A DNA stretch of 64,000 nucleotides from Streptomyces inhibens. Lineage in GTDB: Bacteria > Actinomycetota > Actinomycetes > Streptomycetales > Streptomycetaceae. Below, piece after piece: positions 1 to 64,000 of this stretch. The DNA is taken from NCBI RefSeq assembly GCF_003389455.1, contig NZ_QUAC01000219.1:1-64000 (forward strand), written 5' to 3'. Each line of letters starts with the position of its first letter. Positions within the stretch are counted from its first letter, which is position 1. The notes beneath the pieces were generated by a model. It had not been told where the DNA came from. It worked only from the letters and a program-made list of their open reading frames with translations, and did no database searches. The position numbers and the translations under genes were made by a program.

Positions 1-223
1 TGGGGGCGCCGGAGGGAGCCGGCGGGAGGGGGGTCGGTGGGAGGCCGAGGCGGGCGAGGGCGCGGTGGGCGCAGTGGCGGGTGGTGGTGAATTCGTGGCG
101 GCGTTTGGCTCCGGCGTGGGCGATGACCTGTTGCTCGGTCGGGAAGAGGGCGGGTGTGGGGGTGGGGTCGCCGAAGGTGTCTTCGCCCAGCGCGCCGGGG
201 GGCAGGACGGCCTCGATCAGCAT
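1..223 (-). CDS. 4'-phosphopantetheinyl transferase, N-terminal part (runs off left edge)
   Basis: Reading leftwards from the ATG at 223 gives MLIEAVLPPGALGEDTFGDP, followed by ALFPTEQQVIAHAGAKRRHE, FTTTRHCAHRALARLGLPP and a Pro/Gly-rich stretch. This is the N-terminal pattern of Sfp/EntD-type phosphopantetheinyl transferases of actinomycetes (start at MIEAVLP, then FPxE, KRRxEFxxxRxCAxxAL). About 74 residues are present; the Mg-binding and catalytic part lies outside the window. Such enzymes put the 4'-phosphopantetheine arm on carrier proteins, so it may activate the ACP encoded at 5387. It is divergent from the reductase/TetR operon. The partial length is the main uncertainty. Confidence 0.8.
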   Translation of the reverse strand, partial: MLIEAVLPPGALGEDTFGDPTPTPALFPTEQQVIAHAGAKRRHEFTTTRHCAHRALARLGLPPTPLPPAPSGAP

Positions 224-303
224 CTGGCAATTCCTTGTTGTCGCAGGTGAGTTGGTGGTGGGTGGGGACTGGTGACGTGGTGGGGAGGGTTGGCGTTGTG
301 TTT

Positions 304-321
304 CTAGGTCGCGTGACCTAG
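304..321. promoter_or_regulatory. Palindromic operator candidate, copy 1
   Basis: CTAGGTC and GACCTAG are perfect 7-bp inverted arms separated by GCGT, ending 10 bases before the GTG start at 332. The same core (GGTC-RC-GTGACC) recurs at 4856-4867. The likely binder is the TetR protein encoded at 1390-2037, whose operon this site precedes; that assignment is inference. Confidence 0.65.
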
Positions 322-331
322 TCTGCCTCGT

Positions 332-1393
332 GTGGACGATGACATCCAGCTTGATCTGACAGGCCCGGTGCTCGTGGTGGGCGGTTATGGCACCGTCGGC
401 GGAGATCTGACCCGGCTCGCGGCGCCCTCGTGGCCCTTGCTGCTCACCGGGCGTACCCCGGAGCGCGGACGTGCGCTCGCCGATGAGGTGGGTGCGTCGC
501 TCCAGCGCTGGGATCTGAGTGATCCGGAGCCCTTCACGGCGAAGGTCCGTGCCGTGATCAGCACGGTGAACGACCCTGATGACCGGGTGCTGTTGGCCGC
601 GATCCGTGGCGGTGTCCCGTACGTGGACATCACGCGATGGACGGCGCGGCTGCAGCGGGCCACCGCGGTGGCGGCCGTGACGCCGCCCACGGCTCCGGTG
701 CTGCTGTCGTCGAGCTGGATGGGTGGGGTGACCGGGCTGGTCGCCGCGGCGCTGGCGCGTGAGCTCGGTGGGGCGGCCGCGGTGGAGATCGCCATTCGGT
801 ATGACCTCAAGGACCGGGCGGGCACGGACTCGGTGGAGTTCATGGACCGGCTCGGGCTCGATTACGAGGTGACCGAGGGCGGGCAGCGGCGGATGATCAC
901 GCCGCTGAGCGGGGCCGGGACGGTCAGCATCGGCGGGCATCGGACCAAGGTGGCGCGGATCGATACGCCGGAGCAGTTCACCCTGCCGTTGGTGCTCGGG
1001 GTGGATACGGCCATCACGCGGATCGGCTTCAGCGCCAATTCGTCGACGTCCACCCTGCTGGCGCTCAAGCGGACCGGGTTCTTCCGGTGGGGGCGTGGGG
1101 ATCGGTTCGAGTCCACGCGGCGGTCGATGCTGTACTCGCCGGGTGAGGGTGGCAGCGCCCTGTTGCGGATCGATGTGCGCGGGCGCGGTGGCGAGCGGCG
1201 TACGGCGACGGTCACCGATCCGGCCGGGCAGGCCCATCTCACGGCGCTGGGCGGGCTGTTGGGGCTGCGCCGGGTGCTGGGTGAGGACGGTGCAAAGGCG
1301 CCTCGTGGGGTGGTTTTCCCCGAGATGACGCCGGTGCCGCAGGATGTCGTTCCCGCTTTGGAGAAGGCGGGCGTCAAGGTCGAGGTGGCATGA
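332..1393 (+). CDS. Saccharopine-dehydrogenase-like NAD(P)-dependent oxidoreductase
   Basis: 353 residues. The N-terminus has a Rossmann signature, VLVVGGYGTVGGDLTRL (residues about 11-27), followed by TGRTPERGRALADEVG and the sequence AVISTVNDPDD, as in the saccharopine dehydrogenase NADP-binding family, which includes the trans-acting enoyl reductases of mycobacterial lipid synthesis. The rest of the protein is unlike true saccharopine dehydrogenase, so lysine metabolism is unlikely. The GTG start lies 10 bases after a palindromic operator, leaving almost no leader. The stop overlaps the TetR start by 4 bases, so the two are translationally coupled. A role as enoyl or imine reductase in the adjacent cluster is possible but inferred only from position. 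Confidence 0.7.
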   Translation: MDDDIQLDLTGPVLVVGGYGTVGGDLTRLAAPSWPLLLTGRTPERGRALADEVGASLQRWDLSDPEPFTAKVRAVISTVNDPDDRVLLAAIRGGVPYVDITRWTARLQRATAVAAVTPPTAPVLLSSSWMGGVTGLVAAALARELGGAAAVEIAIRYDLKDRAGTDSVEFMDRLGLDYEVTEGGQRRMITPLSGAGTVSIGGHRTKVARIDTPEQFTLPLVLGVDTAITRIGFSANSSTSTLLALKRTGFFRWGRGDRFESTRRSMLYSPGEGGSALLRIDVRGRGGERRTATVTDPAGQAHLTALGGLLGLRRVLGEDGAKAPRGVVFPEMTPVPQDVVPALEKAGVKVEVA

Positions 1394-2037
1394 GCGAGGA
1401 GAAGGAGTCGGGCGCCGGGAAGGGCTCGACGCTGACGCGGCAGGGCAGCATTCGGCGGACGAGTCTGCTGGATGCGGCCGAGACCGTGCTGGTGGCCAAG
1501 GGGGCGGATGCCTCGCTGCGGGCCATCGCCGGTGAGGCCGGGGTGCGGGTCGGGCATCTGCAGCACTACTTCCCGACCCGGGCCGATTTGATCAAGGCGG
1601 TGCTGGAGCGGGCGCTGGACCGTTCGCTGGAGCGGCTGGCCGAGACGACGGGGCTGCGGATGGTGCGCGACGATCCGTCGGCCATCGGCACTCCGGAGGG
1701 GCCGGCGAACCCTGACGAGGTGGTGGCGGTGGTCCTCGCCGAGCAGGAGGATCCGCAGCTGGTGCGGCTCTATGTCGAGGTGTGGGCGCTGGCCGCGCGG
1801 GATGACGAGATCGCCACGGTGGTCCGGGAGTTCTACCGGAAGTACGTCGCGCATGTGGAGGCGTTCGTTCAGCAGGGGCGGCCGGACTGGTCGGGTGAGT
1901 TCTGCCGGGCCAGGGCCGAGACCTTTGTCGCGCTGGTCGAAGGGGCGGCCTTGATGCGGTCGGGTATCGCCGGCAGCCGGTCGGCCGCGATGGATGCACA
2001 ACTCGCGCTGTTTGCCGTGCGGTTGCTCCGGGACTGA
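1390..2037 (+). CDS. TetR family transcriptional regulator
   Basis: 215 residues. The N-terminal helix-turn-helix is evident: RRTSLLDAAETVLVAKGADA, then LRAIAGEAGVRVGHLQHYFP, then TRADLIKAVLERAL (residues about 18-75). Recognition helix VRVGHLQHYF is typical of the family. The C-terminal ligand/dimer domain is variable. It forms an ATGA-overlap operon with the upstream reductase. The palindromes at 304-321 and 4856-4867 are of the type bound by TetR dimers, so the protein probably represses its own operon and the biosynthetic operon starting near 5387, released by a pathway intermediate. That regulatory reading is inference. Confidence 0.88.
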   Translation: MSEEKESGAGKGSTLTRQGSIRRTSLLDAAETVLVAKGADASLRAIAGEAGVRVGHLQHYFPTRADLIKAVLERALDRSLERLAETTGLRMVRDDPSAIGTPEGPANPDEVVAVVLAEQEDPQLVRLYVEVWALAARDDEIATVVREFYRKYVAHVEAFVQQGRPDWSGEFCRARAETFVALVEGAALMRSGIAGSRSAAMDAQLALFAVRLLRD

Positions 2038-2158
2038 GCGCCGGGGCGGGCGGGGGCGCGGGCCGGTCGGTGCCGTACGGCGGTCCGGTCCGGTCCGTGC
2101 CGTACGGCGGGCCGGCCGGTGCGCCGTCAGAGGTGAATTCACTTAGGGGGGATCTCGT

Positions 2159-3337
2159 ATGACCGAGGTAGTGGACCTGGCCGAGCTCGCCGCGACGGCC
2201 GGGCTGGAGCAGGAGCTCGACCGGCTCGCCAAGAGCCAGGGCATCATCCGTACCCGTCAGCTGAATCAGCAGGAGACCTGGACGGTGCTCGGTGCGGCGC
2301 TGACGCGTGAGCTGCTGAGTGATCCGCGGCTGTCCAACGATGTGCACACCCATGCGCCGCACGGGGCGCTGGTCCCGGGGATGGCCGTGATGCTCCTGGA
2401 GCAGGACGACCCCGGGCATGCCCGAAACCGCCGGCTGGTGAGCGCGGCGTTCGCCTCGCGGGCGGTACGGCAGCTGGAGCCGCGGATCGTGGAGATCACC
2501 CGGCAGCTGCTGGACGGGCTGGGGGAACGCGGTACGGCGGACTTCATCGAGGAGTTCACCTATCCGATGCCGCTGGAGGTGATCTGTGAGCTGCTGGGGG
2601 TGCCGGCGGAGGACCGGGATCCGTTCCGTAAGTGGGCGATGGACATCTCTGCCGCGCCGTCGGTGGAGGCGATGCAGGCGGCGGCCGTGGAGCTGTTCAG
2701 TTACTGCATCGGGCTGATCGGTGCCAAGCGGGAGCGGCCCACCGAGGATCTGCTCAGTGAGCTGATCGTCGCCCGGTTCGACGACGGGAGTGCGCTGAGC
2801 GATGCGGAACTGTCGTCGTTCGCCGCGGTGTTGCTGATCGCCGGCCATGACACGGTCACCAATCTGCTGGCCAATGCGCTGCACGATCTGCTGGCCCACC
2901 CCGAGCAGCTGGCCGCGCTGCGCCGCGATCCGGCGCTGGTCGGCGCGGCGGTGGAGGAGGCGCTGCGGTTCCGGGGCTCGGCCATGACCACGGTCAACCG
3001 GGTCGCGAGGGAGGACATCGAGGCCGGTGGCGTCACGATCCGCAAGGGGGAGCTGGTCCGCTTCCTGCTGAACGCGGCCAATCGCGATACCGAGGTACGG
3101 GCCGATCCGCACTCCTTCGACATCGGCCGGGCGACCGCGCAGCATGTCGCGTTCGGGATGGGGCCGCACTTCTGCCTGGGACAGCGGCTGGCCCGCCAGG
3201 AGGCGACGATCGCGCTGACGGAGATTCTGCAGCGCTTCAGCACGCTTGAACTCGCGGTACCGGCCGATGAGGTGCGCTGGCTGCCGTCGGACGCGATCCG
3301 CGGTCTGGTCGAGCTGCCGCTGCGGTATGCGCGCTGA
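2159..3337 (+). CDS. Cytochrome P450
   Basis: 392 residues, the usual bacterial P450 length. The I-helix shows AGHDTVTNLL (acid-alcohol pair for oxygen activation), the K-helix EEALRF (ExxR), and the heme loop FGMGPHFCLGQRLARQE with Cys339 as thiolate ligand. The start is the ATG after a strong GGGGGGA ribosome site. The ferredoxin and ferredoxin reductase genes follow within 36 and 3 bases, so this operon supplies a complete class I electron chain. The substrate is unknown; position suggests an oxidation (hydroxylation, epoxidation or desaturation) of the polyketide made by the downstream genes. Confidence 0.95.
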   Translation: MTEVVDLAELAATAGLEQELDRLAKSQGIIRTRQLNQQETWTVLGAALTRELLSDPRLSNDVHTHAPHGALVPGMAVMLLEQDDPGHARNRRLVSAAFASRAVRQLEPRIVEITRQLLDGLGERGTADFIEEFTYPMPLEVICELLGVPAEDRDPFRKWAMDISAAPSVEAMQAAAVELFSYCIGLIGAKRERPTEDLLSELIVARFDDGSALSDAELSSFAAVLLIAGHDTVTNLLANALHDLLAHPEQLAALRRDPALVGAAVEEALRFRGSAMTTVNRVAREDIEAGGVTIRKGELVRFLLNAANRDTEVRADPHSFDIGRATAQHVAFGMGPHFCLGQRLARQEATIALTEILQRFSTLELAVPADEVRWLPSDAIRGLVELPLRYAR

Positions 3338-3373
3338 GCATCGGGGCTGTGCCGTAAGGGAGTTGGGGGACAG

Positions 3374-3565
3374 ATGAAGATCACGGTGGATGACGGGCTG
3401 TGCGACGGGCTGGGGCAGTGTGCCCTGGTGGCGCCCGAGGTGTTCGCGCTCGATGACGACGAGCGGCTGGTGGTGGCGCCGGAGCCGGCGCGGGAGCTGG
3501 CGGGCAAGGTGGCGGCCGCGGCGCGGGCGTGTCCGGTGCGGGCCATCTCGGTCGAGGAGTCCTGA
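3374..3565 (+). CDS. 3Fe-4S type ferredoxin
   Basis: 63 residues, with the Streptomyces P450-ferredoxin pattern: Cys10 and Cys16 in CDGLGQC and Cys53 in ACPVRAISV. The position between Cys10 and Cys16 where a 4Fe-4S ferredoxin would carry a fourth cysteine is occupied by other residues, indicating a 3Fe-4S cluster. GGGGGA stands before the ATG. It sits between the P450 and its reductase and almost certainly passes electrons from the latter to the former. Confidence 0.95.
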   Translation: MKITVDDGLCDGLGQCALVAPEVFALDDDERLVVAPEPARELAGKVAAAARACPVRAISVEES

Positions 3566-3568
3566 GCC

Positions 3569-4792
3569 GTGCGCGAGGTCGTCGTGGTGGGGGCGGGCCT
3601 GGCGGGTGTGCGGGCCGGTGAGTCGCTGCGGGCGCAGGGGTTCTCCGGCCGGCTGACGGTGGTGTCGGACGAGCGTGAACTGCCCTACGACCGGCCGCCG
3701 CTGACCAAACAGGTGGTCTCCGGGACGATGACGGAGTCCGATATCCGGCTGGCGGGCGCCGAGGACTTCGGCGCCCGCTGGATCCGGGGGACCGCGGCCG
3801 TCGGTCTGGACCGGGAGCGGCGCCGGGTGCGGCTGGCCGACGGTGCGGAGCTGCCGTACGACGGGGTGGTGCTGGCGCCCGGGGCCAAGGCCAGGGCCTG
3901 GTCAGGGGCGGTGCCGCCGGCCGGGGTGCTGACGGTGCGGGGGCTCGATGATGTCCGGAGGCTGCGTGTCGCAGTGGACGGTGGGGCTCGTGAGGTGGTC
4001 ATTGTCGGGGCGGGGTTCGTCGGGGTGGAGCTGGCGTCGTCGCTGAGCGGGCTCGGGGTGCGGGTCACGCTGGTGGAGCCCTTCGGCCGGCCGTTGCGGG
4101 CGCTGGGCGCGGCGGTTTCCGGGGTGGTGGCAAAGGCCGCGGGCCGGGCGGGGGTCGTGGTGCGGCTGGGGACCGGGGTGCGGGGGTTTCGCGACAGCGG
4201 CGGCCGGGTCGCGGCTGTGGAGCTCGTCGACGGGAGTGTGCTGCCGGCGGCGCTGGTGGTGGTGGCGATCGGGATGGTGCCGGCGACCGGCTGGCTGGCG
4301 GGGTCGGGGCTGGCGTTGCCGGCCGGCCGGATCCACTGTGATGAGCGGCTGTTCGCCCGGACCGCGGGCGGGGCGGGTGCGCCGGATCCGGGTGTGGTGG
4401 TGGCCGGGGACGCCGCGTGGTGCGATGCGGTGCGGGCGGCGGACGGGCCGGTTGCGCTGGAGCACTGGAGCAATGCGGCCGCGCAGGGTGAGCTGGCCGC
4501 GCGCAATCTGCTGGCCGGGCCGGCGGCGGCCGAACCGTACGACCATGTCCCCTCGTTCTGGACGGCGGCGTTCGGGCTGCGGATCAAGTCGGTCGGTCTG
4601 CCGGGTACCGGTGACCGGACGGTGGTCGAGGCGGGGGATCCGGCCGTCGGCGCGGTGCTGGTGGCGCACTACCGCGAGGGGCGGCTGGTCGGTGCGGTGA
4701 GTGTGAATCAGGGGCGGTTGCTGTCGGCGTATGCGCGGCGGTTGCAAGAGGAACGGATGGTCGGCCGGGGAAACAAAACCGTCGGAACGTGA
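3569..4792 (+). CDS. FAD-dependent ferredoxin reductase
   Basis: 407 residues. Two dinucleotide folds are visible: VVVGAGLAGVRAGESL at the N-terminus for FAD and VVIVGAGFVGVELASSL (around residue 140) for NAD(P)H. Further family markers are YDRPPLTKQ, the ATG-like motif VVAIGMVPATGWL, and VVAGDAAW with EHWSNAAAQG near the C-terminus. This is the rubredoxin/ferredoxin-reductase type that serves bacterial P450s. The GTG start lies 3 bases after the ferredoxin stop, so the P450, ferredoxin and reductase genes form one operon. Confidence 0.93.
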   Translation: MREVVVVGAGLAGVRAGESLRAQGFSGRLTVVSDERELPYDRPPLTKQVVSGTMTESDIRLAGAEDFGARWIRGTAAVGLDRERRRVRLADGAELPYDGVVLAPGAKARAWSGAVPPAGVLTVRGLDDVRRLRVAVDGGAREVVIVGAGFVGVELASSLSGLGVRVTLVEPFGRPLRALGAAVSGVVAKAAGRAGVVVRLGTGVRGFRDSGGRVAAVELVDGSVLPAALVVVAIGMVPATGWLAGSGLALPAGRIHCDERLFARTAGGAGAPDPGVVVAGDAAWCDAVRAADGPVALEHWSNAAAQGELAARNLLAGPAAAEPYDHVPSFWTAAFGLRIKSVGLPGTGDRTVVEAGDPAVGAVLVAHYREGRLVGAVSVNQGRLLSAYARRLQEERMVGRGNKTVGT

Positions 4793-5386
4793 ATCCCCCG
4801 TTAAGTTTTCCAATACCACGGAACTTTTGTTGTTGACCCCTTCGGGAAGCGACTTGGTCACGTGACCTATCGCACATTCCCGTGACGCCCCTATGTGGCT
4901 CTGGTAACGTTTTTATCGCGCCTCCCGAGGGGGCGGTGCAGGCCTTGTGGGGGAGTACGACGAGGTGCTCGCCGAATGAATGTGGCCTGTTCCTGTGAAT
5001 GCAGGTATCGGGGGATCATTTGCTACGGGGGACGGCATGTGTAGCGGCTTCATCGGTGTCTGAAAACGGGACCTCCCGCTGTGTGGAAGTGTGTCCCGGT
5101 CTTCTGTGTCCGTAGGTCGAGTGCGCCGGTGCGACGGCGACTTGTGACCTTTTGGCGGACGTTCGTCAACTCATTCAACTCATGCGTCGGGAACCGGCAG
5201 ATGGTCGGTTCCGGCGTCCCTGAAGTGAATTCCTGAACGGCATGCGGGGACGGGCTTCACCATGTCCGTTTTCCTTTGCCGTGGGTTTTCCAGCCTTCCG
5301 TGATGCCATTTTCTGCTGCCATTTTCCAGTATTTTCCATGGCCGGTAAAAGGTGGCTTCCGAGTGCTCAGAAACGAGGAGAGAACC
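4793..5386 (+). promoter_or_regulatory. 594-base control region before the polyketide operon
   Basis: No convincing ordinary gene. It holds the second copy of the TetR-type palindrome (4856-4867), a tandem 9-base repeat TCAACTCAT (5166-5174, 5175-5183), a small inverted repeat GGAACCG/CGGTTCC (5190-5212), and five TTTTCC motifs beginning at 5269, 5286, 5308/5309, 5322 and 5332 in an unusually AT-rich stretch just upstream of the ACP gene. A 22-codon Cys-rich reading frame (4976-5044) is noted among the findings. The long leader suggests layered transcriptional control. Confidence 0.6.
4856..4867. promoter_or_regulatory. Palindromic operator candidate, copy 2
   Basis: GGTCACGTGACC is a perfect 12-base palindrome, flanked as CTT...TAT. 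It matches copy 1 at 304-321 (core GGTCGCGTGACC) at all but one position of the core. It lies 64 bases after the reductase gene and about 520 bases before the ACP gene. Confidence 0.6.
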
Positions 5387-5965
5387 ATGCAGAACCCCTT
5401 CGAGACAGAGCAGATCCACGAGATCGTGCGAGAGGGCCTGGCCCAGGTGCTGGGCAGCAGCACCGACGAGATCACCCCGGACGCCACCCTTGTCGCCGAC
5501 CTCGGCGCCGAATCGCTCGACCTGGTCGAATTCCGCTTCGAGATGGAGACCAAGCTCGGCGTGGCGCTGCCCAAGTCGAATGTGCTCGACCTGCTGGCGA
5601 CGGCGCTCGGCGGTTCGGAGCAGCTCTACGACGACCGGGGCGGGATCTCCGAACTGGCCGCGGAGGTGCTGCGGCGCAGCGCGTTCGGCTACTCCGTGGA
5701 GCAGGTGCACGCCGGTATGCGCCCGTACGAGGTCGCCGCGGCGGCCACCAGCGCGCACTGGGCCGCCTTCACCCACACGATCTTCGACCACCTCCCCGAG
5801 GTCTGCACCGAGTGCGCCGCCGACAAGGCGCAGATCGCCGTCTCCGGCAAGGCCCGGTGCGCCGGTTGCGGTGCCGCGCTGGAGCCGGCCACCGGCGACG
5901 AGGTGATGGCCGACGGCGTCCGTACGGTGCTGGAGGCGCTGGGGCACGCCCAGCCCGTGGGCTGA
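5387..5965 (+). CDS. Acyl carrier protein with C-terminal zinc ribbon
   Basis: 192 residues, far longer than a stand-alone ACP (about 80). Residues 8-80 form the carrier domain, with the phosphopantetheine site GAESLDLVEF (Ser43). A linker and helical region follow, then a four-cysteine pair of knuckles: CTEC (Cys140, Cys143) and CAGC (Cys158, Cys161), characteristic of a zinc ribbon. The ATG at 5387 follows GAGGAGAG; an upstream in-frame ATG at 5276 would add a Phe/Pro-rich stretch with no counterpart in ACPs. It carries the growing chain for the downstream ketosynthases. The ribbon may be a docking module; its function is unknown to me. Confidence 0.9.
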   Translation: MQNPFETEQIHEIVREGLAQVLGSSTDEITPDATLVADLGAESLDLVEFRFEMETKLGVALPKSNVLDLLATALGGSEQLYDDRGGISELAAEVLRRSAFGYSVEQVHAGMRPYEVAAAATSAHWAAFTHTIFDHLPEVCTECAADKAQIAVSGKARCAGCGAALEPATGDEVMADGVRTVLEALGHAQPVG

Positions 5966-6023
5966 CGCGGATGCCTGTGCGGAAGGCGTCGCTTGTCGTG
6001 CGAGTCGTGCGAAAGGAAAGCAA

Positions 6024-7328
6024 GTGAACCCCCACATACCCACCGGGGACGGCCAGGAGGTCGTGGTGACCGGCATCGGCCTGGTCGCCGGCCGGCTGAC
6101 CGACCCCGAGTCGTTGTTCGACCATCTCGCGCAGGGGCACACGCTCATCACCGAGCACCCGCTCCACCAGGAGTGGGGCGTGCCCTGCGCCGTCTCGGCG
6201 CATATCGACCCCGGGGTCCGGGCGGCCCTGGAGGACGCGGTGCCCGAGGAGGCCGGATCCCTGGGGCCGGCCGGCACCCTCGCCTGGCACGCCGCCGCCC
6301 AGGCCTGGGAGCGCAGCGGGCTGCCGCGGCGGCTCGACACCGAGCGCGGCGGCGTCTTCCTCGCGTGCAACCGGATGGTCATGGAGCCGGCCGAACTCGC
6401 CGGCCTGGCCGGCCATGTGGACTTCGCGGCCGGCGCACTGGACCTGGACAGCTATCTGGACGCGGGCGGGCCCGACGCCGAGCGCTACGAGCGGATCCAG
6501 CCGGACACCGCCACCGTGCGGCTGGCCGACTACTTCGGCGCGGCCGGTGTCCTGGAGACGCATGCGGACGCCTGTGCCGCGGGCGGGATGGCGATCGGCA
6601 GCGCCTACCGCTACATCCGCAGCGGCGTGCTCGACGTGGCGCTGGCCGGCGGCGCGGAGAGCCTGACGACGCTCACCTCCGTCACCGCCTTCTACGGGGT
6701 GGGCGCGCTCGCGCCCGCCGACGGGCAGGACGCCGGGCGGATCAGCCGCCCCTTCGACAAGGACCGCTCGGGGTTCGTCATCGGCGACGGCGCCGCGTTC
6801 CTGGTGCTGGAGTCGCGGGCGCACGCCGAGGCCCGCGGCGCCCGCATCCTGGCCCGGGTCGCCGGCTACGCGGGGGTGACCGAGGCGGTGAAGATGACGT
6901 CCAGTTCGCGGGACGGCTCGGACTACGCGGAGTGCATGCGGGCCGCCCTCACGGACGCCGGGCTCACCCCGGGCGACATCGACCATGTCAATGCGCACGG
7001 CACCTCGACCGAGGCCAACGACACCTGCGAGGCCGCGGCCCTGCACCTCGTGTTCGGGGAGCGGACCGCCGGTATCCCGGTCACCGGCAACAAGTCGGCC
7101 ATGGGGCACTCCCTGGCCAACAGCGGTGCGGCAGAAGCGGTGCTCTCGGTGCTCAGCCTGCAGCGGCAGTCCGTACTGCCGACCCTCAACTTCGCCGAAC
7201 CCGACGAGGTGACGCGCGGGCTGGACATCGTCACCGAGCAGCGCAGTACGCCGGTGACCGCCGTACTGTCGAACTCCTTCGGCTTCGGCGGCCAGAACTG
7301 TTCCCTGATCCTGGCCCAGGCGGGGTGA
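6024..7328 (+). CDS. Beta-ketoacyl-ACP synthase (KS-alpha of pair 1)
   Basis: 434 residues, a full-length KASII-type condensing enzyme. The active-site triad is intact: Cys184 in ADACAAGGMAIGSA, His in NAHGTSTEAND, and His in NKSAMGHSLANSG. The C-terminal SNSFGFGGQNCSLIL glycine-rich strand is present. The GTG start follows GGAAAG. It decarboxylatively condenses malonyl-ACP with the growing acyl chain. The next gene, overlapping by 4 bases, encodes a ketosynthase-like protein without catalytic residues, so the two look like a KS/chain-length-factor heterodimer. Confidence 0.93.
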   Translation: MNPHIPTGDGQEVVVTGIGLVAGRLTDPESLFDHLAQGHTLITEHPLHQEWGVPCAVSAHIDPGVRAALEDAVPEEAGSLGPAGTLAWHAAAQAWERSGLPRRLDTERGGVFLACNRMVMEPAELAGLAGHVDFAAGALDLDSYLDAGGPDAERYERIQPDTATVRLADYFGAAGVLETHADACAAGGMAIGSAYRYIRSGVLDVALAGGAESLTTLTSVTAFYGVGALAPADGQDAGRISRPFDKDRSGFVIGDGAAFLVLESRAHAEARGARILARVAGYAGVTEAVKMTSSSRDGSDYAECMRAALTDAGLTPGDIDHVNAHGTSTEANDTCEAAALHLVFGERTAGIPVTGNKSAMGHSLANSGAAEAVLSVLSLQRQSVLPTLNFAEPDEVTRGLDIVTEQRSTPVTAVLSNSFGFGGQNCSLILAQAG

Positions 7329-8533
7329 GCGCACCGATGACGAATCTTGATGCGGTGCGGCTGACCGCACCCGGCTTATACACGGCGGCGGGGGTGGATC
7401 CGGCGTCCCTGTGGGAGGCCCTGGTGGCCGGCAAGGACACCGGCCGGCCGTACGAGGTCGCCTCCGGGCCGTGGCCCGGGACGGACACGGTCTTCCTCGT
7501 CGACGACCCCGATGCCGCCACGCTGGGCGTGCACCGAAGGGTGCTGCGTACCTCGGAGAAGCAGGCCCGGATGGCGCTCTACGGCGCCCGGCTGTCGCTG
7601 GCCGGGCCGGCCGGGAGCGGCCCGGTGGGCGGTGAGCGCTGGGGGCTTTATCTCGGACTGCCCACGGTGGACGAGGAGTTGCTGCGTTTCACGGCGCTCG
7701 ACGGGCTGCGCGCGGCCGCCGGTTCGCCGGACCGGGTGGCGGCGCTCTACGCCCGGGAGGTCCCGCCGTTCAGCGGACTGTCCCACCTCAACAGCACCGC
7801 CGCCGCGCATATCTCGGCCGCCTTCGGGCTGACCGGGGCGATGGCCGCGTACTCGCCGTTCTCCGACGCGGGGCTGGAGGCGCTGATCGACGGGGTGCTC
7901 TCGGTCGCCGAGGGTGAGAACGAGGCGGCCGTCGTCGGAGCGGTCAGCCCCAAGGTGCATCCGCTGCTGTTCCCGCAGTACGAGGAGCTGGGCTGGAACG
8001 GCGCCACACCGGGCGAGGGGGCCGCCTTTCTGCTCGCCGCGCGGGCCGAGGACGTGCCCGTATTACAGGACGCGTCGGAGCACGGCGGGACGGCGGCGGC
8101 CCGGCTGGCCGGCTACGGGCGGGCGTTCGGCGCGGAGGGCGCGGACCGTACGGCGGCGATCGCCGAGGCCGTGCACACGGCGCTGGAGATGGCCCGTACC
8201 GACGCCGACGGCATCGGCTGGGTGCTGCCGGACGCCGTGTGGACGACGGCCGGTGAACAGGCCCAGCGCGCCGCGCTCGACCAGGTCTTCGCGGGTGCCG
8301 CCGAGCGGCCCGCGGTGATCGGCACCGAGCCTGCCACCGGTGTGCTCGGACCCGCCCACCCGCTGGCCCATGTGCTGCTGGCGCTGCACGGCCTGGCCGG
8401 CGGCCGGCGCCTGGCGGCGGCCGAGGGCGGCGCGGTGCGGGAGGAGGCGCTGCCGGTCTCCCGGGCGCTGGTGCTGGCCTGCGGTGCGCGCGGTCAGGTG
8501 TGCGCCGTCGTACTGGAAGGAGCCGGGAGATGA
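7325..8533 (+). CDS. Degenerate ketosynthase, chain-length-factor-like (pair 1)
   Basis: 402 residues from the GTG that overlaps the preceding stop (an ATG at 7337 is the alternative). The thiolase-fold outline is recognisable: NSTAAAHISAAFGLTGAMAA, DAGLEALIDGVLSVAEGENE and AAVVGAVSP match the nucleophile elbow and following strand of ketosynthases. However, the nucleophile position reads SPFSDAG (Cys replaced by Ser) and neither catalytic His motif is recognisable. It is therefore probably a KS-beta partner of the preceding enzyme. It contains two TTA leucine codons (7376-7378 and 8063-8065), the only ones I noticed in the cluster. The next gene overlaps its stop by 4 bases. Confidence 0.78.
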   Translation: MSAPMTNLDAVRLTAPGLYTAAGVDPASLWEALVAGKDTGRPYEVASGPWPGTDTVFLVDDPDAATLGVHRRVLRTSEKQARMALYGARLSLAGPAGSGPVGGERWGLYLGLPTVDEELLRFTALDGLRAAAGSPDRVAALYAREVPPFSGLSHLNSTAAAHISAAFGLTGAMAAYSPFSDAGLEALIDGVLSVAEGENEAAVVGAVSPKVHPLLFPQYEELGWNGATPGEGAAFLLAARAEDVPVLQDASEHGGTAAARLAGYGRAFGAEGADRTAAIAEAVHTALEMARTDADGIGWVLPDAVWTTAGEQAQRAALDQVFAGAAERPAVIGTEPATGVLGPAHPLAHVLLALHGLAGGRRLAAAEGGAVREEALPVSRALVLACGARGQVCAVVLEGAGR

Positions 8534-9819
8534 CCCGCCGTGTCGTGGTGACCGGACTGGGCGCCGTCTGCGGACTGGGGCTCGACTGGCAGACCATGTG
8601 GGAGGGGCTGTGCGAGGGGCGCTCGGCGATCCGCGCCTGGCAGCTGCCCGGTATCGAGGACTTCCCGGTGCGCTATGCGGCGCCGGTCGACGACGAGGCG
8701 TTCGCGCTGCGTCACGGCGTCGACGACGGCCTGGACCGGCCGATGGAGCGGCGGATGCGGTTCGGGCTGGCGGCCGCCGGGCAGGCGCTGGCCGACGCGG
8801 GCCTCGACACCGCTGCCGGCGCCGGGCGCCCGGTGGGCAGGGTCGGCACGGCCGTCGGCTCGGGCGTACCCGAGCGTGACCCGTACGAACTCCTTGCCGC
8901 CTTCGGCGAGGACGGCCGGCCGAGCTGGCAGGCGCTCTACGCCCGGCGCGCCGAACTCGACCGCGCCGGCGGCCTGTTCTGCACCAATGACGCGCTGGCC
9001 ACCGGGATCGCGGCCCGTCACCGGCTGCGCGGGCCGGCGCTCAACTTCAGCACCGCCTGCGCCGGGGCCACCCACGCCATCGGCCATGGATTCCGCATGA
9101 TCCGGCGCGGTGAGGTGGACGCGATGCTGGTGGGCGGCGCCGACTCGGTGCTGAATCTGCCCACCATGACCGGCCTCCATCTGCTCGGTGCGCCGTCGAC
9201 GTCCGAGCTGTTCGGGGACCGGCTGTGCCGCGCCTTCGACCGGGACCGCAGCGGTCTGGTGGCCGCGGAGGGCGCGGCGATGCTGGTACTGGAGAGCGAG
9301 GAGAGCGCCCGGCGGCGCGGCGCGGAGATCTACGCGGAGGTGGCCGGCTTCGGCAGCTCCCTCGACGCGTACCAGGTCACCGCCCCGCATCCGGAGGGCA
9401 AGGGCGCCGCGCTGGCGATGAGCCGGGCGCTCGCCGACGGTGCGGTGGAGCCGGACGAGGTGGACTCGGTCAATGCGCACGGCACCTCGACCCCGCTCAA
9501 CGACCCGATCGAGACCCGTGCGATCAAGGACGTCTTCGCCGGTGGCGGGCGCTACCGGAAGCTGGCGGTCACCGCCAACAAGACGATGCTCGGCCATCTG
9601 ATCGCCGCCGCCGGTGCGCCCGAGCTGATCGCCACCGTGCTGTCCGTACGGGACGGCATCGTGCCCCCGACGCTGAATCTGGAGAACCCGGATCCGGCCT
9701 GCGATCTCGACTACGTCCCTGACAAGGCCCGGCACCAGGAGGTGTCGGTGGCAGTGAGCAATTCCTTCGGCTTCGGCGGACTCAACGCCAGTCTGGTGGT
9801 GCGTGGTTATGAGCACTGA
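8530..9819 (+). CDS. Beta-ketoacyl-ACP synthase (KS-alpha of pair 2)
   Basis: 429 residues from the ATG overlapping the previous stop. The catalytic triad is intact: Cys177 in FSTACAGATHAIG, His in NAHGTSTPLND, and His in NKTMLGHLIAAAG. The C-terminal SNSFGFGGLNASLVV strand is present. It is clearly distinct from the first KS, so this is not a recent local duplication. The following gene again encodes a catalytically dead homologue and overlaps by 11 bases, giving the gene order KS, pseudo-KS, KS, pseudo-KS. Confidence 0.94.
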   Translation: MTRRVVVTGLGAVCGLGLDWQTMWEGLCEGRSAIRAWQLPGIEDFPVRYAAPVDDEAFALRHGVDDGLDRPMERRMRFGLAAAGQALADAGLDTAAGAGRPVGRVGTAVGSGVPERDPYELLAAFGEDGRPSWQALYARRAELDRAGGLFCTNDALATGIAARHRLRGPALNFSTACAGATHAIGHGFRMIRRGEVDAMLVGGADSVLNLPTMTGLHLLGAPSTSELFGDRLCRAFDRDRSGLVAAEGAAMLVLESEESARRRGAEIYAEVAGFGSSLDAYQVTAPHPEGKGAALAMSRALADGAVEPDEVDSVNAHGTSTPLNDPIETRAIKDVFAGGGRYRKLAVTANKTMLGHLIAAAGAPELIATVLSVRDGIVPPTLNLENPDPACDLDYVPDKARHQEVSVAVSNSFGFGGLNASLVVRGYEH

Positions 9820-11131
9820 CATCCCGACAACGAACCCTTCCGATGACGCGATCGTGGTGACCGGCATCGGTGCGGTGCTGCCCACCGGGCGCGGCCCGCA
9901 GGCCCTGTGGTCGGCCTGGCGGGAGGCGCAGCCGGCGCTCTCCCCCTACCGGGACCCCTACGTACGGACCCGGAAGATCACCCACTTCGGCCATGTCCCC
10001 GACGAACTCCAGCAGCAGAGCCGCGAGAGCGTCCCCCACAAACTGCGGAAGTTCGGCACCCCGTTCACCTTCAACGCGGTCCTCGCCGCGCAGGACGCCA
10101 TGGACGCGGCGGGGGAGGGCTGGCAGTCGATCCCCGAGGAGCGGCGCGGGCTCTATGTCGCCCAGGACGACTCCACCGAGCTGAGCGCCGCGGCCTTCCA
10201 CAAGGCCCTCGACAAGGCCCGCTCGGACCCGTCGGCGCAGGCGGGGGTGGATCTGCAGCGCCTGGTGGCGGAGGCGTTCGGCAACGCGGCGACCTTCAAT
10301 CCGTTCACCGTCATCAGGGCCCTCAACAACAACACCCTCGCGCTGATCAGCATCGCCCAGCGGTTCCGCGGCGACTGCGCCGCGTTCGTCCAGGACGCCG
10401 GCGCCGCGCTCGGCGCCCTGCAACGGGCCGCCTTCACCCTCCGCCAGGGCCTCTGCGACACCGCCCTGGTGGTCGGCGCGGGCAGCTTCAACGAGCCCTT
10501 GAAGCTGGCCGCGCAGTACCGCGCCGGGCATCTGAGCGCGGGCGGCCGCGGCGGGGCTGCGCTGCGCAGCTTCGACGCCGAACGGGACGGTACGGTCCTC
10601 GCCGAGGGCGCGGTCGCGCTCGTACTGGAGCGGGCCGGGGACGCCGCACGGCGCGGCGCACGGCCGCTGGTGGAGATCCTGGGCGCCGCGCTGCGGCCCG
10701 CGGTGGACAGCGGCATCGGCCCGTCCACCCTGGCCGAAGGGCCCCGCGGTCTGCTGGCCGCACACGGCCTGACCCCCGACACGCTGGGGGCCGTGCTCGC
10801 CGACGGCAAGGGCACGGTCCACCATGACGCCGCCGAGGCCGAGCTGCTGCGGGCGCTGCTGAAGGACAGCGGTGTCCCGGTCGCCTCGCTGCGCCCGGTC
10901 ACCGGCACCCTGGGCGCCGCCGGACCCCTGGCGGAACTCGCCCTCGCCCCGGCCCTGTTCGAGGCGGACGAGCTGCCGCCGATCGCGCATCTGCGGACGC
11001 CGCCGGACGACGGCACCGACTTCGTCATGGGCACGCCCAGGAAGCGGCGGATCGACTCCGTACTGAGTCTGCACAGCACGTTCAACGGATTCGCGGGAGC
11101 CGCGCTCGTCCAGCGGCCGCACACGCCATAG
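9809..11131 (+). CDS. Ketosynthase-like chain-length factor (pair 2)
   Basis: 440 residues, with ketosynthase N-terminus IVVTGIGAVLPTGRGP and C-terminal LHSTFNGFAGAALV. The nucleophile elbow reads CAAFVQDAGAALGAL, so the catalytic Cys is replaced. The first His motif reads ADGKGTVHHD instead of NAHGT, and the second reads TGTLGAAGPLAEL without Lys or His. All three catalytic positions are lost, as in KS-beta/CLF subunits of type II polyketide synthases. The ATG at 9809 (two codons inside the longer GTG frame) lies within the end of the preceding KS gene, indicating coupled synthesis of a heterodimer. Confidence 0.85.
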   Translation: MSTDIPTTNPSDDAIVVTGIGAVLPTGRGPQALWSAWREAQPALSPYRDPYVRTRKITHFGHVPDELQQQSRESVPHKLRKFGTPFTFNAVLAAQDAMDAAGEGWQSIPEERRGLYVAQDDSTELSAAAFHKALDKARSDPSAQAGVDLQRLVAEAFGNAATFNPFTVIRALNNNTLALISIAQRFRGDCAAFVQDAGAALGALQRAAFTLRQGLCDTALVVGAGSFNEPLKLAAQYRAGHLSAGGRGGAALRSFDAERDGTVLAEGAVALVLERAGDAARRGARPLVEILGAALRPAVDSGIGPSTLAEGPRGLLAAHGLTPDTLGAVLADGKGTVHHDAAEAELLRALLKDSGVPVASLRPVTGTLGAAGPLAELALAPALFEADELPPIAHLRTPPDDGTDFVMGTPRKRRIDSVLSLHSTFNGFAGAALVQRPHTP

Positions 11132-11151
11132 GGCCACGAGGGGACCACACC

Positions 11152-14034
11152 ATGTCGCAGTTCACCGCATTCGTGCAGCCCGAGATGGGGCGGATCTTCG
11201 CCGCCCTGGGGCTGGACGTCGCATACGTCCGTGCCGAGGGCAACACCCTTTACCACCGCGACGAGCAGGGCACCGAAATCCCGGTCCTCGACCTGATGGG
11301 CGGTTACGGCTCCCTGATCTTCGGCCACAACCACCCCGAGATCGTCGCCCACGCCCGGTCCCTGCTGGACGCGAACCGGGCCGTGCACGCCCAGTTCTCG
11401 CTGCGCGGCGAGGCCGGGCGGCTCGGCGCGGCGCTCAGCGAGGTCGTCCGCCGGGAGACCTCGGTCAAGGAGCCCTACCTCGCCACCTTCGGCAACAGCG
11501 GCGCCGAGGCCGTCGAGGCGGCCGTCAAACACGCCGAACTCGTCCGGGTGCGCAAGGTCATGGCGCTCGCCGACGAGATCGCCGCGCACACCGAGGCCGC
11601 CCGGGACGCCGTACGCCGCGGCGAGGCCCGCCTCGACCCGGACGTCGGACGGCTGCCGGCGGTCCTCGCCCATGGGCCGCAGGCCGACGGCATCGATGGG
11701 CTGCTGGCCGCGGTCGAGGCGCACAACGCGGCGGCGATCGGCACCCGGCCGCTGTTCCTGGCGCTGGAGCGCTCCTTCCACGGCAAGCTCGTCGGCAGCG
11801 TCCAGCTGACCTACAACAGCGGCTTCCGCGCCCCTTTCCAGAACCTCGGTGCGCGGGTGCGCTTCGTCCCCATGGACCGGCCCGAGCTGCTGGACCGGAT
11901 CGCCGACGACGAACGGGTGGTGCTGCTCGACACCGAGATCGACCAGGGGCGGGTGCGGATCGTCGAGCGCGACTTCCCGGCCATCACCGCGTTCCTGGTC
12001 GAGCCGGTGCAGGGCGAGGGCGGAATCCATGCGCTGACGACGGAGCAGGGCCGGGCCATCCGGCTGTTCTGCAACAAGGTCGGCACCGCGCTGATCATCG
12101 ACGAGGTGCAGAGCGGCATGGGGCGCTGCGGCGCGTTCCTGGCCAGTTCGCTCATCGGGCTGCGCGGCGACTACTACACGCTGTCCAAATCGCTCGGCGG
12201 CGGGCTCGCCAAGATCTCCGCGATGCTGGTGCGCCGGTCCCTCTACGAGGGCGAGTTCGACCTGATCCACAGCTCGACGTTCGCCATGGACGACTTCTCC
12301 TCGTCGATCGCGCACAAGGTCGTCGAGATGCTGGAGGCCGACGACGGACAGGCCTACCGGCAGGTCACCGAGCGCGGCGCGCGGCTCACCGGCATGCTCA
12401 CCGACCTCCGAGCCGCCTACCCCGACATCATCGAAGACGTCCGCGGCAAGGGCCTGTTCCTCGGCGTCCAGCTGCGCGACCAGGCCCAGGCCCGCTCCAT
12501 GGTGCTGCGCGGCAGCGCCTACACCGGCTCGCTCGGCTATCTGCTGTCCGGCTATCTGCTGCGGCAGGAAGGCATCCGGATCGCGCCGACCGGCAGCGCC
12601 GGCAATGTGCTGCGCATCCAGCCGTCCGCCTACCTCACGGACGAGGAGATCGAGCGGCTGCGCGGCGCGCTGGACCGGCTCTGCCGCATCCTGCGCTACG
12701 AGGACACCCTGCATCTGGTGCACCCGGCCAGCGACCGCAGGATCGCCAAACCGCGCGCGCAGATCAAGGACTTCCGGGGCGCGGTGGCCGGGTACGAGCA
12801 GGGCGAGCGGCGCCCGGTGACCGGACCGACCCGCAAGGTCGCATTCCTCAACCACCTCATCGAGCCCGCGCATCTGCGGCAGGTGGACCCGGCGCTGGCC
12901 GACCTGAGCGATGCGGCGCTGCGCTCCTTCGTGCTCGGCATGGACCCGGTGAAGAAGGCGGCGCCCTATCCCGGCGTCCGGATCGACTCACCGCTCGGCA
13001 GCGCCGTCGAATTCTCCCTCTACCCGCTGATGGTGGGGTCCGAGCAGATGGGCCGCTACCTGGCCACCGGCGATGTCGCCGGGATCCGTGCGGACATCGA
13101 GGAGCGGGTGCGGGCGGCACGCGAGGACGGCTGTGAGGTCGCGGGCCTGGGGATGTACACCTCCATCGTCACCCACAACTGCACCTCGTTGAAGGTCCCG
13201 GGCATCGCGCTGACCTCCGGCAACGCGCTGACCGTCGCCATGGGCGTGCAGGCGATGGAGCGGGGTGCCGAGGACCGCGGCCGGCGGGTCGAGGACGCCA
13301 CGCTGGCCGTGGTCGGCGCGGCCGGCAATATCGCCTCGGTCTACAGCCAGCTGTTCGCCGAGCGGCTGCGCCGTATCGTGCTGGTCGGCAGCCGCCGGGA
13401 CGGCTCGGCCGGGCGGCTGCGGAACACCGTGCACGGCATCTACCAGGAGTGCTGGTCGCGGATCGCGGCCGGCGGTGAACTGGCCGGGATTCCGGCGCGG
13501 TTGGCCGAGGAGCCGCTGATCACCAAGTGGCTGGCCGAGGGCCCGGCCGACGACGCGGGCCGGGGCCGGGCGATCGCCGAGTACCTGGAGGAGCGCTACG
13601 GGACCGACCCGTTCCTGACGGTCACCCAGGACAGTGCGGCCCTGCGCGAGGCGCAGCTGGTGCTGTGCGCCTCGAACAGCCCCGAACCGTTCCTGACCGG
13701 CGAGCACTTCGCGCCGGACGCGGTGATCTGCGATATCGCCGTACCCAACAACGCCGTGCCCGGACTGGCCGCACAGCGGCCCGACCTGGCGTACATGCTC
13801 GGTGGCATCGTCGCCACGCCGAATGGCGAGAGCCTGCACCCCTCGGCGCGCGCCTTCCTGGAGGCGGGCCAGCTGTTCGCCTGCATGGCCGAGACCGCGC
13901 TGATGGGGCTGGCCGGCATCGACCACCACTACTCCTACGGGAACATCACCCGCCAACAGGTCATCGACATCGCGGCGCTGGCCGAGGCGCACGGTCTGCG
14001 GCTGGCCGACTACAAGAGCGCGCACTCGGTGTGA
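11152..14034 (+). CDS. Class III aminotransferase fused to acyl-ACP-reductase (AAR-like) domain
   Basis: 960 residues. Residues about 1-510 are a fold-type I class III aminotransferase: DLMGGYGSLIFGHNHP, FGNSGAEAVEAA, LVEPVQGEGGIHA, LIIDEVQSGMGR, and PLP-binding Lys346 in LSKSLGGGL. Residues about 560-960 resemble cyanobacterial long-chain acyl-ACP reductase: GLGMYTSIVTHNCTSL, the nucleotide-binding VVGAAGNIASVYSQLFAERL, GGIVATPNGESL, and LFACMAETALMGL with Cys911 at the place of the acyl-accepting cysteine. The predicted joint reaction is reductive release of the ACP-bound chain as an aldehyde, then transamination to a primary amine. PigE and TamH are analogous two-domain enzymes. A 15-bp-arm hairpin follows the stop. 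Confidence 0.88.
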   Translation: MSQFTAFVQPEMGRIFAALGLDVAYVRAEGNTLYHRDEQGTEIPVLDLMGGYGSLIFGHNHPEIVAHARSLLDANRAVHAQFSLRGEAGRLGAALSEVVRRETSVKEPYLATFGNSGAEAVEAAVKHAELVRVRKVMALADEIAAHTEAARDAVRRGEARLDPDVGRLPAVLAHGPQADGIDGLLAAVEAHNAAAIGTRPLFLALERSFHGKLVGSVQLTYNSGFRAPFQNLGARVRFVPMDRPELLDRIADDERVVLLDTEIDQGRVRIVERDFPAITAFLVEPVQGEGGIHALTTEQGRAIRLFCNKVGTALIIDEVQSGMGRCGAFLASSLIGLRGDYYTLSKSLGGGLAKISAMLVRRSLYEGEFDLIHSSTFAMDDFSSSIAHKVVEMLEADDGQAYRQVTERGARLTGMLTDLRAAYPDIIEDVRGKGLFLGVQLRDQAQARSMVLRGSAYTGSLGYLLSGYLLRQEGIRIAPTGSAGNVLRIQPSAYLTDEEIERLRGALDRLCRILRYEDTLHLVHPASDRRIAKPRAQIKDFRGAVAGYEQGERRPVTGPTRKVAFLNHLIEPAHLRQVDPALADLSDAALRSFVLGMDPVKKAAPYPGVRIDSPLGSAVEFSLYPLMVGSEQMGRYLATGDVAGIRADIEERVRAAREDGCEVAGLGMYTSIVTHNCTSLKVPGIALTSGNALTVAMGVQAMERGAEDRGRRVEDATLAVVGAAGNIASVYSQLFAERLRRIVLVGSRRDGSAGRLRNTVHGIYQECWSRIAAGGELAGIPARLAEEPLITKWLAEGPADDAGRGRAIAEYLEERYGTDPFLTVTQDSAALREAQLVLCASNSPEPFLTGEHFAPDAVICDIAVPNNAVPGLAAQRPDLAYMLGGIVATPNGESLHPSARAFLEAGQLFACMAETALMGLAGIDHHYSYGNITRQQVIDIAALAEAHGLRLADYKSAHSV

Positions 14035-14037
14035 GCC

Positions 14038-14075
14038 GCGGGTGCCGCGCACGGTGAGCAGTGCGCGGCACCCGC
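14038..14075. terminator. Strong hairpin inside the biosynthetic operon
   Basis: GCGGGTGCCGCGCAC (14038-14052) and its exact complement (14061-14075) form a 15-bp stem with an 8-base loop, starting 4 bases after the aminotransferase/reductase stop and 33 bases before the FabG start. No T tract follows. It may terminate, attenuate, or protect the upstream transcript end. Confidence 0.7.
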
Positions 14076-14107
14076 CCCTCCCCTCCCCACAGATTCGAGA
14101 GGACGCC

Positions 14108-14854
14108 ATGGAATTCGAAGGCCAGGTGGCGCTGGTGACCGGCGGCAGCCGGGGCATCGGCCGCGCGATCGCCGTACGGCTCGCTGAGGCCGGGTGCGAT
14201 ATCGCGCTCAACTACCGCAGCGCCACGACCGAGGCGGAACAGGTCGCCGAGCGGATAGCCGGGCTGGGCCGCAAGGTCGAGCTCTACCAGGGGGACATCT
14301 CCGACCCCGAGGTGCCGCACACGATCGTGACCGGTGTACGCGCCTCCTTCGGGCGGATCGATGTGCTCGTCAACAACGCCGGGATCACCCGTGACGAACT
14401 GCTGGTCAACCAGAGCCTCAAGGACATCGAGCAGGTCCTGGCCACCAACCTGATCGCCCCGATGCTCACCGTGCAGGCCGTGGCGCCCGTCATGCTCCGC
14501 CGGCGGTACGGACGGATCGTCAATATCTCCTCGTCCGCCGCCTCCAAGCCCGGCCGGGGTCAGTCCAACTACGCGGCGGCCAAGGGCGGTCTGGAGGCGT
14601 TCACCAAGGCAATGGCCGTGGAACTCGCCTCCCGCGGGATCCTGGTGAACGCGGTCGCCCCCGGAGTGATCAACACCGAGATGACGGACGCCATCCGCAG
14701 CCACGGCGAGGACGAGATCATGCGCCGGCTGCTGGTGAAGTCCTACGCCGAACCCGAGACGATCGCCGACGCCGTGGCCTACCTCGCCAGCCCCCGCAAC
14801 ACGTACACGACGGGCGAGGTACTCCACGTCGACGGCGGACTGAAGATGGCGTGA
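14108..14854 (+). CDS. 3-oxoacyl-ACP reductase, FabG-type SDR
   Basis: 248 residues of classical short-chain dehydrogenase. Cofactor motif VTGGSRGIGRAIA, NNAG at DVLVNNAGITRDEL, catalytic Ser in NISSSAASKPG, and YAAAKGG (Tyr-x-x-x-Lys). GITRD and the C-terminal TGEVLHVDGGLKM are FabG hallmarks. The start follows GAGAGGA. It most likely reduces the beta-keto groups made by the ketosynthases. It lies after the intra-operon hairpin, so its level may differ from that of the synthase genes. Confidence 0.92.
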   Translation: MEFEGQVALVTGGSRGIGRAIAVRLAEAGCDIALNYRSATTEAEQVAERIAGLGRKVELYQGDISDPEVPHTIVTGVRASFGRIDVLVNNAGITRDELLVNQSLKDIEQVLATNLIAPMLTVQAVAPVMLRRRYGRIVNISSSAASKPGRGQSNYAAAKGGLEAFTKAMAVELASRGILVNAVAPGVINTEMTDAIRSHGEDEIMRRLLVKSYAEPETIADAVAYLASPRNTYTTGEVLHVDGGLKMA

Positions 14855-14864
14855 GAGGCCGGTC

Positions 14865-15671
14865 ATGAGTGAATACGACGCACACCACGCCCCGGCGCCC
14901 GGCGAATTCGCGGGCCGGACCGCCGTCGTCACCGGCGCGGCCCAGGGCATCGGCCGCGAGGTCGCCCTCCTCCTGGCCGCGTCCGGCGCCGCGCGGCTCA
15001 TCCTGCTGGACCGGGACGCCGCCCAACTGGACACCGTCGTCAAGGAAGTGGGCGAGCTGGGCGCGGTCGCCGTGCCCGTCCCCGTGGACCTGCGCGAACG
15101 CGACCTCGTACGCACCCGGCTCCGCGCCGAACTCCGGGCCGCCGGCAAGCTCGACATTCTCGTCAACAACGCCGGAGTGGCCGACGAGAACGGCCCCGAC
15201 GACGAGACCACCTGGCTGCGGGTGCTGGACATCAACCTGCACGGCACCTTCGCCGTCACCGCCGCCTGCCTGGAATACCTCGTCGACAAGGGGCGCATCG
15301 TCAATGTGTCCTCCATCCTCGGCAAGGCCGGCAAGATGCGGAACACCGCCTACTGCGCCTCCAAACACGGCCTGATCGGCTACACCAAGGGCCTCGCCCT
15401 CGACCTCGCCGCCCGCGGGATCACGGTCAACGCCGTGCTGCCCGGCTGGATCGACACCCCCATGCTCCGCCGCGAACTCGCCGCCCAGGCCGACGAGATC
15501 GGCGCGGACCCGGCGCGGATGCTGCGCCAGGCCCGTAAGAGCATCCCGCTGCGCCGGCTCGTCGAGGCGCGGGAGGCCGCAGAGCTGATCGGATTCCTGG
15601 TGTCCGACCGCGCGGCCGCCATCACGGCGCAGAGCCTGACCGTCGACGGGGGCTACACCCGTGGGATGTAG
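14865..15671 (+). CDS. SDR family oxidoreductase
   Basis: 268 residues. VVTGAAQGIGREVALLL (NAD(P) binding), DILVNNAGVADENG, NVSSILGKAGKM and YCASKHG give the full SDR catalytic set (Asn, Ser, Tyr, Lys). The C-terminus TAQSLTVDGGYTRGM is typical. It is less FabG-like than its neighbour, and the last 11 bases overlap the thioesterase gene. It may be a second ketoreductase or reduce an imine/ketone after chain release; the sequence does not decide. Confidence 0.88.
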   Translation: MSEYDAHHAPAPGEFAGRTAVVTGAAQGIGREVALLLAASGAARLILLDRDAAQLDTVVKEVGELGAVAVPVPVDLRERDLVRTRLRAELRAAGKLDILVNNAGVADENGPDDETTWLRVLDINLHGTFAVTAACLEYLVDKGRIVNVSSILGKAGKMRNTAYCASKHGLIGYTKGLALDLAARGITVNAVLPGWIDTPMLRRELAAQADEIGADPARMLRQARKSIPLRRLVEAREAAELIGFLVSDRAAAITAQSLTVDGGYTRGM

Positions 15672-16452
15672 CCCCTGGCTGCGCCGGCTGGGGCAGCGTC
15701 CGCCCGGGGCCATGGGGGTCCCCCCTTGCTCCTCAAGAGCTTGGGGGAGGGTGATCTGCTTTCCGCACGCGGGCGGCGGCGCGGGCGCGTTCCGGCCGCT
15801 CGCCAAGGCCGTCGCCGCCTCGCACCCCGAGCGGGCCCGCCCGTACGAGGTGCTGGCGGTGCAGTATCCGGGCCGCCACGACCGCATCCACGAGGAGCGG
15901 ATCGAGGATCTGACGGAGCTGGCGGCCGGGGCGTACCAGGCGCTGGCACCGCTCGCCGACCGGCCGCTGACCCTGCTGGGGCACAGCATGGGCGCGCTGG
16001 TGGCGTACGAGGTGACCCGGCTGCTGGAGCAGGAGGGCGCCGCCCCCGTCCGGCTGCTCGTCTCCAGCGCCTGGGCCCCGTCGCGGGTCACCAACGGCAC
16101 CGTCCACCTACGGGACGACCACGGGCTCGTCGAGGAGATCCGGCGGACGCAGGGCACCGATCCCAGACTGTTGGCGGACCGGGAGGTGCTGGCCCTGGCC
16201 CTGCCCGTGGTGCGCAGCGACTACAAGGCCGTGGAGACCTACCGTCACCGGCCGGGGCCGCCGCTGCGGACGCCGGTCACCGCGCTGCTCGGCGACGCCG
16301 ATCCCCTGGTCGCCGTCGAGGACGCGGCCGCCTGGCGCGGGCACACCACCGGGGACTTCCGGATGCGGATCTTCCCCGGCGGCGACCACTTCTACCTCAC
16401 CGGACACTGGCCCGACCTCGTGGAACGGATCGGCGAGTGCTCGGACCGGTAG
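15661..16452 (+). CDS. Type II thioesterase (with repeat-derived segment)
   Basis: 263 residues. The alpha/beta-hydrolase features of RifR-type editing thioesterases are present: VICFPHAGGGAGAFRPL, YPGRHDRIHEERI, nucleophile GHSMGAL, and FPGGDHFYL near the C-terminus for the catalytic His. These enzymes hydrolyse stalled or wrong acyl groups from carrier proteins. Family members usually begin with a short SPWLRR-type leader running straight into the FPHAGG strand. Here about 16 extra residues (roughly 15-30) are encoded by a palindromic intergenic-type repeat at 15704-15751, in frame. The GTG start overlaps the SDR stop. Confidence 0.88.
   Translation: MGCSPWLRRLGQRPPGAMGVPPCSSRAWGRVICFPHAGGGAGAFRPLAKAVAASHPERARPYEVLAVQYPGRHDRIHEERIEDLTELAAGAYQALAPLADRPLTLLGHSMGALVAYEVTRLLEQEGAAPVRLLVSSAWAPSRVTNGTVHLRDDHGLVEEIRRTQGTDPRLLADREVLALALPVVRSDYKAVETYRHRPGPPLRTPVTALLGDADPLVAVEDAAAWRGHTTGDFRMRIFPGGDHFYLTGHWPDLVERIGECSDR
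15704..15751. repeat. Streptomyces palindromic repeat inserted in thioesterase gene
   Basis: A G/C-rich imperfect stem: CCCCCTTGCTC pairs with GAGCTTGGGGG around a short loop, flanked by GGGGGT and GAGGG. The layout (G run, C run, variable stem, GGGGGAGG) matches a repeat common between Streptomyces genes; a relative lies at 53605-53637 in the opposite orientation. Here it is inside an open reading frame without breaking it. Confidence 0.7.
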
Positions 16453-16486
16453 CGAGTGAGCGAGGGTTCAGACCGGTAGCGAGTGA
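16444..16486. repeat. 16-base direct repeat at cluster boundary
   Basis: GACCGGTAGCGAGTGA occurs at 16444-16459 and again at 16471-16486, separated by 11 bases. The first copy carries the thioesterase stop codon; the second encodes the last residues of the oppositely oriented coupling-protein gene. It marks the junction between the polyketide cluster and the transfer-like locus. Confidence 0.75.
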
Positions 16487-18069
16487 TGGGGCCAGCGGGC
16501 GCGGGCCTGTTCCCGCGAGCGCATGGTCGCCAGCGTCAGCAGGCCGCGCGTACGTCCGGTTTCCAGGAGGCCCGGGAGCGCGGGCAGCGGCGCGAGCGCG
16601 GCGATGTCGTCCAGCACGAGGGTGAGTGGTGGGTCGAGCCGACCGTCAGATGACCGTTCGGCCATGCGGCGGCCGTGCTCGACCACGCTCGAAAGGAGTG
16701 CGGTGAGCAGGGGCATCGCACCCGGGTCGGTACGCGGATCCTCGATGGGGTCGCCTACCACGTAAAGCGTTCCCCCCTCATCGATAAATGATTCAAGGAT
16801 GACCGAATCCGCTCGAAGTGGATTGCAGGCATCCCGGATATGGATCGAGGAGAGGGCGGTCAGCGCCCGGCCGACCAACTCCTTGGCCGCCTCGCGGCGT
16901 TCGGCATGCGCGGTGAGCACGGACTCCAGCTCGCCGGCCTGGCCGCCGGACGCCTTCGGGCTGGTGCGCAGGATGCGTACGGGCTCCTGTGCGGCGCCCG
17001 TGGCATGGGCCCAGCGGTGCAGCTGGCGGAACGGGCGGCTATCCACCGCGGCGGCGTGCAGCCAGCAGCGCAGCAAGGTCTGGGCGGCCTCCGCGACGGC
17101 CGAGTCCACGGCGGCGGCCGGGCGTACCGGAGCCAGCAGGGCGGTGGCGCGGGCCGTGGCGACGGCGAGGTCCGTACAGCCGGAGGTCGGCGACCAGCGC
17201 AGCCGGGCCGGGGTGTCGAGGCGGTGCGTCGGATCGTAGGTCAGCAGCGGCCCGAGCTTGGCGCGGGCGTCCTTGGTCTCGGACCAGAGGGCGGGGTCGG
17301 TGGTGGCGACGATCAGCGGGCCGGGGGCGGCGGCCGCGGTGGCGATGGCGGCGGCGAGCGTGGCGCCGCGGTCGGTGACGAACTCCACCCGGGGCAGGGC
17401 CGGTTCGGTGAGCGGGGTGGTGGCGGCCACCGGGGAGGCGGTGCGCTGTTCCGGTACGGGGCCGGTGGCGGCGGGTTCGACGGGCAGGGGCACGGCAGGG
17501 GTTGCCGGTGGGGCGGGAGTCGCAGGGACGGCCGGCGCGTCCTCGGCGGGCGCCGCGGCCTCCCGGACGGGCCGGGCCCCCGTATCCCGGGCCTTCCGCG
17601 CCTCCCGCTCGGCCTCCCGTTCGGCCTCCCGGGCCTCCCAGGCCGCCTCGCGAGCCTCCCGGGCCCTCGCCCGCCGCGTCGCCCGTACGGCGCGATAGCG
17701 GGTGACCGTCCCCAACGCGAAGATCGTCAGGACCAGCAGCACCATCAGCTCGCCGATGAGGATGCCCCAGAACAGGCCGTAGCCGGACAGCTGGCCCTTG
17801 GGGGCGTCCGGCCAGGCCGCGGCCATGTCGTGCGGCGCCGAGACGAGATGGCGCAGGGCCATCGGCGTACCGGAGTAGCTGACGCCCTCGGGCCAGGCGC
17901 CGTGCGCGAACAGTCCGGCCAGCCCGGTCGCGGTCCACACCAGCAGGGTCAGGCCCAGCAGAAAGGCGAGCAGCCCGACCAGCAGCGAGTCGGGGATGCC
18001 GCGCCCCCGGCCGGCGGGGGTGTCGCGGTAGCCGCGGCCGCCTCGTTCGTTGTCGTATCCGCGCCTCAC
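16468..18069 (-). CDS. VirD4/TraG-like coupling protein homologue without Walker A
   Basis: 533 residues from the GTG overlapping the upstream stop (a GTG at 18099 is possible). Two membrane helices near the N-terminus (LLVGLLAFLLGLTLLVWTAT and a segment from GLFWGILIGEL to LTIFALGTV) precede an Arg/Glu-rich helical stretch, a Pro/Ala linker, and a TraG-like ATPase half: GPLIVATTDPALW, LLTYDP, LVLDDIAALAPLPALP (Walker B) and LLTLATMRSREQARARW. Where VirD4 proteins have the P-loop, this one reads TDRGATLAAAI, so ATP binding is doubtful. It is last in the minus-strand operon and likely bridges substrate and channel as a structural partner. Confidence 0.78.
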   Translation of the reverse strand: MRRGYDNERGGRGYRDTPAGRGRGIPDSLLVGLLAFLLGLTLLVWTATGLAGLFAHGAWPEGVSYSGTPMALRHLVSAPHDMAAAWPDAPKGQLSGYGLFWGILIGELMVLLVLTIFALGTVTRYRAVRATRRARAREAREAAWEAREAEREAEREARKARDTGARPVREAAAPAEDAPAVPATPAPPATPAVPLPVEPAATGPVPEQRTASPVAATTPLTEPALPRVEFVTDRGATLAAAIATAAAAPGPLIVATTDPALWSETKDARAKLGPLLTYDPTHRLDTPARLRWSPTSGCTDLAVATARATALLAPVRPAAAVDSAVAEAAQTLLRCWLHAAAVDSRPFRQLHRWAHATGAAQEPVRILRTSPKASGGQAGELESVLTAHAERREAAKELVGRALTALSSIHIRDACNPLRADSVILESFIDEGGTLYVVGDPIEDPRTDPGAMPLLTALLSSVVEHGRRMAERSSDGRLDPPLTLVLDDIAALAPLPALPGLLETGRTRGLLTLATMRSREQARARWPHHSLPV

Positions 18070-19496
18070 GCCACCGTCTCGCTCGACTCGTCTCTCCACT
18101 GACGCTCCATCGCCATCGCCTCGGCGCGCGCCTCGGCCTCGGCGTCGGCCGCCGCCTCAAGCGCGCGCGCCTCGTCGGTCGGCATCGCGGACGCCTCGGT
18201 CATCGCCCGGTCGGTGAAGACCAGCGGGCGTTCGGCCTCGGTGATGAGGTGTTTGACGACCTGCACATTGCCGTTGACGTCCCAGACCGCGATGCCGGGG
18301 GTGAGGGTCGGAATGATCTCCACCGCCCAGCGTGGCAGGCCGAGCACCCGCCCCGTGGCCCGTGCCTCGTCGGCCTTCTGCGCATAGATGGTCCGCGTCG
18401 AGGCCATCTTCAGGATCGCCGCGGCCTCCCGTGCGGCCGCACCGTCCACCACGTCGCTGAGGTGGTGCACGACCGCCACGAAGGACAGGCCGAGCCGCCG
18501 CCCGAACTTCAGCAGCCGCTGGAACAGCTGGGCCACGAAGGGCGAGTTGATGATGTGCCAGGCCTCCTCGACCAGGAAGATCCGCTTCTTCCGGTCGGGA
18601 CGGATCCAGGTGTGCTCCAGCCACACCCCCACGATCGCCATCAGGATCGGCATCGCGATGGAGTTGCGATCGATGTGCGACAGGTCGAAGACGATCAGCG
18701 GCGCGTCCAGGTCGATGCCCGCCGATGTCGGCCCGTCGAACATGCCGCGCAGGTCACCGTCGACGAGCCGGTCGAGGACCAGCGCCACATCCAGACCCCA
18801 GGCCCGTACGTCGTCTATGTCGACGTTCATGGCCTCCGCCGACTCCGCCTCCGGGTGCCGCAGCTGCTCGACGATGTCGGTCAGGACGGGCTGCCGGTCG
18901 GTGATGGTCTCGTTGACGAAGGCGTGCGCGACCTTCAGGGCGAAGCCGGCGCGTTCGTCCAGGCCGTGGCCCATCGCGACCTCGATGATCGTACGCAGCA
19001 GGGCCAGCTGGCCGGTGGTGGTGATCGACGGGTCGAGGGGGTTGAGGCGGATGCCGCCGTTGAGGGCGGCGGTCGGGTCCAGGCGGATGGGGGTTATCCC
19101 CAGCTCCTGGGCGATCAGATTCCACTCGCCGACGCCGTCCTCACCCTGTGCGTCCAGCACGACGACCTGCCGGTCACGGAACCTCAACTGGCGCAGGACA
19201 TACGTCTTCTCCAGCGCGGACTTGCCGTTGCCGGACTCGCCGAGGACCAGCCAGTGCGGGGCGGGCAACTGCTGTCCGTACAGCTGGAACGGGTCGTAGA
19301 TGTATCCCTTGCCGCTGTAGACCTCACGGCCGATGATCACGCCGGAGTCGCCGAGGCCGGGGGCCGCGGTGGGCAGATAGACGGCCTGGGCCTGGCCGGT
19401 GGAGGTGCGTACGGGCAGCCGGGTCGTCTCCACCTTCCCGAACAGGAAGCTGGTGAACGCGTCGGTGAGCGCTCCGAGCGGATCGATCATGGCCAT
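18066..19496 (-). CDS. VirB4/TraC-like ATPase
   Basis: 476 residues. Walker A GESGNGKSALEK, Walker B RIFLVEEAWHII, and VVHHLSDVVDGAAAREAAAI in the RecA-like core match VirB4-type ATPases that energise type IV secretion. The usual N-terminal VirB4 domain is absent; the preceding gene product (SCO6880 family) may supply it. The ATG at 19496 follows GGGAGG; a longer frame to 19589 lacks plausible sequence. The stop overlaps the next gene by 4 bases. The C-terminus is an Ala/Glu-rich helix. Confidence 0.88.
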   Translation of the reverse strand: MAMIDPLGALTDAFTSFLFGKVETTRLPVRTSTGQAQAVYLPTAAPGLGDSGVIIGREVYSGKGYIYDPFQLYGQQLPAPHWLVLGESGNGKSALEKTYVLRQLRFRDRQVVVLDAQGEDGVGEWNLIAQELGITPIRLDPTAALNGGIRLNPLDPSITTTGQLALLRTIIEVAMGHGLDERAGFALKVAHAFVNETITDRQPVLTDIVEQLRHPEAESAEAMNVDIDDVRAWGLDVALVLDRLVDGDLRGMFDGPTSAGIDLDAPLIVFDLSHIDRNSIAMPILMAIVGVWLEHTWIRPDRKKRIFLVEEAWHIINSPFVAQLFQRLLKFGRRLGLSFVAVVHHLSDVVDGAAAREAAAILKMASTRTIYAQKADEARATGRVLGLPRWAVEIIPTLTPGIAVWDVNGNVQVVKHLITEAERPLVFTDRAMTEASAMPTDEARALEAAADAEAEARAEAMAMERQWRDESSETVA

Positions 19497-19519
19497 GACG
19501 TACGCGCCTCCCAGCGGCT

Positions 19520-21082
19520 TTAGCGGCGGATCCCGGTCGCGAACGGCAGGGTGTTGACGAACGCCCGGTGGTGCTCGCGATCGCACCACTCCAGCTTGAG
19601 ATAGGACTTGCCGGCGGAAGCGCGGATGGTGCGCTTGTCGCGGGCCAGCGCCTCGGGCGAGCGGGAGGAGACCGTGATGTAGCCGACGAGATTGACCCCG
19701 GCGGCACCCGACGCCAGGTCCTCACCGCGCTGGTCCACCCGCCCGTGGTGCGCGACGTCCCGCGGGTCGACGACCCGGTTCATCTTCGCCGCGCGACTGG
19801 CCTCCGCATCGTCATTGGTCTTCTCCGTCAGCATCCGCTCGATGGCGACCTCGGTGGGCTCCAGGTCCATGCAGACCGCGACCGTACGGATCACGTCCGG
19901 GGTGTGCACCAGGAGAGGCGCGAGGAAGTTGACGCCCACCGGGGTCAGCGGCCACTCCTTGACCCAGGCGGTGGCGTGACACCACGGCGCGCGGGTCGAC
20001 GACTCACGCGTCTTCGCCTGCAGATACGTCGGCTCCATCGCATCCAGCTCGGCCGGCCAGGTGTTCCGCTTGCTCATCGCCTGGATGTGGTCGATGGGGT
20101 GGTCCGGGTCGTACATCGAGTGCACGAGGGAGGCGAGCCGGGCCTGGCCGAGAGGCTGGCGTACCCGGATGTCGGCCTCGGCGAGCCGGGCGCAGATATC
20201 GGTCAGTTCACGGGCCATGACCACCGCCAGACCGGCGTCCCGGTCCAGCTTCTTGCGCAGCAGCCCGCCCTGGTGCATCCGGGCGGCACGCGCCATAGTG
20301 TGCGCCTCCTGGGCCAGCTCGCGGGTGTAGTGCATACAGGCGACGAGGTAGGCGCGGTGCTGCTCGGAGGAGGTGGAGACCATCGACTGGAGCTGGTCGT
20401 AGGAATCCTGGAGCCAGACCGGGGAGGAGCGGTCGCCGCGCTGGGCGACGTCCTTGGCGTGCGCGTCCGGGTCGGCGGGCAGTGTGCGCGCCAGCATCTG
20501 CAGCCGGGTCACAAAGCCGTCCCCGTTGGCCACATGCTTGAGCAGCGTCCCGAAACGGTCGACCAGCGCCTCCTGGTCCTCACTGTCCCGCAGCCCGACG
20601 CCCGGCCCCTCGATCTCGATGGCGGCGGTGACCGTACGGCGGTCGGCGTGCAGCAGTACCGCGATCTCGTCCGGTCCGAACGGGGCGGCCAGCCAGTTGA
20701 TCCGTCCGATGCCCGGCGGCGGGCCGATCTCGACCTCCCGGCCGTCCATCCGGATGCCCGCCTCGGCGGCGCCGGAGCGGTAGGTGGCGCCGCGGCGCAC
20801 CGTACGGCGGAAGCTGCGTCGGATCTCGAACCACCTGTAGAACGTCCGGCCCTTGTACGGCACGTAGACGGCGGCCAGCCCCAGCATCGGGAAGCCGGTG
20901 AGCGACACGATCCGCAGCGGCAGCATGGGCACCAGCAGCCCGCACATCATGCCGAGGAAGGCGCCCGCGATGATCAACGCGATCTCACCGGTCTCGCGGT
21001 TCTTGCCGACGATCGCATTGGGCCGGGCGCGGCCGATCAGATACGTGCGACGCGGTGCGATCGGGTGGGACTGCGTGCTCAA
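19520..21082 (-). CDS. SCO6880-family transfer-associated membrane protein
   Basis: 520 residues. After YLIGRARPNAIVGKNRETGE come two hydrophobic segments (IALIIAGAFLGMMCGLLVP and a second around GFPMLGLAAVYV) of PrgI-like layout, then a long cytoplasmic domain (DEIAVLLHADRRTVTAAIEI, VNFLAPLLVHTPDVIRTVAV, EVAIERMLTEKTNDDAE). I recognise this as the SCO6880 family found with VirB4-type ATPases. The layout suggests a PrgI-like anchor joined to the VirB4 N-terminal domain, with the ATPase on the next gene. The TTG start overlaps the upstream stop by 4 bases. Confidence 0.8.
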   Translation of the reverse strand: MSTQSHPIAPRRTYLIGRARPNAIVGKNRETGEIALIIAGAFLGMMCGLLVPMLPLRIVSLTGFPMLGLAAVYVPYKGRTFYRWFEIRRSFRRTVRRGATYRSGAAEAGIRMDGREVEIGPPPGIGRINWLAAPFGPDEIAVLLHADRRTVTAAIEIEGPGVGLRDSEDQEALVDRFGTLLKHVANGDGFVTRLQMLARTLPADPDAHAKDVAQRGDRSSPVWLQDSYDQLQSMVSTSSEQHRAYLVACMHYTRELAQEAHTMARAARMHQGGLLRKKLDRDAGLAVVMARELTDICARLAEADIRVRQPLGQARLASLVHSMYDPDHPIDHIQAMSKRNTWPAELDAMEPTYLQAKTRESSTRAPWCHATAWVKEWPLTPVGVNFLAPLLVHTPDVIRTVAVCMDLEPTEVAIERMLTEKTNDDAEASRAAKMNRVVDPRDVAHHGRVDQRGEDLASGAAGVNLVGYITVSSRSPEALARDKRTIRASAGKSYLKLEWCDREHHRAFVNTLPFATGIRR

Positions 21083-22386
21083 CGCCCCTCACCTCCTGCT
21101 GTCTTGCCGGAGCGGGCGCTGCTGCTCGAACCGGGGCCGGGGTTGGTACGGGGCGCAGGGGTGGCGGTGCGGCCGCCGCCGGAGCGGGTGCTGTGCGCGG
21201 CGACACCGCCGGCCACCGCATCGGCCGGCCGGGACTGGCCGCCCTGCGCGCCCTGCGCCTGGCCGCCGTCGCCGGACGTGCGGGTGCTGTGGGTCTTGAT
21301 GCCCTGGGACACCAGCGCGGCCGGGGAACTGAGCACCGCCGCCGCGGCATTCTCCGCCCCGCGGCTCATCCGGTTGTTCCGCCCCGCGGCGATCTCGTCG
21401 CCGAAGCCGGGGACGAAGCGGTAGATCACGGCGCTGGCGAAGATGGCCAGCAGGATGATCGCGAGGCCGGAGACCACGGCCGAGATGGCGTCCGGGCCCT
21501 TGTCGTGCGACAGCGCACCGGCAATGCCGAGCACAATCACGATGACCGGCTTCACCATGATCACCGCGATCATGATGCCCGCCCAGCGCCGCACATGCCC
21601 CCACATGTTCTTGTCGACCAGCCCGGCGTAGACGACCGTGCCCAGCAGCGCGCCGACGTACAGCAGCGCGGCCCGGATCACCAGCTCCAGCCACAGCACA
21701 CCGGCGGCCAGCACCGACACCAGCGACACCACGATCAGCATGATCGGGCCGCCGCCGATGTCCGTGCCCTTCGTGAGCGCCTGCGAGAACGCCCCGAAGA
21801 ACGTATCGGTCTGCGCCCCGGTCCCCTTCGCGATGATCTCGGTGACGCCGTCCGTCGCCGAGACGATGGTGTACAGGATCAGCGGCGTGAAGGCGGAGGC
21901 CAGCACGGTCAGCCACAAAAGCCCGACCGCCTCACCGATCGCCTCCGTGAGCCGCACCCCCCGCACGGCCCGCTTGGCGACGGCCAGCAGCCAGAGCACA
22001 AGCGTCAGAACGGTGGACGCGGCGAAGACGACGGCGTACTGCCGCAGAAACGCCGCATTGGTGAAGTCCACCTGCGAGGTGGCATGCACCGCATCCGACA
22101 ACTTGTCGACAATCCATGCGGCCGCTTTCGCACAGCCTTTGGCCAGGGATTCGAGGGGGTCGAGGGGGTTGTTGTCGAGGGGGCTGGTGGGGGCTTTGGG
22201 AGCGGAGCCGGAGTCGCCCGATTCGCAGAAGTCCCTGGCACGGCCGGGGACCAGGTCGCACACGGCCGTGGGGGACGGACTGGGCGAGGGCGCGGCCAGG
22301 GCGCGTGTGGCCAGCAGGAAGACCGTGGTCTGTACAGACGCCAGCGCGGCGGTGATGGTGAGGGCTCGCCTCGGGTTACCGCGCAT
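21079..22386 (-). CDS. TrbL/VirB6-like polytopic membrane protein
   Basis: 435 residues from the ATG at 22386, preceded by GGAGGG. A signal-like N-terminus (RALTITAALASVQTTVFLLA) leads to a Pro/Ser stretch and about seven membrane helices, including AVVFAASTVLTLVLWLLA, LLWLTVLASAFTPLILYTI, GPIMLIVVSLVSVLAAGVLW and MIAVIMVKPVIVIVLGIAGA. The tail is Ser/Gly/Thr-rich and disordered. This is the arrangement of the inner-membrane channel subunit of type IV secretion systems. It overlaps both neighbours. Confidence 0.82.
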   Translation of the reverse strand: MRGNPRRALTITAALASVQTTVFLLATRALAAPSPSPSPTAVCDLVPGRARDFCESGDSGSAPKAPTSPLDNNPLDPLESLAKGCAKAAAWIVDKLSDAVHATSQVDFTNAAFLRQYAVVFAASTVLTLVLWLLAVAKRAVRGVRLTEAIGEAVGLLWLTVLASAFTPLILYTIVSATDGVTEIIAKGTGAQTDTFFGAFSQALTKGTDIGGGPIMLIVVSLVSVLAAGVLWLELVIRAALLYVGALLGTVVYAGLVDKNMWGHVRRWAGIMIAVIMVKPVIVIVLGIAGALSHDKGPDAISAVVSGLAIILLAIFASAVIYRFVPGFGDEIAAGRNNRMSRGAENAAAAVLSSPAALVSQGIKTHSTRTSGDGGQAQGAQGGQSRPADAVAGGVAAHSTRSGGGRTATPAPRTNPGPGSSSSARSGKTAGGEGR

Positions 22387-23230
22387 ATGTGAACCCTCCA
22401 TACTGTGCAACGGCCTTGGCGATCTGATCGGCACCGGACGTCTTGACGTCCCCGTTGACCGGGGCAGGGCCGCTCTGCTGGGAGAAGCCCTCGACCTTCC
22501 AGTCCCCACTTGCCCATTTCAGTTGCAGCCGCATGGTGAACCAGTCGGTTGTCACCGGGGTGGTCGACTTCGCGCCTGCCGTTCCGAACAGCCCGGTGCA
22601 CCACACCTCAAGGTTCGCGGTGTCGCCCGAGAGCTTCACGAGCTTGGTGCCGACGGGAACCGTGCGGGAGATGTAGGTCATGCCCTGAGCTGCGTTGCCG
22701 TTCGCGTCGAGGGCGAGCTTCTTGAGGAAGGCGGTCGAATAGGCGGCGTCGAGCTTGCCCTGCATCTCATCGGCCTTGGTGGGAGCGAAGACCTGCTTGA
22801 TGATCGCGTGGCGCTCGTTCGGCTTGAGCATGTTGGCGGAAACCAGCGCCACCGCGTAGTTCGCCGCCGCCGACTCCGCCCCCTGCTCCGTCTTCGCGAA
22901 GCCCGACGCGATGGTGCCGTTCTTGCCGGTGACCGGCTTGGTGCCGGTGGGGGTGGTGGGCCGGGCGGCGGGGCCGGAGTCCTTGGGGGAGTCGCTGGAG
23001 GCGGATTCGTTGTTTCCGCTTCCGCCGCGGTTGGCGAAGGCGATCGCCGCGAGCAGCAGCACGATCACGCCGACGATCGTGACGAGGTTGCGGCTGGACA
23101 GGCCGGCCCGGGACCGTCTTCCCGAGCCGTAGAGGTCGCCGTCGCTCTCGGGAAGTCTGGTCCGTGTCTGGCCCGCCTCGGGACTACGGTGGCCATCGCC
23201 GCCGTAGCCGCCGTCGTCACTGAGACTCAT
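22376..23230 (-). CDS. TcpC/VirB8-like conjugation protein
   Basis: 284 residues: a polar N-terminus, one membrane helix (NLVTIVGVIVLLLAAIAFA, about residues 48-66), a Ser/Pro linker, and an extracytoplasmic domain with GAESAAANYAVALVSANML, DWFTMRLQLKWASGDWKVEG and DQIAKAVAQYGGF. A bitopic protein with such a globular domain resembles VirB8/TcpC scaffolds of the transfer channel. Sequence evidence is by architecture and context rather than strong motif identity. Confidence 0.72.
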   Translation of the reverse strand: MSLSDDGGYGGDGHRSPEAGQTRTRLPESDGDLYGSGRRSRAGLSSRNLVTIVGVIVLLLAAIAFANRGGSGNNESASSDSPKDSGPAARPTTPTGTKPVTGKNGTIASGFAKTEQGAESAAANYAVALVSANMLKPNERHAIIKQVFAPTKADEMQGKLDAAYSTAFLKKLALDANGNAAQGMTYISRTVPVGTKLVKLSGDTANLEVWCTGLFGTAGAKSTTPVTTDWFTMRLQLKWASGDWKVEGFSQQSGPAPVNGDVKTSGADQIAKAVAQYGGFTYAR

Positions 23231-23729
23231 CGCGCCTGTGCCCCCTCTGCCGCCGTCGCCGTCCGTGCCGTAGTTGTGCCGCCCTCATATGACCGTAGCC
23301 GCGCGGGCGGCGGCTCGGGCGCAGTGGTACGAGTACATCTCACCGTGACGGGTCCTCAGATGCGGTACGGCAGAGGCGAATGGGGGACTCTGGGGTATTT
23401 GTACTCATTGCCTGCTCCGCGGTTCGCTGTCGCCTTCTTGCGCCTTCTGTCTCCGGATCCACCTGTCCCCGCGCAGCGGGCAGCCCAATCGGTCCGCTGG
23501 TGGCCGGGGGTGGCGACGGCGCGGTGCGGGGGCGTCGGGGCCGGGGTGAGTGGGCGTCAGCATGGGGCCTCGGCAGGAGAGGTGGCGCCGGTGGGGACGA
23601 GTGGGAGCGAGTGGGGGCATGGGACGGCGGAGAGAGGGCGGGCGGGGGCGCATGGGGGGCGGCGCGGGGACGGGCGCGTGCCAGGGTGCGCGATGCCGCG
23701 GTGGCGGCCGCGCGAGGGGTACGGGCGCC
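23231..23729. other. Intergenic region, 499 bases, no gene seen
   Basis: G-rich and repetitive on the plus strand, with many short GGGGACGAGTGGG-like runs between about 23500 and 23650. Reading frames here lack ribosome sites and have biased Arg/Gly/Trp or Pro/Arg composition. It probably contains the promoter of the minus-strand genes from 23230 downwards. Confidence 0.5.
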
Positions 23730-24038
23730 CTAGACCGCCATGCCGTAGACGATGGTGAACAGCGTCCCCAGGGATCCGATGATGAAGACGCCGGTCAGGC
23801 CGGCCACGATCAGGCCCTTGCCCTGTTCGGCGCTGAAGGTGTCGCGCAGCGCGGTGGCGCCGATGCGCTGTTTGGCGGCGCCCCAGATCGCGATGCCGAG
23901 GCACAGCAGGATCGCCACCGCCATGACCACTTCGATCATCACGCGGGCTTCGTTGCCCAGGCTCCCGAACGGCCCCCAGTCCGGGGCGATTCCGCCGATG
24001 ATGGTGGTGATGTCGCCCTTTTCGGCCGCAATGAACAT
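23730..24038 (-). CDS. Small membrane protein, VirB2/TrbC-like
   Basis: 102 residues from the ATG at 24038 (GGGGCGGTGAG upstream). Two membrane segments, VMIEVVMAVAILLCLGIAIWG and LIVAGLTGVFIIGSLGTLFTIVY, are separated by a short basic loop (AAKQRIGATALRDTFS). This size and hairpin topology fit a VirB2/TrbC pilin-like subunit. It is upstream of the TcpC-like gene but separated from it by about 500 bases. Confidence 0.7.
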   Translation of the reverse strand: MFIAAEKGDITTIIGGIAPDWGPFGSLGNEARVMIEVVMAVAILLCLGIAIWGAAKQRIGATALRDTFSAEQGKGLIVAGLTGVFIIGSLGTLFTIVYGMAV

Positions 24039-24322
24039 GTGTGAACTCACCGCCCCTTTGTGGGTAGTTGTGTGCCCGCGTCGGCTCGACACAGGCCAGC
24101 CTCTATCTTCGCTGACAAACAGGCCGTCAGCCGTCGACTTGGCGCCTTTCTTCGACGGATCCCGTGGGAGTGGCGTGTATGTGAGGGCGCACGCCGTCCA
24201 TTGAACCGACTAGTCTCACTGTGTGTATCACGGGGGATAACCCTGAGCAATGATCATCGGGGCGGCGGCGCAGTGATATGGGTCGGTGAAGTCTCCGGGC
24301 GCGGCGGTGGTGCGCGGGGCGG

Positions 24323-24445
24323 CTACTTCGGGGCGTGCGACATGGCGAAGATCATGACGAGCGCCACGAGGTGGATGGCGAACAGGAAGTACGCGACGCG
24401 CCACCACAGGTGCCGGTTCATCTGTTTTTGATTGTTCGGGTCCAT
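24323..24445 (-). CDS. 40-residue membrane peptide
   Basis: The reading frame runs MDPNNQKQMNRHLWWRVAYF, then LFAIHLVALVMIFAMSHAPK. It begins at an ATG preceded by GAGG at the right distance. A polar N-terminus precedes one membrane helix (VAYFLFAIHLVALVMIFAM). It lies at the head of the transfer-like locus on the same strand. Function unknown; it could be a small accessory subunit of the channel. Confidence 0.7.
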   Translation of the reverse strand: MDPNNQKQMNRHLWWRVAYFLFAIHLVALVMIFAMSHAPK

Positions 24446-24653
24446 GGGTCTGCCTCGTCCTGTCTTGGGTGCCTTGTGCAGTGTCGCTCATACGGCGGTG
24501 CGCCGGGCGCTGCCGTGAGCGAGATCGCACCCCGGCCGGAAGCGCCCCGTGCGCCGCGTCATGCGCCGCCGTGCGGCCGGGAGCACGGCGCAACGCGCGG
24601 GGAGCGGCCGGAAAAAGGCAGTGAACCGCGCCTGAATGGGGGAGGGTTGTGGG

Positions 24654-25652
24654 GTGCGGAAATTCTGGGTGGCCGGTGGGCTCGGTGTGGGGCTGGTGTT
24701 CTGCCTGCTCGCGCTGCTTGTGATCGGTACGTACACGGCGGCGGCCGGACTGCTCGGCGGCCGGGCGGTCGGGCTGGCGAAGGGCGCGGTGCCGGCCGCG
24801 TATCAGTCGTTGGTGCAGAAGTGGGGGACGCTGTGCCCGGCGATAAGCCCCGCGCTGCTGGCGGCGCAGCTCTATCAGGAGAGCGGCTGGAACCCGAAGG
24901 CGCAGAGCCCGGCGTCCGCGCAGGGGATGGCGCAGTTCATCCCGGGCACCTGGCAGACGCACGGCGTCGACGGGAACGGCGACGGCAAGAAGGACGTGTG
25001 GGACCCGGAGGACGCGATTCCGTCGGCGGCCTCGTACGACTGTGAGCTGGCGAGCTATGTGAAGGGCGCGGCGGGCGATGCCACGCACAACATGCTCGCC
25101 GCGTACAACGCCGGGGCGTACCGGGTCATCCAGTACAACGGGGTGCCGCCGTATCGCGAGACCCAGAACTATGTGAAGACGATCACGACGCTGGCGAAGA
25201 GCTTCGAGGCGCCGGCGGGGCCGGTCGCGCCGTCGAAGCAGGCCGCGGGTGCCATCTACTTCGCGCAGGGCAAGCTGGGCACGCCCTACAAGTGGGGCGG
25301 TAACGGGACGCCCGAGGAGGGCGGGCGGTTCGACTGTTCGGGGCTGACCAAGGCCGCGTACCACTCCGTCGGTATCGAGCTGCCGCGGGTGGCGAACGAC
25401 CAGTGGAACGCCGGCCCGCATCCCAAGCGGGACGAGCTGCTCCCGGGTGACCTGGTGTTCTTCGCGTACGACCTGAACGATCCGCGGTCGATCCACCATG
25501 TGGGGATCTATGTGGGTGGCGGGTACATGATCAACGCGCCGTACACCGGGGCCGTGATCCGCTTCGACAAGATCGATACGCCGGACTACATCGGCGCGAC
25601 CCGCGTCACCTCGGATGGCGCAAAAGCGCTGCCCGGCACGAACGCTGCGTGA
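24654..25652 (+). CDS. Lytic transglycosylase / NlpC-P60 cell-wall hydrolase
   Basis: 332 residues from the GTG that follows GGGGGAGGG. An N-terminal membrane anchor (VAGGLGVGLVFCLLALLVIG) is followed by an SLT domain with the catalytic Glu in LYQESGWNPKAQS and QGMAQFIPGTWQTHG, and by a C-terminal NlpC/P60 domain with Cys in RFDCSGLTKAAYHSVG and His in HHVGIYVGGGYM. Such bifunctional enzymes (VirB1/TcpG-like) open peptidoglycan for the assembly of transfer channels. It is divergent from the minus-strand transfer genes, supporting that role. Confidence 0.93.
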   Translation: MRKFWVAGGLGVGLVFCLLALLVIGTYTAAAGLLGGRAVGLAKGAVPAAYQSLVQKWGTLCPAISPALLAAQLYQESGWNPKAQSPASAQGMAQFIPGTWQTHGVDGNGDGKKDVWDPEDAIPSAASYDCELASYVKGAAGDATHNMLAAYNAGAYRVIQYNGVPPYRETQNYVKTITTLAKSFEAPAGPVAPSKQAAGAIYFAQGKLGTPYKWGGNGTPEEGGRFDCSGLTKAAYHSVGIELPRVANDQWNAGPHPKRDELLPGDLVFFAYDLNDPRSIHHVGIYVGGGYMINAPYTGAVIRFDKIDTPDYIGATRVTSDGAKALPGTNAA

Positions 25653-25857
25653 ACATAGGGCCCTGAACTGCGGTGATGAGTCAAGCTTCGATAACGTCCT
25701 GGTGATCATCCGGTGGAGACTGGAACGCCCGGGGCGGGCATCGCGTTTCCTTGGCGTGGGGGCGTAGCAGAGCTTGCAGCAGCACACGCTCGACGACCAC
25801 GGGGGTTGGCACAACACGTAGGCGCTCGCGCGCGCGAAAGATAAGGGGTCGCGGCAG

Positions 25858-26601
25858 ATGGCTGGACTCGCACTCGAGGGGCCGAACCCCGACGTCGACA
25901 TGCTCGACGGCATCAACGGCCTCGCGAAGGATGCCCCCCACTGGGTCAACAAAGCCATGGAGTACATCGGCGAGTACGGCATCATCGCCGGCCTCGCGGT
26001 GCTGTGTCTGATCGCCTGGTGGTCCGCGCGCCGCAGGCCGGGCGCGCCGTCCGCCGTCGCGGGTCTGGTCTGGGCGCCGCTGGCCGCCGGTATCGCGCTG
26101 CTGGCCAACATCCCGATCCGGGCGTTCGTCGAGCGGCCACGGCCGTTCAAGGACCACGCCGGTCTGGAAGTGCTGATCCCCGGCAAGAGCGACTTCTCGT
26201 TCGTGAGCGATCACGCCACGCTCACCATGGCGGTCGGCGTCGGCTTGTTCATCGCCCACCGCAAGTACGGCCTGATCGGGATCCTGCTGGCGCTCGCGGA
26301 GGGCTTCTGCCGCGTCTACATGGGCGTTCACTACCCGACCGATGTGGTCGGTGGTTTCGCGCTGGGCACGGCCGTCGCGCTGCTGCTCGCACCGCTCGCA
26401 CAGGCGCTGCTGGTGCCGCTGACGACGGCGATCGGCCGCTCGCCGCTGGCGTGGCTGGTGCGGGCAACGGGTGTCGAGGCGGCGGACGGCGCGGTCGCCG
26501 GCGGCCGTGCGGGGCAGGGCGCCGAGGGCAGCCGGGTGGTGGCCACGGGGGCCGCGATGCCGGGCGGACACAAGGAGCGGGACAAGGACCTGGCGGCCTG
26601 A
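25858..26601 (+). CDS. PAP2 family phosphatase
   Basis: 247 residues with about five membrane helices. The three PAP2 motifs are present in slightly variant form: FVERPRPFKDH (motif 1), FVSDHATLTMAV (motif 2, with SDHA in place of SGHA) and CRVYMGVHYPTDVVGG (motif 3, with catalytic His and Asp). The enzyme probably dephosphorylates undecaprenyl or other lipid phosphates at the outer face of the membrane. The C-terminal 60 residues are Gly/Ala-rich and charged. A 16-bp-stem terminator follows. Confidence 0.9.
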   Translation: MAGLALEGPNPDVDMLDGINGLAKDAPHWVNKAMEYIGEYGIIAGLAVLCLIAWWSARRRPGAPSAVAGLVWAPLAAGIALLANIPIRAFVERPRPFKDHAGLEVLIPGKSDFSFVSDHATLTMAVGVGLFIAHRKYGLIGILLALAEGFCRVYMGVHYPTDVVGGFALGTAVALLLAPLAQALLVPLTTAIGRSPLAWLVRATGVEAADGAVAGGRAGQGAEGSRVVATGAAMPGGHKERDKDLAA

Positions 26602-26653
26602 CCGGACGAACTCCCCGACACCTCTCCGGGAAAGAACCACGACCTGGCGGATG

Positions 26654-26690
26654 CGGACGGCCCGGCCCCTCGCGGGGGCCGGGCCGTCCG
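26654..26690. terminator. Bidirectional terminator
   Basis: A perfect 16-bp stem (CGGACGGCCCGGCCCC and its complement) with a 5-base loop lies between the convergent PAP2 gene and the BBE-type oxidase gene. It can serve both strands. Confidence 0.85.
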
Positions 26691-26702
26691 TGTCCGCCGG
26701 TG

Positions 26703-28322
26703 TCAGAGCGCCTGCGGGAAGGTGCTGAACAGCCGCTGCGGGTCGTAGGTCCGCTTGACCGTGGCGAGGCGGCCGGCGGCCGCGCCGTAGTAGGCGGACT
26801 TCCAGTCGGTCAGGCCGGGGTCGGTGTAGTTCTGGTAGGCGGCGCCGGAGGAGTGACGGCGCATCGCGTCATGGAAGGAATTCAGCCAGGCTGTGCGCGT
26901 GCCGGGCGAACTGTTCGACGGCCAGGACGTCAAGTACTGGGCGAGGAAGCGCGATCCGCGGTGGACGAAGGCGGTGTCGGTGCGGCCGACGCGGTTGATC
27001 GCGCCGCCCAGCGCCGTCAGCGCCACATTGCCGTTGACGCCCTTGCGGCCGCCGCTCTCGATCTGGTCCATCAGCGTGCGGATACCGGTCGCGGACAGCG
27101 AGCGGTCGAAGAAGTGCGAGCGGGCGGCGTAGGTCTCGCGGCCCAACTGGCCGGCGCCGGTGTGGCCCGGCAGCGAACCCGGCATATGGCACTGGGCGGT
27201 GGACTTGGACGAGCAGCCGGCGTAGGTCTCCATCGCGTCCAGATAGCCGATCGGGGTGAGGCGGACGGTGGTGGCGGGGCCGGGGCCGCCGGGCTGGTCG
27301 GCGAGCTTGTCGACGGCGTTCTGCAGCTCGCGGTAGCCGCCCAGGGAGAAGGCCGCGACGGAGACCGCCGGGGTGCCGCCGGGGCGCGCGTCGAGATGGC
27401 AGGCGGACCATATCTCGTCGGCCTGCACCGGGCCCCACTTCTGCCAGGACGCCACGACCTTCGCCGCCTTGGCCCACGGCCAGGTCATGTACGCCATCAC
27501 CGCGCGGGGCGCCGGATGCGTACGGAAGCGGAGTTCGGTGACCACACCGAAGTTGCCGTTGCCGGCGCCGCGCAGCGCCCAGAAGAGGTCGGCGTGCTGG
27601 TTCTTGTCGCAGTCGACGGTCTTGCCGTCGGCCGTGACCAGGGTGGCGCCGACGAGGCTGTCGCAGGTCAGGCCGTACGCACGGGAGACCACGCCATGGC
27701 CGCCGCCGAGGGTGAGGCCGGATATGCCGACGGTGGGGCAGGAGCCCCCGGGTATCGTCACGCCGTGCGCCCCGAGGCCCTGGTAGACGTCGATGAGCTT
27801 GGCGCCGGCGCCGATGCGGGTGATGCCGCCGGACGGCGCGCCGACCTTGGCGAGGGCGGAGACGTCGATGATGAGCTTGCCGTTGCCGCTGGACCAGCCC
27901 GCGTAGGAGTGGCCGCCGCTGCGGATGGCGACCGGGGCGTCGTAACGCCGGGCGAAGGCGAGGCATTCGGCGATGTCGGACGGGTGCTTGACGTACGCGA
28001 TGGCCGAGGGCTTCAGCGTGTCGTAGCGGGTGTTGTAGAGGCGCCGGGCGGTCGCGTACGCGGCGTCGGAGGCCCGTATCAGCTGCCCGTCCAGGCTCTT
28101 GCCCAGCGCGGCCCAGGAGGACTGGGTGGCGCGGGCCCTGACGGCGCCGGCGGGGGCGGAGGCCGCGTTGGTCCGCGCGGCGTCGGCGCCGGTGGCCGCC
28201 CCGGCGGCGGATCCGGAGGACGTCGCGCCCGCCTTGGCGGTCTTGGTGTCGCAGCCGGTGGCCCAGGCGACCGAGGTCGCCGCCAGTCCGCCGCCGGCCT
28301 GCAGGAGTGTGCGCCGCTTCAC
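26703..28322 (-). CDS. Secreted BBE-type FAD-linked oxidase
   Basis: 539 residues from the GTG at 28322. The N-terminus KRRTLLQAGGGLAATSVAWA has a Tat-like twin-arginine segment, and ATGC follows, which could make it a lipoprotein. The FAD domain carries RSGGHSYAG (His for covalent FAD) and GGSCPTVGISGLTLGGGHG (Cys for the second covalent bond), so FAD is probably bicovalent. The C-terminal BBE motif YQNYTDPGLTDWKSAYYG is present. Family members oxidise sugars, alkaloids or polyketide alcohols outside the cell. The substrate is unknown. Confidence 0.9.
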   Translation of the reverse strand: MKRRTLLQAGGGLAATSVAWATGCDTKTAKAGATSSGSAAGAATGADAARTNAASAPAGAVRARATQSSWAALGKSLDGQLIRASDAAYATARRLYNTRYDTLKPSAIAYVKHPSDIAECLAFARRYDAPVAIRSGGHSYAGWSSGNGKLIIDVSALAKVGAPSGGITRIGAGAKLIDVYQGLGAHGVTIPGGSCPTVGISGLTLGGGHGVVSRAYGLTCDSLVGATLVTADGKTVDCDKNQHADLFWALRGAGNGNFGVVTELRFRTHPAPRAVMAYMTWPWAKAAKVVASWQKWGPVQADEIWSACHLDARPGGTPAVSVAAFSLGGYRELQNAVDKLADQPGGPGPATTVRLTPIGYLDAMETYAGCSSKSTAQCHMPGSLPGHTGAGQLGRETYAARSHFFDRSLSATGIRTLMDQIESGGRKGVNGNVALTALGGAINRVGRTDTAFVHRGSRFLAQYLTSWPSNSSPGTRTAWLNSFHDAMRRHSSGAAYQNYTDPGLTDWKSAYYGAAAGRLATVKRTYDPQRLFSTFPQAL

Positions 28323-28585
28323 TGGGATGAATCCCCCTCGATGTCGTACGGTCCTGCCCCGCCTGCCGATCGCCCGGCGCGGGTCGATGCGCCGGTGCTC
28401 GCGGGGCACGTGCCGGGAACACAGCTCCGGGCGGGTGCGGCGGCGCGCTTCCCCCCGCCCGCTGTGCCCGGTATTGCTCCGCACTGTCCGGTGCTGTCCT
28501 TGAAGTCCATTACCGGTGCGGCGCTGTTGCCTTCCCCACTACCCAGATGCGGTAGGGGCGTTGGGGGTTCCCGGAACGGACTCCC
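28323..28585. other. Intergenic region upstream of BBE oxidase
   Basis: About 260 bases without a convincing gene, presumably holding the oxidase promoter on the minus strand. Confidence 0.5.
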
Positions 28586-28765
28586 TCATTCCAGGGGGCG
28601 CCCGGCGCCGGATCCGGCGCCGACGTCGGCCAGATGGCGCTCCGCGTCCGTACGCGCCTGTGAGCGGGCGCGCCGGGCCGGTCCCCGCCAGCCGCAGGTG
28701 CAGCGGGCCGTACAGAAGGAACCACGTTCGGTGGTGGAGGTCGCATGGGGAGCTCGGTCGGGCAC
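28586..28765 (-). CDS. Small Cys-rich protein, 59 residues
   Basis: From a GTG at 28765 the frame reads VPDRAPHATSTTERG, then SFCTARCTCGWRGPARRARS, then QARTDAERHLADVG and a Gly-rich end. The CxxxCxCGWRGPARR core looks like a conserved small actinobacterial protein, with Cys18, Cys22 and Cys24 possibly binding a metal. The recurring Arg and the composition of the core differ from shadow frames. No good ribosome site is seen, so the start is uncertain. It points the same way as the BBE oxidase gene. Confidence 0.6.
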   Translation of the reverse strand: MPDRAPHATSTTERGSFCTARCTCGWRGPARRARSQARTDAERHLADVGAGSGAGRPLE

Positions 28766-28938
28766 CCGGCCACGCTACGCGCCCCGGACGCCGATGCGTG
28801 ACGAGCCCCGTCAACGGTCGTTGAACGGATCGGTCGACGGAACGTCAGGTGCGGCGTTGGCGGAACGTTGGACCCTCCCGAGCGGACCGGCCGGCCCAGG
28901 CCGTTCCCGAAGACAGCGGCCGAGGGGGCTCGTACGCG

Positions 28939-29805
28939 ATGGTGGTGCAGGACAGGCGAGGCGGCGGCGCGGCCGCCGTGGCCGTGGCGTGCGGGACGGG
29001 TCTGGCGGTCGGGCTGCTGGCGACGGGCTGTTCCCCGGAGGGTGCCGCGGCCGACGACCAGGAGCCGTCCGGCCGGGCCGCCGCCGCTGCCGCCGCGACG
29101 GTACGGGGCAGCGCCGACGCACTGGTGCGGGCCGGCTCGGCCAGGGTCCGTACGGCCATGGAGACGGTCAGCGGCGGCACCCGCGTCGCCATCCGCGGCA
29201 CCGGCGGCTATGACTTCGCCACCAGCAGCGGGCGGCTGCGCGTCGTACTCCCCGACCCTGCGGGCAAGCCCAGCGGCGGCCATCAGCCGATCACCGAGAT
29301 CCTTGCGCCGGGCGCGCTGTACATGAAGAACCGCGGGGCGGGGGTGCCCGCCGACAAGTGGGTGCGGGTGGACACCGCCTCGCTGACCGACGGGAATCTG
29401 GTCACCGGCGGCGCGACCGATCCGCTGGCCGCCGCCGAACTGCTGCGCGGCGCACGGGAAGTGACGTATCAGGGCGAGGAGCGGATGGACGGCGCCGTGG
29501 TGCGGCACTACCGCGGCACGACGGACATCGGGACGGCCGCCAAGGCGGCGTCGTCGCGCACCCGGTCCGCGCTGGTCGCCGCGGAAAAGGGGTTCACCAC
29601 CGACGCGGTGCCGTTCGACGCGTATCTGGACGAGGCCGGGCGGCTGCGCAAGGTGCGCCAGTGGTTCCACTTCGCGAACGGTGCGCCCAACGGGGCGTCG
29701 GTGATCTCCACGACGGAGCTGTCCGGCTTCGGCGCGTGGGTCGCGGTGCGGCTGCCGGACGAGCGCGACATCTACGCGGGGAAGATCGCTTCGGCCGCGT
29801 CGTAG
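28939..29805 (+). CDS. LolA/LppX-like lipoprotein
   Basis: 288 residues from the ATG at 28939, after GAGGGGG. The signal peptide ends in a lipobox (VGLLATGC, Cys31). The mature part includes ADALVRAGSARVRTAMETVS, EILAPGALYMKNRG, DKWVRVDTASL and TEDIG-like strands; TFDAYLDEAGRLRKVRQWF corresponds to the VWLDAxGRxxRv signature of actinobacterial LppX-type lipoproteins. Probably a surface lipid- or stress-related carrier; function not established. Confidence 0.75.
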   Translation: MVVQDRRGGGAAAVAVACGTGLAVGLLATGCSPEGAAADDQEPSGRAAAAAAATVRGSADALVRAGSARVRTAMETVSGGTRVAIRGTGGYDFATSSGRLRVVLPDPAGKPSGGHQPITEILAPGALYMKNRGAGVPADKWVRVDTASLTDGNLVTGGATDPLAAAELLRGAREVTYQGEERMDGAVVRHYRGTTDIGTAAKAASSRTRSALVAAEKGFTTDAVPFDAYLDEAGRLRKVRQWFHFANGAPNGASVISTTELSGFGAWVAVRLPDERDIYAGKIASAAS

Positions 29806-29955
29806 GGCCGGGCGTCGCGGTGTGGCGGGGCATGTGACGGGGGTGCTTGCCGAATGGCGGAAATGGTCCATCCGTGCCATGCGCGGGGCGTGGAGGCGTC
29901 CTTACGCTGGACGGTAACCACCCAAGGCGTGGGAAGGCGCTCGGAGGAGGAGGTG

Positions 29956-30174
29956 TTGTACGTGGCCGGGCACCGCAGTACGACGGTTCAGGAGCACGTA
30001 GCCCTCGTCGAGATCGACCTGACCGGTGAGCTGATGATCGCGGCCGCGGCCGCGAGCGAGGATCGGCTCAGCCCGGACCGTATCGACGAGGTACTGGACG
30101 TGGAGGGTGCGGACGGCGACGGCGCGGACCGGCTGCCGTCGTGGCCCAGGTCCCCGGGACGCTCCCCTGGTTAG
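29956..30174 (+). CDS. Small conserved hypothetical protein
   Basis: 72 residues if the TTG at 29956 is used, five bases after GGAGGAGG; a GTG at 29962 is the alternative. The sequence LYVAGHRSTTVQEHVALVEI, then DLTGELMIAAAAASEDRLSP, then DRIDEVLDVEGADG looks like a genuine small protein with acid-rich helices. No function recognised. Upstream in-frame sequence lacks coding character. It converges with csoR. Confidence 0.65.
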   Translation: MYVAGHRSTTVQEHVALVEIDLTGELMIAAAAASEDRLSPDRIDEVLDVEGADGDGADRLPSWPRSPGRSPG

Positions 30175-30215
30175 GGCCGCTCCGGCGGATCGGGCGCGGT
30201 ACGCCCCGTAGCGCC

Positions 30216-30632
30216 TCAGGTGCGCAGCATCCGCTCGATGGCCTTGGTCGCTTCCTGGACCTTGGCGTCGATGGCCTCGGGGCCCTTGACGGCAGCGTCG
30301 GCGACGCAGTGCCGCAGATGTTCTTCCAGGAGCTGGAGCCCGAAGGACTGCAGGCCCTTCGTGCTGGCCGAGACCTGGGTGAGTATGTCGATGCAGTAGA
30401 CATCCTCTTCGAGCATCCGCTGGAGTCCGCGGATCTGGCCCTCGATCCGGCGGAGTCGCTTGATGTGCGCGTCTTTTTGCTTTGCGTAGCCGTGCATACC
30501 GGCTACCGGGGAGGTCTCTGCGTGATCCGTCACGGTTTGGGCCCCGCCTCGGGGGTCGGTTTTCGGCTGCGAGGTGTGGCCGGCCGCGGCGGCTGCGGTG
30601 CTGCCGTTGGTGTCGGCGTCCGTGGTCGTCAT
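30216..30632 (-). CDS. csoR: CsoR-type metal-sensing repressor
   Basis: 138 residues. After a long disordered N-terminus the CsoR/DUF156 fold begins: HIKRLRRIEGQIRGLQRML, EEDVYCIDILTQVSASTKGL, and LEEHLRHCVADAAV. The Cys in VYC, the His in EEHLRH and the next Cys form the Cu(I) C-H-C site. Cu(I) binding releases the protein from DNA. An excellent operator palindrome lies 30 bases upstream (30662-30682), indicating autoregulation. No copper ATPase or chaperone gene is in the window. Confidence 0.92.
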   Translation of the reverse strand: MTTTDADTNGSTAAAAAGHTSQPKTDPRGGAQTVTDHAETSPVAGMHGYAKQKDAHIKRLRRIEGQIRGLQRMLEEDVYCIDILTQVSASTKGLQSFGLQLLEEHLRHCVADAAVKGPEAIDAKVQEATKAIERMLRT

Positions 30633-30661
30633 GGCCGTCTCCCGTGGTATCTAGGCGATCT

Positions 30662-30682
30662 ATATACCCCTGGTGGGTATAT
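30662..30682. promoter_or_regulatory. CsoR operator
   Basis: ATATACCC and GGGTATAT, perfect 8-bp arms around CTGGT, match the TACCC-N-GGGTA type of CsoR box. It is 30 bases from the csoR start and about 145 bases from the divergent DUF47/Pit operon. Confidence 0.85.
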
Positions 30683-30826
30683 GGTACCGAACTTTGCGGG
30701 CACCTGAGGTACCCCGTGCAGAGCATGCTGCCCGATGGGCGACACTGAAGGAATGCCGGTTAGCAGTGGCTGGATGATGCGCCTAGCATCAACTCGACCG
30801 AATCCGATGCACCCCGAGGATTTCAC

Positions 30827-31447
30827 GTGCGCTTTCGTCTGACCCCCAGGGAGACGAGCTTCTACGACATGTTCGCCGCCTCCGCGGACAACATCGTCAC
30901 GGGCTCCAAGCTCCTGATGGAACTGCTCGGGGCCGACGCCTCCGCGCGGACAGAGATCGCCGAGAGGATGCGGGCGGCTGAGCACGCGGGTGATGACGCG
31001 ACACACGCGATCTTTCACCAGCTGAACTCCTCGTTCATCACGCCGTTCGACCGCGAGGACATCTACAACCTCGCCTCGTCGCTCGACGACATCATGGACT
31101 TCATGGAAGAGGCCGTCGATCTGGTCGTCCTCTACAAGGTCGAGGAGCTGCCCAAGGGCGTCGACCAGCAGATCGAGGTGCTGGCGCGGGCGGCGGAGCT
31201 GACCGCCGAGGCCATGCCGAATCTGCGCACGATGTCGAACCTCACCGAGTACTGGATCGAGGTCAACCGCCTGGAGAACCAGGCCGACCAGATCCACCGC
31301 AAGCTGCTCGCGCACCTCTTCAACGGCAAGTACGACGCCATCGAGGTCCTCAAGCTCAAGCAGATCGTGGACATCCTGGAGGAAGCGGCGGACGCGTTCG
31401 AGCACGTCGCCAACACGGTCGAGACCATCGCGGTAAAGGAGTCCTGA
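30827..31447 (+). CDS. DUF47 (PhoU-like) partner of Pit transporter
   Basis: 206 residues, all-helical, with the DUF47 features LTPRETSFYDMFAASADNIV, ERMRAAEHAGDDATHAIFHQ, FDREDIYNLASSLDDIMDFM and EVLKLKQIVDILEEAADAFE. DUF47 proteins resemble PhoU and are encoded with Pit phosphate permeases, whose activity they are thought to gate. The GTG start is used. The permease gene follows after 9 bases. Confidence 0.93.
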   Translation: MRFRLTPRETSFYDMFAASADNIVTGSKLLMELLGADASARTEIAERMRAAEHAGDDATHAIFHQLNSSFITPFDREDIYNLASSLDDIMDFMEEAVDLVVLYKVEELPKGVDQQIEVLARAAELTAEAMPNLRTMSNLTEYWIEVNRLENQADQIHRKLLAHLFNGKYDAIEVLKLKQIVDILEEAADAFEHVANTVETIAVKES

Positions 31448-31456
31448 GCCCCGGCC

Positions 31457-32455
31457 ATGGACACCTTCGCGCTTGTCGTGACCATTGCGGTCGCGCTCGG
31501 TTTCACATACACCAACGGCTTCCACGACTCCGCGAACGCCATCGCGACCTCCGTCTCCACACGGGCACTGACCCCGCGGGCGGCGCTGGCGATGGCCGCC
31601 GTGATGAACCTCGCCGGTGCCTTCCTCGGCAGCGGGGTCGCCAAGACGGTCAGCGAAGGACTGATCGCCACTCCCCATGGCAGCAAGGGGATGGGCATTC
31701 TCTTCGCCGCGCTGCTCGGCGCGGTGGTCTGGAACCTCGTCACCTGGTACTTCGGGCTGCCCTCGTCGTCCTCGCACGCGCTGTTCGGCGGCATGGTCGG
31801 TGCGGCGCTCGCCGGTGGCACCACGGTGATCTGGTCCGGGGTGATCGAGAAGGTCGTCCTGCCGATGTTCATCTCGCCGGTCATCGGCCTGGTGCTCGGC
31901 TATCTGGTGATGGTCGCCATCCTGTGGATCTTCCGTAAGGCCAACCCGCACAAGGCCAAGCGTGGTTTCCGCATAGCCCAGACCGTCTCCGCCGCGGGTA
32001 TGGCGCTCGGCCACGGTCTGCAGGACGCGCAGAAGACCATGGGCGTGGTCGTGATGGCCCTGGTCATCGCCGATGTCGAGGGCAAGAACGAGGCCATCCC
32101 GATCTGGGTCAAGCTGGCCTGTGCGATCACCCTGTCGCTCGGTACGTACGCGGGCGGCTGGCGCATCATGCGCACGCTCGGCCGGCGGATCATCGAGCTG
32201 GACCCGCCGCAGGGCTTCGCCGCGGAGACCACGGCCGCCTCGGTCATGTACACCGCGTCGTTCATGTTCCACGCGCCGATCTCCACGACCCATGTCATCA
32301 CCTCCGCGATCATGGGTGTGGGCTCCACCAAGGGCTCGCGCGCGGTGCGCTGGGGCGTCGCCAAGAACATCGTGATGGGCTGGTTCATCACCATGCCGGC
32401 GGCGGCGCTGGTCGCGGCGCTGGCGTACTGGCTCGTGCGGCTGGCCTTCAGCTGA
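31457..32455 (+). CDS. pit: Low-affinity inorganic phosphate transporter, Pit family
   Basis: 332 residues, about ten membrane helices. The duplicated Pit signature is visible: FTYTNGFHDSANAIATSVST in the N-half and GHGLQDAQKTMGVVVMALVI plus FHAPISTTHVITSAIMGVG in the C-half; the middle has WYFGLPSSSSHALFGGMVG. Pit proteins import phosphate, mostly as neutral metal-phosphate complexes, with protons. It is co-transcribed with DUF47 and convergent with the high-affinity pst operon, sharing a terminator. Confidence 0.95.
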   Translation: MDTFALVVTIAVALGFTYTNGFHDSANAIATSVSTRALTPRAALAMAAVMNLAGAFLGSGVAKTVSEGLIATPHGSKGMGILFAALLGAVVWNLVTWYFGLPSSSSHALFGGMVGAALAGGTTVIWSGVIEKVVLPMFISPVIGLVLGYLVMVAILWIFRKANPHKAKRGFRIAQTVSAAGMALGHGLQDAQKTMGVVVMALVIADVEGKNEAIPIWVKLACAITLSLGTYAGGWRIMRTLGRRIIELDPPQGFAAETTAASVMYTASFMFHAPISTTHVITSAIMGVGSTKGSRAVRWGVAKNIVMGWFITMPAAALVAALAYWLVRLAFS

Positions 32456-32510
32456 CCGTCACCGCACAGCTGCTGAGCACGAGAAGCCGGCAGCCGCTGA
32501 GCACAAGAAT

Positions 32511-32543
32511 GGGCCCGCCCCCCCGGGAAGGAGGGGCGGGCCC
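32511..32543. terminator. Bidirectional terminator between pit and pstB
   Basis: GGGCCCGCCCC pairs perfectly with GGGGCGGGCCC around an 11-base loop; TTCGTCTT follows on the plus strand. Confidence 0.88.
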
Positions 32544-32630
32544 TTCGTCTTGCGGTGGCACCGCCATGCAGCACCGCAGGACGTGGGTGGGGGCGGCCCG
32601 GCCGGAGCCAGGGGCCGCCGCGCGGCCGGC

Positions 32631-33407
32631 TCAGCCGAAGCGGCCGGAGATGTAGTCCTCCGTGGCCTGGACCGACGGGTTGGAGAAGATCCGCTCGGTC
32701 TCGTCGATCTCGATCAGCTTGCCGGGCTGGCCGACAGCGGCGAGGTTGAAGAACGCCGTACGGTCCGAGACGCGCGCCGCCTGCTGCATGTTGTGCGTCA
32801 CGATGACGATCGTGAAGCGCTCCTTCAGCTCGCCGATCAGGTCCTCGATGGCGAGGGTGGAGATCGGGTCGAGCGCCGAGCACGGCTCGTCCATCAGCAG
32901 CACCTGCGGCTCGACCGCGATGGCGCGGGCGATGCACAGCCGCTGCTGCTGGCCGCCGGACAGGCCCGAGCCGGGCTTGTTCAGGCGGTCCTTGACCTCG
33001 TTCCAGAGGTTGGCGCCCTTGAGGGACTTCTCGACAACGTCCTTGAGCTCGCTCTTCTTGAACGAGCCGTTCAGCCGCAGACCGGCTGCGACATTGTCGA
33101 AGATCGACATCGTGGGGAACGGGTTGGGGCGCTGGAAGACCATGCCGACGGTGCGGCGGACGGCGACCGGGTCGACCCCGGAGCCGTAGAGGTTCTCGTC
33201 GTCCAGCATCACCTTGCCCTCGACGCGGCCGCCGGGGGTGACCTCGTGCATACGGTTCAGGGTGCGCAGAAACGTCGACTTGCCGCAGCCGGACGGGCCG
33301 ATGAAGGCGGTCACGGAGCGCGGCTCGACCGTCATCGAGATGTCGTCGATGGCCTTGTGGCTGCCGTAGTACGCGGAGAGGCCGCTGACGTCGATTCGCT
33401 TGGCCAT
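32631..33407 (-). CDS. pstB: Phosphate ABC transporter ATP-binding protein PstB
   Basis: 258 residues from ATG 33407. Walker [14 protein letters not shown]-loop [17 protein letters not shown] (the NPFP stretch is diagnostic of PstB), signature [14 protein letters not shown], Walker [14 protein letters not shown], and H-loop [13 protein letters not shown]. It powers high-affinity phosphate import through PstCA. It is last in the pstSCAB operon, 138 bases after pstA. Confidence 0.97.
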
Positions 33408-33545
33408 GGAAATCACTGCTTCTTTCTGTCGCCGGGCTTGGTCAGCGGCCGGGCTGTGTCAAATGGTCGGACTTCGTTTCGCTTCCGCTCCGGCCGGGTG
33501 CCGCACCCTCGTTCCTCGGATGCGACCCCCAACCTCCGCTGCAGC

Positions 33546-34628
33546 TCAACTCCGTCCTCCGCGTGGGGCCTTCCAGCGGGCTATGCCGCGGGCCACCAGG
33601 TTGAGGATCATGACGAAGGCGATGAGGACCAGAGCCGCCGCCCAGGCGCGGTCGTACGAGGCCTCGGAACCCTGCTGCCACTGCTGGAAAACGTAGAGCG
33701 GAAGCGACTGCTGGGCATCTTCGAAGGGGTTGTTGTTGATCGTCTTCGCGCCCCACACCAGGAGCAGCACGGGGGCCGTCTCACCGGTGATACGGGCGAT
33801 GGAGAGCATCACGCCGGTGGTGATGCCGCCGATCGACGTCGGCAGAACGACCTTGAGGATGGTGCGCCACTTGGGAACGCCGAGGGCCAGGGAGGCCTCG
33901 CGCAGCTCGTTCGGGACGAGCTTGAGCATCTCCTCGGTGGAGCGGACCACGACCGGCATCATCAAGATCGCCAGGGCCATCGAGCCGGCGAAGCCGGACG
34001 GGCCGAAGCCGAGGATCAGGATCCATACGGACAGGACGAACAGGCCGGCCACGATCGAGGGGATACCGGTCATGACGTCGACGAAGAAGGTGACGACCTT
34101 GGCGAGCCTGCCGCGCCCGTACTCGACGAGGTAGATCGCGGTGAGCAGACCGAGCGGCGCGGCGATCAGGGTGGCCAGGCCGACCTGCTCCAGGGTGCCG
34201 ATGATCGCGTGGTAGATACCGCCGCCGGGCATCGCGTCCGGGAGGGTGCCCATCGAGTGGGACAGGAAGTAGCCGTCCAGGACCTTGCTGCCGCGGGCGA
34301 CGGTCTCCCACAGGAGGGAGGCGAGCGGTACGACGGCGAGCAGGAAGGCGATCCAGACGAGGCTGGTGGCCAGCCGGTCCTTGGCCTGCCGGGTGCCCTC
34401 GACGCCCGCGGCCAGCGCGAACGTACCGAGGATGAAGATCAGGACGGCGATCAGGCCCCACTGGACGGTGCTGTCCAGGCCGGCGCCCAGCCCGATGCCG
34501 CAGCCCGCGCCGGCCGCGACCAGCGCGAGGACCGGCGGGGTCCAGCGGGGCAGCCGGGCCTGCTTGAGGGAGACCGGGAGGGGAGTGCCGCCGTCGGCGA
34601 CCGGTCGGCGGTCAGTCACGGTACTCAT
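33546..34628 (-). CDS. pstA: Phosphate ABC transporter permease PstA
   Basis: 360 residues. A hydrophobic N-terminal domain with extra helices precedes the permease core, where GIYHAIIGTLEQVGLATLIA, LVEYGRGRLAKVVTFFVD, GIPSIVAGLFVLSVW and the coupling-helix region ELREASLALGVPKWRTILKVVLP are seen. The last of these contains the EAA loop that contacts PstB. It overlaps pstC by 4 bases. Confidence 0.96.
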   Translation of the reverse strand: MSTVTDRRPVADGGTPLPVSLKQARLPRWTPPVLALVAAGAGCGIGLGAGLDSTVQWGLIAVLIFILGTFALAAGVEGTRQAKDRLATSLVWIAFLLAVVPLASLLWETVARGSKVLDGYFLSHSMGTLPDAMPGGGIYHAIIGTLEQVGLATLIAAPLGLLTAIYLVEYGRGRLAKVVTFFVDVMTGIPSIVAGLFVLSVWILILGFGPSGFAGSMALAILMMPVVVRSTEEMLKLVPNELREASLALGVPKWRTILKVVLPTSIGGITTGVMLSIARITGETAPVLLLVWGAKTINNNPFEDAQQSLPLYVFQQWQQGSEASYDRAWAAALVLIAFVMILNLVARGIARWKAPRGGRS

Positions 34629-35623
34629 GCAGCGGCTCCCGAGTACTCCTTGCGACGGGCAATGATCAGGCGGGCCGCGCCGTTGACGAGCAGCGTGATC
34701 ACGAAGAGAACGAGGCCGGAGGCGATCAGGGCGTCCTGGCCGAATTCATCGGCCTCGCTGAACTTGCTGGCGATGTTCTGGGCGAAGGTGCCGCCGCCCG
34801 GGTCCAGCAGGCTGGTGTTGATGAGGAAGCTGGGCGAGAGGACCGTGGCGACGGCCATCGTCTCGCCGAGCGCGCGGCCCAGGCCCAGCATGGAGGCGCT
34901 GATGACTCCGGAGCGGCCGAAGGGGAGCACCGACATCCAAATGACTTCCCAGCGGGTGGCACCGAGGGCCAGCGCGGCCTCCTCGTGCATCTTGGGGACC
35001 TGGAGGAAGACCTCGCGGCTGACGCTGGTCACGATCGGCAGGATCATGATCGCGAGCAGGATGCCGACGGTGAACAGCGAGCGCGCGGCGCCCTGGGAGT
35101 AGCTGAAGATCCCGGTCCAGCCCAGGTAGTCGTTCAGCCAGCTGTAGAAGCCGGACAGATGCGGGACGAGGAAGAGCGCGCCCCACAGGCCGTAGATGAT
35201 GCTGGGCACCGCGGCGAGCAGGTCGATGATGTAGCCGAGCGGCGAGGACAGCTTGCGCGGCGCGTAGTGCGAGATGAACAGCGCGATGCCGACCGCGACC
35301 GGGACCGCGATGACCATCGCGATCACCGAGCTGACGACGGTGCCGAAGGCGAGCACCGCGATGCCGAACTTCGGGTCGAGGCCGGTGGCGTTCCAGTCGA
35401 GCGTGGTGAGGAAGTTGGCCTTGTCGCCGGAGATGGCGAGCACGGACCGGTAGGTGAGGAAGACCGCGATGGCGGCCATGATCACCAGGAGGGCGATACC
35501 GGAGCCCCGGGAGAGCCCGAGGAAGATCCGGTCACCGGGGCGGACCGCCTTGCCGGAGACGGCGGAGTGCTCGTCGTTCCGTGGTGGCGGGGGTGTATCG
35601 GTTATCGAGGAAGCTGTATTCAT
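34625..35623 (-). CDS. pstC: Phosphate ABC transporter permease PstC
   Basis: 332 residues, six membrane helices. PstC marks include FGTVVSSVIAMVIAVPVAVG, IALFISHYAP, LAAVPSIIYGLWGALFLVP and the EAA loop MHEEAALALGATRWEVIWMS, followed by LGLGRALGETMAV. It pairs with PstA to form the phosphate channel. A hairpin lies in the 170 bases between pstS and pstC. Confidence 0.96.
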   Translation of the reverse strand: MNTASSITDTPPPPRNDEHSAVSGKAVRPGDRIFLGLSRGSGIALLVIMAAIAVFLTYRSVLAISGDKANFLTTLDWNATGLDPKFGIAVLAFGTVVSSVIAMVIAVPVAVGIALFISHYAPRKLSSPLGYIIDLLAAVPSIIYGLWGALFLVPHLSGFYSWLNDYLGWTGIFSYSQGAARSLFTVGILLAIMILPIVTSVSREVFLQVPKMHEEAALALGATRWEVIWMSVLPFGRSGVISASMLGLGRALGETMAVATVLSPSFLINTSLLDPGGGTFAQNIASKFSEADEFGQDALIASGLVLFVITLLVNGAARLIIARRKEYSGAAA

Positions 35624-35693
35624 GGATTCTCCGGTCTGCGGAGCCGGTGAGGGCTCCTGGCGCGGCGGTGCACCGGACGGGTGGCGGCCCGAA

Positions 35694-35716
35694 AGGGGCC
35701 CTTGTGAGGGGCCCCT
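35694..35716. terminator. Hairpin between pstS and pstC
   Basis: AGGGGCCC and GGGCCCCT form a perfect 8-bp stem with a 7-base loop in the pstS-pstC gap. No T tract. A partial terminator or transcript-stabilising stem would explain higher production of the binding protein than of the channel subunits, as is usual for ABC importers. Confidence 0.7.
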
Positions 35717-35793
35717 CTGGCCGTGTGGCGACTGCTCAGGCCGCTTGTAGCGGGCCCCTGAAGTCCGACGGACTCAGGCCGCCACCCGGATGC

Positions 35794-36918
35794 TCAGGAG
35801 ATCTTGGCGACGGTCGCGCGGACCTTGTCGGCGATCTCGGTGGGCAGCGGGGCGTAACCCAGCTCCTTCAGGGCGGCCTGGCCGTCCTTGCTGGAGACGT
35901 AGGTCAGGAAGGACTTGGTGGCGGGCAGCGTCTCGGCCTTGTTGCCCTTGTCGCAGGCGATCTCGTACGTCACCAGGGTGATCGGGTAGGCACCCTCGGC
36001 CTTGGTGGTGTAGTTGAGCTTCAGGGCGAGGTCATCGCCCGTGCCGACCTGCTTGGCCTCGGCGATGGCCTTGGAGGCGTTGTCCACGGTGGCCTCGACC
36101 GGCTCCTTGGCACCGGTGTTCAGCTTGGCCGTGGGGATCTTGCCGGAGGTCGCGTACGAGAGCTCGAAGTAGGAGATCGCGCCGCTGGTCTGCTTGACCT
36201 GCGAGGAGACGCCGGCCGAGCCGGACGCCGCCTGGCCGCCGGTGCCCTCCCACTTCTTCGCCGGCTCGTGCTTCCAGTCGCCGGGGGCCGCGGCCTTGAG
36301 GTACTTGGTGAAGTTGTCGGTGGTGCCCGAGTCGTCGGAGCGGTGGAACGCCTGGATCTTGAGGTCCGGGAGCTTCGCGTCCGGGTTCAGCTTCTTGATC
36401 GCGGCGTCGTTCCACTTGGTGATCTTCGAGTCGAAGATCTTCGCCAGGGTCTGGGCGTCCAGCACGAGGTTGTCCGCACCGGGGACGTTGTAGCCGACCG
36501 CGATCGGGCCGCCGACCATCGGCAGGTCGATGGCCTGGCCGCCCTTGCAGATCTCCTTCGACTTGGTGACCTCGTCGGGCTTGAGGGCCGAGTCCGAGCC
36601 CGCGAAGGCCGTCTGGCCCTGCAGGAAGGTGGTCACGCCGGCGCCGGAGCCGGTCGGCTGGTAGTTGATCTCGGTGTCCTTGCAGGCGCCCGAGTAGTTC
36701 TGCACCCAGACGTCCATGGCGTTCTTCTGCGCGGACGAGCCGGACGCGAGCAGCTTGCCCTTGCCCTCACACTTGATGTTCGAGGCCTTGGCGGAGCTGT
36801 TGCCGCCGTTGCCGCCGGCGGTGTCGTCGGAGCCGCACGCCGTCAGGGCCAGGGCACCGGAGACGGCGAGAGCGCCAACGGCGAGGGCGCGAACCCGGTT
36901 CTTGCGCTGAAGCTTCAC
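35794..36918 (-). CDS. pstS: Phosphate-binding lipoprotein PstS
   Basis: 374 residues from a GTG at 36918 behind AGGAAGG. Signal peptide RALAVGALAVSGALALTAC with lipobox LTAC. The mature protein shows the phosphate-binding SGSSAQKNAM loop, NYQPTGSGAGVTTFLQGQTA, FAGSDSALKP, and HRSDDSGTTDNFTKYL, all typical of PstS. It captures phosphate outside the membrane for PstCAB. The PHO box at 37067-37110 places it under PhoP control. Confidence 0.97.
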   Translation of the reverse strand: MKLQRKNRVRALAVGALAVSGALALTACGSDDTAGGNGGNSSAKASNIKCEGKGKLLASGSSAQKNAMDVWVQNYSGACKDTEINYQPTGSGAGVTTFLQGQTAFAGSDSALKPDEVTKSKEICKGGQAIDLPMVGGPIAVGYNVPGADNLVLDAQTLAKIFDSKITKWNDAAIKKLNPDAKLPDLKIQAFHRSDDSGTTDNFTKYLKAAAPGDWKHEPAKKWEGTGGQAASGSAGVSSQVKQTSGAISYFELSYATSGKIPTAKLNTGAKEPVEATVDNASKAIAEAKQVGTGDDLALKLNYTTKAEGAYPITLVTYEIACDKGNKAETLPATKSFLTYVSSKDGQAALKELGYAPLPTEIADKVRATVAKIS

Positions 36919-37066
36919 TGTCGGGAATTCCTTCCTGGGGCGCGCCGCTTTCGGCGTGCGAGGTGATGAGGTGTGTGGTGACCGCCGTGGGGGTGCGGTG
37001 TCAGCTAGCCGTGTCGCGCTTGCCGTTTGGGCGTGACGCGCACTCGGTACGGCCGAAATTAGGCAG

Positions 37067-37110
37067 ATCAGGTGAAGCGGTCGATGGAGGAGAGTGAACG
37101 CACGGTGAAC
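37067..37110 (-). promoter_or_regulatory. PHO box, four 11-base direct repeat units
   Basis: Read towards pstS, the units are GTTCACCGTGC, GTTCACTCTCC, TCCATCGACCG and CTTCACCTGAT with exact 11-base spacing. The first two are near-consensus PhoP repeats, the fourth is good and the third is degenerate. The box lies about 150 bases before the pstS start and about 165 before the divergent hydrolase gene. Confidence 0.9.
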
Positions 37111-37275
37111 CTCGGCCATCAGATGGGTGCGGGCCGCGAGTCGCTCGCACGCTCGTACCAAGAGGCCTCCCCGGCGGACCATGGCCGGTCCGCCCGGCAG
37201 GCGCTGAACGGCCCGTCGCCCTGTTGAATTACCGGCCGGTATGGCAGCATCCGCGCCTGAGGAACACACGAATCG

Positions 37276-38520
37276 GTGCGGAACGACCGGAGGTGGCTGG
37301 TGGGGAGCCAGGGGGCACAGCAGGGCGTTCGGGGCGTACGAGGTGTACAGGGCGCATGGGGCGCATGGGGTGTACGGGGCGGCCGGGTGGTGGCATGCAC
37401 CGCCGCCGTGCTGTGCGCGATGGGGCTGCTCGGGGGGACGGCGACGGCGGCCTACGCCGATGACCCGAAGAACCCGGCCGCGGAACCGGGGCAGACGGCG
37501 GACTCCGGACCGCCCACGGATTCCCGGGACGACGCGGACTCCGACGCCCAGCACCTCGACGACGTACGCAAGAAGATCGACGCCCTCTACCGCAAGGCGG
37601 AGCAGGCCACCGACGCCTACAACGCCGCCAAGGAACAGGTCGAGCTCCAGCAGAAGGAGATCGTCAAGCTGGCGCGCACCATCGATTCCACCCAGCAGAA
37701 GCTGGCCGCCCTCAAGCGGCAGGCGGGCGCGCTGGCCAGTGCGCAGTACCGCGGCGGCGGGTTGCCCTCCGAGGCGAAGCTGATGCTCAACGCCGACCCG
37801 GAGGCGTTTCTCGACAATGCCACCCTGGCCCGTAAGGGACAGCAGGCCGCCAGGCGCGTGATGAGCCAACTCGCGAATCTCAAGGGCGACTTGGAGAGCT
37901 ATTCGGACTCCGCCACGGACCGCTGGGAGCGGCTGGAGGCGAACCGTAAGAAGAAGGAAAGCGCCCAGCGGGACATCAAGAAAAAGATCGAAGCGGCAAA
38001 GCAGCTGGAATCCCGGCTGGCCGCCAAGGAAAAGGACCGGCTGAAGAAGCTGGAGGACGAGCTGGCCTTCAAGCAGCAGCAGAAGTGGCTCGACTCGGGC
38101 GTACTGAAAGAGATCAGCAACAAAGCGTCGGCCCCTGGCAAGAAGGCGATTTCGTACGCCACCGCACAGATCGGCAAGGATTACGTGTGGGGCGCGGAAG
38201 GGCCGGACACCTTCGACTGCTCCGGGCTGACCCTGCGGGCGTGGGAGGCCGGCGGCCGGACGATTCCGCGGACCTCGCAGGAGCAGTGGCGGCAGCTGCC
38301 CCGGGTCGACCTGAAGGACATGCGGCCGGGCGATCTGATCATTTATTTCTCCGATGCCAGCCATGTCGGGATGTACATCGGGGACGGCGCGATCGTGCAT
38401 GCGCCACGGCCCGGCCGGCAGGTGACGATCACCGGCGCCGGTTCGATGCCGATCCTCGGCGTCGTACGGCCCGATGGTGACGCCCGCCACGATGACGCAC
38501 ATCACTCGGGCAATAAATGA
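37276..38520 (+). CDS. NlpC/P60 cell-wall endopeptidase with coiled-coil domain
   Basis: 414 residues. A long N-terminus with Gly/Val/Arg/Trp-rich repeats (VRGVRGVQGAWGAWGVRGG) precedes the signal hydrophobic stretch ACTAAVLCAMGLLGG and the cleavage-like ATAAYA. Next is an extended coiled coil (about residues 95-265, rich in Lys/Glu/Gln) like the PcsB/RipA regulators, then the NlpC/P60 domain with Cys in DTFDCSGLTLRAWEAGG and His in SDASHVGMYIG. It probably cleaves peptide stems of peptidoglycan. The GTG at 37276 starts the frame; a start further in is possible. Confidence 0.9.
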   Translation: MRNDRRWLVGSQGAQQGVRGVRGVQGAWGAWGVRGGRVVACTAAVLCAMGLLGGTATAAYADDPKNPAAEPGQTADSGPPTDSRDDADSDAQHLDDVRKKIDALYRKAEQATDAYNAAKEQVELQQKEIVKLARTIDSTQQKLAALKRQAGALASAQYRGGGLPSEAKLMLNADPEAFLDNATLARKGQQAARRVMSQLANLKGDLESYSDSATDRWERLEANRKKKESAQRDIKKKIEAAKQLESRLAAKEKDRLKKLEDELAFKQQQKWLDSGVLKEISNKASAPGKKAISYATAQIGKDYVWGAEGPDTFDCSGLTLRAWEAGGRTIPRTSQEQWRQLPRVDLKDMRPGDLIIYFSDASHVGMYIGDGAIVHAPRPGRQVTITGAGSMPILGVVRPDGDARHDDAHHSGNK

Positions 38521-38643
38521 CCGGATTGTTTCCTATCGGAGGGTTGTCGGTGCGTAGCTGAATGCACTCAAGCGGGGTGATATTCGTCATTCCGCATTCC
38601 GCCCTCCCCAGGTCAAATGGCTTATCGGGTGCGGCATATGACG

Positions 38644-38665
38644 ATGGCCGATTGCCGTCGGCCAT
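38644..38665. terminator. Hairpin downstream of NlpC/P60 gene
   Basis: ATGGCCGA and TCGGCCAT, perfect 8-bp arms around TTGCCG, lie 124 bases after the hydrolase stop in a 295-base gap. Confidence 0.5.
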
Positions 38666-38815
38666 TCCATACCGCTCTGTACTGACGCTATGGTCGCCTC
38701 TCAGTGCCCGGTGTGTGCCCCGCTCATTTGACCGACGAGCGACATGGAACCGGGCACGGTGGTGCGCCGGTCGGCGCCCGCCGTACCCCTCGGGGGGAGG
38801 GAAGGAAGCAGACCA

Positions 38816-40240
38816 ATGCCCGTACCCGTACCGCACCAGCGGGCGGTCGTGCTGCCGCACCAGGCAGGACCGGTGGACGACGCCTGCGCGCAGACCGCGC
38901 TGGTCGCCGGCGCGCCGGGCGCGGGGGACGCGACGGCCCAGGACACGAGCGTCCCGGCGCACGCCGCCGGCCAGGCGCCGCAGGGCCTCAAGGAGCCCGA
39001 GCAGCCGCACCTGGTCGAACAGCGACTTTCGGCCGACCATGGATCGACCCATCAGGGCCTGACCCTGCTCCTCATCGGCGAGGACCCCAACAGCCATGTC
39101 CCCGAAATGTGGGACTGGGCCGGCCGCAAGGTCCGCCTGCGCACCGCCCGCAACCTCACCGAGGCCGAGCGGCTGCTCACCGACGACGTGCACTGCATCC
39201 TGCTCGACCTGCCCCCGGCCGAGCCCGGTGGCCGCGCGGAACGTGACTCGGGACACGACGGCACCCCCGGCGACGAGCTGGGCATGCTGCGCGACGTCCT
39301 GCGGCTGGCGCCCTCGCACGCCGTGCTGGTGCTCACCTACGAGACGGACGCTCAGCGCGCCGCCGATGCCGTACGCGTCGGCGCCCAGGACTACCTCTTC
39401 CGTGACGAGCTGGACGGCGCGGTGCTCAGCCGCGCGGTCCGCTACGCCGTCGAACGCAAACGCGCCGACCTGGCCCAGCGCCAGCTCACCGAGTCGCGGA
39501 TGCTCGCCCAGGAGAACGCCCGCCTGGAGCGCGGTCTGCTGCCCACGCCGCTGCTCGACGGCTCCGATCTGCGGTTCGCCGCCTGCTACCGCCCCGGCCG
39601 CAGCCGTGCGCTGCTCGGCGGCGACTTCTACGACACCGTCCGCACCCCGGACGGCACCGTCCACGCGATGATCGGCGACGTCTGCGGCCACGGCCCCGAC
39701 GAGGCCGCCCTCGGCGTCGAGCTGCGGATCGCCTGGCGCGCGCTGACCTTCGCCGGACTGTCCGGCGACGAGCTGCTCGCCACCCTCCAGAAGGTCCTGG
39801 AGCACGAGCGCGCGGACGACGAGATCTTCGCGACGCTGTGCACCGTCGACATCTCCGCGGACGGCCGGCGCGCCGGTCTCTGCCTGGCGGGCCACCCCGC
39901 CCCGCTGCTGGCCCGCGCCGGTGAGCAGCCGCAGCTGCTGCCGTACGAATTCGGCGGCCCGGCGCTCGGCCTGCTGCCCAACGCCCGCTGGCCGCGCCGG
40001 CAGGTGGAACTGGGTGGCTCCTGGAGCCTGATGATGTACACCGACGGCCTGATCGAGGGCCGGATCGGCGACGGCAACCAGCGCCTGGGCCAGGACGGCA
40101 TGGCCGAACTGGTCAGCCGCCAGATGGCGGCCGGCCTTCAGGGTGAGGAGCTGCTGGACGCGTCGGTCAGAGAGGTGCGCGACCTGAACGGTGGCGAGCT
40201 GACGGACGACGTGGCCGTACTGCTGCTGGACCGGCGGTAA
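38816..40240 (+). CDS. Receiver-like / SpoIIE-type PP2C phosphatase
   Basis: 474 residues from the ATG at 38816 behind GGGAAGGAAG. The region around residues 75-200 looks like a receiver domain (LTLLLIGEDPNS, CILLDLPPAE, HAVLVLTYETD, VGAQDYLFRDELDGAVLSRA). A helical linker leads to a SpoIIE/RsbU phosphatase domain with LLGGDFYDTV, MIGDVCGHGPDEA, LCLAGHPAPLL, LMMYTDGLIEGR and ELTDDVAVLLL, containing the metal-binding aspartates. Such proteins dephosphorylate anti-sigma-factor antagonists in stress or development switches. Its partner is not obvious in the window. Confidence 0.92.
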   Translation: MPVPVPHQRAVVLPHQAGPVDDACAQTALVAGAPGAGDATAQDTSVPAHAAGQAPQGLKEPEQPHLVEQRLSADHGSTHQGLTLLLIGEDPNSHVPEMWDWAGRKVRLRTARNLTEAERLLTDDVHCILLDLPPAEPGGRAERDSGHDGTPGDELGMLRDVLRLAPSHAVLVLTYETDAQRAADAVRVGAQDYLFRDELDGAVLSRAVRYAVERKRADLAQRQLTESRMLAQENARLERGLLPTPLLDGSDLRFAACYRPGRSRALLGGDFYDTVRTPDGTVHAMIGDVCGHGPDEAALGVELRIAWRALTFAGLSGDELLATLQKVLEHERADDEIFATLCTVDISADGRRAGLCLAGHPAPLLARAGEQPQLLPYEFGGPALGLLPNARWPRRQVELGGSWSLMMYTDGLIEGRIGDGNQRLGQDGMAELVSRQMAAGLQGEELLDASVREVRDLNGGELTDDVAVLLLDRR

Positions 40241-40273
40241 CGGGACGCGAGTCCCTACGGGTGCGGCCCGGCG

Positions 40274-40290
40274 CCACCGGCTCCCGGTGG
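40274..40290. terminator. Terminator between convergent genes
   Basis: CCACCGG and CCGGTGG, 7-bp arms with a 3-base loop, preceded by a smaller stem GGGAC/GTCCC at 40242-40255. They lie between the PP2C gene and the minus-strand DUF2516 gene. Confidence 0.6.
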
Positions 40291-40306
40291 CCCCGCCGCT
40301 TCCCTC

Positions 40307-40651
40307 TCAGCGCCCGCCGTTGTAGGGCCCGTACGGCCCGTCCGAGCTGGAGCCGCCGCGGCGCGGTCCGCGGCCACCGCCGGAGACCTCCCGCAGCGCA
40401 GGACGCACATCGACGGTGTAGACGATCACGGCGATGACGCCGATGATCGGCAGGAACGACATGATCGGGAGAATGAACAGCAGCGCCGTGGCAAGGGCGA
40501 GGAAGATCAGCCACATGCCCTTGGTCTGCTTGCTCGCGGCGCGGTAGGCGTCCTCGCGGCGCACCCCCGCATCGATCAGCATCACGGCGGCATAGATGCC
40601 CAGGGCGAGCTGCACCCAGCTCAGAATGCTCTGGAACCCGTAAATCAGCAC
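40307..40651 (-). CDS. DUF2516 membrane protein
   Basis: About 114 residues from the GTG at 40651 (VLIYGFQSILSWVQ); a longer frame reaches 40747 but overlaps a terminator and lacks a hydrophobic start. Two to three membrane helices: SILSWVQLALGIYAAVMLIDA, GMWLIFLALATALLFILPIM and LPIIGVIAVIVYTVDV. AYRAASKQTKGMW is the DUF2516 hallmark. The tail is Gly/Arg-rich. Function unknown. Confidence 0.82.
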   Translation of the reverse strand: MLIYGFQSILSWVQLALGIYAAVMLIDAGVRREDAYRAASKQTKGMWLIFLALATALLFILPIMSFLPIIGVIAVIVYTVDVRPALREVSGGGRGPRRGGSSSDGPYGPYNGGR

Positions 40652-40735
40652 GCCATCCACCGCCCGTTCGCCAGCCGTGTCGTATTGGTCCTCGGCGGTC
40701 CACTGCCGCCATGGGGCCCCACCGTACCCGGACAA

Positions 40736-40766
40736 CGGGCCGGGCACCTGAAGTGTGCCCGGCCCG
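40736..40766. terminator. Terminator downstream of HbhA-like gene
   Basis: CGGGCCGGGCAC and GTGCCCGGCCCG, perfect 12-bp arms around a 7-base loop, lie 90 bases after the minus-strand gene ending at 40856. Confidence 0.8.
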
Positions 40767-40855
40767 GCCCGTGAAACGGCGTCCTCACCGAAAGGTGAGC
40801 GAGCTGGTTCCGGATCGGTGCGCGCGTGCGGCCCGGCCCGGCGCTCGCTTCGCCC

Positions 40856-41470
40856 TCACTTCGCGGACGGCGGGGTGCTCTTCTTCGCCGGCGCCGGCTT
40901 GCGCGGTGCGACCGGCTTCTTCGCCGTGGCCGGCTTGGTCTGCGTCGAGGGGGTGGCCTTGGCCTCCGCCTTGGCCCCGTTCGCGGTCTCGGTCCTCGTG
41001 GCGGGCTTGCTCGCCGTCTTCGCCGGCTCCGGCTCGATCGCCACCGCCAGGTCCTCGGCCCGGTTGGCGGCCTCGCCGCGCCAGGTCGCCACCGCGCCGC
41101 GGCCGCGCTCGGCCAGCTCCTCATAGCCCTCGCGGGCCCGCACGGCGGTCTCGGCGACCCGGCCCACGCCCTGCAGCGCCAGCTCCTGCGCCTGGTCGCG
41201 GAACTTCTTGATGTCGCCGTCGAGCGAGTCCAGCAGCTCGGCCAGCTTCTCCTGGGCGTCCTTGGCCTGCTTGGTGACCAGCGCCTGGACGTCCTTGGGG
41301 TCGGTGCCGCGGACGGACTCGAAGCGCTTGGGCGCCTCGGCCCGGATCTTCTCGACCAGCTGCGGCACCTCGCCGAGCTTCTCGGCAGCCAGGTCGACGG
41401 TGCCGGCCAGCGCGTACAGCGGGGTCGCGTCGGTCAGGGCCTTACGGAGGTCATCGGTGTTGATGGCCAT
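40856..41470 (-). CDS. HbhA-like (heparin-binding hemagglutinin-type) protein
   Basis: 204 residues, AGGAGG at the start. A helical N-terminal two-thirds (AINTDDLRKALTDATPLYAL, AGTVDLAAEKLGEVPQLVEK, YEELAERGRGAVATWRGEAA) is followed by a Lys/Ala/Pro-rich tail (KKPVAPRKPAPAKKSTPPSAK-like), the composition of mycobacterial HbhA. In Streptomyces the role is unclear: surface adhesion, lipid inclusion binding and nucleic-acid interaction are options. It shares direction with the XRE regulator gene immediately upstream. Confidence 0.85.
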   Translation of the reverse strand: MAINTDDLRKALTDATPLYALAGTVDLAAEKLGEVPQLVEKIRAEAPKRFESVRGTDPKDVQALVTKQAKDAQEKLAELLDSLDGDIKKFRDQAQELALQGVGRVAETAVRAREGYEELAERGRGAVATWRGEAANRAEDLAVAIEPEPAKTASKPATRTETANGAKAEAKATPSTQTKPATAKKPVAPRKPAPAKKSTPPSAK

Positions 41471-41503
41471 GACGTTATTCCTCCTGGAAACGAAATCGGT
41501 TGC

Positions 41504-41950
41504 TCAGGTGGCGTGCGGGCCGCCGTCGGCCTCTGTCTCTCGGGAGTCCGTACCGCGTCCGTTCTCATGCCCGCTCGCAGCGCCGTCCTCGCCGCCGCTA
41601 CCGAGCCCGTTCTCCTTGCGGAAGGACTCGTAGATCTGCAGCAGGACCTGCTTCTGTCTCTCGTTCAGCGACGGGTCGGTGAGTATCGCGGTCTGCACCT
41701 CGACCCCGTCCAGACCACGCCGCTCGTCCAGAATCCCGGCCTGGACATACAGCGTCTCGGCGGATATCCGCAGCGCCTTGGCGAGCTGCTGAAGGATCTC
41801 CGCGCTCGGCTTGCGCAAGCCGCGCTCGATCTGGCTGAGATACGGATTGGACACCCCGGCGGCATCCGCGAGCTGCCGCAGACTCAGCTGCGCGGTGCGC
41901 CGCTGCTCCCGCAGGAACTCGCCGAGATTGCCGACGTTGAGTGATGCCAT
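41504..41950 (-). CDS. XRE-family transcriptional regulator
   Basis: 148 residues from the ATG at 41950. The N-terminal helix-turn-helix is clear: LGEFLREQRRTAQLSLRQLA, DAAGVSNPYLSQIERGLRKP, SAEILQQLAKALRISAETLY. The C-terminal part is acidic and Gly-rich. It lies 33 bases upstream of the HbhA-like gene, probably in the same operon. TTGC/GCAA elements at 41980-41999 (TTGCAAGCAAGCGCTAGCAA) immediately upstream of the start could be its own operator. Confidence 0.88.
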   Translation of the reverse strand: MASLNVGNLGEFLREQRRTAQLSLRQLADAAGVSNPYLSQIERGLRKPSAEILQQLAKALRISAETLYVQAGILDERRGLDGVEVQTAILTDPSLNERQKQVLLQIYESFRKENGLGSGGEDGAASGHENGRGTDSRETEADGGPHAT

Positions 41951-42077
41951 GACTCGATACTGCATCCTCGTGCTAACTATTGCAAGCAAGCGCTAGCAAA
42001 AGTGGTACGGACGGGGTGGTGGGCCTTCGTCCTACGGAGGGGCAGTCTGGGGGCGGCAGCCGTCTGGTGGGGCCTGC

Positions 42078-43112
42078 TTATGAGGCCCCTGCCACCTCAT
42101 CCCCTCCCGCTCCCTCTTCCGCGGGCCGGGTTCCGATGATGACCGTCGCGTACAGCTCGTCGGAGCTGGCCACCTGGGTGAGCAGACCGTTGCGGGTGAA
42201 GGCCTCGACGGCGTGCGGGACCTGCCGTTCGCTCGTTTCGACGAGCAGATGGCCGCCCGGTGCCAGCCACTGCGGCGCGGCCGCGGTCACCCGCCGTAGG
42301 ACGTCGAGCCCGTCCGCGCCGCCGTCGAGCGCCACCATCGGCTCGTACTCGCGGGCCTCCGGCGGCAGCAGCCCGACCTCTTCGGTCGGTACGTAGGGGA
42401 CGTTGGCCAACAGGATGTCGATACGGCCCCGGAGGCCGGCGGGCAGCGGGTCGAAGAGGTCGCCCTCGTAGACCTCGCCCCCGGCGGCGGTGACGTTACG
42501 GCGGGCGCAGCGGACCGCGGCGGGCTCGATGTCGGCCGCGTACAGATCGACCTGTTCCAGGCCGGCGGCCAGTGCGGCGCCCACCGCGCCGGAGCCGCAG
42601 CACAGGTCGACGACGACCGTGCGCCGGTGCGTACGGGCGGCGGCCGCCCGGGACCCGAGTCGGACGTTCTGGGGATCGAGGCCGACGTTCCGGAGCCCGA
42701 GGCCGACGGCTTGGTCCACGAGGAACTCGGTGCGGCGGCGCGGCACGAAGACGCCCGGGTCGACGGCGACCCGCAGACCGTAGAACTCGGCCCAGCCGAG
42801 GACGTGTTCAAGCGGCAGACCGACAACGCGCCGCTCCACCATGGCGGCGAGATCGTCCGGCGTACGCGCCGTGGCGAGGAGCAGCTCCGCCTCGTCCTCG
42901 GCGAAGACACAGCCGGCGGCGCGCAGTTTGGTGATGACGGCGGCGAGGGAGAGCGGCGAGGGGAGGGGAGCGGCGGGAGGGGAGGAGACAGGTGACGGGT
43001 GGGGCGGCACCTGAGGTGACGACGGATGAGATGACTGCGATGGGTGAGGTGCCTGCGACGAGTGAGGTGACGACGGCGTGTGGAGAGACGACGGCGTGTG
43101 AGATGACGACAT
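42078..43112 (-). CDS. Putative protein N5-glutamine methyltransferase (HemK/PrmC-like)
   Basis: 344 residues from the ATG at 43112. Residues 1-50 are a low-complexity Ser/His/Pro tract. Then come the PrmC-type helical domain and the SAM-binding domain: FVPRRRTEFLVDQAV, VVDLCCGSGAVGAALAA (motif I), LYAADIEPAAVRCARRN, DILLANVPYVPTEE and APGGHLLVETSERQ. The catalytic motif is NVPY rather than the canonical NPPY, seen in a distinct actinobacterial branch annotated as putative N5-glutamine methyltransferase. The substrate may therefore differ from release factors. Confidence 0.85.
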   Translation of the reverse strand: MSSSHTPSSLHTPSSPHSSQAPHPSQSSHPSSPQVPPHPSPVSSPPAAPLPSPLSLAAVITKLRAAGCVFAEDEAELLLATARTPDDLAAMVERRVVGLPLEHVLGWAEFYGLRVAVDPGVFVPRRRTEFLVDQAVGLGLRNVGLDPQNVRLGSRAAAARTHRRTVVVDLCCGSGAVGAALAAGLEQVDLYAADIEPAAVRCARRNVTAAGGEVYEGDLFDPLPAGLRGRIDILLANVPYVPTEEVGLLPPEAREYEPMVALDGGADGLDVLRRVTAAAPQWLAPGGHLLVETSERQVPHAVEAFTRNGLLTQVASSDELYATVIIGTRPAEEGAGGDEVAGAS

Positions 43113-43319
43113 GTGAGCCTTTCGGGCGCCTAAGGCGCTTCCGCGGATCACGTCTGTCGGGCGGTCACCTGAATCGGGCTGACCGCACGGCGTGAGACGG
43201 GAGCGCCTGCCTGGTCTGGCGGGGAATCGGTCTCACCTCCTCGGTCGGTCCTCTGCTGCTCGGCAACACTACCTGACCTGGGCCGCGGCACCCAGACCGG
43301 TGTCGTGCTCCCTGGGAGC

Positions 43320-44030
43320 TCAGCGCGCCGCCGGCCCGCTGATGGCACCGACCTCGACCGAACCGATGCGTCCGGCGTCGTCGAAGGAGACCTCGACCGT
43401 CGCGCCGGTGGGCAGGTCGGCGCTGATCCGGCCGGGGCCGTGGCGCTGCGGGAGCGCGTGGTGGCCGAAGTAGCCGGCCACCACCGCGTGTGCCGCATTG
43501 GCGTGTACGCCCGCGCCGGTGAGCAGGATCCGCGGCAGCGTGACCGGGTCGGGCGCCGCCCAGGGGACCTGGGGGTCGTCCGGCACCATGTACAGCCGGG
43601 CGTCCGGACTTGCCTGGACGCCTATGTAGCCGGCGGCGCCCAGTACGCCCATCGCCCCGAAGGCGAGGGTCTCGACGGCCAGCCGCGGGTCCGCGCACGC
43701 CGACAGATCGACGAGTTCCTCGGTGAACTCCCGGATGCCGTGCGTATGCCCGAACTGCCGCACCGCCTCGGCCGCGCCGACCGCCGGCATGTCCCGAAAT
43801 CCGGGATTGGCCCATCCCCACAGCCATGAGGCGTCGGACTCGTCATAGCTGCCGAGGATGGATATCCGCAGGTCACGGCCTGCCTGGCGGTAGATGCACC
43901 GATCCAGGTCGGCGGTCCAGGGACCGGTCGGCAGGAAGGCGTTGAACGTTTCGAGCTGCTCGGCGCCCCAGGCGGCATGCGGCTCGGTGAGGCGGACGAA
44001 GGCGTCACTGAAAGGGGAGTTGGAGTTCAC
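43320..44030 (-). CDS. DUF6882-like protein
   Basis: 236 residues from the GTG at 44030. WLWGWANPGFRDMPAVGAAE and AAWGAEQLETFNAFLPTGPW are typical of a Streptomyces family annotated DUF6882; the family name is from memory. No catalytic motif or membrane segment. Function unknown. A 207-base gap with no gene separates it from the methyltransferase gene. Confidence 0.7.
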   Translation of the reverse strand: MNSNSPFSDAFVRLTEPHAAWGAEQLETFNAFLPTGPWTADLDRCIYRQAGRDLRISILGSYDESDASWLWGWANPGFRDMPAVGAAEAVRQFGHTHGIREFTEELVDLSACADPRLAVETLAFGAMGVLGAAGYIGVQASPDARLYMVPDDPQVPWAAPDPVTLPRILLTGAGVHANAAHAVVAGYFGHHALPQRHGPGRISADLPTGATVEVSFDDAGRIGSVEVGAISGPAAR

Positions 44031-44102
44031 GCGGACCGACCTTAGCGAGCGTGGGAGGCGCTCCTCGACAGACCTCCGCCCCCCGCTGCCGCAGCCCACC
44101 CG

Positions 44103-45230
44103 TCATCTCGACGTCTCCGGCTGCGACGTCTCTCGGATCGGTGCGCTGCCGCACACGAAGGGGGTGTTCTGGAGAAGCTCCGGGGTGAGGGTGACGCCGG
44201 TCAGATGCTGGGCGAGGGCGAAGGCGGCCGGAACGGCGTGCTCCGAGCCGTCGAAGGGATCGGAGACGGCGAAGTCACCGGGCTCCTGGGTCTCCTGGGT
44301 CTCCAGGGTCTCCTGGGCTGGCGGGGCTTCCGTGGCGGCCTGGGCTTGTGGGGCGAGCGGGAAGCCCATGCCGCGCATGACGTCCAGGAGCGCGTCGGGG
44401 GTGCTGCCGCCACGGCTCTCGGGGAATGTCGGCTCGAAGCAGAGGCGGTTGGTGGTGTCCTCGGCCCAGAGGAAGGTGTCGACGCCGTTGATGTTGGCGA
44501 AGTGTGAGATCCAGCGGGTGCCTGAGGAGGCCGGTAGTGCGCGTCCCTCGGTGACGCCCAGGTAGCCGTTGGGCTCGATCGCCACGGTCCAGCGGCCGAC
44601 GGTCGTCAGGGCGATGAGCTGTCGCTGGCCGTCGGAGCGGCCGAGGAGGTCGAACGCGGCGTCGACGACAGCGATGGCGCCGGTCAGCCCCGTCGCGTAG
44701 GGCGGTTCCTCCCGCCCGCCCAGGCGGCGCAGCAGCTCCGCGGGCGGCAGACCGTGTGCCAGCGTGATGCAGTACGCCTCCGCGAGGTCCGGGAAGCGTT
44801 CCTCGAACCACAGGTAGTCGCGGTACGACGGGGGCGCCGCCGCGGTGCGGAGGGACCGGCCCAGGGCGCCGGTGAGCAGGCGCGGATGGCGGCGCCACCA
44901 CCACAGCTCCGCCCGCGGCAGACGGCGAAATCGCGCCAACGCCTGGCCGTCGTCGTCCACCGTCGCCGCCACGAATCTGTCGTCCAGCGCCCTGATCCTC
45001 GGCGTCCAGATAAGCAGCAGGTGTTCGTCGAGCAGCAGCCACGCCTCGTGCAGCCAGTTACGGCAGGAGAGGTCGTTGGTGTACTCGTCGACCGTGTCGG
45101 AGTAGCCGCGCTCCACGGCATCCACCAGCCAATTCCACCGGTCCACCATCTCCGCGACGGTGAACGATGCGCGCCGGCCCCGCCCGCGCAGCAACTCGCC
45201 GACGGCGGCCTCGTTGTCGTGCGTATCCAT
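44103..45230 (-). CDS. DUF6461-like protein
   Basis: 375 residues from ATG 45230; in-frame starts to 45494 exist but add sequence without coding character and cross the direct-repeat operator at 45393-45427. The N-terminal half is helical and Trp/Arg-rich (AEMVDRWNWLVDAVERGYSD, WLHEAWLLLDEHLLLIWTPR). The C-terminal half carries DYLWFEERFPDLAEAYCITL, GRWTVAIEPNGYLG, RWISHFANINGVDTFLWAED and FPESRGGSTPD, the pattern of actinobacterial DUF6461. Function unknown; such proteins are often found singly. Confidence 0.72.
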   Translation of the reverse strand: MDTHDNEAAVGELLRGRGRRASFTVAEMVDRWNWLVDAVERGYSDTVDEYTNDLSCRNWLHEAWLLLDEHLLLIWTPRIRALDDRFVAATVDDDGQALARFRRLPRAELWWWRRHPRLLTGALGRSLRTAAAPPSYRDYLWFEERFPDLAEAYCITLAHGLPPAELLRRLGGREEPPYATGLTGAIAVVDAAFDLLGRSDGQRQLIALTTVGRWTVAIEPNGYLGVTEGRALPASSGTRWISHFANINGVDTFLWAEDTTNRLCFEPTFPESRGGSTPDALLDVMRGMGFPLAPQAQAATEAPPAQETLETQETQEPGDFAVSDPFDGSEHAVPAAFALAQHLTGVTLTPELLQNTPFVCGSAPIRETSQPETSR

Positions 45231-45392
45231 TGGCGGCGAGCTTGCCACGGCATCGTCCGCCGGGCATCGGCATATCCACCGCTGGGCGTCGCAGTCCCCA
45301 GCTGTCGCAGTAGTCCCCAATTGTCGCAGCCCCGTGCTGCTGTCACAGTCCCCGCCGTCCCTCTCCGCCATCGCCATCCCCTCTCGAATGAC

Positions 45393-45427
45393 TGGAAAGT
45401 ACTTGTCAGATTGGAAAGTTCTTGTCA
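45393..45427. promoter_or_regulatory. Two 16-base direct repeats upstream of membrane protein/regulator pair
   Basis: TGGAAAGTACTTGTCA (45393-45408) and TGGAAAGTTCTTGTCA (45412-45427) repeat with a 19-base period, 66 bases before the start at 45493. They are the obvious binding site for the winged-helix regulator encoded at 45909. Confidence 0.8.
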
Positions 45428-45492
45428 CGATGAAGGTACGAAGCAGGAGCAAGTGCGAGAAGGAAAAAGCAGGATCAGGCAGGGGGACTGAC

Positions 45493-45912
45493 ATGTCGGA
45501 GTACGCAGCGAAGGACGCGGCGGCCGCGCTGGCCCGCGCGCAGGAGCTGAGCTCAACGGTCCGGGCCGGTGCGAAGTGGTACGTCCGGTACCAAGTGGTC
45601 TACGGCTGCGCGGCAGCCGTCGTGGTGCTCGCCATAGGGCTGTTGAGCCGGCCTTACGGTGTGGCGATCGGCGTCGGCTTCTGGGGTGTCGTCGTCGCGG
45701 GGCTGTCGGTCTATTCGGCCCGGCAGCGCGTTGCCCGGCGCGGGTTCGGGCGGTGGCATGCCAGCATGATCATCGCCTGGGGGCTGCTCTATGCCGCGGT
45801 GCTGGTGCCCGGGAGTATCTGGTTCCCAGGCGTTGTGGCGTGGTGGGTGCCCGGCGCGGTGGTGGTTGCTCTTCCCGGCCTGATAGGCGGTTACTTGGAG
45901 GCCCGGCGGTGA
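45493..45912 (+). CDS. Four-helix integral membrane protein
   Basis: 139 residues from the ATG at 45493. Helices: VVYGCAAAVVVLAIGLLS, GVAIGVGFWGVVVAGLSVYS, MIIAWGLLYAAVLVPGSIWF and VVAWWVPGAVVVALPGLIGG. The N-terminus is a polar amphipathic helix (AKDAAAALARAQELSSTVRA). Its stop overlaps the start of a winged-helix regulator by 4 bases. This membrane-protein/regulator pairing recurs in actinobacteria; the function of the membrane protein is not known to me. Confidence 0.82.
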   Translation: MSEYAAKDAAAALARAQELSSTVRAGAKWYVRYQVVYGCAAAVVVLAIGLLSRPYGVAIGVGFWGVVVAGLSVYSARQRVARRGFGRWHASMIIAWGLLYAAVLVPGSIWFPGVVAWWVPGAVVVALPGLIGGYLEARR

Positions 45913-46280
45913 CTGATCCGCACGACAGAACCCGTCCGCACCACGGATCCCATCCGAGCCACGGATCCAATCCGAGCCACGGATCCCATCCGCGCCACGG
46001 ACTCGACGAGGTGATTCACGCACCGGTCCGCTTCTCCATCGTGGCGACCCTGGCGGCCGCCGACAAGGCCGAGTTCGCGTTCGTCCGCGATACCGTCGAG
46101 GTGAGCGACTCGGTCTTGTCGAGGCAGGTCGCCACCCTGGAGAAGGCCGGCTATGTCGCCGTCACCAAGGGGTACGTCGGCAAGCGTCCGCGCACCTGGC
46201 TCGCCCTGACGGCCGACGGTCGCGCGGCCTTCGCCGCCCACTGCCAGGCCTTGCGGGCGATAGCGGGAGACGACGCCTGA
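45909..46280 (+). CDS. MarR/YtcD-like winged-helix regulator with His-rich repeats
   Basis: 123 residues from the GTG overlapping the preceding stop. Residues 10-31 are built from three 6-residue repeats (SHPSHG-type, His/Ser/Gly-rich) encoded by 18-base tandem DNA repeats. The rest is a compact winged helix: LDEVIHAPVRFSIVATLAAA, DKAEFAFVRDTVEVSDSVLS, RQVATLEKAGYVAVTKGYVG, KRPRTWLALTADGRAAFAAH. The direct repeats at 45393-45427 are its likely operator. The His-rich tail could bind metal or be a neutral expansion. Confidence 0.88.
   Translation: MTDPHDRTRPHHGSHPSHGSNPSHGSHPRHGLDEVIHAPVRFSIVATLAAADKAEFAFVRDTVEVSDSVLSRQVATLEKAGYVAVTKGYVGKRPRTWLALTADGRAAFAAHCQALRAIAGDDA
45941..45994 (+). repeat. 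18-base tandem repeat, three units
   Basis: CCACGGATCCCATCCGAG at 45941-45958, with one or two changes in the units at 45959-45976 and 45977-45994, and a partial fourth unit after that. In frame within the regulator gene. Confidence 0.9.
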
Positions 46281-46290
46281 GCCGGCTCTG

Positions 46291-46321
46291 TTGACTTGGA
46301 GTGCGCTCCAACTCATACCGT
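46291..46321 (+). promoter_or_regulatory. MerR-type promoter of aldo/keto reductase
   Basis: A -35 element TTGACT (46291-46296) and a -10-like TACCGT (46316-46321) are 19 bases apart, and the spacer contains the dyad TTGGAG...CTCCAA (46296-46311). An over-long spacer holding a dyad is the hallmark of MerR-family activation. No merR-like gene is in the window. Confidence 0.72.
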
Positions 46322-46453
46322 CCTGACGGGATTACGGGACGGGCTCGAAATGAGGGCCCAGGGATCAGGGATCCGAGGTCCGAGGCTCATGAACAGGGGG
46401 CCGGGACGCCGAGGTTCACGATCCGTCCCGCCGTACGTCCAGGAGGTAGCAGC

Positions 46454-47446
<993 letters not shown>

Positions 47447-47607
47447 GACGGGTGAGGGGGAGTAGCAACCGAAGGCCGGAAGTCGGAGCGACTGGGGGCT
47501 GAGGACCGGGGGCGGGACAACCGAGAGCCGGGGGGTGGGGGCCGGAGCAACCGGGGGAGCAGTGGAACGGAGCGACCGGGGGAGGGCCAGAAGGGCGGCG
47601 CGGGTGG

Positions 47608-47982
47608 TTACGCCGGTGACATGACCTCGTAGAGGTTGCCGGCGTCGTCCTGGAAGAACAGGCCGCGGGGGCACAGGGGATGGTCGATGCGGCCGTTGCC
47701 CGGTTCGGTGGGGTCGTTGCCGTAGGGGATGCCGGCCGCCTGTATGCGGGCGAGGACGGCGTCGAAGGTTTCGGGGTCGACGTCGAAGGCGAGGTGATGG
47801 CCCTCGGCGTCCGGCACGGTCATGAAGTCGAGGGTGAGCGTCTCGTTCACGCGGACGGGGGCGAAGTGCCCCCGGCGGCCGGCCGGCGGGAGTTCCGGCA
47901 GGCCCATCACCGAGGCGAAGAAGTGGGCGGCCGCGCGGTGGTCGGCGGCCGGGACGATGGTGTGGTTGAGGGTCACGGTCAT
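47608..47982 (-). CDS. VOC (glyoxalase/dioxygenase fold) protein
   Basis: 124 residues. TLNHTIVPAADHRAAAHFFA, SVMGLPEL, LTLDFMTVPDAEGHHLAFDV and GLFFQDDAGNLYEVMSPA follow the paired beta-alpha-beta-beta-beta pattern, with His and Glu in metal-ligand positions. It is translationally coupled to a TetR gene (stop and start share one base), so it is likely the target of that regulator: detoxification or antibiotic-resistance type activity. Confidence 0.87.
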   Translation of the reverse strand: MTVTLNHTIVPAADHRAAAHFFASVMGLPELPPAGRRGHFAPVRVNETLTLDFMTVPDAEGHHLAFDVDPETFDAVLARIQAAGIPYGNDPTEPGNGRIDHPLCPRGLFFQDDAGNLYEVMSPA

Positions 47983-48620
47983 CAGGCGCTCCCAGGGCGG
48001 TTGAGGGTGCCGTGCAGGAGTACGGCGATGAGCTCCTCGGGGGTGAGGCTCGCGTCGCCCTCCGGAGCCGGCGTCTGCAGGCGGGTGAAGAGCAGGCCCA
48101 GGAAGGCGGAGGCGACCTTCTCGGGGGGCATGCGGAAGGCGGCCCGGTCGGGTTCGAGCAGCTCGATGACGCCGTTGCGCAGGGCGGTGACGGACTGTGC
48201 CCGGCTGTCCGGCGGCGGACCGTCGCCGGACCGGGAGCCGGGGCCGTGCTCGCGGCCGCGGCGGTGACCGGAGGCGTGGAGGGCGCTGACGACGGTGCCC
48301 ATGCGCTCCATGTGGGCGCGCAGCGCATCGGCGGCTTCGGTCAGCCGTACGTCGAGCGGTTCGGCCAGGGAGATCGAGGCGAGCTCGCGCAGGACGTGGT
48401 CCGTGCCGACCGCTTCGGCGACACAGGCGTCCAGCACCTCGTCCTTGTCCTTGAAGGCCCGGAAGATCGTGGCCTCCCCGATGCCCGCGGCGCGTGCGAT
48501 CCGGCTGGTGGTGACGGCCGCGCCGAACTCCGCCACGAGCGGCAGCGCGGCGGCCACGATCATGGCCCGACGTTCCTCGACGCTCATGCCGGGGGCGCGT
48601 CGGCGGGGTGGTGGTGTCAT
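47982..48620 (-). CDS. TetR family transcriptional regulator
   Basis: 212 residues from the ATG at 48620 (GTG at 48629 possible). N-terminal HTH: RRAMIVAAALPLVAEFGAAV, TTSRIARAAGIGEATIFRAF, KDKDEVLDACVAEAV. The C-terminal half is variable and includes an Arg/Gly/Ser-rich loop. A perfect 22-base palindrome begins 12 bases upstream. It heads a two-gene operon with a VOC protein and probably represses it. Confidence 0.92.
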   Translation of the reverse strand: MTPPPRRRAPGMSVEERRAMIVAAALPLVAEFGAAVTTSRIARAAGIGEATIFRAFKDKDEVLDACVAEAVGTDHVLRELASISLAEPLDVRLTEAADALRAHMERMGTVVSALHASGHRRGREHGPGSRSGDGPPPDSRAQSVTALRNGVIELLEPDRAAFRMPPEKVASAFLGLLFTRLQTPAPEGDASLTPEELIAVLLHGTLNRPGSA

Positions 48621-48632
48621 GGGATCCACGCT

Positions 48633-48654
48633 ACGGAGTGAGTACTCACTCCGT
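48633..48654. promoter_or_regulatory. 22-base perfect palindrome (TetR operator)
   Basis: ACGGAGTGAGT followed at once by its reverse complement, immediately upstream of the TetR/VOC operon. The GAGTGAGTACTCACTC core is a common TetR operator type. Confidence 0.9.
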
Positions 48655-48765
48655 CAATGGATGCGCGCATCCGCCCTTCGCTCCCTAGACTTTTTGCAGC
48701 GTGACAAGGCTGGTGCCGACGGCCGCTGCTCCTGGGCCGTCGTCCCCACGGAAGGGCGGCGCGCC

Positions 48766-49176
48766 ATGGACTGGAAGCTCGAACTGGTGCCGATTCCGGT
48801 GACCGATGTGGAACGGGCGAAGCGGTTCTACAGCGAGCAGATGGGCTTTGCCGTCGATCACGACATGCGTGTCGGCGGCGAGGTGCGCATTGTGCAGCTG
48901 ACGCCGCCGGGTTCGGGCTGCTCGATCGTGATCGGCGCGGGCACCGGCGTCACGGAGGTGGTGGCCGGTTCGGTGCAGGGACTGCAACTGGTGGTGTCCG
49001 ATATCGCCGCGGCCCGCGCGCAGTTGGTCGAGCGGGGCGTGGCGGCCGGCCCCGTACAGCACATGGAGAACGGGGCGATGGCGGACGGCCCCGGCGGGGC
49101 GTGGAACTCGTTCGTCTACTTCAGCGACCCGGACGGAAACGGCTGGGCGCTGCAGGAGCGGCCGGCCGAGGAATGA
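48766..49176 (+). CDS. VOC family protein
   Basis: 136 residues from the ATG at 48766. WKLELVPIPVTDVERAKRFY, SEQMGFAVDHDMRVGGEVRI, VQLTPPGSGCSIVIGAG and FVYFSDPDGNGWALQERPAE are typical of glyoxalase-like proteins that act on small toxic molecules. It is divergent from the TetR gene, and the 22-base palindrome lies between them, so it may belong to the same regulon. Confidence 0.9.
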   Translation: MDWKLELVPIPVTDVERAKRFYSEQMGFAVDHDMRVGGEVRIVQLTPPGSGCSIVIGAGTGVTEVVAGSVQGLQLVVSDIAAARAQLVERGVAAGPVQHMENGAMADGPGGAWNSFVYFSDPDGNGWALQERPAEE

Positions 49177-49213
49177 CGGGCGGGGCGCCGTGGAGGGCTC
49201 CTAGGATCGGCGG

Positions 49214-50044
49214 ATGACGACGGTTGAGGAAGCATTTCTGCGGGCCTTTCATGCCGCTCATCCGGCAGTGACCGCACGGGCGATGGCCCATGGGCGGGCC
49301 GCGGACGGCCGGTCCAGTTACGAGATCCTGCGGGACCGGGTGTCGGGGTGTACGCGGGTGCTGGATCTCGGCTGCGGCGACGGGCTGCTGCTGGAACTCC
49401 TCGGTGAGCAGGGGCGGAACGCGGGCCGGGCGCTCGCCGGACTCGATCTGTCCGCCGAGGAGTTGGCGCTGGCGCGCCGCCGTCCGGGCGTCGACCGGGC
49501 CGATCTGCGAGTGGGGCGGGCGCAGCAACTACCGTTCTCGGACGGCCGGTTCGACGGCTGCGTATCCCATATGGCGCTGATGCTGATGAGCGATGCGGAA
49601 CGGGTCGCGGCGGAGCTGGCGCGGGTGCTGGAGCCGGGCGGCACGCTCGCCGTCGTCCTGGGCGGTGGGGCGGCCGGCGGTGAGGCGTACGAGAGGTTTC
49701 TGCGGCTTGCGGTGCCGCTGTTCAAGGCGGCGCCCGCGGAGCAGCGGATTCCGCCGCTCGGGGACCGGCGGCTGCGGACCCGCGAGGGGTTCGACGCGGT
49801 GTTCGGCCCGGCCGGGTTCGGGCCGGCGGAGTGGGAGACCGTACGGATCGATCTGACCGGCCCGCCGGAACGGATCTGGGACTGCCTGGGTGGCTTCTAC
49901 GACTTCGGGCCGCTCGACCCCGCGGTCACCGCGGATCTGCGGGCCCGCTTCGAGGCGGAGTCGGCGGAGACGGCACTGCCGGACGGCCGTATTCCGTGCG
50001 CGATGAATGTGCACATCGCGACGGCGGTGCGGAGCGGCCGCTGA
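49214..50044 (+). CDS. Class I SAM-dependent methyltransferase
   Basis: 276 residues. Motif I VLDLGCGDGLLLELLG, an acidic post-I strand at LAGLDLSAEEL, motif for substrate/cofactor FDGCVSHMALMLM, and LEPGGTLAVVLGG. The C-terminal region (LTGPPERIWDCLGGFYDFGP) may bind substrate. It starts 37 bases after the VOC gene and could be co-transcribed. Substrate unknown. Confidence 0.88.
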   Translation: MTTVEEAFLRAFHAAHPAVTARAMAHGRAADGRSSYEILRDRVSGCTRVLDLGCGDGLLLELLGEQGRNAGRALAGLDLSAEELALARRRPGVDRADLRVGRAQQLPFSDGRFDGCVSHMALMLMSDAERVAAELARVLEPGGTLAVVLGGGAAGGEAYERFLRLAVPLFKAAPAEQRIPPLGDRRLRTREGFDAVFGPAGFGPAEWETVRIDLTGPPERIWDCLGGFYDFGPLDPAVTADLRARFEAESAETALPDGRIPCAMNVHIATAVRSGR

Positions 50045-50146
50045 GTCGGGGGCGTTTTTCGGTTGCCCGGCGCCGTACCGATGCGGTTGCATTGGTACGT
50101 ATGGCGTCGCGGGCGCGATGCGTACGGCAGGGGTGAGTGGTGCGGC

Positions 50147-50176
50147 GATCCGGGTCGGTCGAGTCGATCCCGGATC
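50147..50176. terminator. Stem-loop after methyltransferase gene
   Basis: GATCCGGG (50147-50154) and CCCGGATC (50169-50176) can pair around a 14-base loop. Confidence 0.4.
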
Positions 50177-50212
50177 GGTGCGGGTTGAGCTGACGAGTGA
50201 GGTGGGGGAGTT

Positions 50213-50491
50213 ATGGCGATCGGGGCCGATGAGCGGGTGGCGCGGGCGGAGGAGGTGCTGCGGGCGTATGCGCTGTCCGAAGGGGGGTGGCGGCGGAGCC
50301 CGGGCCAGAATCTGCAGGAGCTGCTGGTGGACCTCATGCAGTGGTGTGACGCCACCCAGCACGGCTTCGAGCGGGCGCTGACCGCCGCGCGTGAGGCGCG
50401 GCGGGCCGGCGGTGCCGGTGGCGGCAGTGCCGGTGGCGACAACGGCGGCTGTGGTGACGGTGGTGGCGGTGGTCAGGCCTCGGCGGGGTGA
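50213..50491 (+). CDS. Small hypothetical protein with Gly-rich tail
   Basis: 92 residues. The first 65 residues form charged helices (AIGADERVARAEEVLRAYAL, NLQELLVDLMQWCDATQHGF, ERALTAAREARRAGG) and the tail is nearly all Gly/Ala/Asp. GTGGGGGAG precedes the ATG. It converges with and overlaps the HxlR gene by 19 bases. Function unknown. Confidence 0.7.
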   Translation: MAIGADERVARAEEVLRAYALSEGGWRRSPGQNLQELLVDLMQWCDATQHGFERALTAAREARRAGGAGGGSAGGDNGGCGDGGGGGQASAG

Positions 50492-50886
50492 CGTTGGGGA
50501 TAGGTGGCCTCCAGGTGTGCCATGTGGGCGCGGCCCCAGGCGCCGAGGGGGGCCAGCGCCTCGTTGAGCGAGGTGCCGAAGTCGGTGAGCGAGTATTCGA
50601 CCTTCGGCGGCACCTGGGGAAAGATCTCGCGGTGCACGATGCCGTCGGCCTCCAGCTCGCGCAGCTGCTGGGCCAGCACCTTTTCGCTGATCTTCGGCAG
50701 CTCCCGGCGCAGCTCACCGAACCGCTGTGGGCGCTGGGCCAGCGCCCACAGCAGCAGGACCTTCCATTTGCCGCCGATGACATCCACGGCGGCGTCCAGC
50801 CCGCACTCGTACGGCCCCTTGCGTGCGGCGTGTGCGCTGCCCGTGCGGCGTGTGCCGTCTGCGCTGTCTGCGCTGCGTGTGCTCAT
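50473..50886 (-). CDS. HxlR family transcriptional regulator
   Basis: 137 residues. The HxlR signature is complete: CGLDAAVDVIGGKWKVLLLW, ALAQRPQRFGELRRELPKIS, EKVLAQQLRELEADGIVHRE, VPPKVEYSLTDFGTSL. HxlR proteins are winged-helix sensors of oxidative or electrophile stress, many through a Cys at the position of Cys28 here. It may control the adjacent minus-strand VOC gene or its own transcription. Confidence 0.93.
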   Translation of the reverse strand: MSTRSADSADGTRRTGSAHAARKGPYECGLDAAVDVIGGKWKVLLLWALAQRPQRFGELRRELPKISEKVLAQQLRELEADGIVHREIFPQVPPKVEYSLTDFGTSLNEALAPLGAWGRAHMAHLEATYPQRHPAEA

Positions 50887-50976
50887 GGAGTGGCTCCCCC
50901 TGCGTCGTCGTTCCCGGGCAAGTATCGGACGCGTACCGGCCCGGCGGACAAGGGAGTTCGGCCCGAGGGCGGCAAC

Positions 50977-51390
50977 TCACAGGCCCTGGGCGGCCATCCA
51001 GTCCGGGTCGGGGTCGATGTTCTGCAGTACCTCGATCAGGGTGCCCTCGGGGCCCCAGACGTTGAAGCGGCGCTGTCCCCAGGGCTCGTCCCGTAGGGGT
51101 TCGGCGATGGAGACGCCCTTGGCGCGCAGTGCGGCCTCCTCGGCCGCGGCGTCCGTCACGAGGAAGCCGAGGAGTACGCCGCCGGTCTCCTGGGCGCGGA
51201 ATCCCTTGGGCATGGCCTCGTGGCCGCGCTCGACGAAGTCCAGGGTGTATTCAGGGTGTTGGGGGTGCTGGAGGCTGGCGTACCAGTCCAGTTCCGCGAG
51301 CGGGCGGAAGCCGAAGTGGTCGACGTAGAAGCGGGTGCTGGCGGCGACGTCGTCGGTGAGCAGGGCGGTGCCGAGCTTGGTGAAGCGCAT
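50977..51390 (-). CDS. VOC family protein
   Basis: 137 residues from ATG 51390 (GAGAGG upstream). RFTKLGTALLTDDVAASTRF, YVDHFGFRPLAELDWYASLQ, GGVLLGFLVTDAAAEEAALR, and FNVWGPEGTLIEVLQNIDPD show the VOC fold; the lack of a full metal triad leaves binding protein as an alternative to enzyme. It is divergent from a TetR gene with a palindrome between them. Confidence 0.9.
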   Translation of the reverse strand: MRFTKLGTALLTDDVAASTRFYVDHFGFRPLAELDWYASLQHPQHPEYTLDFVERGHEAMPKGFRAQETGGVLLGFLVTDAAAEEAALRAKGVSIAEPLRDEPWGQRRFNVWGPEGTLIEVLQNIDPDPDWMAAQGL

Positions 51391-51429
51391 GGTGAACCTC
51401 TCTGTTCGCGGCAGGTCGCTCCCGCCGCA

Positions 51430-51443
51430 ACAACTGCAGTTGT
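51430..51443. promoter_or_regulatory. Operator-like palindrome between VOC and TetR genes
   Basis: ACAACTGCAGTTGT, a perfect 14-base palindrome, lies 40 bases upstream of the VOC start and 82 bases upstream of the TetR start, where a divergent TetR operator is expected. TAGTACTTTGACTGTAGT follows it. Confidence 0.75.
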
Positions 51444-51524
51444 AGTACTTTGACTGTAGTGGTTGCAAGAGGTTTTCTGGATTTCCGCAGACGGAGGCGG
51501 TCGATATGGAGCGAGGTGGACGGC

Positions 51525-52103
51525 ATGGTGCGTAACCCTGAGCGGCGTGCGGCGCTGGTGGATGCCGCGATCGAGGTGCTGGCGCGGGACGGTGCGCGCG
51601 GGCTGACGTTCCGGGCCGTCGACACGGCCGCGGGCGTGCCCAACGGCACCGCCTCCAACTACTTCGCCAGCAGGGACGACCTGCTGGCCCAGGTCACCGG
51701 GCAGATCCACCAGCGGATCGCGCCCGACCCGGACGAGGTCACCGCGGTGATGGCGGCGCCGCCGAGCCGGGCGCTGGTGGCCGAGCTGATGCGATGGATC
51801 AACCGCCGGGTGGCCGAGAACCGCACCGGCTATCTGGCGATGCTGGAGCTGCGCCTGGAGGCGACCCGGCGGCCCGAGCTGCGTGCGGAGCTGACCCGGG
51901 CCATTCGGGCGACGCTCGACGAGGACATCCGCTTCCATCTGGAGAGCGGGCTGCCGGGGGACCGTAACGCCGTGGTGCTGATCTATCTGGCGATGACCGG
52001 GCTGATGCTGGAGCAGCTCACGCTGCCGGGGGTGGTCCCGGCCGAGGAGGCCGATGGGCTGATCTCGGCGCTCGTCGACCGGGCGATCGGGTCGGAGGGG
52101 TAG
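51525..52103 (+). CDS. TetR family transcriptional regulator
   Basis: 192 residues from the ATG at 51525. RRAALVDAAIEVLARDGARG, LTFRAVDTAAGVPNGTASNY and FASRDDLLAQVTGQIH make the HTH; the C-terminal domain (RALVAELMRWINRRVAENRT, GLMLEQLTLPGVVPAEEADG) is of the TetR_C_6/DUF-type seen in small-molecule sensors. Likely target: the divergent VOC gene through the palindrome at 51430. Confidence 0.93.
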   Translation: MVRNPERRAALVDAAIEVLARDGARGLTFRAVDTAAGVPNGTASNYFASRDDLLAQVTGQIHQRIAPDPDEVTAVMAAPPSRALVAELMRWINRRVAENRTGYLAMLELRLEATRRPELRAELTRAIRATLDEDIRFHLESGLPGDRNAVVLIYLAMTGLMLEQLTLPGVVPAEEADGLISALVDRAIGSEG

Positions 52104-52189
52104 CGGGCAGGTGGGTGGCGGGCCAGTGGGGTGGTAGGCCGGCGCGGTGGCGGGCCGGTGGGCGTGGTCCTGGTGGCCGTTGGTGGCCG

Positions 52190-52756
52190 CTAGCCGCCGT
52201 ACGGGCGGGTCGCGCGGGCCTCGCGGAGCGCGACCGCCCACCAGGTCAGCTGGTTGAGCAGGGCGTCGGCGGCCTGGGTGACGGGGGCCGGGTCGTGCAG
52301 GTGTCCGGCGTCGTCGAAGAGGTTGCCGGCGAGCGGGAAGCTCACCGTTTCGCGCACCGTCGTGGCGTGCAACTCGGCGAAGACCAGCCGCAGTTGCTCG
52401 ACGGCGCGGAGGCCGCCGGAGATCCCGCCGTACGACACAAAGCCGACCGGCTTGGCCTGCCACTGGGGGCGCAGCAGGTCGATGGCGTGCTTGAGCGGGG
52501 CCGGGAAGGAGTGGTTGTACTCCGGGGTGATCACGACGAATGCGTCCGCCTCGTCGACGCGCTTCGCGAAGGTCTCGTACTCCTCGCTGCCGTAACGGAG
52601 CTCGTACGGGCGGACGGTGTCCAGGTCGATGACGTCCACGTCGATGTGCGGGTGGTTCTCGGTGTGCCGGGTGAACCAGTTCGCGATGACGGGCGCGAAC
52701 CGGCCCTCCCGGGTGCTGCCGATGATCACTGCGAGGCGGTACGGGTGCTCGGACAT
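52190..52756 (-). CDS. NADPH-dependent FMN reductase (SoxR-type target)
   Basis: 188 residues. The flavodoxin-like fold shows the FMN loop IIGSTREGRFAPVIANWF, AFVVITPEYNHSFPAPLKHA (phosphate-binding PEYNHS motif), and PVGFVSYGGISGGLRAVEQL. Such reductases lower quinone or redox-cycler stress. The promoter carries a near-perfect SoxR box, and SoxR of S. coelicolor is known to control an FMN reductase of this kind. The match of gene and site makes SoxR regulation very likely. Confidence 0.94.
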   Translation of the reverse strand: MSEHPYRLAVIIGSTREGRFAPVIANWFTRHTENHPHIDVDVIDLDTVRPYELRYGSEEYETFAKRVDEADAFVVITPEYNHSFPAPLKHAIDLLRPQWQAKPVGFVSYGGISGGLRAVEQLRLVFAELHATTVRETVSFPLAGNLFDDAGHLHDPAPVTQAADALLNQLTWWAVALREARATRPYGG

Positions 52757-52824
52757 GTGAGGCCCTTCGTGGCGTGGCGTGGGAGTCGGTGAGCGGCGGT
52801 GTCGCCGTCGGGACTCGACGCTAG

Positions 52825-52846
52825 GACCTCAAGCGAACTTGAGGTC
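52825..52846 (-). promoter_or_regulatory. SoxR box and 19-bp-spacer promoter
   Basis: Arms GACCTCAAG and CTTGAGGTC around CGAA. On the minus strand TTGACC (-35) and TAGCGT (-10) are 19 bases apart with the dyad between them, as in SoxR-activated promoters. It is about 70 bases upstream of the reductase start. Confidence 0.92.
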
Positions 52847-52968
52847 AAGGGCCGTGGGTGTGGGGCAGGGTGTGGGGCATGCCGGGCCTCGCCCCGGCCT
52901 GGGAGGGCGCCCGCCTGTGCGCCGGCCGGAGAGCTGTATCGAGGGCGCCGTCCGGGGCGCCGTCCGGG

Positions 52969-53400
52969 TCACTCGGCTCCGAAAAGCTCCAGCAGCTCCG
53001 TCTTCTGGAACATCCGGGCCGTGTCGATCGCCGAGGGCGTGCCCGCCGCCGGGTCCGCGCCGTGCGCCAGCAGGACCTTGATGACCTCGTCCTCGCCCTT
53101 GAAGACCGCACCGGCGAGTGGCGTCTGGCCACGGTCGTTGGGGCGGTCGGGGTCGGCCTCGCGGTGCAACAGGACTTCTACGGTGGCGGGGTGGCCGTGG
53201 TAGGCGGCCAGCATCACGAGCGAGTCGCCCTTGTCGTTCGTCAGGTTGGCGGGGACGCCCGCGTCCACGTACGCGGCGACGGTGTCGGTGTCACCGTGCC
53301 GCGCCAGGTCGAACACCTTGGCCGCGAGCTGCAGCACCTCGGGGTCGTGCGCGTGCTCGATCGCCTCGGGCCCCTGCGGCTCGGGATTCGCGTCGCTCAT
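52969..53400 (-). CDS. Ankyrin repeat protein
   Basis: 143 residues from the ATG at 53400, behind GGAGG. At least three ankyrin units: LQLAAKVFDLARHGDTDTVA-AYVDAGVPA, NDKGDSLVMLAAYHGHPATV-EVLLHREADP, and NDRGQTPLAGAVFKGEDEVI-KVLLAHGADP, the conserved TPL and LL-GADP positions being clear. It is a small cytoplasmic protein-protein binding scaffold. In actinobacteria such genes often sit by catalase or stress genes; no partner is obvious here. Confidence 0.92.
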   Translation of the reverse strand: MSDANPEPQGPEAIEHAHDPEVLQLAAKVFDLARHGDTDTVAAYVDAGVPANLTNDKGDSLVMLAAYHGHPATVEVLLHREADPDRPNDRGQTPLAGAVFKGEDEVIKVLLAHGADPAAGTPSAIDTARMFQKTELLELFGAE

Positions 53401-53604
53401 GGTCGCCGGCCTCCTGCTGTGGTGGGTGGTGCGTGCACACACGCACGCGCGAGTGCACTGTGTCACCGCCACTCTAGGCAGGCTGTGGTCGTTGCGGCAG
53501 CGGTGGCGGGGTGGGTGTGTGGTTCTGTGGCGGGGGTGTGTCGTGGCTGGGGCCGCTTCGCCTCTGCACCGTGGGTGGGTGGGCCGGAGGGGACACCCGG
53601 TAAC

Positions 53605-53637
53605 CCTCCCCCAGCCTTCGGCCGGGAGGTGCCCCCA
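53605..53637. repeat. Palindromic intergenic repeat, second copy
   Basis: CCTCCCCCAGCC-TTCG-GCCGGGAGG forms a stem and tetraloop and is flanked by GTAACC and CCCCC, the same class as the repeat inside the thioesterase gene, in opposite orientation. Confidence 0.7.
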
Positions 53638-53638
53638 C

Positions 53639-53736
53639 GGCGCGGGCGTCGCGGCTACGTGGGATTGATTGCCCCGGCGTTTGCTCCAGGTCCTGCGGGC
53701 GGGTCACCGGGTATCCCCTCCGGCCTCCGTACGTTG
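53639..53736. repeat. Long inverted repeat, left arm
   Basis: This arm, about 98 bases, is complementary to 53882-53978. Identity is perfect over 34 bases (53672-53705) and over the outer 16 bases (53639-53654), with scattered mismatches between. A shorter look-alike (GGCCGGAGGGGACACCCGG) precedes it at 53582. Confidence 0.85.
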
Positions 53737-53804
53737 GCGACTGTCCCGCCGTACCAATGACCGTTACGAACTGACGCGGCTCGGGTTTCGCCGTACGCGT
53801 CGGC

Positions 53805-53841
<37 letters not shown>

Positions 53842-53881
53842 CTGTGGTCTGTGACGGGCGGTGCCGCCGGGCTGCGGACGG

Positions 53882-53978
53882 GACGATACGTAGGCCGGAG
53901 GGGACGTACCGGGACCCGCCCGCAGGACCTGGAGCAAACGCCGGGGCGCCGATATCCGGGACCCGCGACGCCCGCGCC
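53882..53978. repeat. Long inverted repeat, right arm
   Basis: Reverse complement of the left arm: 53913-53946 matches 53672-53705 and 53963-53978 matches 53639-53654. The arms are separated by 145 bases. No transposase is encoded in or near it. The whole 53401-54117 gap holds no convincing gene. Confidence 0.85.
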
Positions 53979-54117
53979 GAGGACGGGTGCCGGTGCGGCC
54001 CCTCCGGCCCCCCCGGCACACACGCAACCCGCAAGGCCCCAGCCCCCACCGAACCAGGCGGCAACACCACCACCCTGCCCAGCGCCAGCTCGGCGGCCGG
54101 CGCAAGCCCCAGCCGCC

Positions 54118-55155
54118 TCAGAACGCCGCGCGGATTTCGCCCACCCGGGTGCCGCCGCCGAAGAGGGGGGCGTCCTCCAGGCGGGAGAGGACGGGGGTGT
54201 CGATGTTCATGAGGCGGAGGGTGCGGGCGAGGATGGGGCCGAGGGTGCGGGTGGCGCCGTCGTCGATCTTGAAGGCGAGGGCGCGGCCGTCGGGGAGGGC
54301 CAGGGCCTGGACCGCCTCGGCGCCCATCTTGGAGAGGGTGCCGGGGAGGGCCTGCATCAGCCAGGTGTCGGGGCGGCGGGTGCCGGCGACGTACTCGGGG
54401 TGGGCGCGCATCGCGTCCGCGACCCGTCGCTCCGGGGTGCCGGGCTCGGCCAGTACAAAGTGCCGGAAGGCGCGGGCCAGACCGGTCAGCGACAGCGACA
54501 GCAGGGGCGCACCGCAGCCGTCCGTGCCGATGTGGGCGACGTCCTCGCCGCTTGCGGTGCGGACACCGTCGGCGACCAGCTGCTGCAGCGGATGGTCCTG
54601 GTCGAGGTACGAGGCGAGCGGCCAGCCGTTGAGCGCGGAGGCGGCCAGCATCGCGGTGTGCTTGCCCGAGCAGTTCATGGTGAGGCGGTCGCGGACCCGG
54701 CCCGAGGCGAGGTAGGCCTCGGCCTCCTCAGGGTCCAGCGGCAGGTCCGGCGGTGTCTGGAGCTGGTCGGCGGTCAGGCCGTGCTCGGCCAGCATGGTCC
54801 GTACGAGATCGAGGTGGAACGGCTCACCGGAGTGGCTCGCGGCGGCCAGCGCCAGCCGCTCGCCGGACAGCTCCAGGCCCGCCCGCAGGACCGCCGCGGC
54901 CTGCATCGGCTTGTTCGTGGAGCGGGGGAAGACGGGGGCGGCCACATCGCCCAGCGCCATTTCCACGCTGCCGTCGGCCGCGAGTACCACCAGGGAGCCA
55001 CGGTGCCGGCCCTCGACGAAGCCGGAGCGGACGACCTCGGCGAGGACGGGGGAGGCGGAGGAAGCGGGAGAAGCGGGAGAAGACGCGGCCGTCGCGGGAT
55101 CCGGGGAGGTGAGGGATCCCTGGGCCGGCTGGGGTATCGGGGTGGGCGAGGTCAT
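54118..55155 (-). CDS. Class 3 (Rhizobium etli ReAII-type) L-asparaginase
   Basis: 345 residues. After a Ser/Pro/Ala-rich N-terminus come VEGRHRGSLVVLAADGSVEM, PRSTNKPMQAAAVL (Ser-x-x-Lys catalytic pair), AAASHSGEPFHLDLV, MNCSGKHTAMLA and GTDGCGAPLLSLSL. The Ser/Lys pairs and the two Cys residues near the zinc site match class 3 asparaginases (PF06089), unrelated to the classical bacterial type. It hydrolyses asparagine to aspartate and ammonia, probably in the cytoplasm as no signal peptide is seen. Confidence 0.92.
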   Translation of the reverse strand: MTSPTPIPQPAQGSLTSPDPATAASSPASPASSASPVLAEVVRSGFVEGRHRGSLVVLAADGSVEMALGDVAAPVFPRSTNKPMQAAAVLRAGLELSGERLALAAASHSGEPFHLDLVRTMLAEHGLTADQLQTPPDLPLDPEEAEAYLASGRVRDRLTMNCSGKHTAMLAASALNGWPLASYLDQDHPLQQLVADGVRTASGEDVAHIGTDGCGAPLLSLSLTGLARAFRHFVLAEPGTPERRVADAMRAHPEYVAGTRRPDTWLMQALPGTLSKMGAEAVQALALPDGRALAFKIDDGATRTLGPILARTLRLMNIDTPVLSRLEDAPLFGGGTRVGEIRAAF

Positions 55156-55205
55156 CGGCGGCCTTCCGGGGAGTGACCGCCACCCCCCGGAGGCTTGTGG
55201 CCCGG

Positions 55206-55967
55206 TCAGGACAGCAGGTCGTCTACTTGCGCTTCGCCTTCACGGTACCTGCGGGCGATTTCCGCACTGCAATCGTCGGTGGTGCGCTGCAGCGACTGAC
55301 GACGCAGCGACACCTGCCGTTCGTAGCGGATCAGCCGGCCCATCGCGTCATGCAGCTCCTGGTCCGTACGCGCGGTGAGATCGGACAGTTCCACCTCACC
55401 GAGCATTTCCTCGGCGAGCCTGCGGTATTCCTCGCTGTGCGGCGTGCCGACCGTCACATGCCGGGCCGAGGAGCGGTGCCGCGACGGCAGATCGGTGAGG
55501 ATCTCGGGCAGCCGGTCGAGCAGCGGTGAGTGCTGGGCGGTGCGGCGGGCGATCTCGGCCCGGAGGATGTCGATCCGGCCCTGCAACAGCCGCCGCAGAT
55601 AGCTCAGATCGGCCTCTTCCTGCTGGGAATCACGGCGGACCACCCGCAGCTCGGGCAGCCCCAGACCGCAGAGATCGGGGGTGGCGGCCGGGCGGCAGCG
55701 GTCGCGCTGCTGCGGGGGGCGGGGGTGCTGCGCCTGGCCTGCCTGGAGCATGGGGCCGTCCTCGGTGCCGGGGGGCTCGACGCGAGCCGCTGCCGTGGTC
55801 GTCGTCAGTGCGGTGGTGGTCGTCGTGAGGGCGGTGGGGGGCGCCGGAGCGGCGGGTGTCGTACGTGCGGTGTCTGACACGGGGGCGCTTGGTGTGGTCC
55901 GTCCGGTCGGTGTCGTACGGGCGGGTGGTACGGGACCGGGAGTTTGTCCGGCGCCGGCAGTGCTCAT
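55206..55967 (-). CDS. rsiG: RsiG, c-di-GMP-armed anti-sigma-WhiG factor
   Basis: 253 residues. The N-terminal 75 are a Thr/Pro/Ala-rich disordered tract. The helical remainder holds both copies of the RsiG c-di-GMP motif E-x3-S-x2-R-x3-Q-x3-D: EADLSYLRRLLQGRID and ERQVSLRRQSLQRTTD, with all five key residues correct in each. RsiG binds WhiG when loaded with two c-di-GMP molecules and so holds back sporulation genes. The ATG at 55967 has no strong ribosome site. It is divergent from dtd. Confidence 0.95.
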   Translation of the reverse strand: MSTAGAGQTPGPVPPARTTPTGRTTPSAPVSDTARTTPAAPAPPTALTTTTTALTTTTAAARVEPPGTEDGPMLQAGQAQHPRPPQQRDRCRPAATPDLCGLGLPELRVVRRDSQQEEADLSYLRRLLQGRIDILRAEIARRTAQHSPLLDRLPEILTDLPSRHRSSARHVTVGTPHSEEYRRLAEEMLGEVELSDLTARTDQELHDAMGRLIRYERQVSLRRQSLQRTTDDCSAEIARRYREGEAQVDDLLS

Positions 55968-56141
55968 GAGTCGTTCCGTCCCCTCGTCCGGGCCGCGTCC
56001 AGGGCATGTTGTCCATGAAACGCACCACGTGCACGCATCGTGCCACTCTGGGCGGTCCTTCTGCAGGGCCATGGCACCCGAACAGCCCCCGTGGAGGCAC
56101 GGCTGTCCGAAGCCGGTTGGTCGCCCGGCATCATGGCGGGT

Positions 56142-56567
56142 ATGCGAGCTGTGGTGCAGAGAGTTGACGGCGCACGCGTCGAGGTGGCGGGCGAGACGGT
56201 CGGGGAGATCGTCGGTGAGGGGCTGTGCGTGCTGGTGGGGGTCACACACGAGGACACCCCGGAGAAGGCGGCGCAGCTGGCCCGCAAGCTGTGGTCGGTG
56301 CGGATTCTGCAGGGCGAGAAGTCCTGCTCGGACACCGCGGCGCCGCTGTTGGTGATCAGCCAGTTCACTCTCTACGGTGACGCCCGCAAGGGCCGTCGTC
56401 CCACCTGGAACGCCGCGGCGCCGGGGCCGGTCGCCGAGCCGCTGGTCGACGAGGTCGTCGCGCAGCTGCGGGCGCTGGGCGCCCATGTGGAGACCGGCCG
56501 CTTCGGCGCGGACATGAAGGTGTCACTGACGAACGACGGGCCGTTCACGGTGCTGGTGGAGGTGTAG
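56142..56567 (+). CDS. dtd: D-aminoacyl-tRNA deacylase
   Basis: 141 residues from the ATG at 56142. [40 protein letters not shown], the [15 protein letters not shown] motif and the C-terminal [11 protein letters not shown] (the Gly-cisPro-type loop, here GPF in place of GPV) identify Dtd. It hydrolyses D-amino acids (and Gly) wrongly attached to tRNA. In-frame upstream sequence from 56040 is not Dtd-like. Confidence 0.96.
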
Positions 56568-56619
56568 GGCCCGTCCGCCCCCAGGCCCGCGCCGGCGGCG
56601 CCGGCGGCCTTGTCGGGCG

Positions 56620-57600
56620 CTACGGCTCGACGACGACCTCCTGCGCCGCGGCCGTGCCGCCCGCCATCAGCTGGGCGTCCACCGGGACGTTCCGCTTGAC
56701 CAGGGCGAGCGCGATCGGGCCGAGCTCGTGGTGGCGGACCGAGGTGGTGATGAAGCCGAGCTGCCGGCCCTCCTCGCCTTCCGAGGCGAGGCGTACGGGG
56801 GTGCCGTGCGGCGGCAGATGCACCTCGCTGCCGTCCAGGTGCAAGAACACCAGCCGGCGCGGCGGCTTGCCCAGGTTGTGGACCCGGGCGACGGTCTCCT
56901 GGCCGCGGTAGCAGCCCTTCTGGAGGTGTACGGCGGTGCCGATCCAGCCCAGCTCGTGCGGGATGGTGCGATGGTCGGTCTCCAGGCCCAGGCGCGGGCG
57001 GTGGGCCTCGACGCGCAGCGCCTCCATGGCCAGGATGCCGATCGCCGGGCGGTGCCCCGCGGCGAAGGTCTCCAGGTCGGCGCGCGGCAGGAACAGATCG
57101 CGGCCGTGCGGGTTCTCGCGTACGACGACGCCTTCGGGCACCTCGGTGATGGAGCCGGCGGGCAGATGCACGACGGCGATCTCGTCGGTGCGGTCGGCGA
57201 CCTCGACCCGGTAGAAGAACTTCATGCTTTCCAGGTAGGCGATCAGTGCCTCCTGGTTGCCCGGTTCGGTGTGCATCCACGTCGTCTCGCCGTCGTCGAC
57301 GAGGTAGAGCGCATGCTCGATGTGGCCGTGCGCGGAGAGGATCAGTGCCTCGGTGGCCTGGCCGGGCGGGAGTTCGCTGACGTGCTGGGTGATCAGCAGG
57401 TGCAGCCAGCTCAGCCGCTCGGGGCCGGTGACGGTGATCACGCCACGGTGGGAGAGGTCCACGAAGCCGGTGCCGTCGGCGAGGGCGCGCTGCTCTCGGA
57501 AGAGGTCGCCGTAGTGCGCGGCGACGCCTTCGTCGGGAGCCTCGGCAGGGACAGCGCCGGGCAGCGACAGCAGGGGGCTGGCGGGTGAATGTCGCAGCAT
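56620..57600 (-). CDS. ygfZ: YgfZ/GcvT-like folate-binding protein
   Basis: 326 residues. The GcvT-like fold (DLSHRGVITVTGPERLSWLH, LLITQHVSELPPGQATEALI, LSAHGHIEHALYLVDDGETT) ends in the YgfZ signature LQKGCYRGQETVARVHNLGK, with the Cys typical of the family. YgfZ supports iron-sulfur enzyme assembly using tetrahydrofolate. The gene is just downstream of nur on the same strand. Confidence 0.95.
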   Translation of the reverse strand: MLRHSPASPLLSLPGAVPAEAPDEGVAAHYGDLFREQRALADGTGFVDLSHRGVITVTGPERLSWLHLLITQHVSELPPGQATEALILSAHGHIEHALYLVDDGETTWMHTEPGNQEALIAYLESMKFFYRVEVADRTDEIAVVHLPAGSITEVPEGVVVRENPHGRDLFLPRADLETFAAGHRPAIGILAMEALRVEAHRPRLGLETDHRTIPHELGWIGTAVHLQKGCYRGQETVARVHNLGKPPRRLVFLHLDGSEVHLPPHGTPVRLASEGEEGRQLGFITTSVRHHELGPIALALVKRNVPVDAQLMAGGTAAAQEVVVEP

Positions 57601-57631
57601 GGGGCCAGCCTACGACTCGGTGGGGGCGGGC

Positions 57632-58069
57632 TCAGCCGTCGCCCTCCGCGGCCTTGGTACGGCAGGCCGTACAGCGCCCGAAGATCGCGAAGTGCTTCAT
57701 ATCCGTTTCGAAGCCGAACTGTTCGCGCAGCGTCGCGGTGAACGGCTCGGCCACCGACAGATCCGCCTCGATGACGTCCGTGCAGTCCCGGCACACCAGA
57801 TGGATGTGGTGGTGGCGGTCGGCGAGGTGGTACGTCGGCGCCCCGTGTCCGAGGTGTGCGTGGCTGACCAGGTCCAGCTCTTCGAGGAGTTCCAGGGTGC
57901 GGTAGACGGTGGAGATGTTCACCCCGCCCGCCGTCTTGCGCACCTCGGTGAGGATGTCGTCCGGGGTGGCGTGCTCCAGCCTGTCCACAGCCTCCAGCAC
58001 GAGTTGACGCTGCGGGGTCAGGCGGTATCCGCGCCTGCGGAGGTCGCTCTGCCAGTCGGTGGTCACCAC
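57632..58069 (-). CDS. nur: Nur, nickel-responsive Fur-family repressor
   Basis: 145 residues. The Fur winged helix is clear (RRRGYRLTPQRQLVLEAVDR, NISTVYRTLELLEELDLVSH). Counting from MVTTDW, His33, His86, His88 and His90 (the Ni site) and His70, His72 and His126 (the second metal site) fall exactly at the published positions of S. coelicolor Nur; CRDC and CTAC give the structural zinc pairs. It represses nickel uptake and the Fe superoxide dismutase gene when nickel is ample. The GTG start has no ribosome site, so it may be leaderless. Confidence 0.93.
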   Translation of the reverse strand: MVTTDWQSDLRRRGYRLTPQRQLVLEAVDRLEHATPDDILTEVRKTAGGVNISTVYRTLELLEELDLVSHAHLGHGAPTYHLADRHHHIHLVCRDCTDVIEADLSVAEPFTATLREQFGFETDMKHFAIFGRCTACRTKAAEGDG

Positions 58070-58093
58070 ACAGCCAGTGTAGGAGGGCGGACG

Positions 58094-58111
58094 GGCGTAC
58101 GTATGTACGCC
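58094..58111. terminator. Short hairpin after btuF, before nur
   Basis: GGCGTAC and GTACGCC, perfect 7-bp arms around GTAT, lie 3 bases after the importer operon. They could terminate it or be an operator for nur. Confidence 0.55.
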
Positions 58112-58114
58112 GCG

Positions 58115-59134
58115 TCAGCCGGCTGCCCGTACGCCGCGCAGATAGCGGGCCAGGTCGCTGACGGCGGCCGGATTGCGGGGGCTTTCGACCAGATCGGCAT
58201 AGTCCATGACGTAGATCCGGTGGTGCTTGATCGCGGAGACGTTGGCGAGCGGCGGGTACGAGGTCAGGAAGGCCTTCTTCTGGGCGGCGGAGGTGTCGCC
58301 GTAGTTGTTGATGACGATGACCTCGGGGTTGCGGGCGACGACGGTCTCCCAGCCGACGGTGGTCCAGGAGTCCTTGAGGTCCTTCATGGTGTGGTCGCCG
58401 CCGGCCTTGGTGATGATGTCGTGCGGACCGGCGTATTTGCCGGAGGTCAGCGGCTTGTCGCGGCCGTCGTCGTAGAGGAAGACGGAGGGGCGTTCGGCGG
58501 GTGCGGGGGCCTTGGCGGCGGCGTCGGCGACCTGCTTCTTGTACCTCTTCACCAGGGCGGCGGCGCGGTCCTCGACGTCGAAGATCTTCCCGAGCGTCTC
58601 CAGGTCGGTGTAGAGCGCCTCCAGGGGCGGCATCACACCGCGGGCGCTGCCGTCCGCGCCGTGGCGGCAGGACTCGGTCAGGACGTAGCTGCCGATGCCG
58701 AGTTTCTTGAGGGAGGCGGGGGTGAGGCCGTTGTCCTCGCCGAAGCCGTAGTTCCAGCCCGCGAAGACCAGATCGGCGCGGGCGTCGAGGGCCATCTCCC
58801 TGGTGATGGCCTTGTTCGAGAGCCTGGGGACCGTGCCGTACGCGGCCTTCCAGGGGACGGCGTCGAGGTTGCCCACGTTGTCGGGCATGACGTAGCCGGC
58901 CATCCGGTTCTCCAGGCCGAGCGCGAACATGATCTCGGTGATGCCGACGTCGTTGGTGACCACGCGGGCGGGGGCCTTGTCGTACGTGGTGCGGGTGCCG
59001 CAGTTCTCGACGGTGACGGGGTAGTGGCCGGAGGGTTTGGCGGCGTGCTTGCCGTCGTCGGAGACCTTCGCGCCGCAGCCGGTCAGGGCGAGGGCCAGGG
59101 CGAGGGCGGTGAGCGGGGCGGTGGGGCGGCGCAT
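58115..59134 (-). CDS. btuF: Cobalamin-type substrate-binding lipoprotein
   Basis: 339 residues. Signal peptide with lipobox ALTGC, then the TroA/BtuF fold: ARVVTNDVGITEIMFALGLE, ADLVFAGWNYGFGEDNGLTP, PEVIVINNYGDTSAAQ and SPRNPAAVSDLARYL. It belongs to the family of siderophore/cobalamin-binding proteins. The riboswitch before the first gene of the operon makes cobalamin or cobinamide the likely ligand; sequence alone would not exclude an iron chelate. Confidence 0.88.
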   Translation of the reverse strand: MRRPTAPLTALALALALTGCGAKVSDDGKHAAKPSGHYPVTVENCGTRTTYDKAPARVVTNDVGITEIMFALGLENRMAGYVMPDNVGNLDAVPWKAAYGTVPRLSNKAITREMALDARADLVFAGWNYGFGEDNGLTPASLKKLGIGSYVLTESCRHGADGSARGVMPPLEALYTDLETLGKIFDVEDRAAALVKRYKKQVADAAAKAPAPAERPSVFLYDDGRDKPLTSGKYAGPHDIITKAGGDHTMKDLKDSWTTVGWETVVARNPEVIVINNYGDTSAAQKKAFLTSYPPLANVSAIKHHRIYVMDYADLVESPRNPAAVSDLARYLRGVRAAG

Positions 59135-59144
59135 GGTGCGGTCC

Positions 59145-59942
59145 TTACGAGGCGGCGGTGGGGGCGGCGAGGCGGTCGAACAGCAGCTGTACGGCGCCCG
59201 ATTCGGGATGCCGTACGCGGTGGGCGCGGACGCCGAAGACCTCGGCGAGCAGCTTCGGGGTGAGCACGTCGTACGGCGGGCCGGCGGCGACGATCCGGCC
59301 GTGGGCGAGGACGTACAGCTCGTCGCAGTGCATGGCCGCCAGGTTGAGGTCGTGCAGCGCGGTCAGCACCGTCAGCCGTCGGGAGGTGCACCCCTCCCTG
59401 ACCAGCGCCAGCACCTCCAACTGCTGGGCGATGTCAAGGTGGTTGGTGGGCTCGTCGAGCACCAGGACGCGCGGTTCCTGGGCCAGCGCGCGGGCGATCA
59501 GCACCCGCTGTTTCTCGCCGCCGGACAGGCTGAGGAAGCCGCGCCCGGCCAGGTGGTCCGCGCCGACCCGGGCCAGCGCCCGCTCGCACACCGCGAGGTC
59601 CGCGGCGCTCGCCCGGCCCGAACCGCGCTGATGCGGCAGCCGCCCCATCGCGACGACCTCGGCCACCGTGAAGTCGAACTCCGTACTGGCCTCTTGGGGT
59701 AGCGCGGCCAGCAGCCGGGCGCCCTCCCGCGCGTCCATGGCGTGCACATCGGCGCCGTCCAGCCGTACGGTCCCGGCGGCCGGGCGCAGTGCGCGGTAGA
59801 CGCAGCGCAGCAGGGTCGACTTGCCGCTGCCGTTGGGGCCGACCAGGCCGACGACCCGGCCGCTGCCGGCCCGTAGCGTGATGTCGTGGACCAGCCGGTT
59901 CCCGGCCACCTCCACCGACAGATCCGCGATGTCGATCCGCAT
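59145..59942 (-). CDS. btuD: Cobalamin-type ABC transporter ATPase
   Basis: 265 residues. Walker A GPNGSGKSTLLR, LPQEASTEFDFTVAEVVAMG (Q-loop region typical of Fec/Btu ATPases), signature LSGGEKQRVLIARA, Walker B VLVLDEPTNHLD, H-loop ALHDLNLAAMHCDELYVL. The ATG shares a base with the permease stop, so translation is coupled. Confidence 0.95.
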   Translation of the reverse strand: MRIDIADLSVEVAGNRLVHDITLRAGSGRVVGLVGPNGSGKSTLLRCVYRALRPAAGTVRLDGADVHAMDAREGARLLAALPQEASTEFDFTVAEVVAMGRLPHQRGSGRASAADLAVCERALARVGADHLAGRGFLSLSGGEKQRVLIARALAQEPRVLVLDEPTNHLDIAQQLEVLALVREGCTSRRLTVLTALHDLNLAAMHCDELYVLAHGRIVAAGPPYDVLTPKLLAEVFGVRAHRVRHPESGAVQLLFDRLAAPTAAS

Positions 59943-61036
59943 CAGGCGCCGCCTCCGAAGGTGTAGCCGCGCCGCCGCATCAGCAGCACGAAGCAGGGCA
60001 CGCCGATGACGGCGGTGAGCACTCCGACGGGCAGCTCGACGGGCGCCAGCAGCACCCGTGAGAGCAGATCCACCCACACCAGCAGCACCGCGCCGAGCAG
60101 GGGGGCGACGGCCAGCACCCGGCGGTGATCGGCGCCGACCAGCATCCGGGTCACATGCGGCACCATCAGGCCGACGAAGCCGATCGCGCCGCTGACCGCG
60201 ACCACCGCGCCGGTGACGGCCGCGGCGACCACGAACAGTTCGCGGCGCAGCCGTCCGGCGTCCACCCCGAGGGCGGCGGCGGTCTCGTCGCCCATGGCCA
60301 GGGCGTTCAGCCGGCCGGCGGAGAGCAGCAGATGGGCCAGCGCGGCGGCCACCGCGGCCGCGGCGATCGGCACCGAACTCCAGCCGGCCCCGCTCAGGCT
60401 CCCCAGCAGCCACATCATGGCCGAGCGGGCCGCCTCGCCGCGGTCGGCGGTGAACACCATCAGGGTGGTGATGGCGGAGAAGCCGTAGTACATGGCGGTG
60501 CCGGTCAGCACCAGGCGCAGCGGGGTGAGCCCGTGGGCGGTGCGGGCGGCCGCGTACACCAGGGCCATGGCGAGCAGCGCGGAGACGAACGCGGACACCG
60601 ACAGCGCCCAGATGCCGAGCGCGCCGAGCGCCCCGAACAGCAGGACGGCGTTGGCGCCGACGGCGGCGCCGGAGGAGATGCCGAGGACGAAGGGGTCGGC
60701 GAGGGCGTTGCGGACCAGCGCCTGGACGGCGACGCCGATGGCGGAGAGCCCGGCGCCGACGACCGCGGCCAGTACGGCCCGCGGGAAGCGCAGCTCCCAC
60801 ACGATGGTGTACGCGGCGACCTCGTCGGGCGAGATGGTGCCGCCGGTCAGCCCGGCGCCGAGATGGCGCACGACCTGCGCCCAGCTCACCCCGGCGGCGC
60901 CGAGGCCGATTCCGCACAGCAGGGAGCCGAGCAGGACGGCGCCGAGGGCGGCGACCAGGGGTGGTACGGGCAGCCGCCGGGGCGGTGGGGGTGCGCCGGT
61001 CCCGGGTGTCGTGGGGTGCGCGGTGGTCGTCGCCAC
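59942..61036 (-). CDS. btuC: Cobalamin-type ABC transporter permease
   Basis: 364 residues from a GTG at 61036 (GTG at 61129 possible). FecCD/BtuC-type permease with about ten helices: LRFPRAVLAAVVGAGLSAIG, ALVRNALADPFVLGISSGAA, MMWLLGSLSGAGWSSVPIAA, ALGVDAGRLRRELFVVAAAV, GFVGLMVPHVTRMLVGADHR. The last is the coupling region that contacts BtuD. A cobalamin riboswitch precedes it, which identifies the transported compound class. Confidence 0.93.
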   Translation of the reverse strand: MATTTAHPTTPGTGAPPPPRRLPVPPLVAALGAVLLGSLLCGIGLGAAGVSWAQVVRHLGAGLTGGTISPDEVAAYTIVWELRFPRAVLAAVVGAGLSAIGVAVQALVRNALADPFVLGISSGAAVGANAVLLFGALGALGIWALSVSAFVSALLAMALVYAAARTAHGLTPLRLVLTGTAMYYGFSAITTLMVFTADRGEAARSAMMWLLGSLSGAGWSSVPIAAAAVAAALAHLLLSAGRLNALAMGDETAAALGVDAGRLRRELFVVAAAVTGAVVAVSGAIGFVGLMVPHVTRMLVGADHRRVLAVAPLLGAVLLVWVDLLSRVLLAPVELPVGVLTAVIGVPCFVLLMRRRGYTFGGGA

Positions 61037-61149
61037 GGTCGGTCGGCCGCCTCGGTGTCGGGCCGCGTCCGTACGTACAAGGAGCGGCCCGGGACCGCGG
61101 GGGCCCGACGGCGTCCCCTCGCAGTCCACGGCGAGTTGTGCGGGAAGCT

Positions 61150-61262
61150 GCGCGCCGCGGGCAATCGGGCTCGCGGAAGGGACCTTCCGCCTACCGTTGC
61201 GGGTCAGCGCCGGACTTCGACCGGCTTCCCCCGCGGGGCGCTGGCAGGAGAGCGGTGCTCTC
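61150..61262 (-). promoter_or_regulatory. Cobalamin riboswitch
   Basis: Read on the minus strand: GCCAGCG, GGGGGAAGCCGGTCGAAGTC, CGGCGCTGACCCGCAACGGT, AGG, and after a stem GAGCCCGATTGCCCG. CCGG...CCGGCGCTG and CCCGCAACGGT are the conserved B12-box core. It precedes the permease by about 115 bases and turns the importer off when cobalamin is plentiful. Confidence 0.92.
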
Positions 61263-61270
61263 CCTCGTGT

Positions 61271-61858
61271 TTACGGGTTGTAGGGCGTGCCGTCCGGCCG
61301 GAAGAAGGAGACCCCGTCCGGCATGTCGTCGGGCAGGCTCTCCGCCCACTCCTTGAGGTCGGCGACCTTCTTCAGATGCGCCGACATGTACGGGCGCAGC
61401 GGCACGTCCGGGGTGGACTTCTCGCCGACCCACATCAGGTCGCTGTTGACATAGCCGTAGAGCCGCTTGCCGCCGCTGTACGGGCCGGCGGCGGCGGTGC
61501 GCGCGATGGCGTCGGTGGCGAGGTCGATCTGCGGCTTCTGGTGGGCCAGCTCGCCGTACCAGACCTCCACCACGCCCTGGTCGCGGACCATCACGATCTC
61601 GACCTTGCGGTCGGCGTCGACGCGCCAGTAGCCGCTCTCGGACTCCAGGGGGCGGACCTTCTTGCCCTCGTTGTCGAGCACCCAGCTGTGCGAGGTGTAT
61701 TCGAGGAAGTCACGGCCGTCGTGGGTGAAGGTGACTTCCTGCCCGAAGTTGCACTTCTCGGTGCCCGGGAAGTCGTAGACGCCGGCGCCTTCCCATCTGC
61801 CGAGGAGGAAAGCGAGCGGCACCAGGGCCGGGTTCAGGTCGGACGGGATCTCGATCAT
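61271..61858 (-). CDS. Nitrobindin-like (FABP/DUF1794) heme protein
   Basis: 195 residues. LAFLLGRWEGAGVYDFPGTE carries the GxWxGxG motif at the start of the beta-barrel; QEVTFTHDGRDFLEYTSHSW and the C-terminal MSAHLKKVADLKEWAESL contain the likely axial His. Bacterial nitrobindins bind ferric heme and isomerise peroxynitrite to nitrate. It is immediately upstream of the cobalamin riboswitch. Confidence 0.9.
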   Translation of the reverse strand: MIEIPSDLNPALVPLAFLLGRWEGAGVYDFPGTEKCNFGQEVTFTHDGRDFLEYTSHSWVLDNEGKKVRPLESESGYWRVDADRKVEIVMVRDQGVVEVWYGELAHQKPQIDLATDAIARTAAAGPYSGGKRLYGYVNSDLMWVGEKSTPDVPLRPYMSAHLKKVADLKEWAESLPDDMPDGVSFFRPDGTPYNP

Positions 61859-61894
61859 CAGCTCAGGCGATCTGTTGTGGACGAATTACGGAGG

Positions 61895-61996
61895 TCAGCG
61901 CTGGCCCTGGTACAGCTTCTTCCAGGTCAGACCGGCGAACGCGATCACGCCGATGCCGACCAGAACCAGCAGGGTGGTGAAGAATGCCTCAAGCAC
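61895..61996 (-). CDS. 33-residue membrane peptide
   Basis: From a GTG at 61996, behind AAGGAG at ideal distance: VLEAFFTTLLVLVGIGVIAF, then AGLTWKKLYQGQR. One membrane helix with a basic, Gln-rich tail. The arrangement helix-WKKLYQGQR is like a conserved short actinobacterial peptide. It is 36 bases upstream of the nitrobindin gene and probably co-transcribed. Function unknown. Confidence 0.8.
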   Translation of the reverse strand: MLEAFFTTLLVLVGIGVIAFAGLTWKKLYQGQR

Positions 61997-62092
61997 GAGC
62001 GCGCTCCTTGGACGGAGTGAGGGTGTAACGGACCGCCTGCGAGTCTAGTCGGCGACGGTGGCAGCGGCGCTGTGAGGTCCGCCGCCAAGCTC

Positions 62093-62115
62093 ATAAGGGG
62101 CAGGGGTCCCCTTAT
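62093..62115. promoter_or_regulatory. AT-flanked palindrome between divergent genes
   Basis: ATAAGGGG and CCCCTTAT, perfect 8-bp arms around CAGGGGT. It lies 28 bases upstream of the DsrE start and about 100 bases upstream of the divergent 33-residue peptide gene. Confidence 0.55.
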
Positions 62116-62143
62116 CCCGCCCGTTCCCGCCTACTCTTGCCCC

Positions 62144-62509
62144 ATGGCGAAGAAGCTCGTGATCAAGGTGACGGCGGGCGCCGATGCGCCCGAGCGCTGC
62201 TCGCAGGCGTTCACGGTGGCGGCGGTGGCGGTGGCCAGCGGCGTCGAGGTGTCGCTGTGGCTGACCGGGGAATCCGTGTGGTTCGCGCTGCCGGGGCGGG
62301 CGGCGGAGTTCGAGCTGCCGCATGCGGCGCCGCTGCCGGAGCTGATCGACGGGATCCGCGCGGGCGGCGGGGCGATCACGGTCTGCACGCAGTGCGCGGC
62401 CCGGCGTGACATCGAGCAGAAGGATCTGATCGACGGGGCGGGGATCGCCGGCGCCCAGGTCTTCGTCAGCGAGATCATGCCGGACGACGTACAGGCGCTG
62501 GTGTACTGA
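62144..62509 (+). CDS. DsrE-family protein
   Basis: 121 residues from the ATG at 62144. KKLVIKVTAGADAPERCSQA, FTVAAVAVASGVEVSLWLTG, ESVWFALPGRAAEFELPHAA, ITVCTQCAARRDIEQKDL show the DsrE/F/H alpha-beta fold with Cys in VCTQC at the sulfur-carrier position. A sulfur-transfer role fits the nearby rhodanese gene, but this is inference. Confidence 0.88.
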   Translation: MAKKLVIKVTAGADAPERCSQAFTVAAVAVASGVEVSLWLTGESVWFALPGRAAEFELPHAAPLPELIDGIRAGGGAITVCTQCAARRDIEQKDLIDGAGIAGAQVFVSEIMPDDVQALVY

Positions 62510-62558
62510 CGGCGGTGTGCTGAGCGCCCGGGTAGCGGGTGCGTGCCCGCCGGCCCGT

Positions 62559-62843
62559 CTACTGCGTGTGCTTGTCGTCCCGGTCGTCCAGCTCGCGCCA
62601 CCAGCGGTCGGACTCGGGGTCGCCGGACTCGTCCCACCAGCGCTCGCCGGGCTCCCGGCGGTTGCCGATGATCGCCGCGATCGGCGGGATGACCATGGCG
62701 ACGATGCACATGCCCACCGCGGCCGGCACCGACCACAGCCGCACCACGGCCCAGGCGAGCACGAACAGCACGAGGCACACGCCCATCAGCACGAAATACC
62801 TGCGATGACGGCGCTGTGCGGGCGACCGGCGGTTCGCGTACAT
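62559..62843 (-). CDS. DUF3099 small membrane protein
   Basis: 94 residues: a basic N-terminus (MYANRRSPAQRRHRRYF), two membrane helices (VLMGVCLVLFVLAWAVVRLW and VGMCIVAMVIPPIAAIIG) and a Trp/Asp-rich C-terminus (RWWDESGDPESDRWWRELDD), the DUF3099 pattern. Function unknown. Confidence 0.92.
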   Translation of the reverse strand: MYANRRSPAQRRHRRYFVLMGVCLVLFVLAWAVVRLWSVPAAVGMCIVAMVIPPIAAIIGNRREPGERWWDESGDPESDRWWRELDDRDDKHTQ

Positions 62844-62989
62844 AAATCAACGGTAAATCCGGGCGGGGCAGGAAAGAAGTCGTGACCACGCCCCCGTCCG
62901 GGCCCGTGAACAGCACGGAGGACCGCTCCCCGGTCAAGGCGTCCAAACCTCTGGGGTGCGGCCCTCCGGCCGTACTGAAGCGCCGTGTG

Positions 62990-63277
62990 TCAGACGGCGA
63001 TGGCGACCTCCGCGAGGCCGCCCTTCTGGGCGACGACGGTGCGGTCCGCGGTGCCGCCCGGGACGAGCGCACGCAACGTCCAGGTGCCCTCGGCCGCGTA
63101 GAAGCGGAACTGTCCGGTCGCGGAGGTGGGAACCTCGGCGGTGAATTCGCCGGTGCTGTCCAGGAGTCGGACGTAACCGGTGACGGGCTGGCCGTCGCGG
63201 GTCACGCTGCCCTGGATCGTGGTCTCACCGGGCTTGATCGTCGAGGCGTCCGGGCCGCCGGCCTGTGCTCCACACAT
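62990..63277 (-). CDS. DUF1416 protein
   Basis: 95 residues. MCGAQAGGPDASTIKPGETT, IQGSVTRDGQPVTGYVRLLD, STGEFTAEVPTSATGQFRFY and AAEGTWTLRALVPGGT describe a beta-sandwich. DUF1416 genes regularly follow the cysA-type sulfurtransferase in actinobacteria, as here (37 bases), suggesting a shared sulfur-metabolism role. Confidence 0.95.
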   Translation of the reverse strand: MCGAQAGGPDASTIKPGETTIQGSVTRDGQPVTGYVRLLDSTGEFTAEVPTSATGQFRFYAAEGTWTLRALVPGGTADRTVVAQKGGLAEVAIAV

Positions 63278-63314
63278 AGGGGTACTTCCTTGAGGGGTTC
63301 GGGGAGAAGCTTGC

Positions 63315-64000
63315 TTACTTGTTGGCGCCGAGCTCGATCGGAACGCCGACCAGGGAGCCGTACTCGGTCCAGGAACCGTCGTAGTTCTTGACGTTGGTCT
63401 GGCCGAGCAGCTCGTGCAGCACGAACCAGGTCAGCGCGGAGCGCTCACCGATACGGCAGTAGGCGATGGTGTCCTTGGCGAGATCGACGGACTCCTCCTC
63501 GTAGAGGGCCTTGAGCTCGTCGTCCGACTTGAAGGTGCCGTCGTCGTTGGCGTTCTTCGACCACGGGATGTTGCGGGCGCTGGGCACGTGGCCGGGGCGC
63601 TGCGACTGCTCCTGCGGGAGGTGCGCGGGGGCGAGCAGCTTGCCGCTGAACTCGTCGGGGGAACGCACGTCGACGAGGTTGAGGCTGCCGATCGCGGCGA
63701 CGACGTCGTCACGGAAGGCGCGGATGGAGGTGTCCTGGGCCTTGGCCTTGTACTCGGTGGCCGGGCGGCCGGGGACCTCGGAGCCGTCGACCAGGTCGCG
63801 CGAGTCCAGCTCCCACTTCTTGCGGCCGCCGTCGAGCAGCTTGACGCTGTCGTGGCCGTAGAGCTTGAAGTACCAGTAGGCGTAGGAGGCGAACCAGTTG
63901 TTGTTGCCGCCGTAGAGGACGACGGTGTCGTCGTTGGCGATGCCCTTGGCCGACAGCAGCTTCTCGAAGCCCGCCTGGTCGACGAAGTCGCGGCGCACCG
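63315..64000 (-). CDS. Thiosulfate sulfurtransferase (rhodanese), C-terminal part
   Basis: 228 residues are present; the N-terminus lies beyond the right edge. Two rhodanese domains: the N-terminal one is represented by DTVVLYGGNNNWFASYAYWY and LLDGGRKKWELDSRDLVDGS, and the C-terminal catalytic one has NLVDVRSPDEFSGKLLAPAH and the active-site loop AYCRIGERSALTW with the persulfide-forming Cys. It resembles mycobacterial CysA/SseC-linked sulfurtransferase. The ATG at 63998 is internal rather than the true start. Confidence 0.95.
   Translation of the reverse strand, partial: VRRDFVDQAGFEKLLSAKGIANDDTVVLYGGNNNWFASYAYWYFKLYGHDSVKLLDGGRKKWELDSRDLVDGSEVPGRPATEYKAKAQDTSIRAFRDDVVAAIGSLNLVDVRSPDEFSGKLLAPAHLPQEQSQRPGHVPSARNIPWSKNANDDGTFKSDDELKALYEEESVDLAKDTIAYCRIGERSALTWFVLHELLGQTNVKNYDGSWTEYGSLVGVPIELGANK

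Follow-up and report, generated by a model that had tools for sequence, protein, structure and literature searches.

A Streptomyces inhibens gene cluster probably orthologous to the stm alkaloid cluster of Streptomyces nigrescens, with a linked cytochrome P450 block

The stm cluster of Streptomyces nigrescens HEK616 is described as nine genes (HEK616_65060-64980) that are the predicted source of both streptoaminals and 5-alkyl-tetrahydroquinolines (5aTHQs), and uncharacterised peaks of similar m/z are also shown there (PMC11272600). A review reports that stm carries two KS/CLF sets and an aminotransferase, and that S. lividans TK23 expressing it produced streptoaminals, and 5aTHQs as well, the latter in combined culture (PMC12187902). 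The 5aTHQs were seen only with co-culture, a step that this review leaves open (PMC12187902). Streptoaminals and tetrahydroquinolines are small nitrogen-containing antibiotics and relatives of the Pseudomonas koreenceines. The koreenceine cluster is kecA-K in Pseudomonas koreensis, with a counterpart in P. putida (PP_2777-2787). Its authors proposed reductive release, transamination, and imine cyclisation, and they already placed kec-like clusters of Streptomyces in clade C, the absence of kecIJK in Streptomyces being part of that published clade (PMC6498172).

The stretch of S. inhibens DNA analysed here (64,000 nucleotides; the window) contains nine co-directional genes on the + strand at 5387-16452, each an open reading frame over its whole length. 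The gaps between them range from -17 to +73 bp, a spacing that makes the nine genes look like one operon. A promoter scan of 4700-5500 gave a single terminator-like site (1.2 expected) and nothing resembling a sigma-70 site. The first gene (5387-5965) encodes an acyl carrier protein (ACP) of kecA/stm type, 192 aa long, with a PP-binding domain (Pfam, E 1.3e-9). It is followed by KS1 (KecB-like; 6024-7328), CLF1 (KecC-like; 7325-8533, scanned as 7328-8533), KS2 (KecD-like; 8530-9819), and CLF2 (KecE-like; 9803-11131), all with the Pfam ketoacyl-synthase domain. The Cys-His-His residues are intact in each KS (C184/H325/H362 in KS1) and all three are changed in each CLF (S/D/V in CLF1 and A/D/T in CLF2), as expected of dead partners. 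Both KS proteins are FabF-like (E 3.8e-90 for KS2). The best PDB match of CLF2 was the actinorhodin beta-ketoacyl synthase 2 chain 1tqy_B (E 5.4e-21), and phmmer found no PDB relative of CLF1 at E 0.001. Downstream lie a 960-aa fusion of a class III aminotransferase and an acyl-ACP reductase (KecF-like; 11152-14034), ketoreductase 1 (KecG-like, FabG family; 14108-14854; NISS and YAAAK motifs), ketoreductase 2 (KecH-like; 14865-15671; NVSS and YCASK motifs), both matching Pfam SDR models, and a thioesterase (15661-16452; PF00975, E 9.1e-52; GHSMG at residue 107) with a probable editing role.

None of the nine genes was identified by a Pfam model as a dehydratase, enoyl reductase, or acyltransferase, although both SDRs match adh_short_C2, which has enoyl reductase in its Pfam title; the remark in the initial annotation that a dehydratase and an acyltransferase are missing thus holds for these genes. 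Classical aromatic type II PKSs consist of a single minimal PKS plus cyclases/aromatases. The present locus departs from that definition, having two KS/CLF pairs and no Pfam match to a cyclase model among the nine genes.

All nine genes have counterparts, in the same order and on the same strand, in S. nigrescens HEK616 (AP026073.1; locus L001), at 71-91% protein identity: ACP, 88.5%; KS1, 88.9%; CLF1, 80.2% over residues 1-398; KS2, 88.6%; CLF2, 85.3%; fusion, 87.2% over 960 aa; ketoreductase 1, 91.1%; ketoreductase 2, 91.4% over residues 14-268; and thioesterase, 71.1%, the least conserved protein. Because set and order recur at this level in another species, the arrangement is not due to chance. 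The HEK616 CLFs carry the same letters at the catalytic columns as CLF1 and CLF2 of the window. Our identification of L001 as stm rests on the strain, the count of nine locus tags, the genes present, and a calculation from the order of the tags and their relative position; the passage on stm gives AP026073 and AP026074 as the deposited HEK616 records and does not specify which of them bears stm. The window shows the features described for stm, namely nine genes, apparently in one operon, that include two KS/CLF sets as well as an aminotransferase, and these genes are collinear with those of HEK616. The two loci also have in common the downstream genes and an upstream P450 block, and the only difference seen was sequence divergence, which was greatest in the thioesterase. 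The single ACP, the two active KSs with their dead partners, the fusion, the two ketoreductases, and the thioesterase had all been read from the DNA in the initial annotation, and Pfam, the catalytic columns, and the orthology with L001 bear this out.

The aminotransferase half of the fusion (Aminotran_3, residues 23-507, E 2.3e-57) matches CrmG (E 5.5e-149) and has an SKSLGGG motif at residue 345, the lysine of which we take to be the PLP lysine. The C-terminal part had no Pfam match at E 0.001; phmmer related it to 4ppm (E 7.7e-15) and to the long-chain acyl-ACP reductase 6jzu (E 2.8e-6). The 4ppm chain, presumably PigE of prodigiosin biosynthesis, matches both halves of the fusion. PigE likewise joins a reductase and a class III aminotransferase in one protein, and it is the top NCBIfam model for the fusion, but its domain order is reversed, the score of 287 bits is well below the NCBIfam cut-off of 850 bits, and PigE works in a different pathway. 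In a plasmid collection, 1617 records gave matches, and just one of them, a Photobacterium replicon at 42%, spans 80% or more of the fusion.

The ACP has a conserved C-terminal extension with four cysteines: Ser43 and C140/C143/C158/C161 were invariant in all nine aligned proteins (the window, four Streptomyces loci, and four proteobacterial loci). Of the 333 matches from a Foldseek search with the predicted ACP structure, none reached E 0.001; the best 50 of them were chains of carrier proteins or of carrier-protein complexes, with alignments spanning 49-62 columns.

Gene set, gene order, active-site residues, and orthology are established in the window. We consider it very probable that the nine-gene set is orthologous to stm and makes alkaloids of the streptoaminal/5aTHQ type by koreenceine-type logic; production is reported for the HEK616 stm genes in the review cited above, and we infer the same products for the window copy. 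The two KS/CLF pairs would extend a medium-chain fatty acyl starter, linear or branched, while it is carried on the dedicated ACP, presumably adding four malonyl units by atom count on the structures. The two ketoreductases would set the oxidation pattern, and dehydration and enoyl reduction would probably be supplied in trans. The C-terminal reductase of the fusion would free the chain as an aldehyde, which the aminotransferase half would convert to a primary amine. This amine may then close on an internal ketone to give a six-membered imine, which may either be trapped by a hydroxyl as a spirohemiaminal or condense further and aromatise to a tetrahydroquinoline, while the thioesterase would serve in editing. 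The initial annotation had also predicted, from acyl-ACP reduction and class III transamination, an amine-ended polyketide able to cyclise to an imine, which agrees with the koreenceine proposal (PMC6498172) and with the cyclic nitrogen compounds attributed to stm in the review (PMC12187902).

The lower conservation of the thioesterase sits less easily with this assignment, and the block linked to the operon could mean a different final product. This block, also on the + strand, encodes a protein (332-1393) that had no Pfam or NCBIfam match at E 0.001 and that by eye we take to resemble NAD(P)-binding saccharopine-dehydrogenase-like proteins, a TetR-family regulator (1390-2037; TetR_N, E 2.4e-9) conserved in linked loci, a cytochrome P450 (2159-3337; E 3.6e-37; heme motif FGMGPHFCLG), a small ferredoxin-like protein (3374-3565; 63 aa, three Cys; family assigned by eye), and a ferredoxin reductase (3569-4792; Pyr_redox_2, E 4e-49). 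The ferredoxin-like ORF, lying between the P450 and ferredoxin reductase genes, has matches in 10 of the 26 related loci, and the ferredoxin reductase has 78-83% identical counterparts in 11 fusion loci of Streptomyces, with partial matches in two.

Occurrence across 295 sampled Streptomyces genomes was determined for the fusion, the P450, and the 332-1393 protein. A close P450 ortholog was present in six, the same six as close fusion matches (both in 6, one only in 0, neither in 289; naive Fisher p 1.1e-12, which ignores relatedness); eight further genomes with fusion matches of at most 42% identity were not counted as carriers, and in one of the six (G194) the two genes are on different contigs and so provide no evidence of linkage. 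Compared with the P450, the 332-1393 protein is less specific: it has matches in 17 genomes, those six at 87% identity or higher and 11 others at 37-70%. Among the Streptomyces fusion loci with enough upstream sequence, the P450 gene is upstream in 10 of 10. This count omits L003, L004, and L011 because their contigs stop too near the cluster, although the last part of the ferredoxin reductase gene is still present in L004. Five of the six carriers appear to be L002, L003, L006, L009, and L012, so that the two counts are not independent.

The natural end product could be an oxidised streptoaminal or 5aTHQ formed by the enzymes of 2159-4792, a reading compatible with the stm-type assignment and favored by the co-occurrence and by the constant upstream position of the P450. 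We hold it only tentatively, since stm is described as nine genes and yet gave streptoaminals in S. lividans, HEK616 has the block too but its products named in the passages cited are streptoaminals and 5aTHQs, and 594 bp separate the block from the ACP gene.

Compared by published gene lists, the Pseudomonas cluster has kecA-H in the order found in the window: an ACP with two KS/CLF pairs (kecABCDE), a fusion (KecF) with an N-terminal aminotransferase and a C-terminal acyl-ACP-reductase-like domain, the same two predicted activities as in the fusion of the window, and two reductases (KecG/KecH) after it. The putative export genes kecIJK are absent at the locus, where the thioesterase gene and then opposite-strand genes follow, and the window has the thioesterase and the linked P450 block in addition. 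This shared core would also suit a koreenceine-type 2-alkyl-tetrahydropyridine made with two extensions only, instead of the longer streptoaminal/5aTHQ chain. We regard such a product as quite unlikely, as the streptoaminal producer holds orthologs at 71-91% and the Zoogloea locus of the same type (L015) at 39-66%, and the thioesterase has no match in the proteobacterial loci L015-L018 (L014 ends inside the ketoreductase 2 gene). Eight of the 26 loci were set aside: in L019-L022 and L024 the match is confined to the aminotransferase half, that in L023 (27%) is full-length but distant, and those in L025 and L026 are short and weak.

That the pathway is undescribed, as the initial annotation proposed on recalling none with this gene set, found no support and is scarcely credible, because stm in S. 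nigrescens HEK616 has been characterised and shares the gene order, the very finding that the annotation had named as refuting it, and the koreenceine proposal for kecA-H of Pseudomonas is in print (PMC6498172); its chemistry stands and its claim of novelty falls. We also rejected a mobile element uniting the cluster with the genes at 16468-22509. All 61 of the 61 sampled Streptomyces, the genome of the window included, have a match of at least 83% to the gene at 19520-21082, which is thus a core gene, and L007 carries the cluster while its examined flank has no match to any of the four genes tested from that block.

The window cluster is a Streptomyces copy of a known pathway, real and not new, and with gene set, products, and mechanism proposal already published, a search for a new pathway is saved. 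Since close P450 orthologs occur in just the six sampled genomes that have close fusion matches, more than nine genes may make up the natural cluster. It is conceivable, if somewhat doubtful, that the true Streptomyces unit has about fourteen genes (332-16452), in which a genus-wide, TetR-controlled module of P450, ferredoxin, and ferredoxin reductase tailors the alkaloid (e.g., by oxidation of the alkyl chain or conversion of streptoaminal to tetrahydroquinoline) and the unusual ACP, with its four-cysteine extension, is the private carrier for both KS/CLF pairs. If so, the native product would be one not yet described. Membership of the P450 module in the pathway is worth testing because, as far as the cited passages report, the nine-gene stm was what was expressed and 5aTHQs came only with co-culture.

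The nine genes at 5387-16452 of the window are all open, lie on a single strand and are near-contiguous. Domain calls on every one of them bore out the gene set of the initial annotation, in the order acyl carrier protein (ACP), ketosynthase (KS), its dead partner (CLF), a second KS and CLF, a fusion of a class III aminotransferase to a C-terminal reductase (KecF-like, 11152-14034, + strand), two SDR ketoreductases (KR1 and KR2), and a thioesterase (TE). The predicted division into active KS and catalytically dead CLF agrees with the residues at the catalytic columns: Cys-His-His is kept in the KS proteins, and none of the three in the CLF proteins (11 aligned proteins from the window, Streptomyces nigrescens HEK616, and Zoogloea). 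The nearest solved structure to CLF2 was the actinorhodin beta-ketoacyl synthase 2 chain. CrmG was nearest, among solved structures, to the aminotransferase half of the fusion; the reductase half had no match in Pfam and matched 4ppm, which we take to be PigE, and long-chain acyl-ACP reductase.

Scanning genome contigs with the fusion as query yielded 26 loci: 13 from Streptomyces (full length, 83-88% identity), five from proteobacteria (50-56%), one full-length match from Firmicutes (27%), and seven with partial matches only. At the S. nigrescens HEK616 locus (AP026073.1), all nine genes are collinear with the window and alike in strand, with identities of 88.5% (ACP), 88.9% (KS1), 80.2% (CLF1), 88.6% (KS2), 85.3% (CLF2), 87.2% (fusion), 91.1% (KR1), 91.4% over residues 14-268 (KR2), and 71.1% (TE). 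A common nine-gene cluster, stm (HEK616_65060-64980), was predicted as the source of the streptoaminals and 5-alkyl-1,2,3,4-tetrahydroquinolines (5aTHQs) of HEK616 (PMC11272600), products that appear among co-culture metabolites (PMC9113425). The stm cluster contains two KS/CLF sets and an aminotransferase, and its expression in S. lividans gave streptoaminals, with 5aTHQs formed when the cultures were combined (PMC12187902). From strain, gene number, and gene content, rather than tag coordinates, we infer that the HEK616 locus is stm. The best explanation, which we hold to be very probable, is that the nine genes are an stm ortholog making streptoaminal/5aTHQ-type alkaloids; we do not put it higher because the source naming the stm tags is silent on which of two HEK616 records carries them. 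The novelty initially suggested for this pathway is not supported, given the same nine genes, order, and strand in HEK616 and the published stm cluster.

The koreenceine cluster of Pseudomonas comprises kecA-K, of which the first eight genes are ordered as in the window, and the Streptomyces clusters form clade C, without kecIJK (PMC6498172). Comparable clusters number 230 in total, 23 of them from Streptomyces (PMC10829540). For koreenceine, the C-terminal half of KecF was proposed to reduce and the N-terminal half to transaminate, with non-enzymatic cyclisation (PMC6498172); the release, transamination, and cyclisation envisaged for the window are in line with this proposal. A starter acyl group would be extended by the two KS/CLF pairs, followed by ketoreduction; the chain would be released reductively as an aldehyde and then transaminated, and the amine would close on a ketone farther along the chain, the ring being trapped as a spirohemiaminal or aromatised to a tetrahydroquinoline. 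Both the ring-closing chemistry and the number of extensions are inferred from the product structures. Should reduction of the chain go beyond ketoreduction, the dehydration and enoyl reduction would come from outside the cluster, likely from host fatty-acid enzymes, since stm works in S. lividans (PMC12187902).

More distant fusions also occur. In another Streptomyces (L121, region 18-13773), a fusion that is near full length and 46% identical lies directly after a reading frame for a type I PKS with two domains each of KR, DH, and ACP, and upstream of genes for an MFS transporter and an acyl-CoA-dehydrogenase-like protein; here the release enzyme's relative apparently serves a modular PKS. 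Two others (L122 and L124; 33-34% over ~680-740 residues) have KS-like sequence within the 20 kb examined, and L123 and L125 are also distant matches.

Downstream of the cluster, on the - strand, are TraG/VirB4-like secretion-type genes (16468-22509). We reject their reading as a mobile element because the gene tested (19520-21082) was present in 61/61 sampled Streptomyces and is thus a core feature of the genus.

Of the 192 residues of the ACP (5387-5965), the first ~70 form the carrier domain, and its C-terminal extension contains two CxxC pairs. All nine aligned proteins retain Ser43 and these four cysteines; one is from the window, four are from Streptomyces loci, and four are proteobacterial (Zoogloea, Cellvibrio, and another proteobacterium). 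The extension is predicted to be folded in an AlphaFold2 model (mean pLDDT 87.6), and the best 50 of 333 Foldseek matches to this model span carrier-domain-sized stretches only. The P. putida counterpart, PP_2777, is described as having an unusual predicted structure, with no activity supported with the enzymes tested (PMC12490732).

Upstream of the cluster (332-4792, + strand) is a block encoding a protein without family, a TetR regulator, a P450, a putative ferredoxin, and a ferredoxin reductase. Close matches to the reductase half of the fusion (at least 89%) were found in 6/295 Streptomyces genomes, S. inhibens included, and eight further genomes match at 42% or less. Close orthologs of the P450 (2159-3337; at least 85%) occur in the identical six of the 295, which are related to each other and in one of which broken contigs hide the linkage; the first gene of the block (332-1393) is less specific. 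The P450 lies upstream in all ten Streptomyces fusion loci that extend far enough, the other three of the 13 being cut by contig ends. This linkage does not merely reflect a common chromosomal address, because one locus (L007) has the cluster and block together while four tested downstream genes give no match there. Against membership of the P450 in the pathway stand the relatedness of the six genomes and the hidden linkage in one of them, the 594 bp between the block and the ACP gene, and the production of streptoaminals in a foreign host from stm, described as nine genes (PMC12187902). No mention of a P450 of the streptoaminal pathway was found in the passages covered from papers that name streptoaminals, though the flanking genes may be treated in the primary publication; among the search matches listed, the two terms co-occur only in one editorial, where they are unrelated. 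What interest remains lies in the P450 module linked to this cluster and in the extension of its ACP.

Follow-up and report, generated by a model that had tools for sequence, protein, structure and literature searches.

Amine-forming release enzymes in which an aminotransferase and a domain of the acyl-ACP reductase (AAR) type share one chain are already known. KecF of Pseudomonas koreensis was described as an aminotransferase whose C-terminal domain resembles cyanobacterial AAR, and reduction followed by transamination was proposed for it; Streptomyces clusters formed a clade of their own in the same study (Lozano et al. 2019, PMC6498172). A 2024 survey with PpKTFusion of P. putida KT2440 recovered 230 clusters, including 23 from Streptomyces and others from Zoogloea, Cellvibrio and Photobacterium, and located the counterpart of AAR Cys294 in the fusions (PMC10829540). 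Biochemical work in 2022 showed that PtTamH, from the tambjamine YP1 pathway of Pseudoalteromonas tunicata, converts C12-ACP to the aldehyde and then to the C12 amine in vitro with NADH and L-Glu, and that the enzyme is NADH-specific (PMC9594044). For PigE of prodigiosin biosynthesis, evidence for the same two activities was presented in 2021, with the same two domain types in reversed order (reductase first, aminotransferase second) and with Cys296 reported as conserved (PMC8341465). The AAR of Synechococcus elongatus (6JZU), whose catalytic nucleophile is Cys294 (PMC9594044), is by contrast a stand-alone enzyme that feeds an aldehyde deformylating oxygenase. In Streptomyces, two reports describe the stm cluster of S. 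nigrescens HEK616 as nine genes, and one of them specifies that two KS/CLF sets and an aminotransferase are among these and that the cluster directs streptoaminal formation in S. lividans (PMC12187902, PMC11272600).

The operon and its HEK616 counterpart

We analysed a 64,000-nucleotide stretch of Streptomyces inhibens DNA (contig NZ_QUAC01000219.1; hereafter the window), in which the domain identity, catalytic residues, operon context and orthology of a further such enzyme can be seen directly. As in KecF and PtTamH, an aminotransferase comes first and an AAR-type domain second within one chain, and both catalytic residues are present. The preliminary description of this DNA had implied that the fusion was novel, which does not hold, since the type is already catalogued, Streptomyces included (PMC6498172, PMC10829540). 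The gene occupies sixth place in a co-directional nine-gene operon on the plus strand (5387-16452; Table 1). All nine genes are syntenic with a locus of S. nigrescens HEK616 (L001), at ~71-92% protein identity and with the same order, strand and two KS/CLF sets, and the fusion gene, present there in a single copy, encodes a protein that is 87% identical over 960 aa. We equated the HEK616 locus with stm by strain, gene number and gene content. HEK616 is a separate Streptomyces genome, and its cluster is reported to give streptoaminals. We conclude that, within a highly reducing, type II-like polyketide operon of the streptoaminal (stm) type, the fusion very probably serves to release the chain, which would depart as an amine. 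From the HEK616 cluster we infer a product of the streptoaminal or 5-alkyl-1,2,3,4-tetrahydroquinoline type.

Table 1. Features of the operon, the fusion gene and the upstream unit, with their positions in the window
Feature	Position	Strand	Basis or remark
Upstream unit: TetR regulator, cytochrome P450, ferredoxin, ferredoxin reductase	1390..4792	+	outside the published nine-gene count
Acyl carrier protein, C-terminal extension with two CxxC pairs (Zn-ribbon-like)	5387..5965	+	PP-binding E 1e-9
Ketosynthase 1, Cys/His/His intact	6024..7328	+	profile search, alignment
KS-like chain length factor 1, active-site Cys absent	7337..8533	+	profile search, alignment
Ketosynthase 2, Cys/His/His intact	8530..9819	+	profile search, alignment
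KS-like chain length factor 2, Gln replacing Cys	9803..11131	+	profile search, alignment
Aminotransferase-AAR fusion, KecF/PtTamH type, orthologue of the stm cluster aminotransferase	11152..14034	+	960 aa
N-terminal class III aminotransferase domain, CrmG-like, catalytic Lys346 codon 12187-12189	11152..12753	+	Aminotran_3, 5dds
C-terminal AAR-fold thioester reductase domain, GAAGNIA, Cys911 codon 13882-13884	12754..14031	+	TIGR04058, PigE model, 6jzu
FabG-like ketoreductase (SDR)	14105..14854	+	profile search
Second SDR reductase	14865..15671	+	profile search
Type II thioesterase, start codon uncertain	15661..16452	+	PF00975 E 9e-52

A different product, a koreenceine-like tetrahydropyridine in place of a streptoaminal or 5-alkyl-tetrahydroquinoline, would fit the identical kec layout of two KS/CLF pairs, an ACP and two reductases, to which Pseudomonas adds kecIJK, and the kec authors themselves counted Streptomyces clusters as koreenceine-like (PMC6498172). 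Our likening of KecF and PpKTFusion to the present enzyme follows their published descriptions, and the koreenceine cluster is one of Pseudomonas. We consider such a product unlikely given that the high protein identity noted above is to a cluster of the same genus that is reported to give streptoaminals, and we retain the streptoaminal-type reading in what follows.

Within the ACP, the serine of AESLD is conserved. Its CxxC pairs are kept in Streptomyces, Zoogloea and Cellvibrio, and an unusual predicted structure has been reported for the koreenceine-cluster ACP of P. putida (PMC12490732).

The TetR, P450, ferredoxin and ferredoxin reductase unit lies upstream in every Streptomyces locus long enough to show it, and was absent from the proteobacterial loci examined. 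Among 392 sampled genomes of the order, a full-length stm-type fusion was found in four (86-100% identity, the genome of the window included), and the P450 (E below 1e-120) is confined to these same four. The unit may tailor the product. More tentatively, and with some doubt on our part, the Streptomyces cluster could extend beyond the published nine genes, such that the linked P450 unit that proteobacteria lack oxidises the amine to an undescribed metabolite.

Genes resembling type IV secretion components (T4SS-like, TraG/VirB4-type) adjoin the operon on the minus strand (16468-23230). They accompany it in most of the Streptomyces relatives whose sequence extends far enough, including the HEK616 chromosome, and are absent in one locus (L007); we therefore regard them as a conserved chromosomal neighbour and dropped the idea that the cluster sits on a conjugative element.

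Catalytic residues and the proposed release reaction

The fusion ORF is intact from ATG to stop and has a strong coding character, with a GC content of 0.72/0.47/0.94 at the three codon positions. Pfam Aminotran_3 covers residues 23-507 (E 2e-57), and in a PDB sequence comparison the closest solved structure for this half was CrmG (5dds, E 1e-149), with Lys346 aligned to CrmG Lys344; the N-terminal half is thus a class III (omega) aminotransferase that retains its PLP lysine, as the preliminary description had proposed. Motif searches of the window protein placed Lys346 within SKSLGGG (residues 345-351) and Cys911 within FACMAE (909-914), and located VVGAAGNIAS at residues 720-729 and GGIV at 884-887. 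Along the chain the order is VVGAAGNIAS, then GGIV, then FACMAE, which is also the order in AAR, Synechococcus AAR included. The same motifs had been named earlier and said to follow the AAR order; their presence and that order stand, and the sequence in which they were then listed does not.

We aligned the window protein with 13 full-length relatives, among them proteins from Streptomyces, Zoogloea, Cellvibrio, Photobacterium and a Firmicutes MAG. All 14 sequences retain both Lys346 and Cys911, and ACMAET around Cys911 is unchanged across all of these groups. This establishes the gene as a fusion whose domains, motifs and catalytic residues are conserved far beyond chance. PtTamH has the same domain order, with Lys340 and Cys887 as its catalytic residues, and differs in its partner, the adenylation-ACP protein TamA with a C12 fatty acid, in place of the type II PKS operon found here.

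The homologues allow a reaction sequence to be proposed. A fatty-acid-like starter would be extended and partly reduced on the ACP by the two KS/CLF pairs and the ketoreductases, and the acyl group would then pass from the ACP to Cys911 of the AAR-fold domain, to be held there as a thioester. Reduction of this thioester by NAD(P)H would give an aldehyde, which the aminotransferase domain of the same chain would convert to a terminal amine through PLP and Lys346. The amine could finally cyclise onto an in-chain ketone or oxidised carbon, giving an N-heterocycle of the streptoaminal or 5-alkyl-tetrahydroquinoline type. Coupling of aldehyde release to transamination within one chain, an idea already present in the preliminary description, gains support by analogy from the in vitro work on PtTamH (PMC9594044) and the proposal for KecF (PMC6498172), the homologues from which we take both reactions as well as their coupling. 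Our full-length structure model (pTM 0.53) is too poor to inform on domain arrangement or channelling.

If the reductase domain were degenerate or had another role, the aminotransferase alone would act on an aldehyde made elsewhere. Two observations could be read in this way: the in vitro demonstration of both activities comes from PtTamH, outside Streptomyces, and Ala stands in the third Gly position of the dinucleotide motif. The latter change, in which the GxxGxxG region reads GAAGNIA, occurs in Streptomyces, Zoogloea and Cellvibrio, and Gly is found in Photobacterium. Against this, Cys911 and ACMAET are invariant from Streptomyces to the Firmicutes MAG, PtTamH is active, and a profile search of the operon found no other evident aldehyde-releasing enzyme, making a degenerate reductase very improbable. 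We thus favour a domain that reduces the Cys911-bound acyl group. Because PtTamH accepts NADH alone and the motif here has Ala in place of the third Gly, NADPH cannot be assumed, and cofactor use by the domain is uncertain.

Family and fold of the reductase half

In the C-terminal 426 aa, no Pfam family reached its cut-off. Among curated NCBIfam models, the best was that of the PigE N-terminal half (E 2e-26, below cut-off), followed by the AAR model TIGR04058 (E 8e-11), whose 41.9 bits amount to roughly one tenth of the 449.7 bits set as its equivalog cut-off. Sequence matches to solved structures were likewise to PigE and to Synechococcus AAR (6jzu/6jzq, E 3e-6), and the sequence alignment pairs Cys911 with residue 294 of the 341-residue Synechococcus chain, the position of the AAR nucleophile. 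We next compared structures, using an AlphaFold2 model of the domain built from 16 sequences (mean pLDDT 76, medium confidence; pTM 0.78). Foldseek ranked AAR crystal structures best (E down to 3e-17), and VIA-align gave Z 29.5 against 6jzu, with 305 residues aligned at an rmsd of 3.2 and ~20% identity over the structural alignment. The next family after AAR was the TAD domain of the carmabin pathway (Z ~28), and other dehydrogenases followed at Z ~14. The model thus predicts an AAR fold across the entire domain.

These results bear on the earlier assignment of this half as a cyanobacterial-type AAR, which had been made to depend on Cys911 coinciding with the AAR nucleophile and on no other family matching better. 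The cysteine does coincide in the sequence alignment, and the proposed alignment of a predicted structure to AAR put 6jzu first; the AAR fold also stands, but the PigE N-terminal model outscores AAR. With the PigE model closest, the AAR model second and neither reaching its cut-off, the label 'AAR-type' fits the domain and 'cyanobacterial AAR' is imprecise: the C-terminal half shares the AAR fold as a relative, without being a cyanobacterial AAR itself. An extended SDR of the NRPS/PKS thioester reductase type with Tyr/Lys catalysis, which would share the chemistry and the position in polyketide alkaloid pathways that use a terminal reductase and then an aminotransferase (PMC6498172), is scarcely credible, as the preliminary description had also held: Pfam, searched to E 1, and NCBIfam, searched to E 10, gave no thioester-reductase, extended-SDR or NAD_binding_4 match, the best structural matches are AAR, and the Cys nucleophile is conserved in all relatives. 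Among the structural matches listed there was likewise no thioester reductase of the SDR type, an absence that carries no weight on its own.

Taken as independent tests, these analyses indicate that Streptomyces streptoaminal-type operons most likely use an AAR-type reductase-transaminase release, of which the window provides one more orthologue. The usefulness of such fusions as biocatalysts that turn ACP-bound acids into amines is already noted in the literature.

Related fusions in other genomes

We found the same core operon on 13 other Streptomyces contigs of the genome collection, some of them cut. Without the thioesterase, the core also occurs on a Zoogloea contig and in a related MAG, on three Cellvibrio contigs and on a Photobacterium replicon. 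Among 391 genomes of the Cellvibrio order we identified two further fusions (L083 and L084; 35-37% identity), neither with type II KS genes nearby, the contig of L084 being short; the Pseudomonas kec cluster was not recovered in this set.

More divergent fusions, at ~34-48% identity to the window protein, adjoin large KS-containing ORFs (L056, L057, L058, L059, L062, L063, L064). In other Streptomyces, fusions at 46-48% identity have type I PKS-like neighbours of this kind that are roughly 900-2600 aa long, some being cut by the end of the fetched stretch. Such settings suggest that type I PKS clusters of Streptomyces, too, make use of AAR-type release.

Small actinobacterial genomes (1-3 Mb) from other families commonly carry stand-alone AAR-like ORFs of ~360-400 aa (for example L068-L077), and two larger frames, of 754 and 779 aa, may be further fusions.
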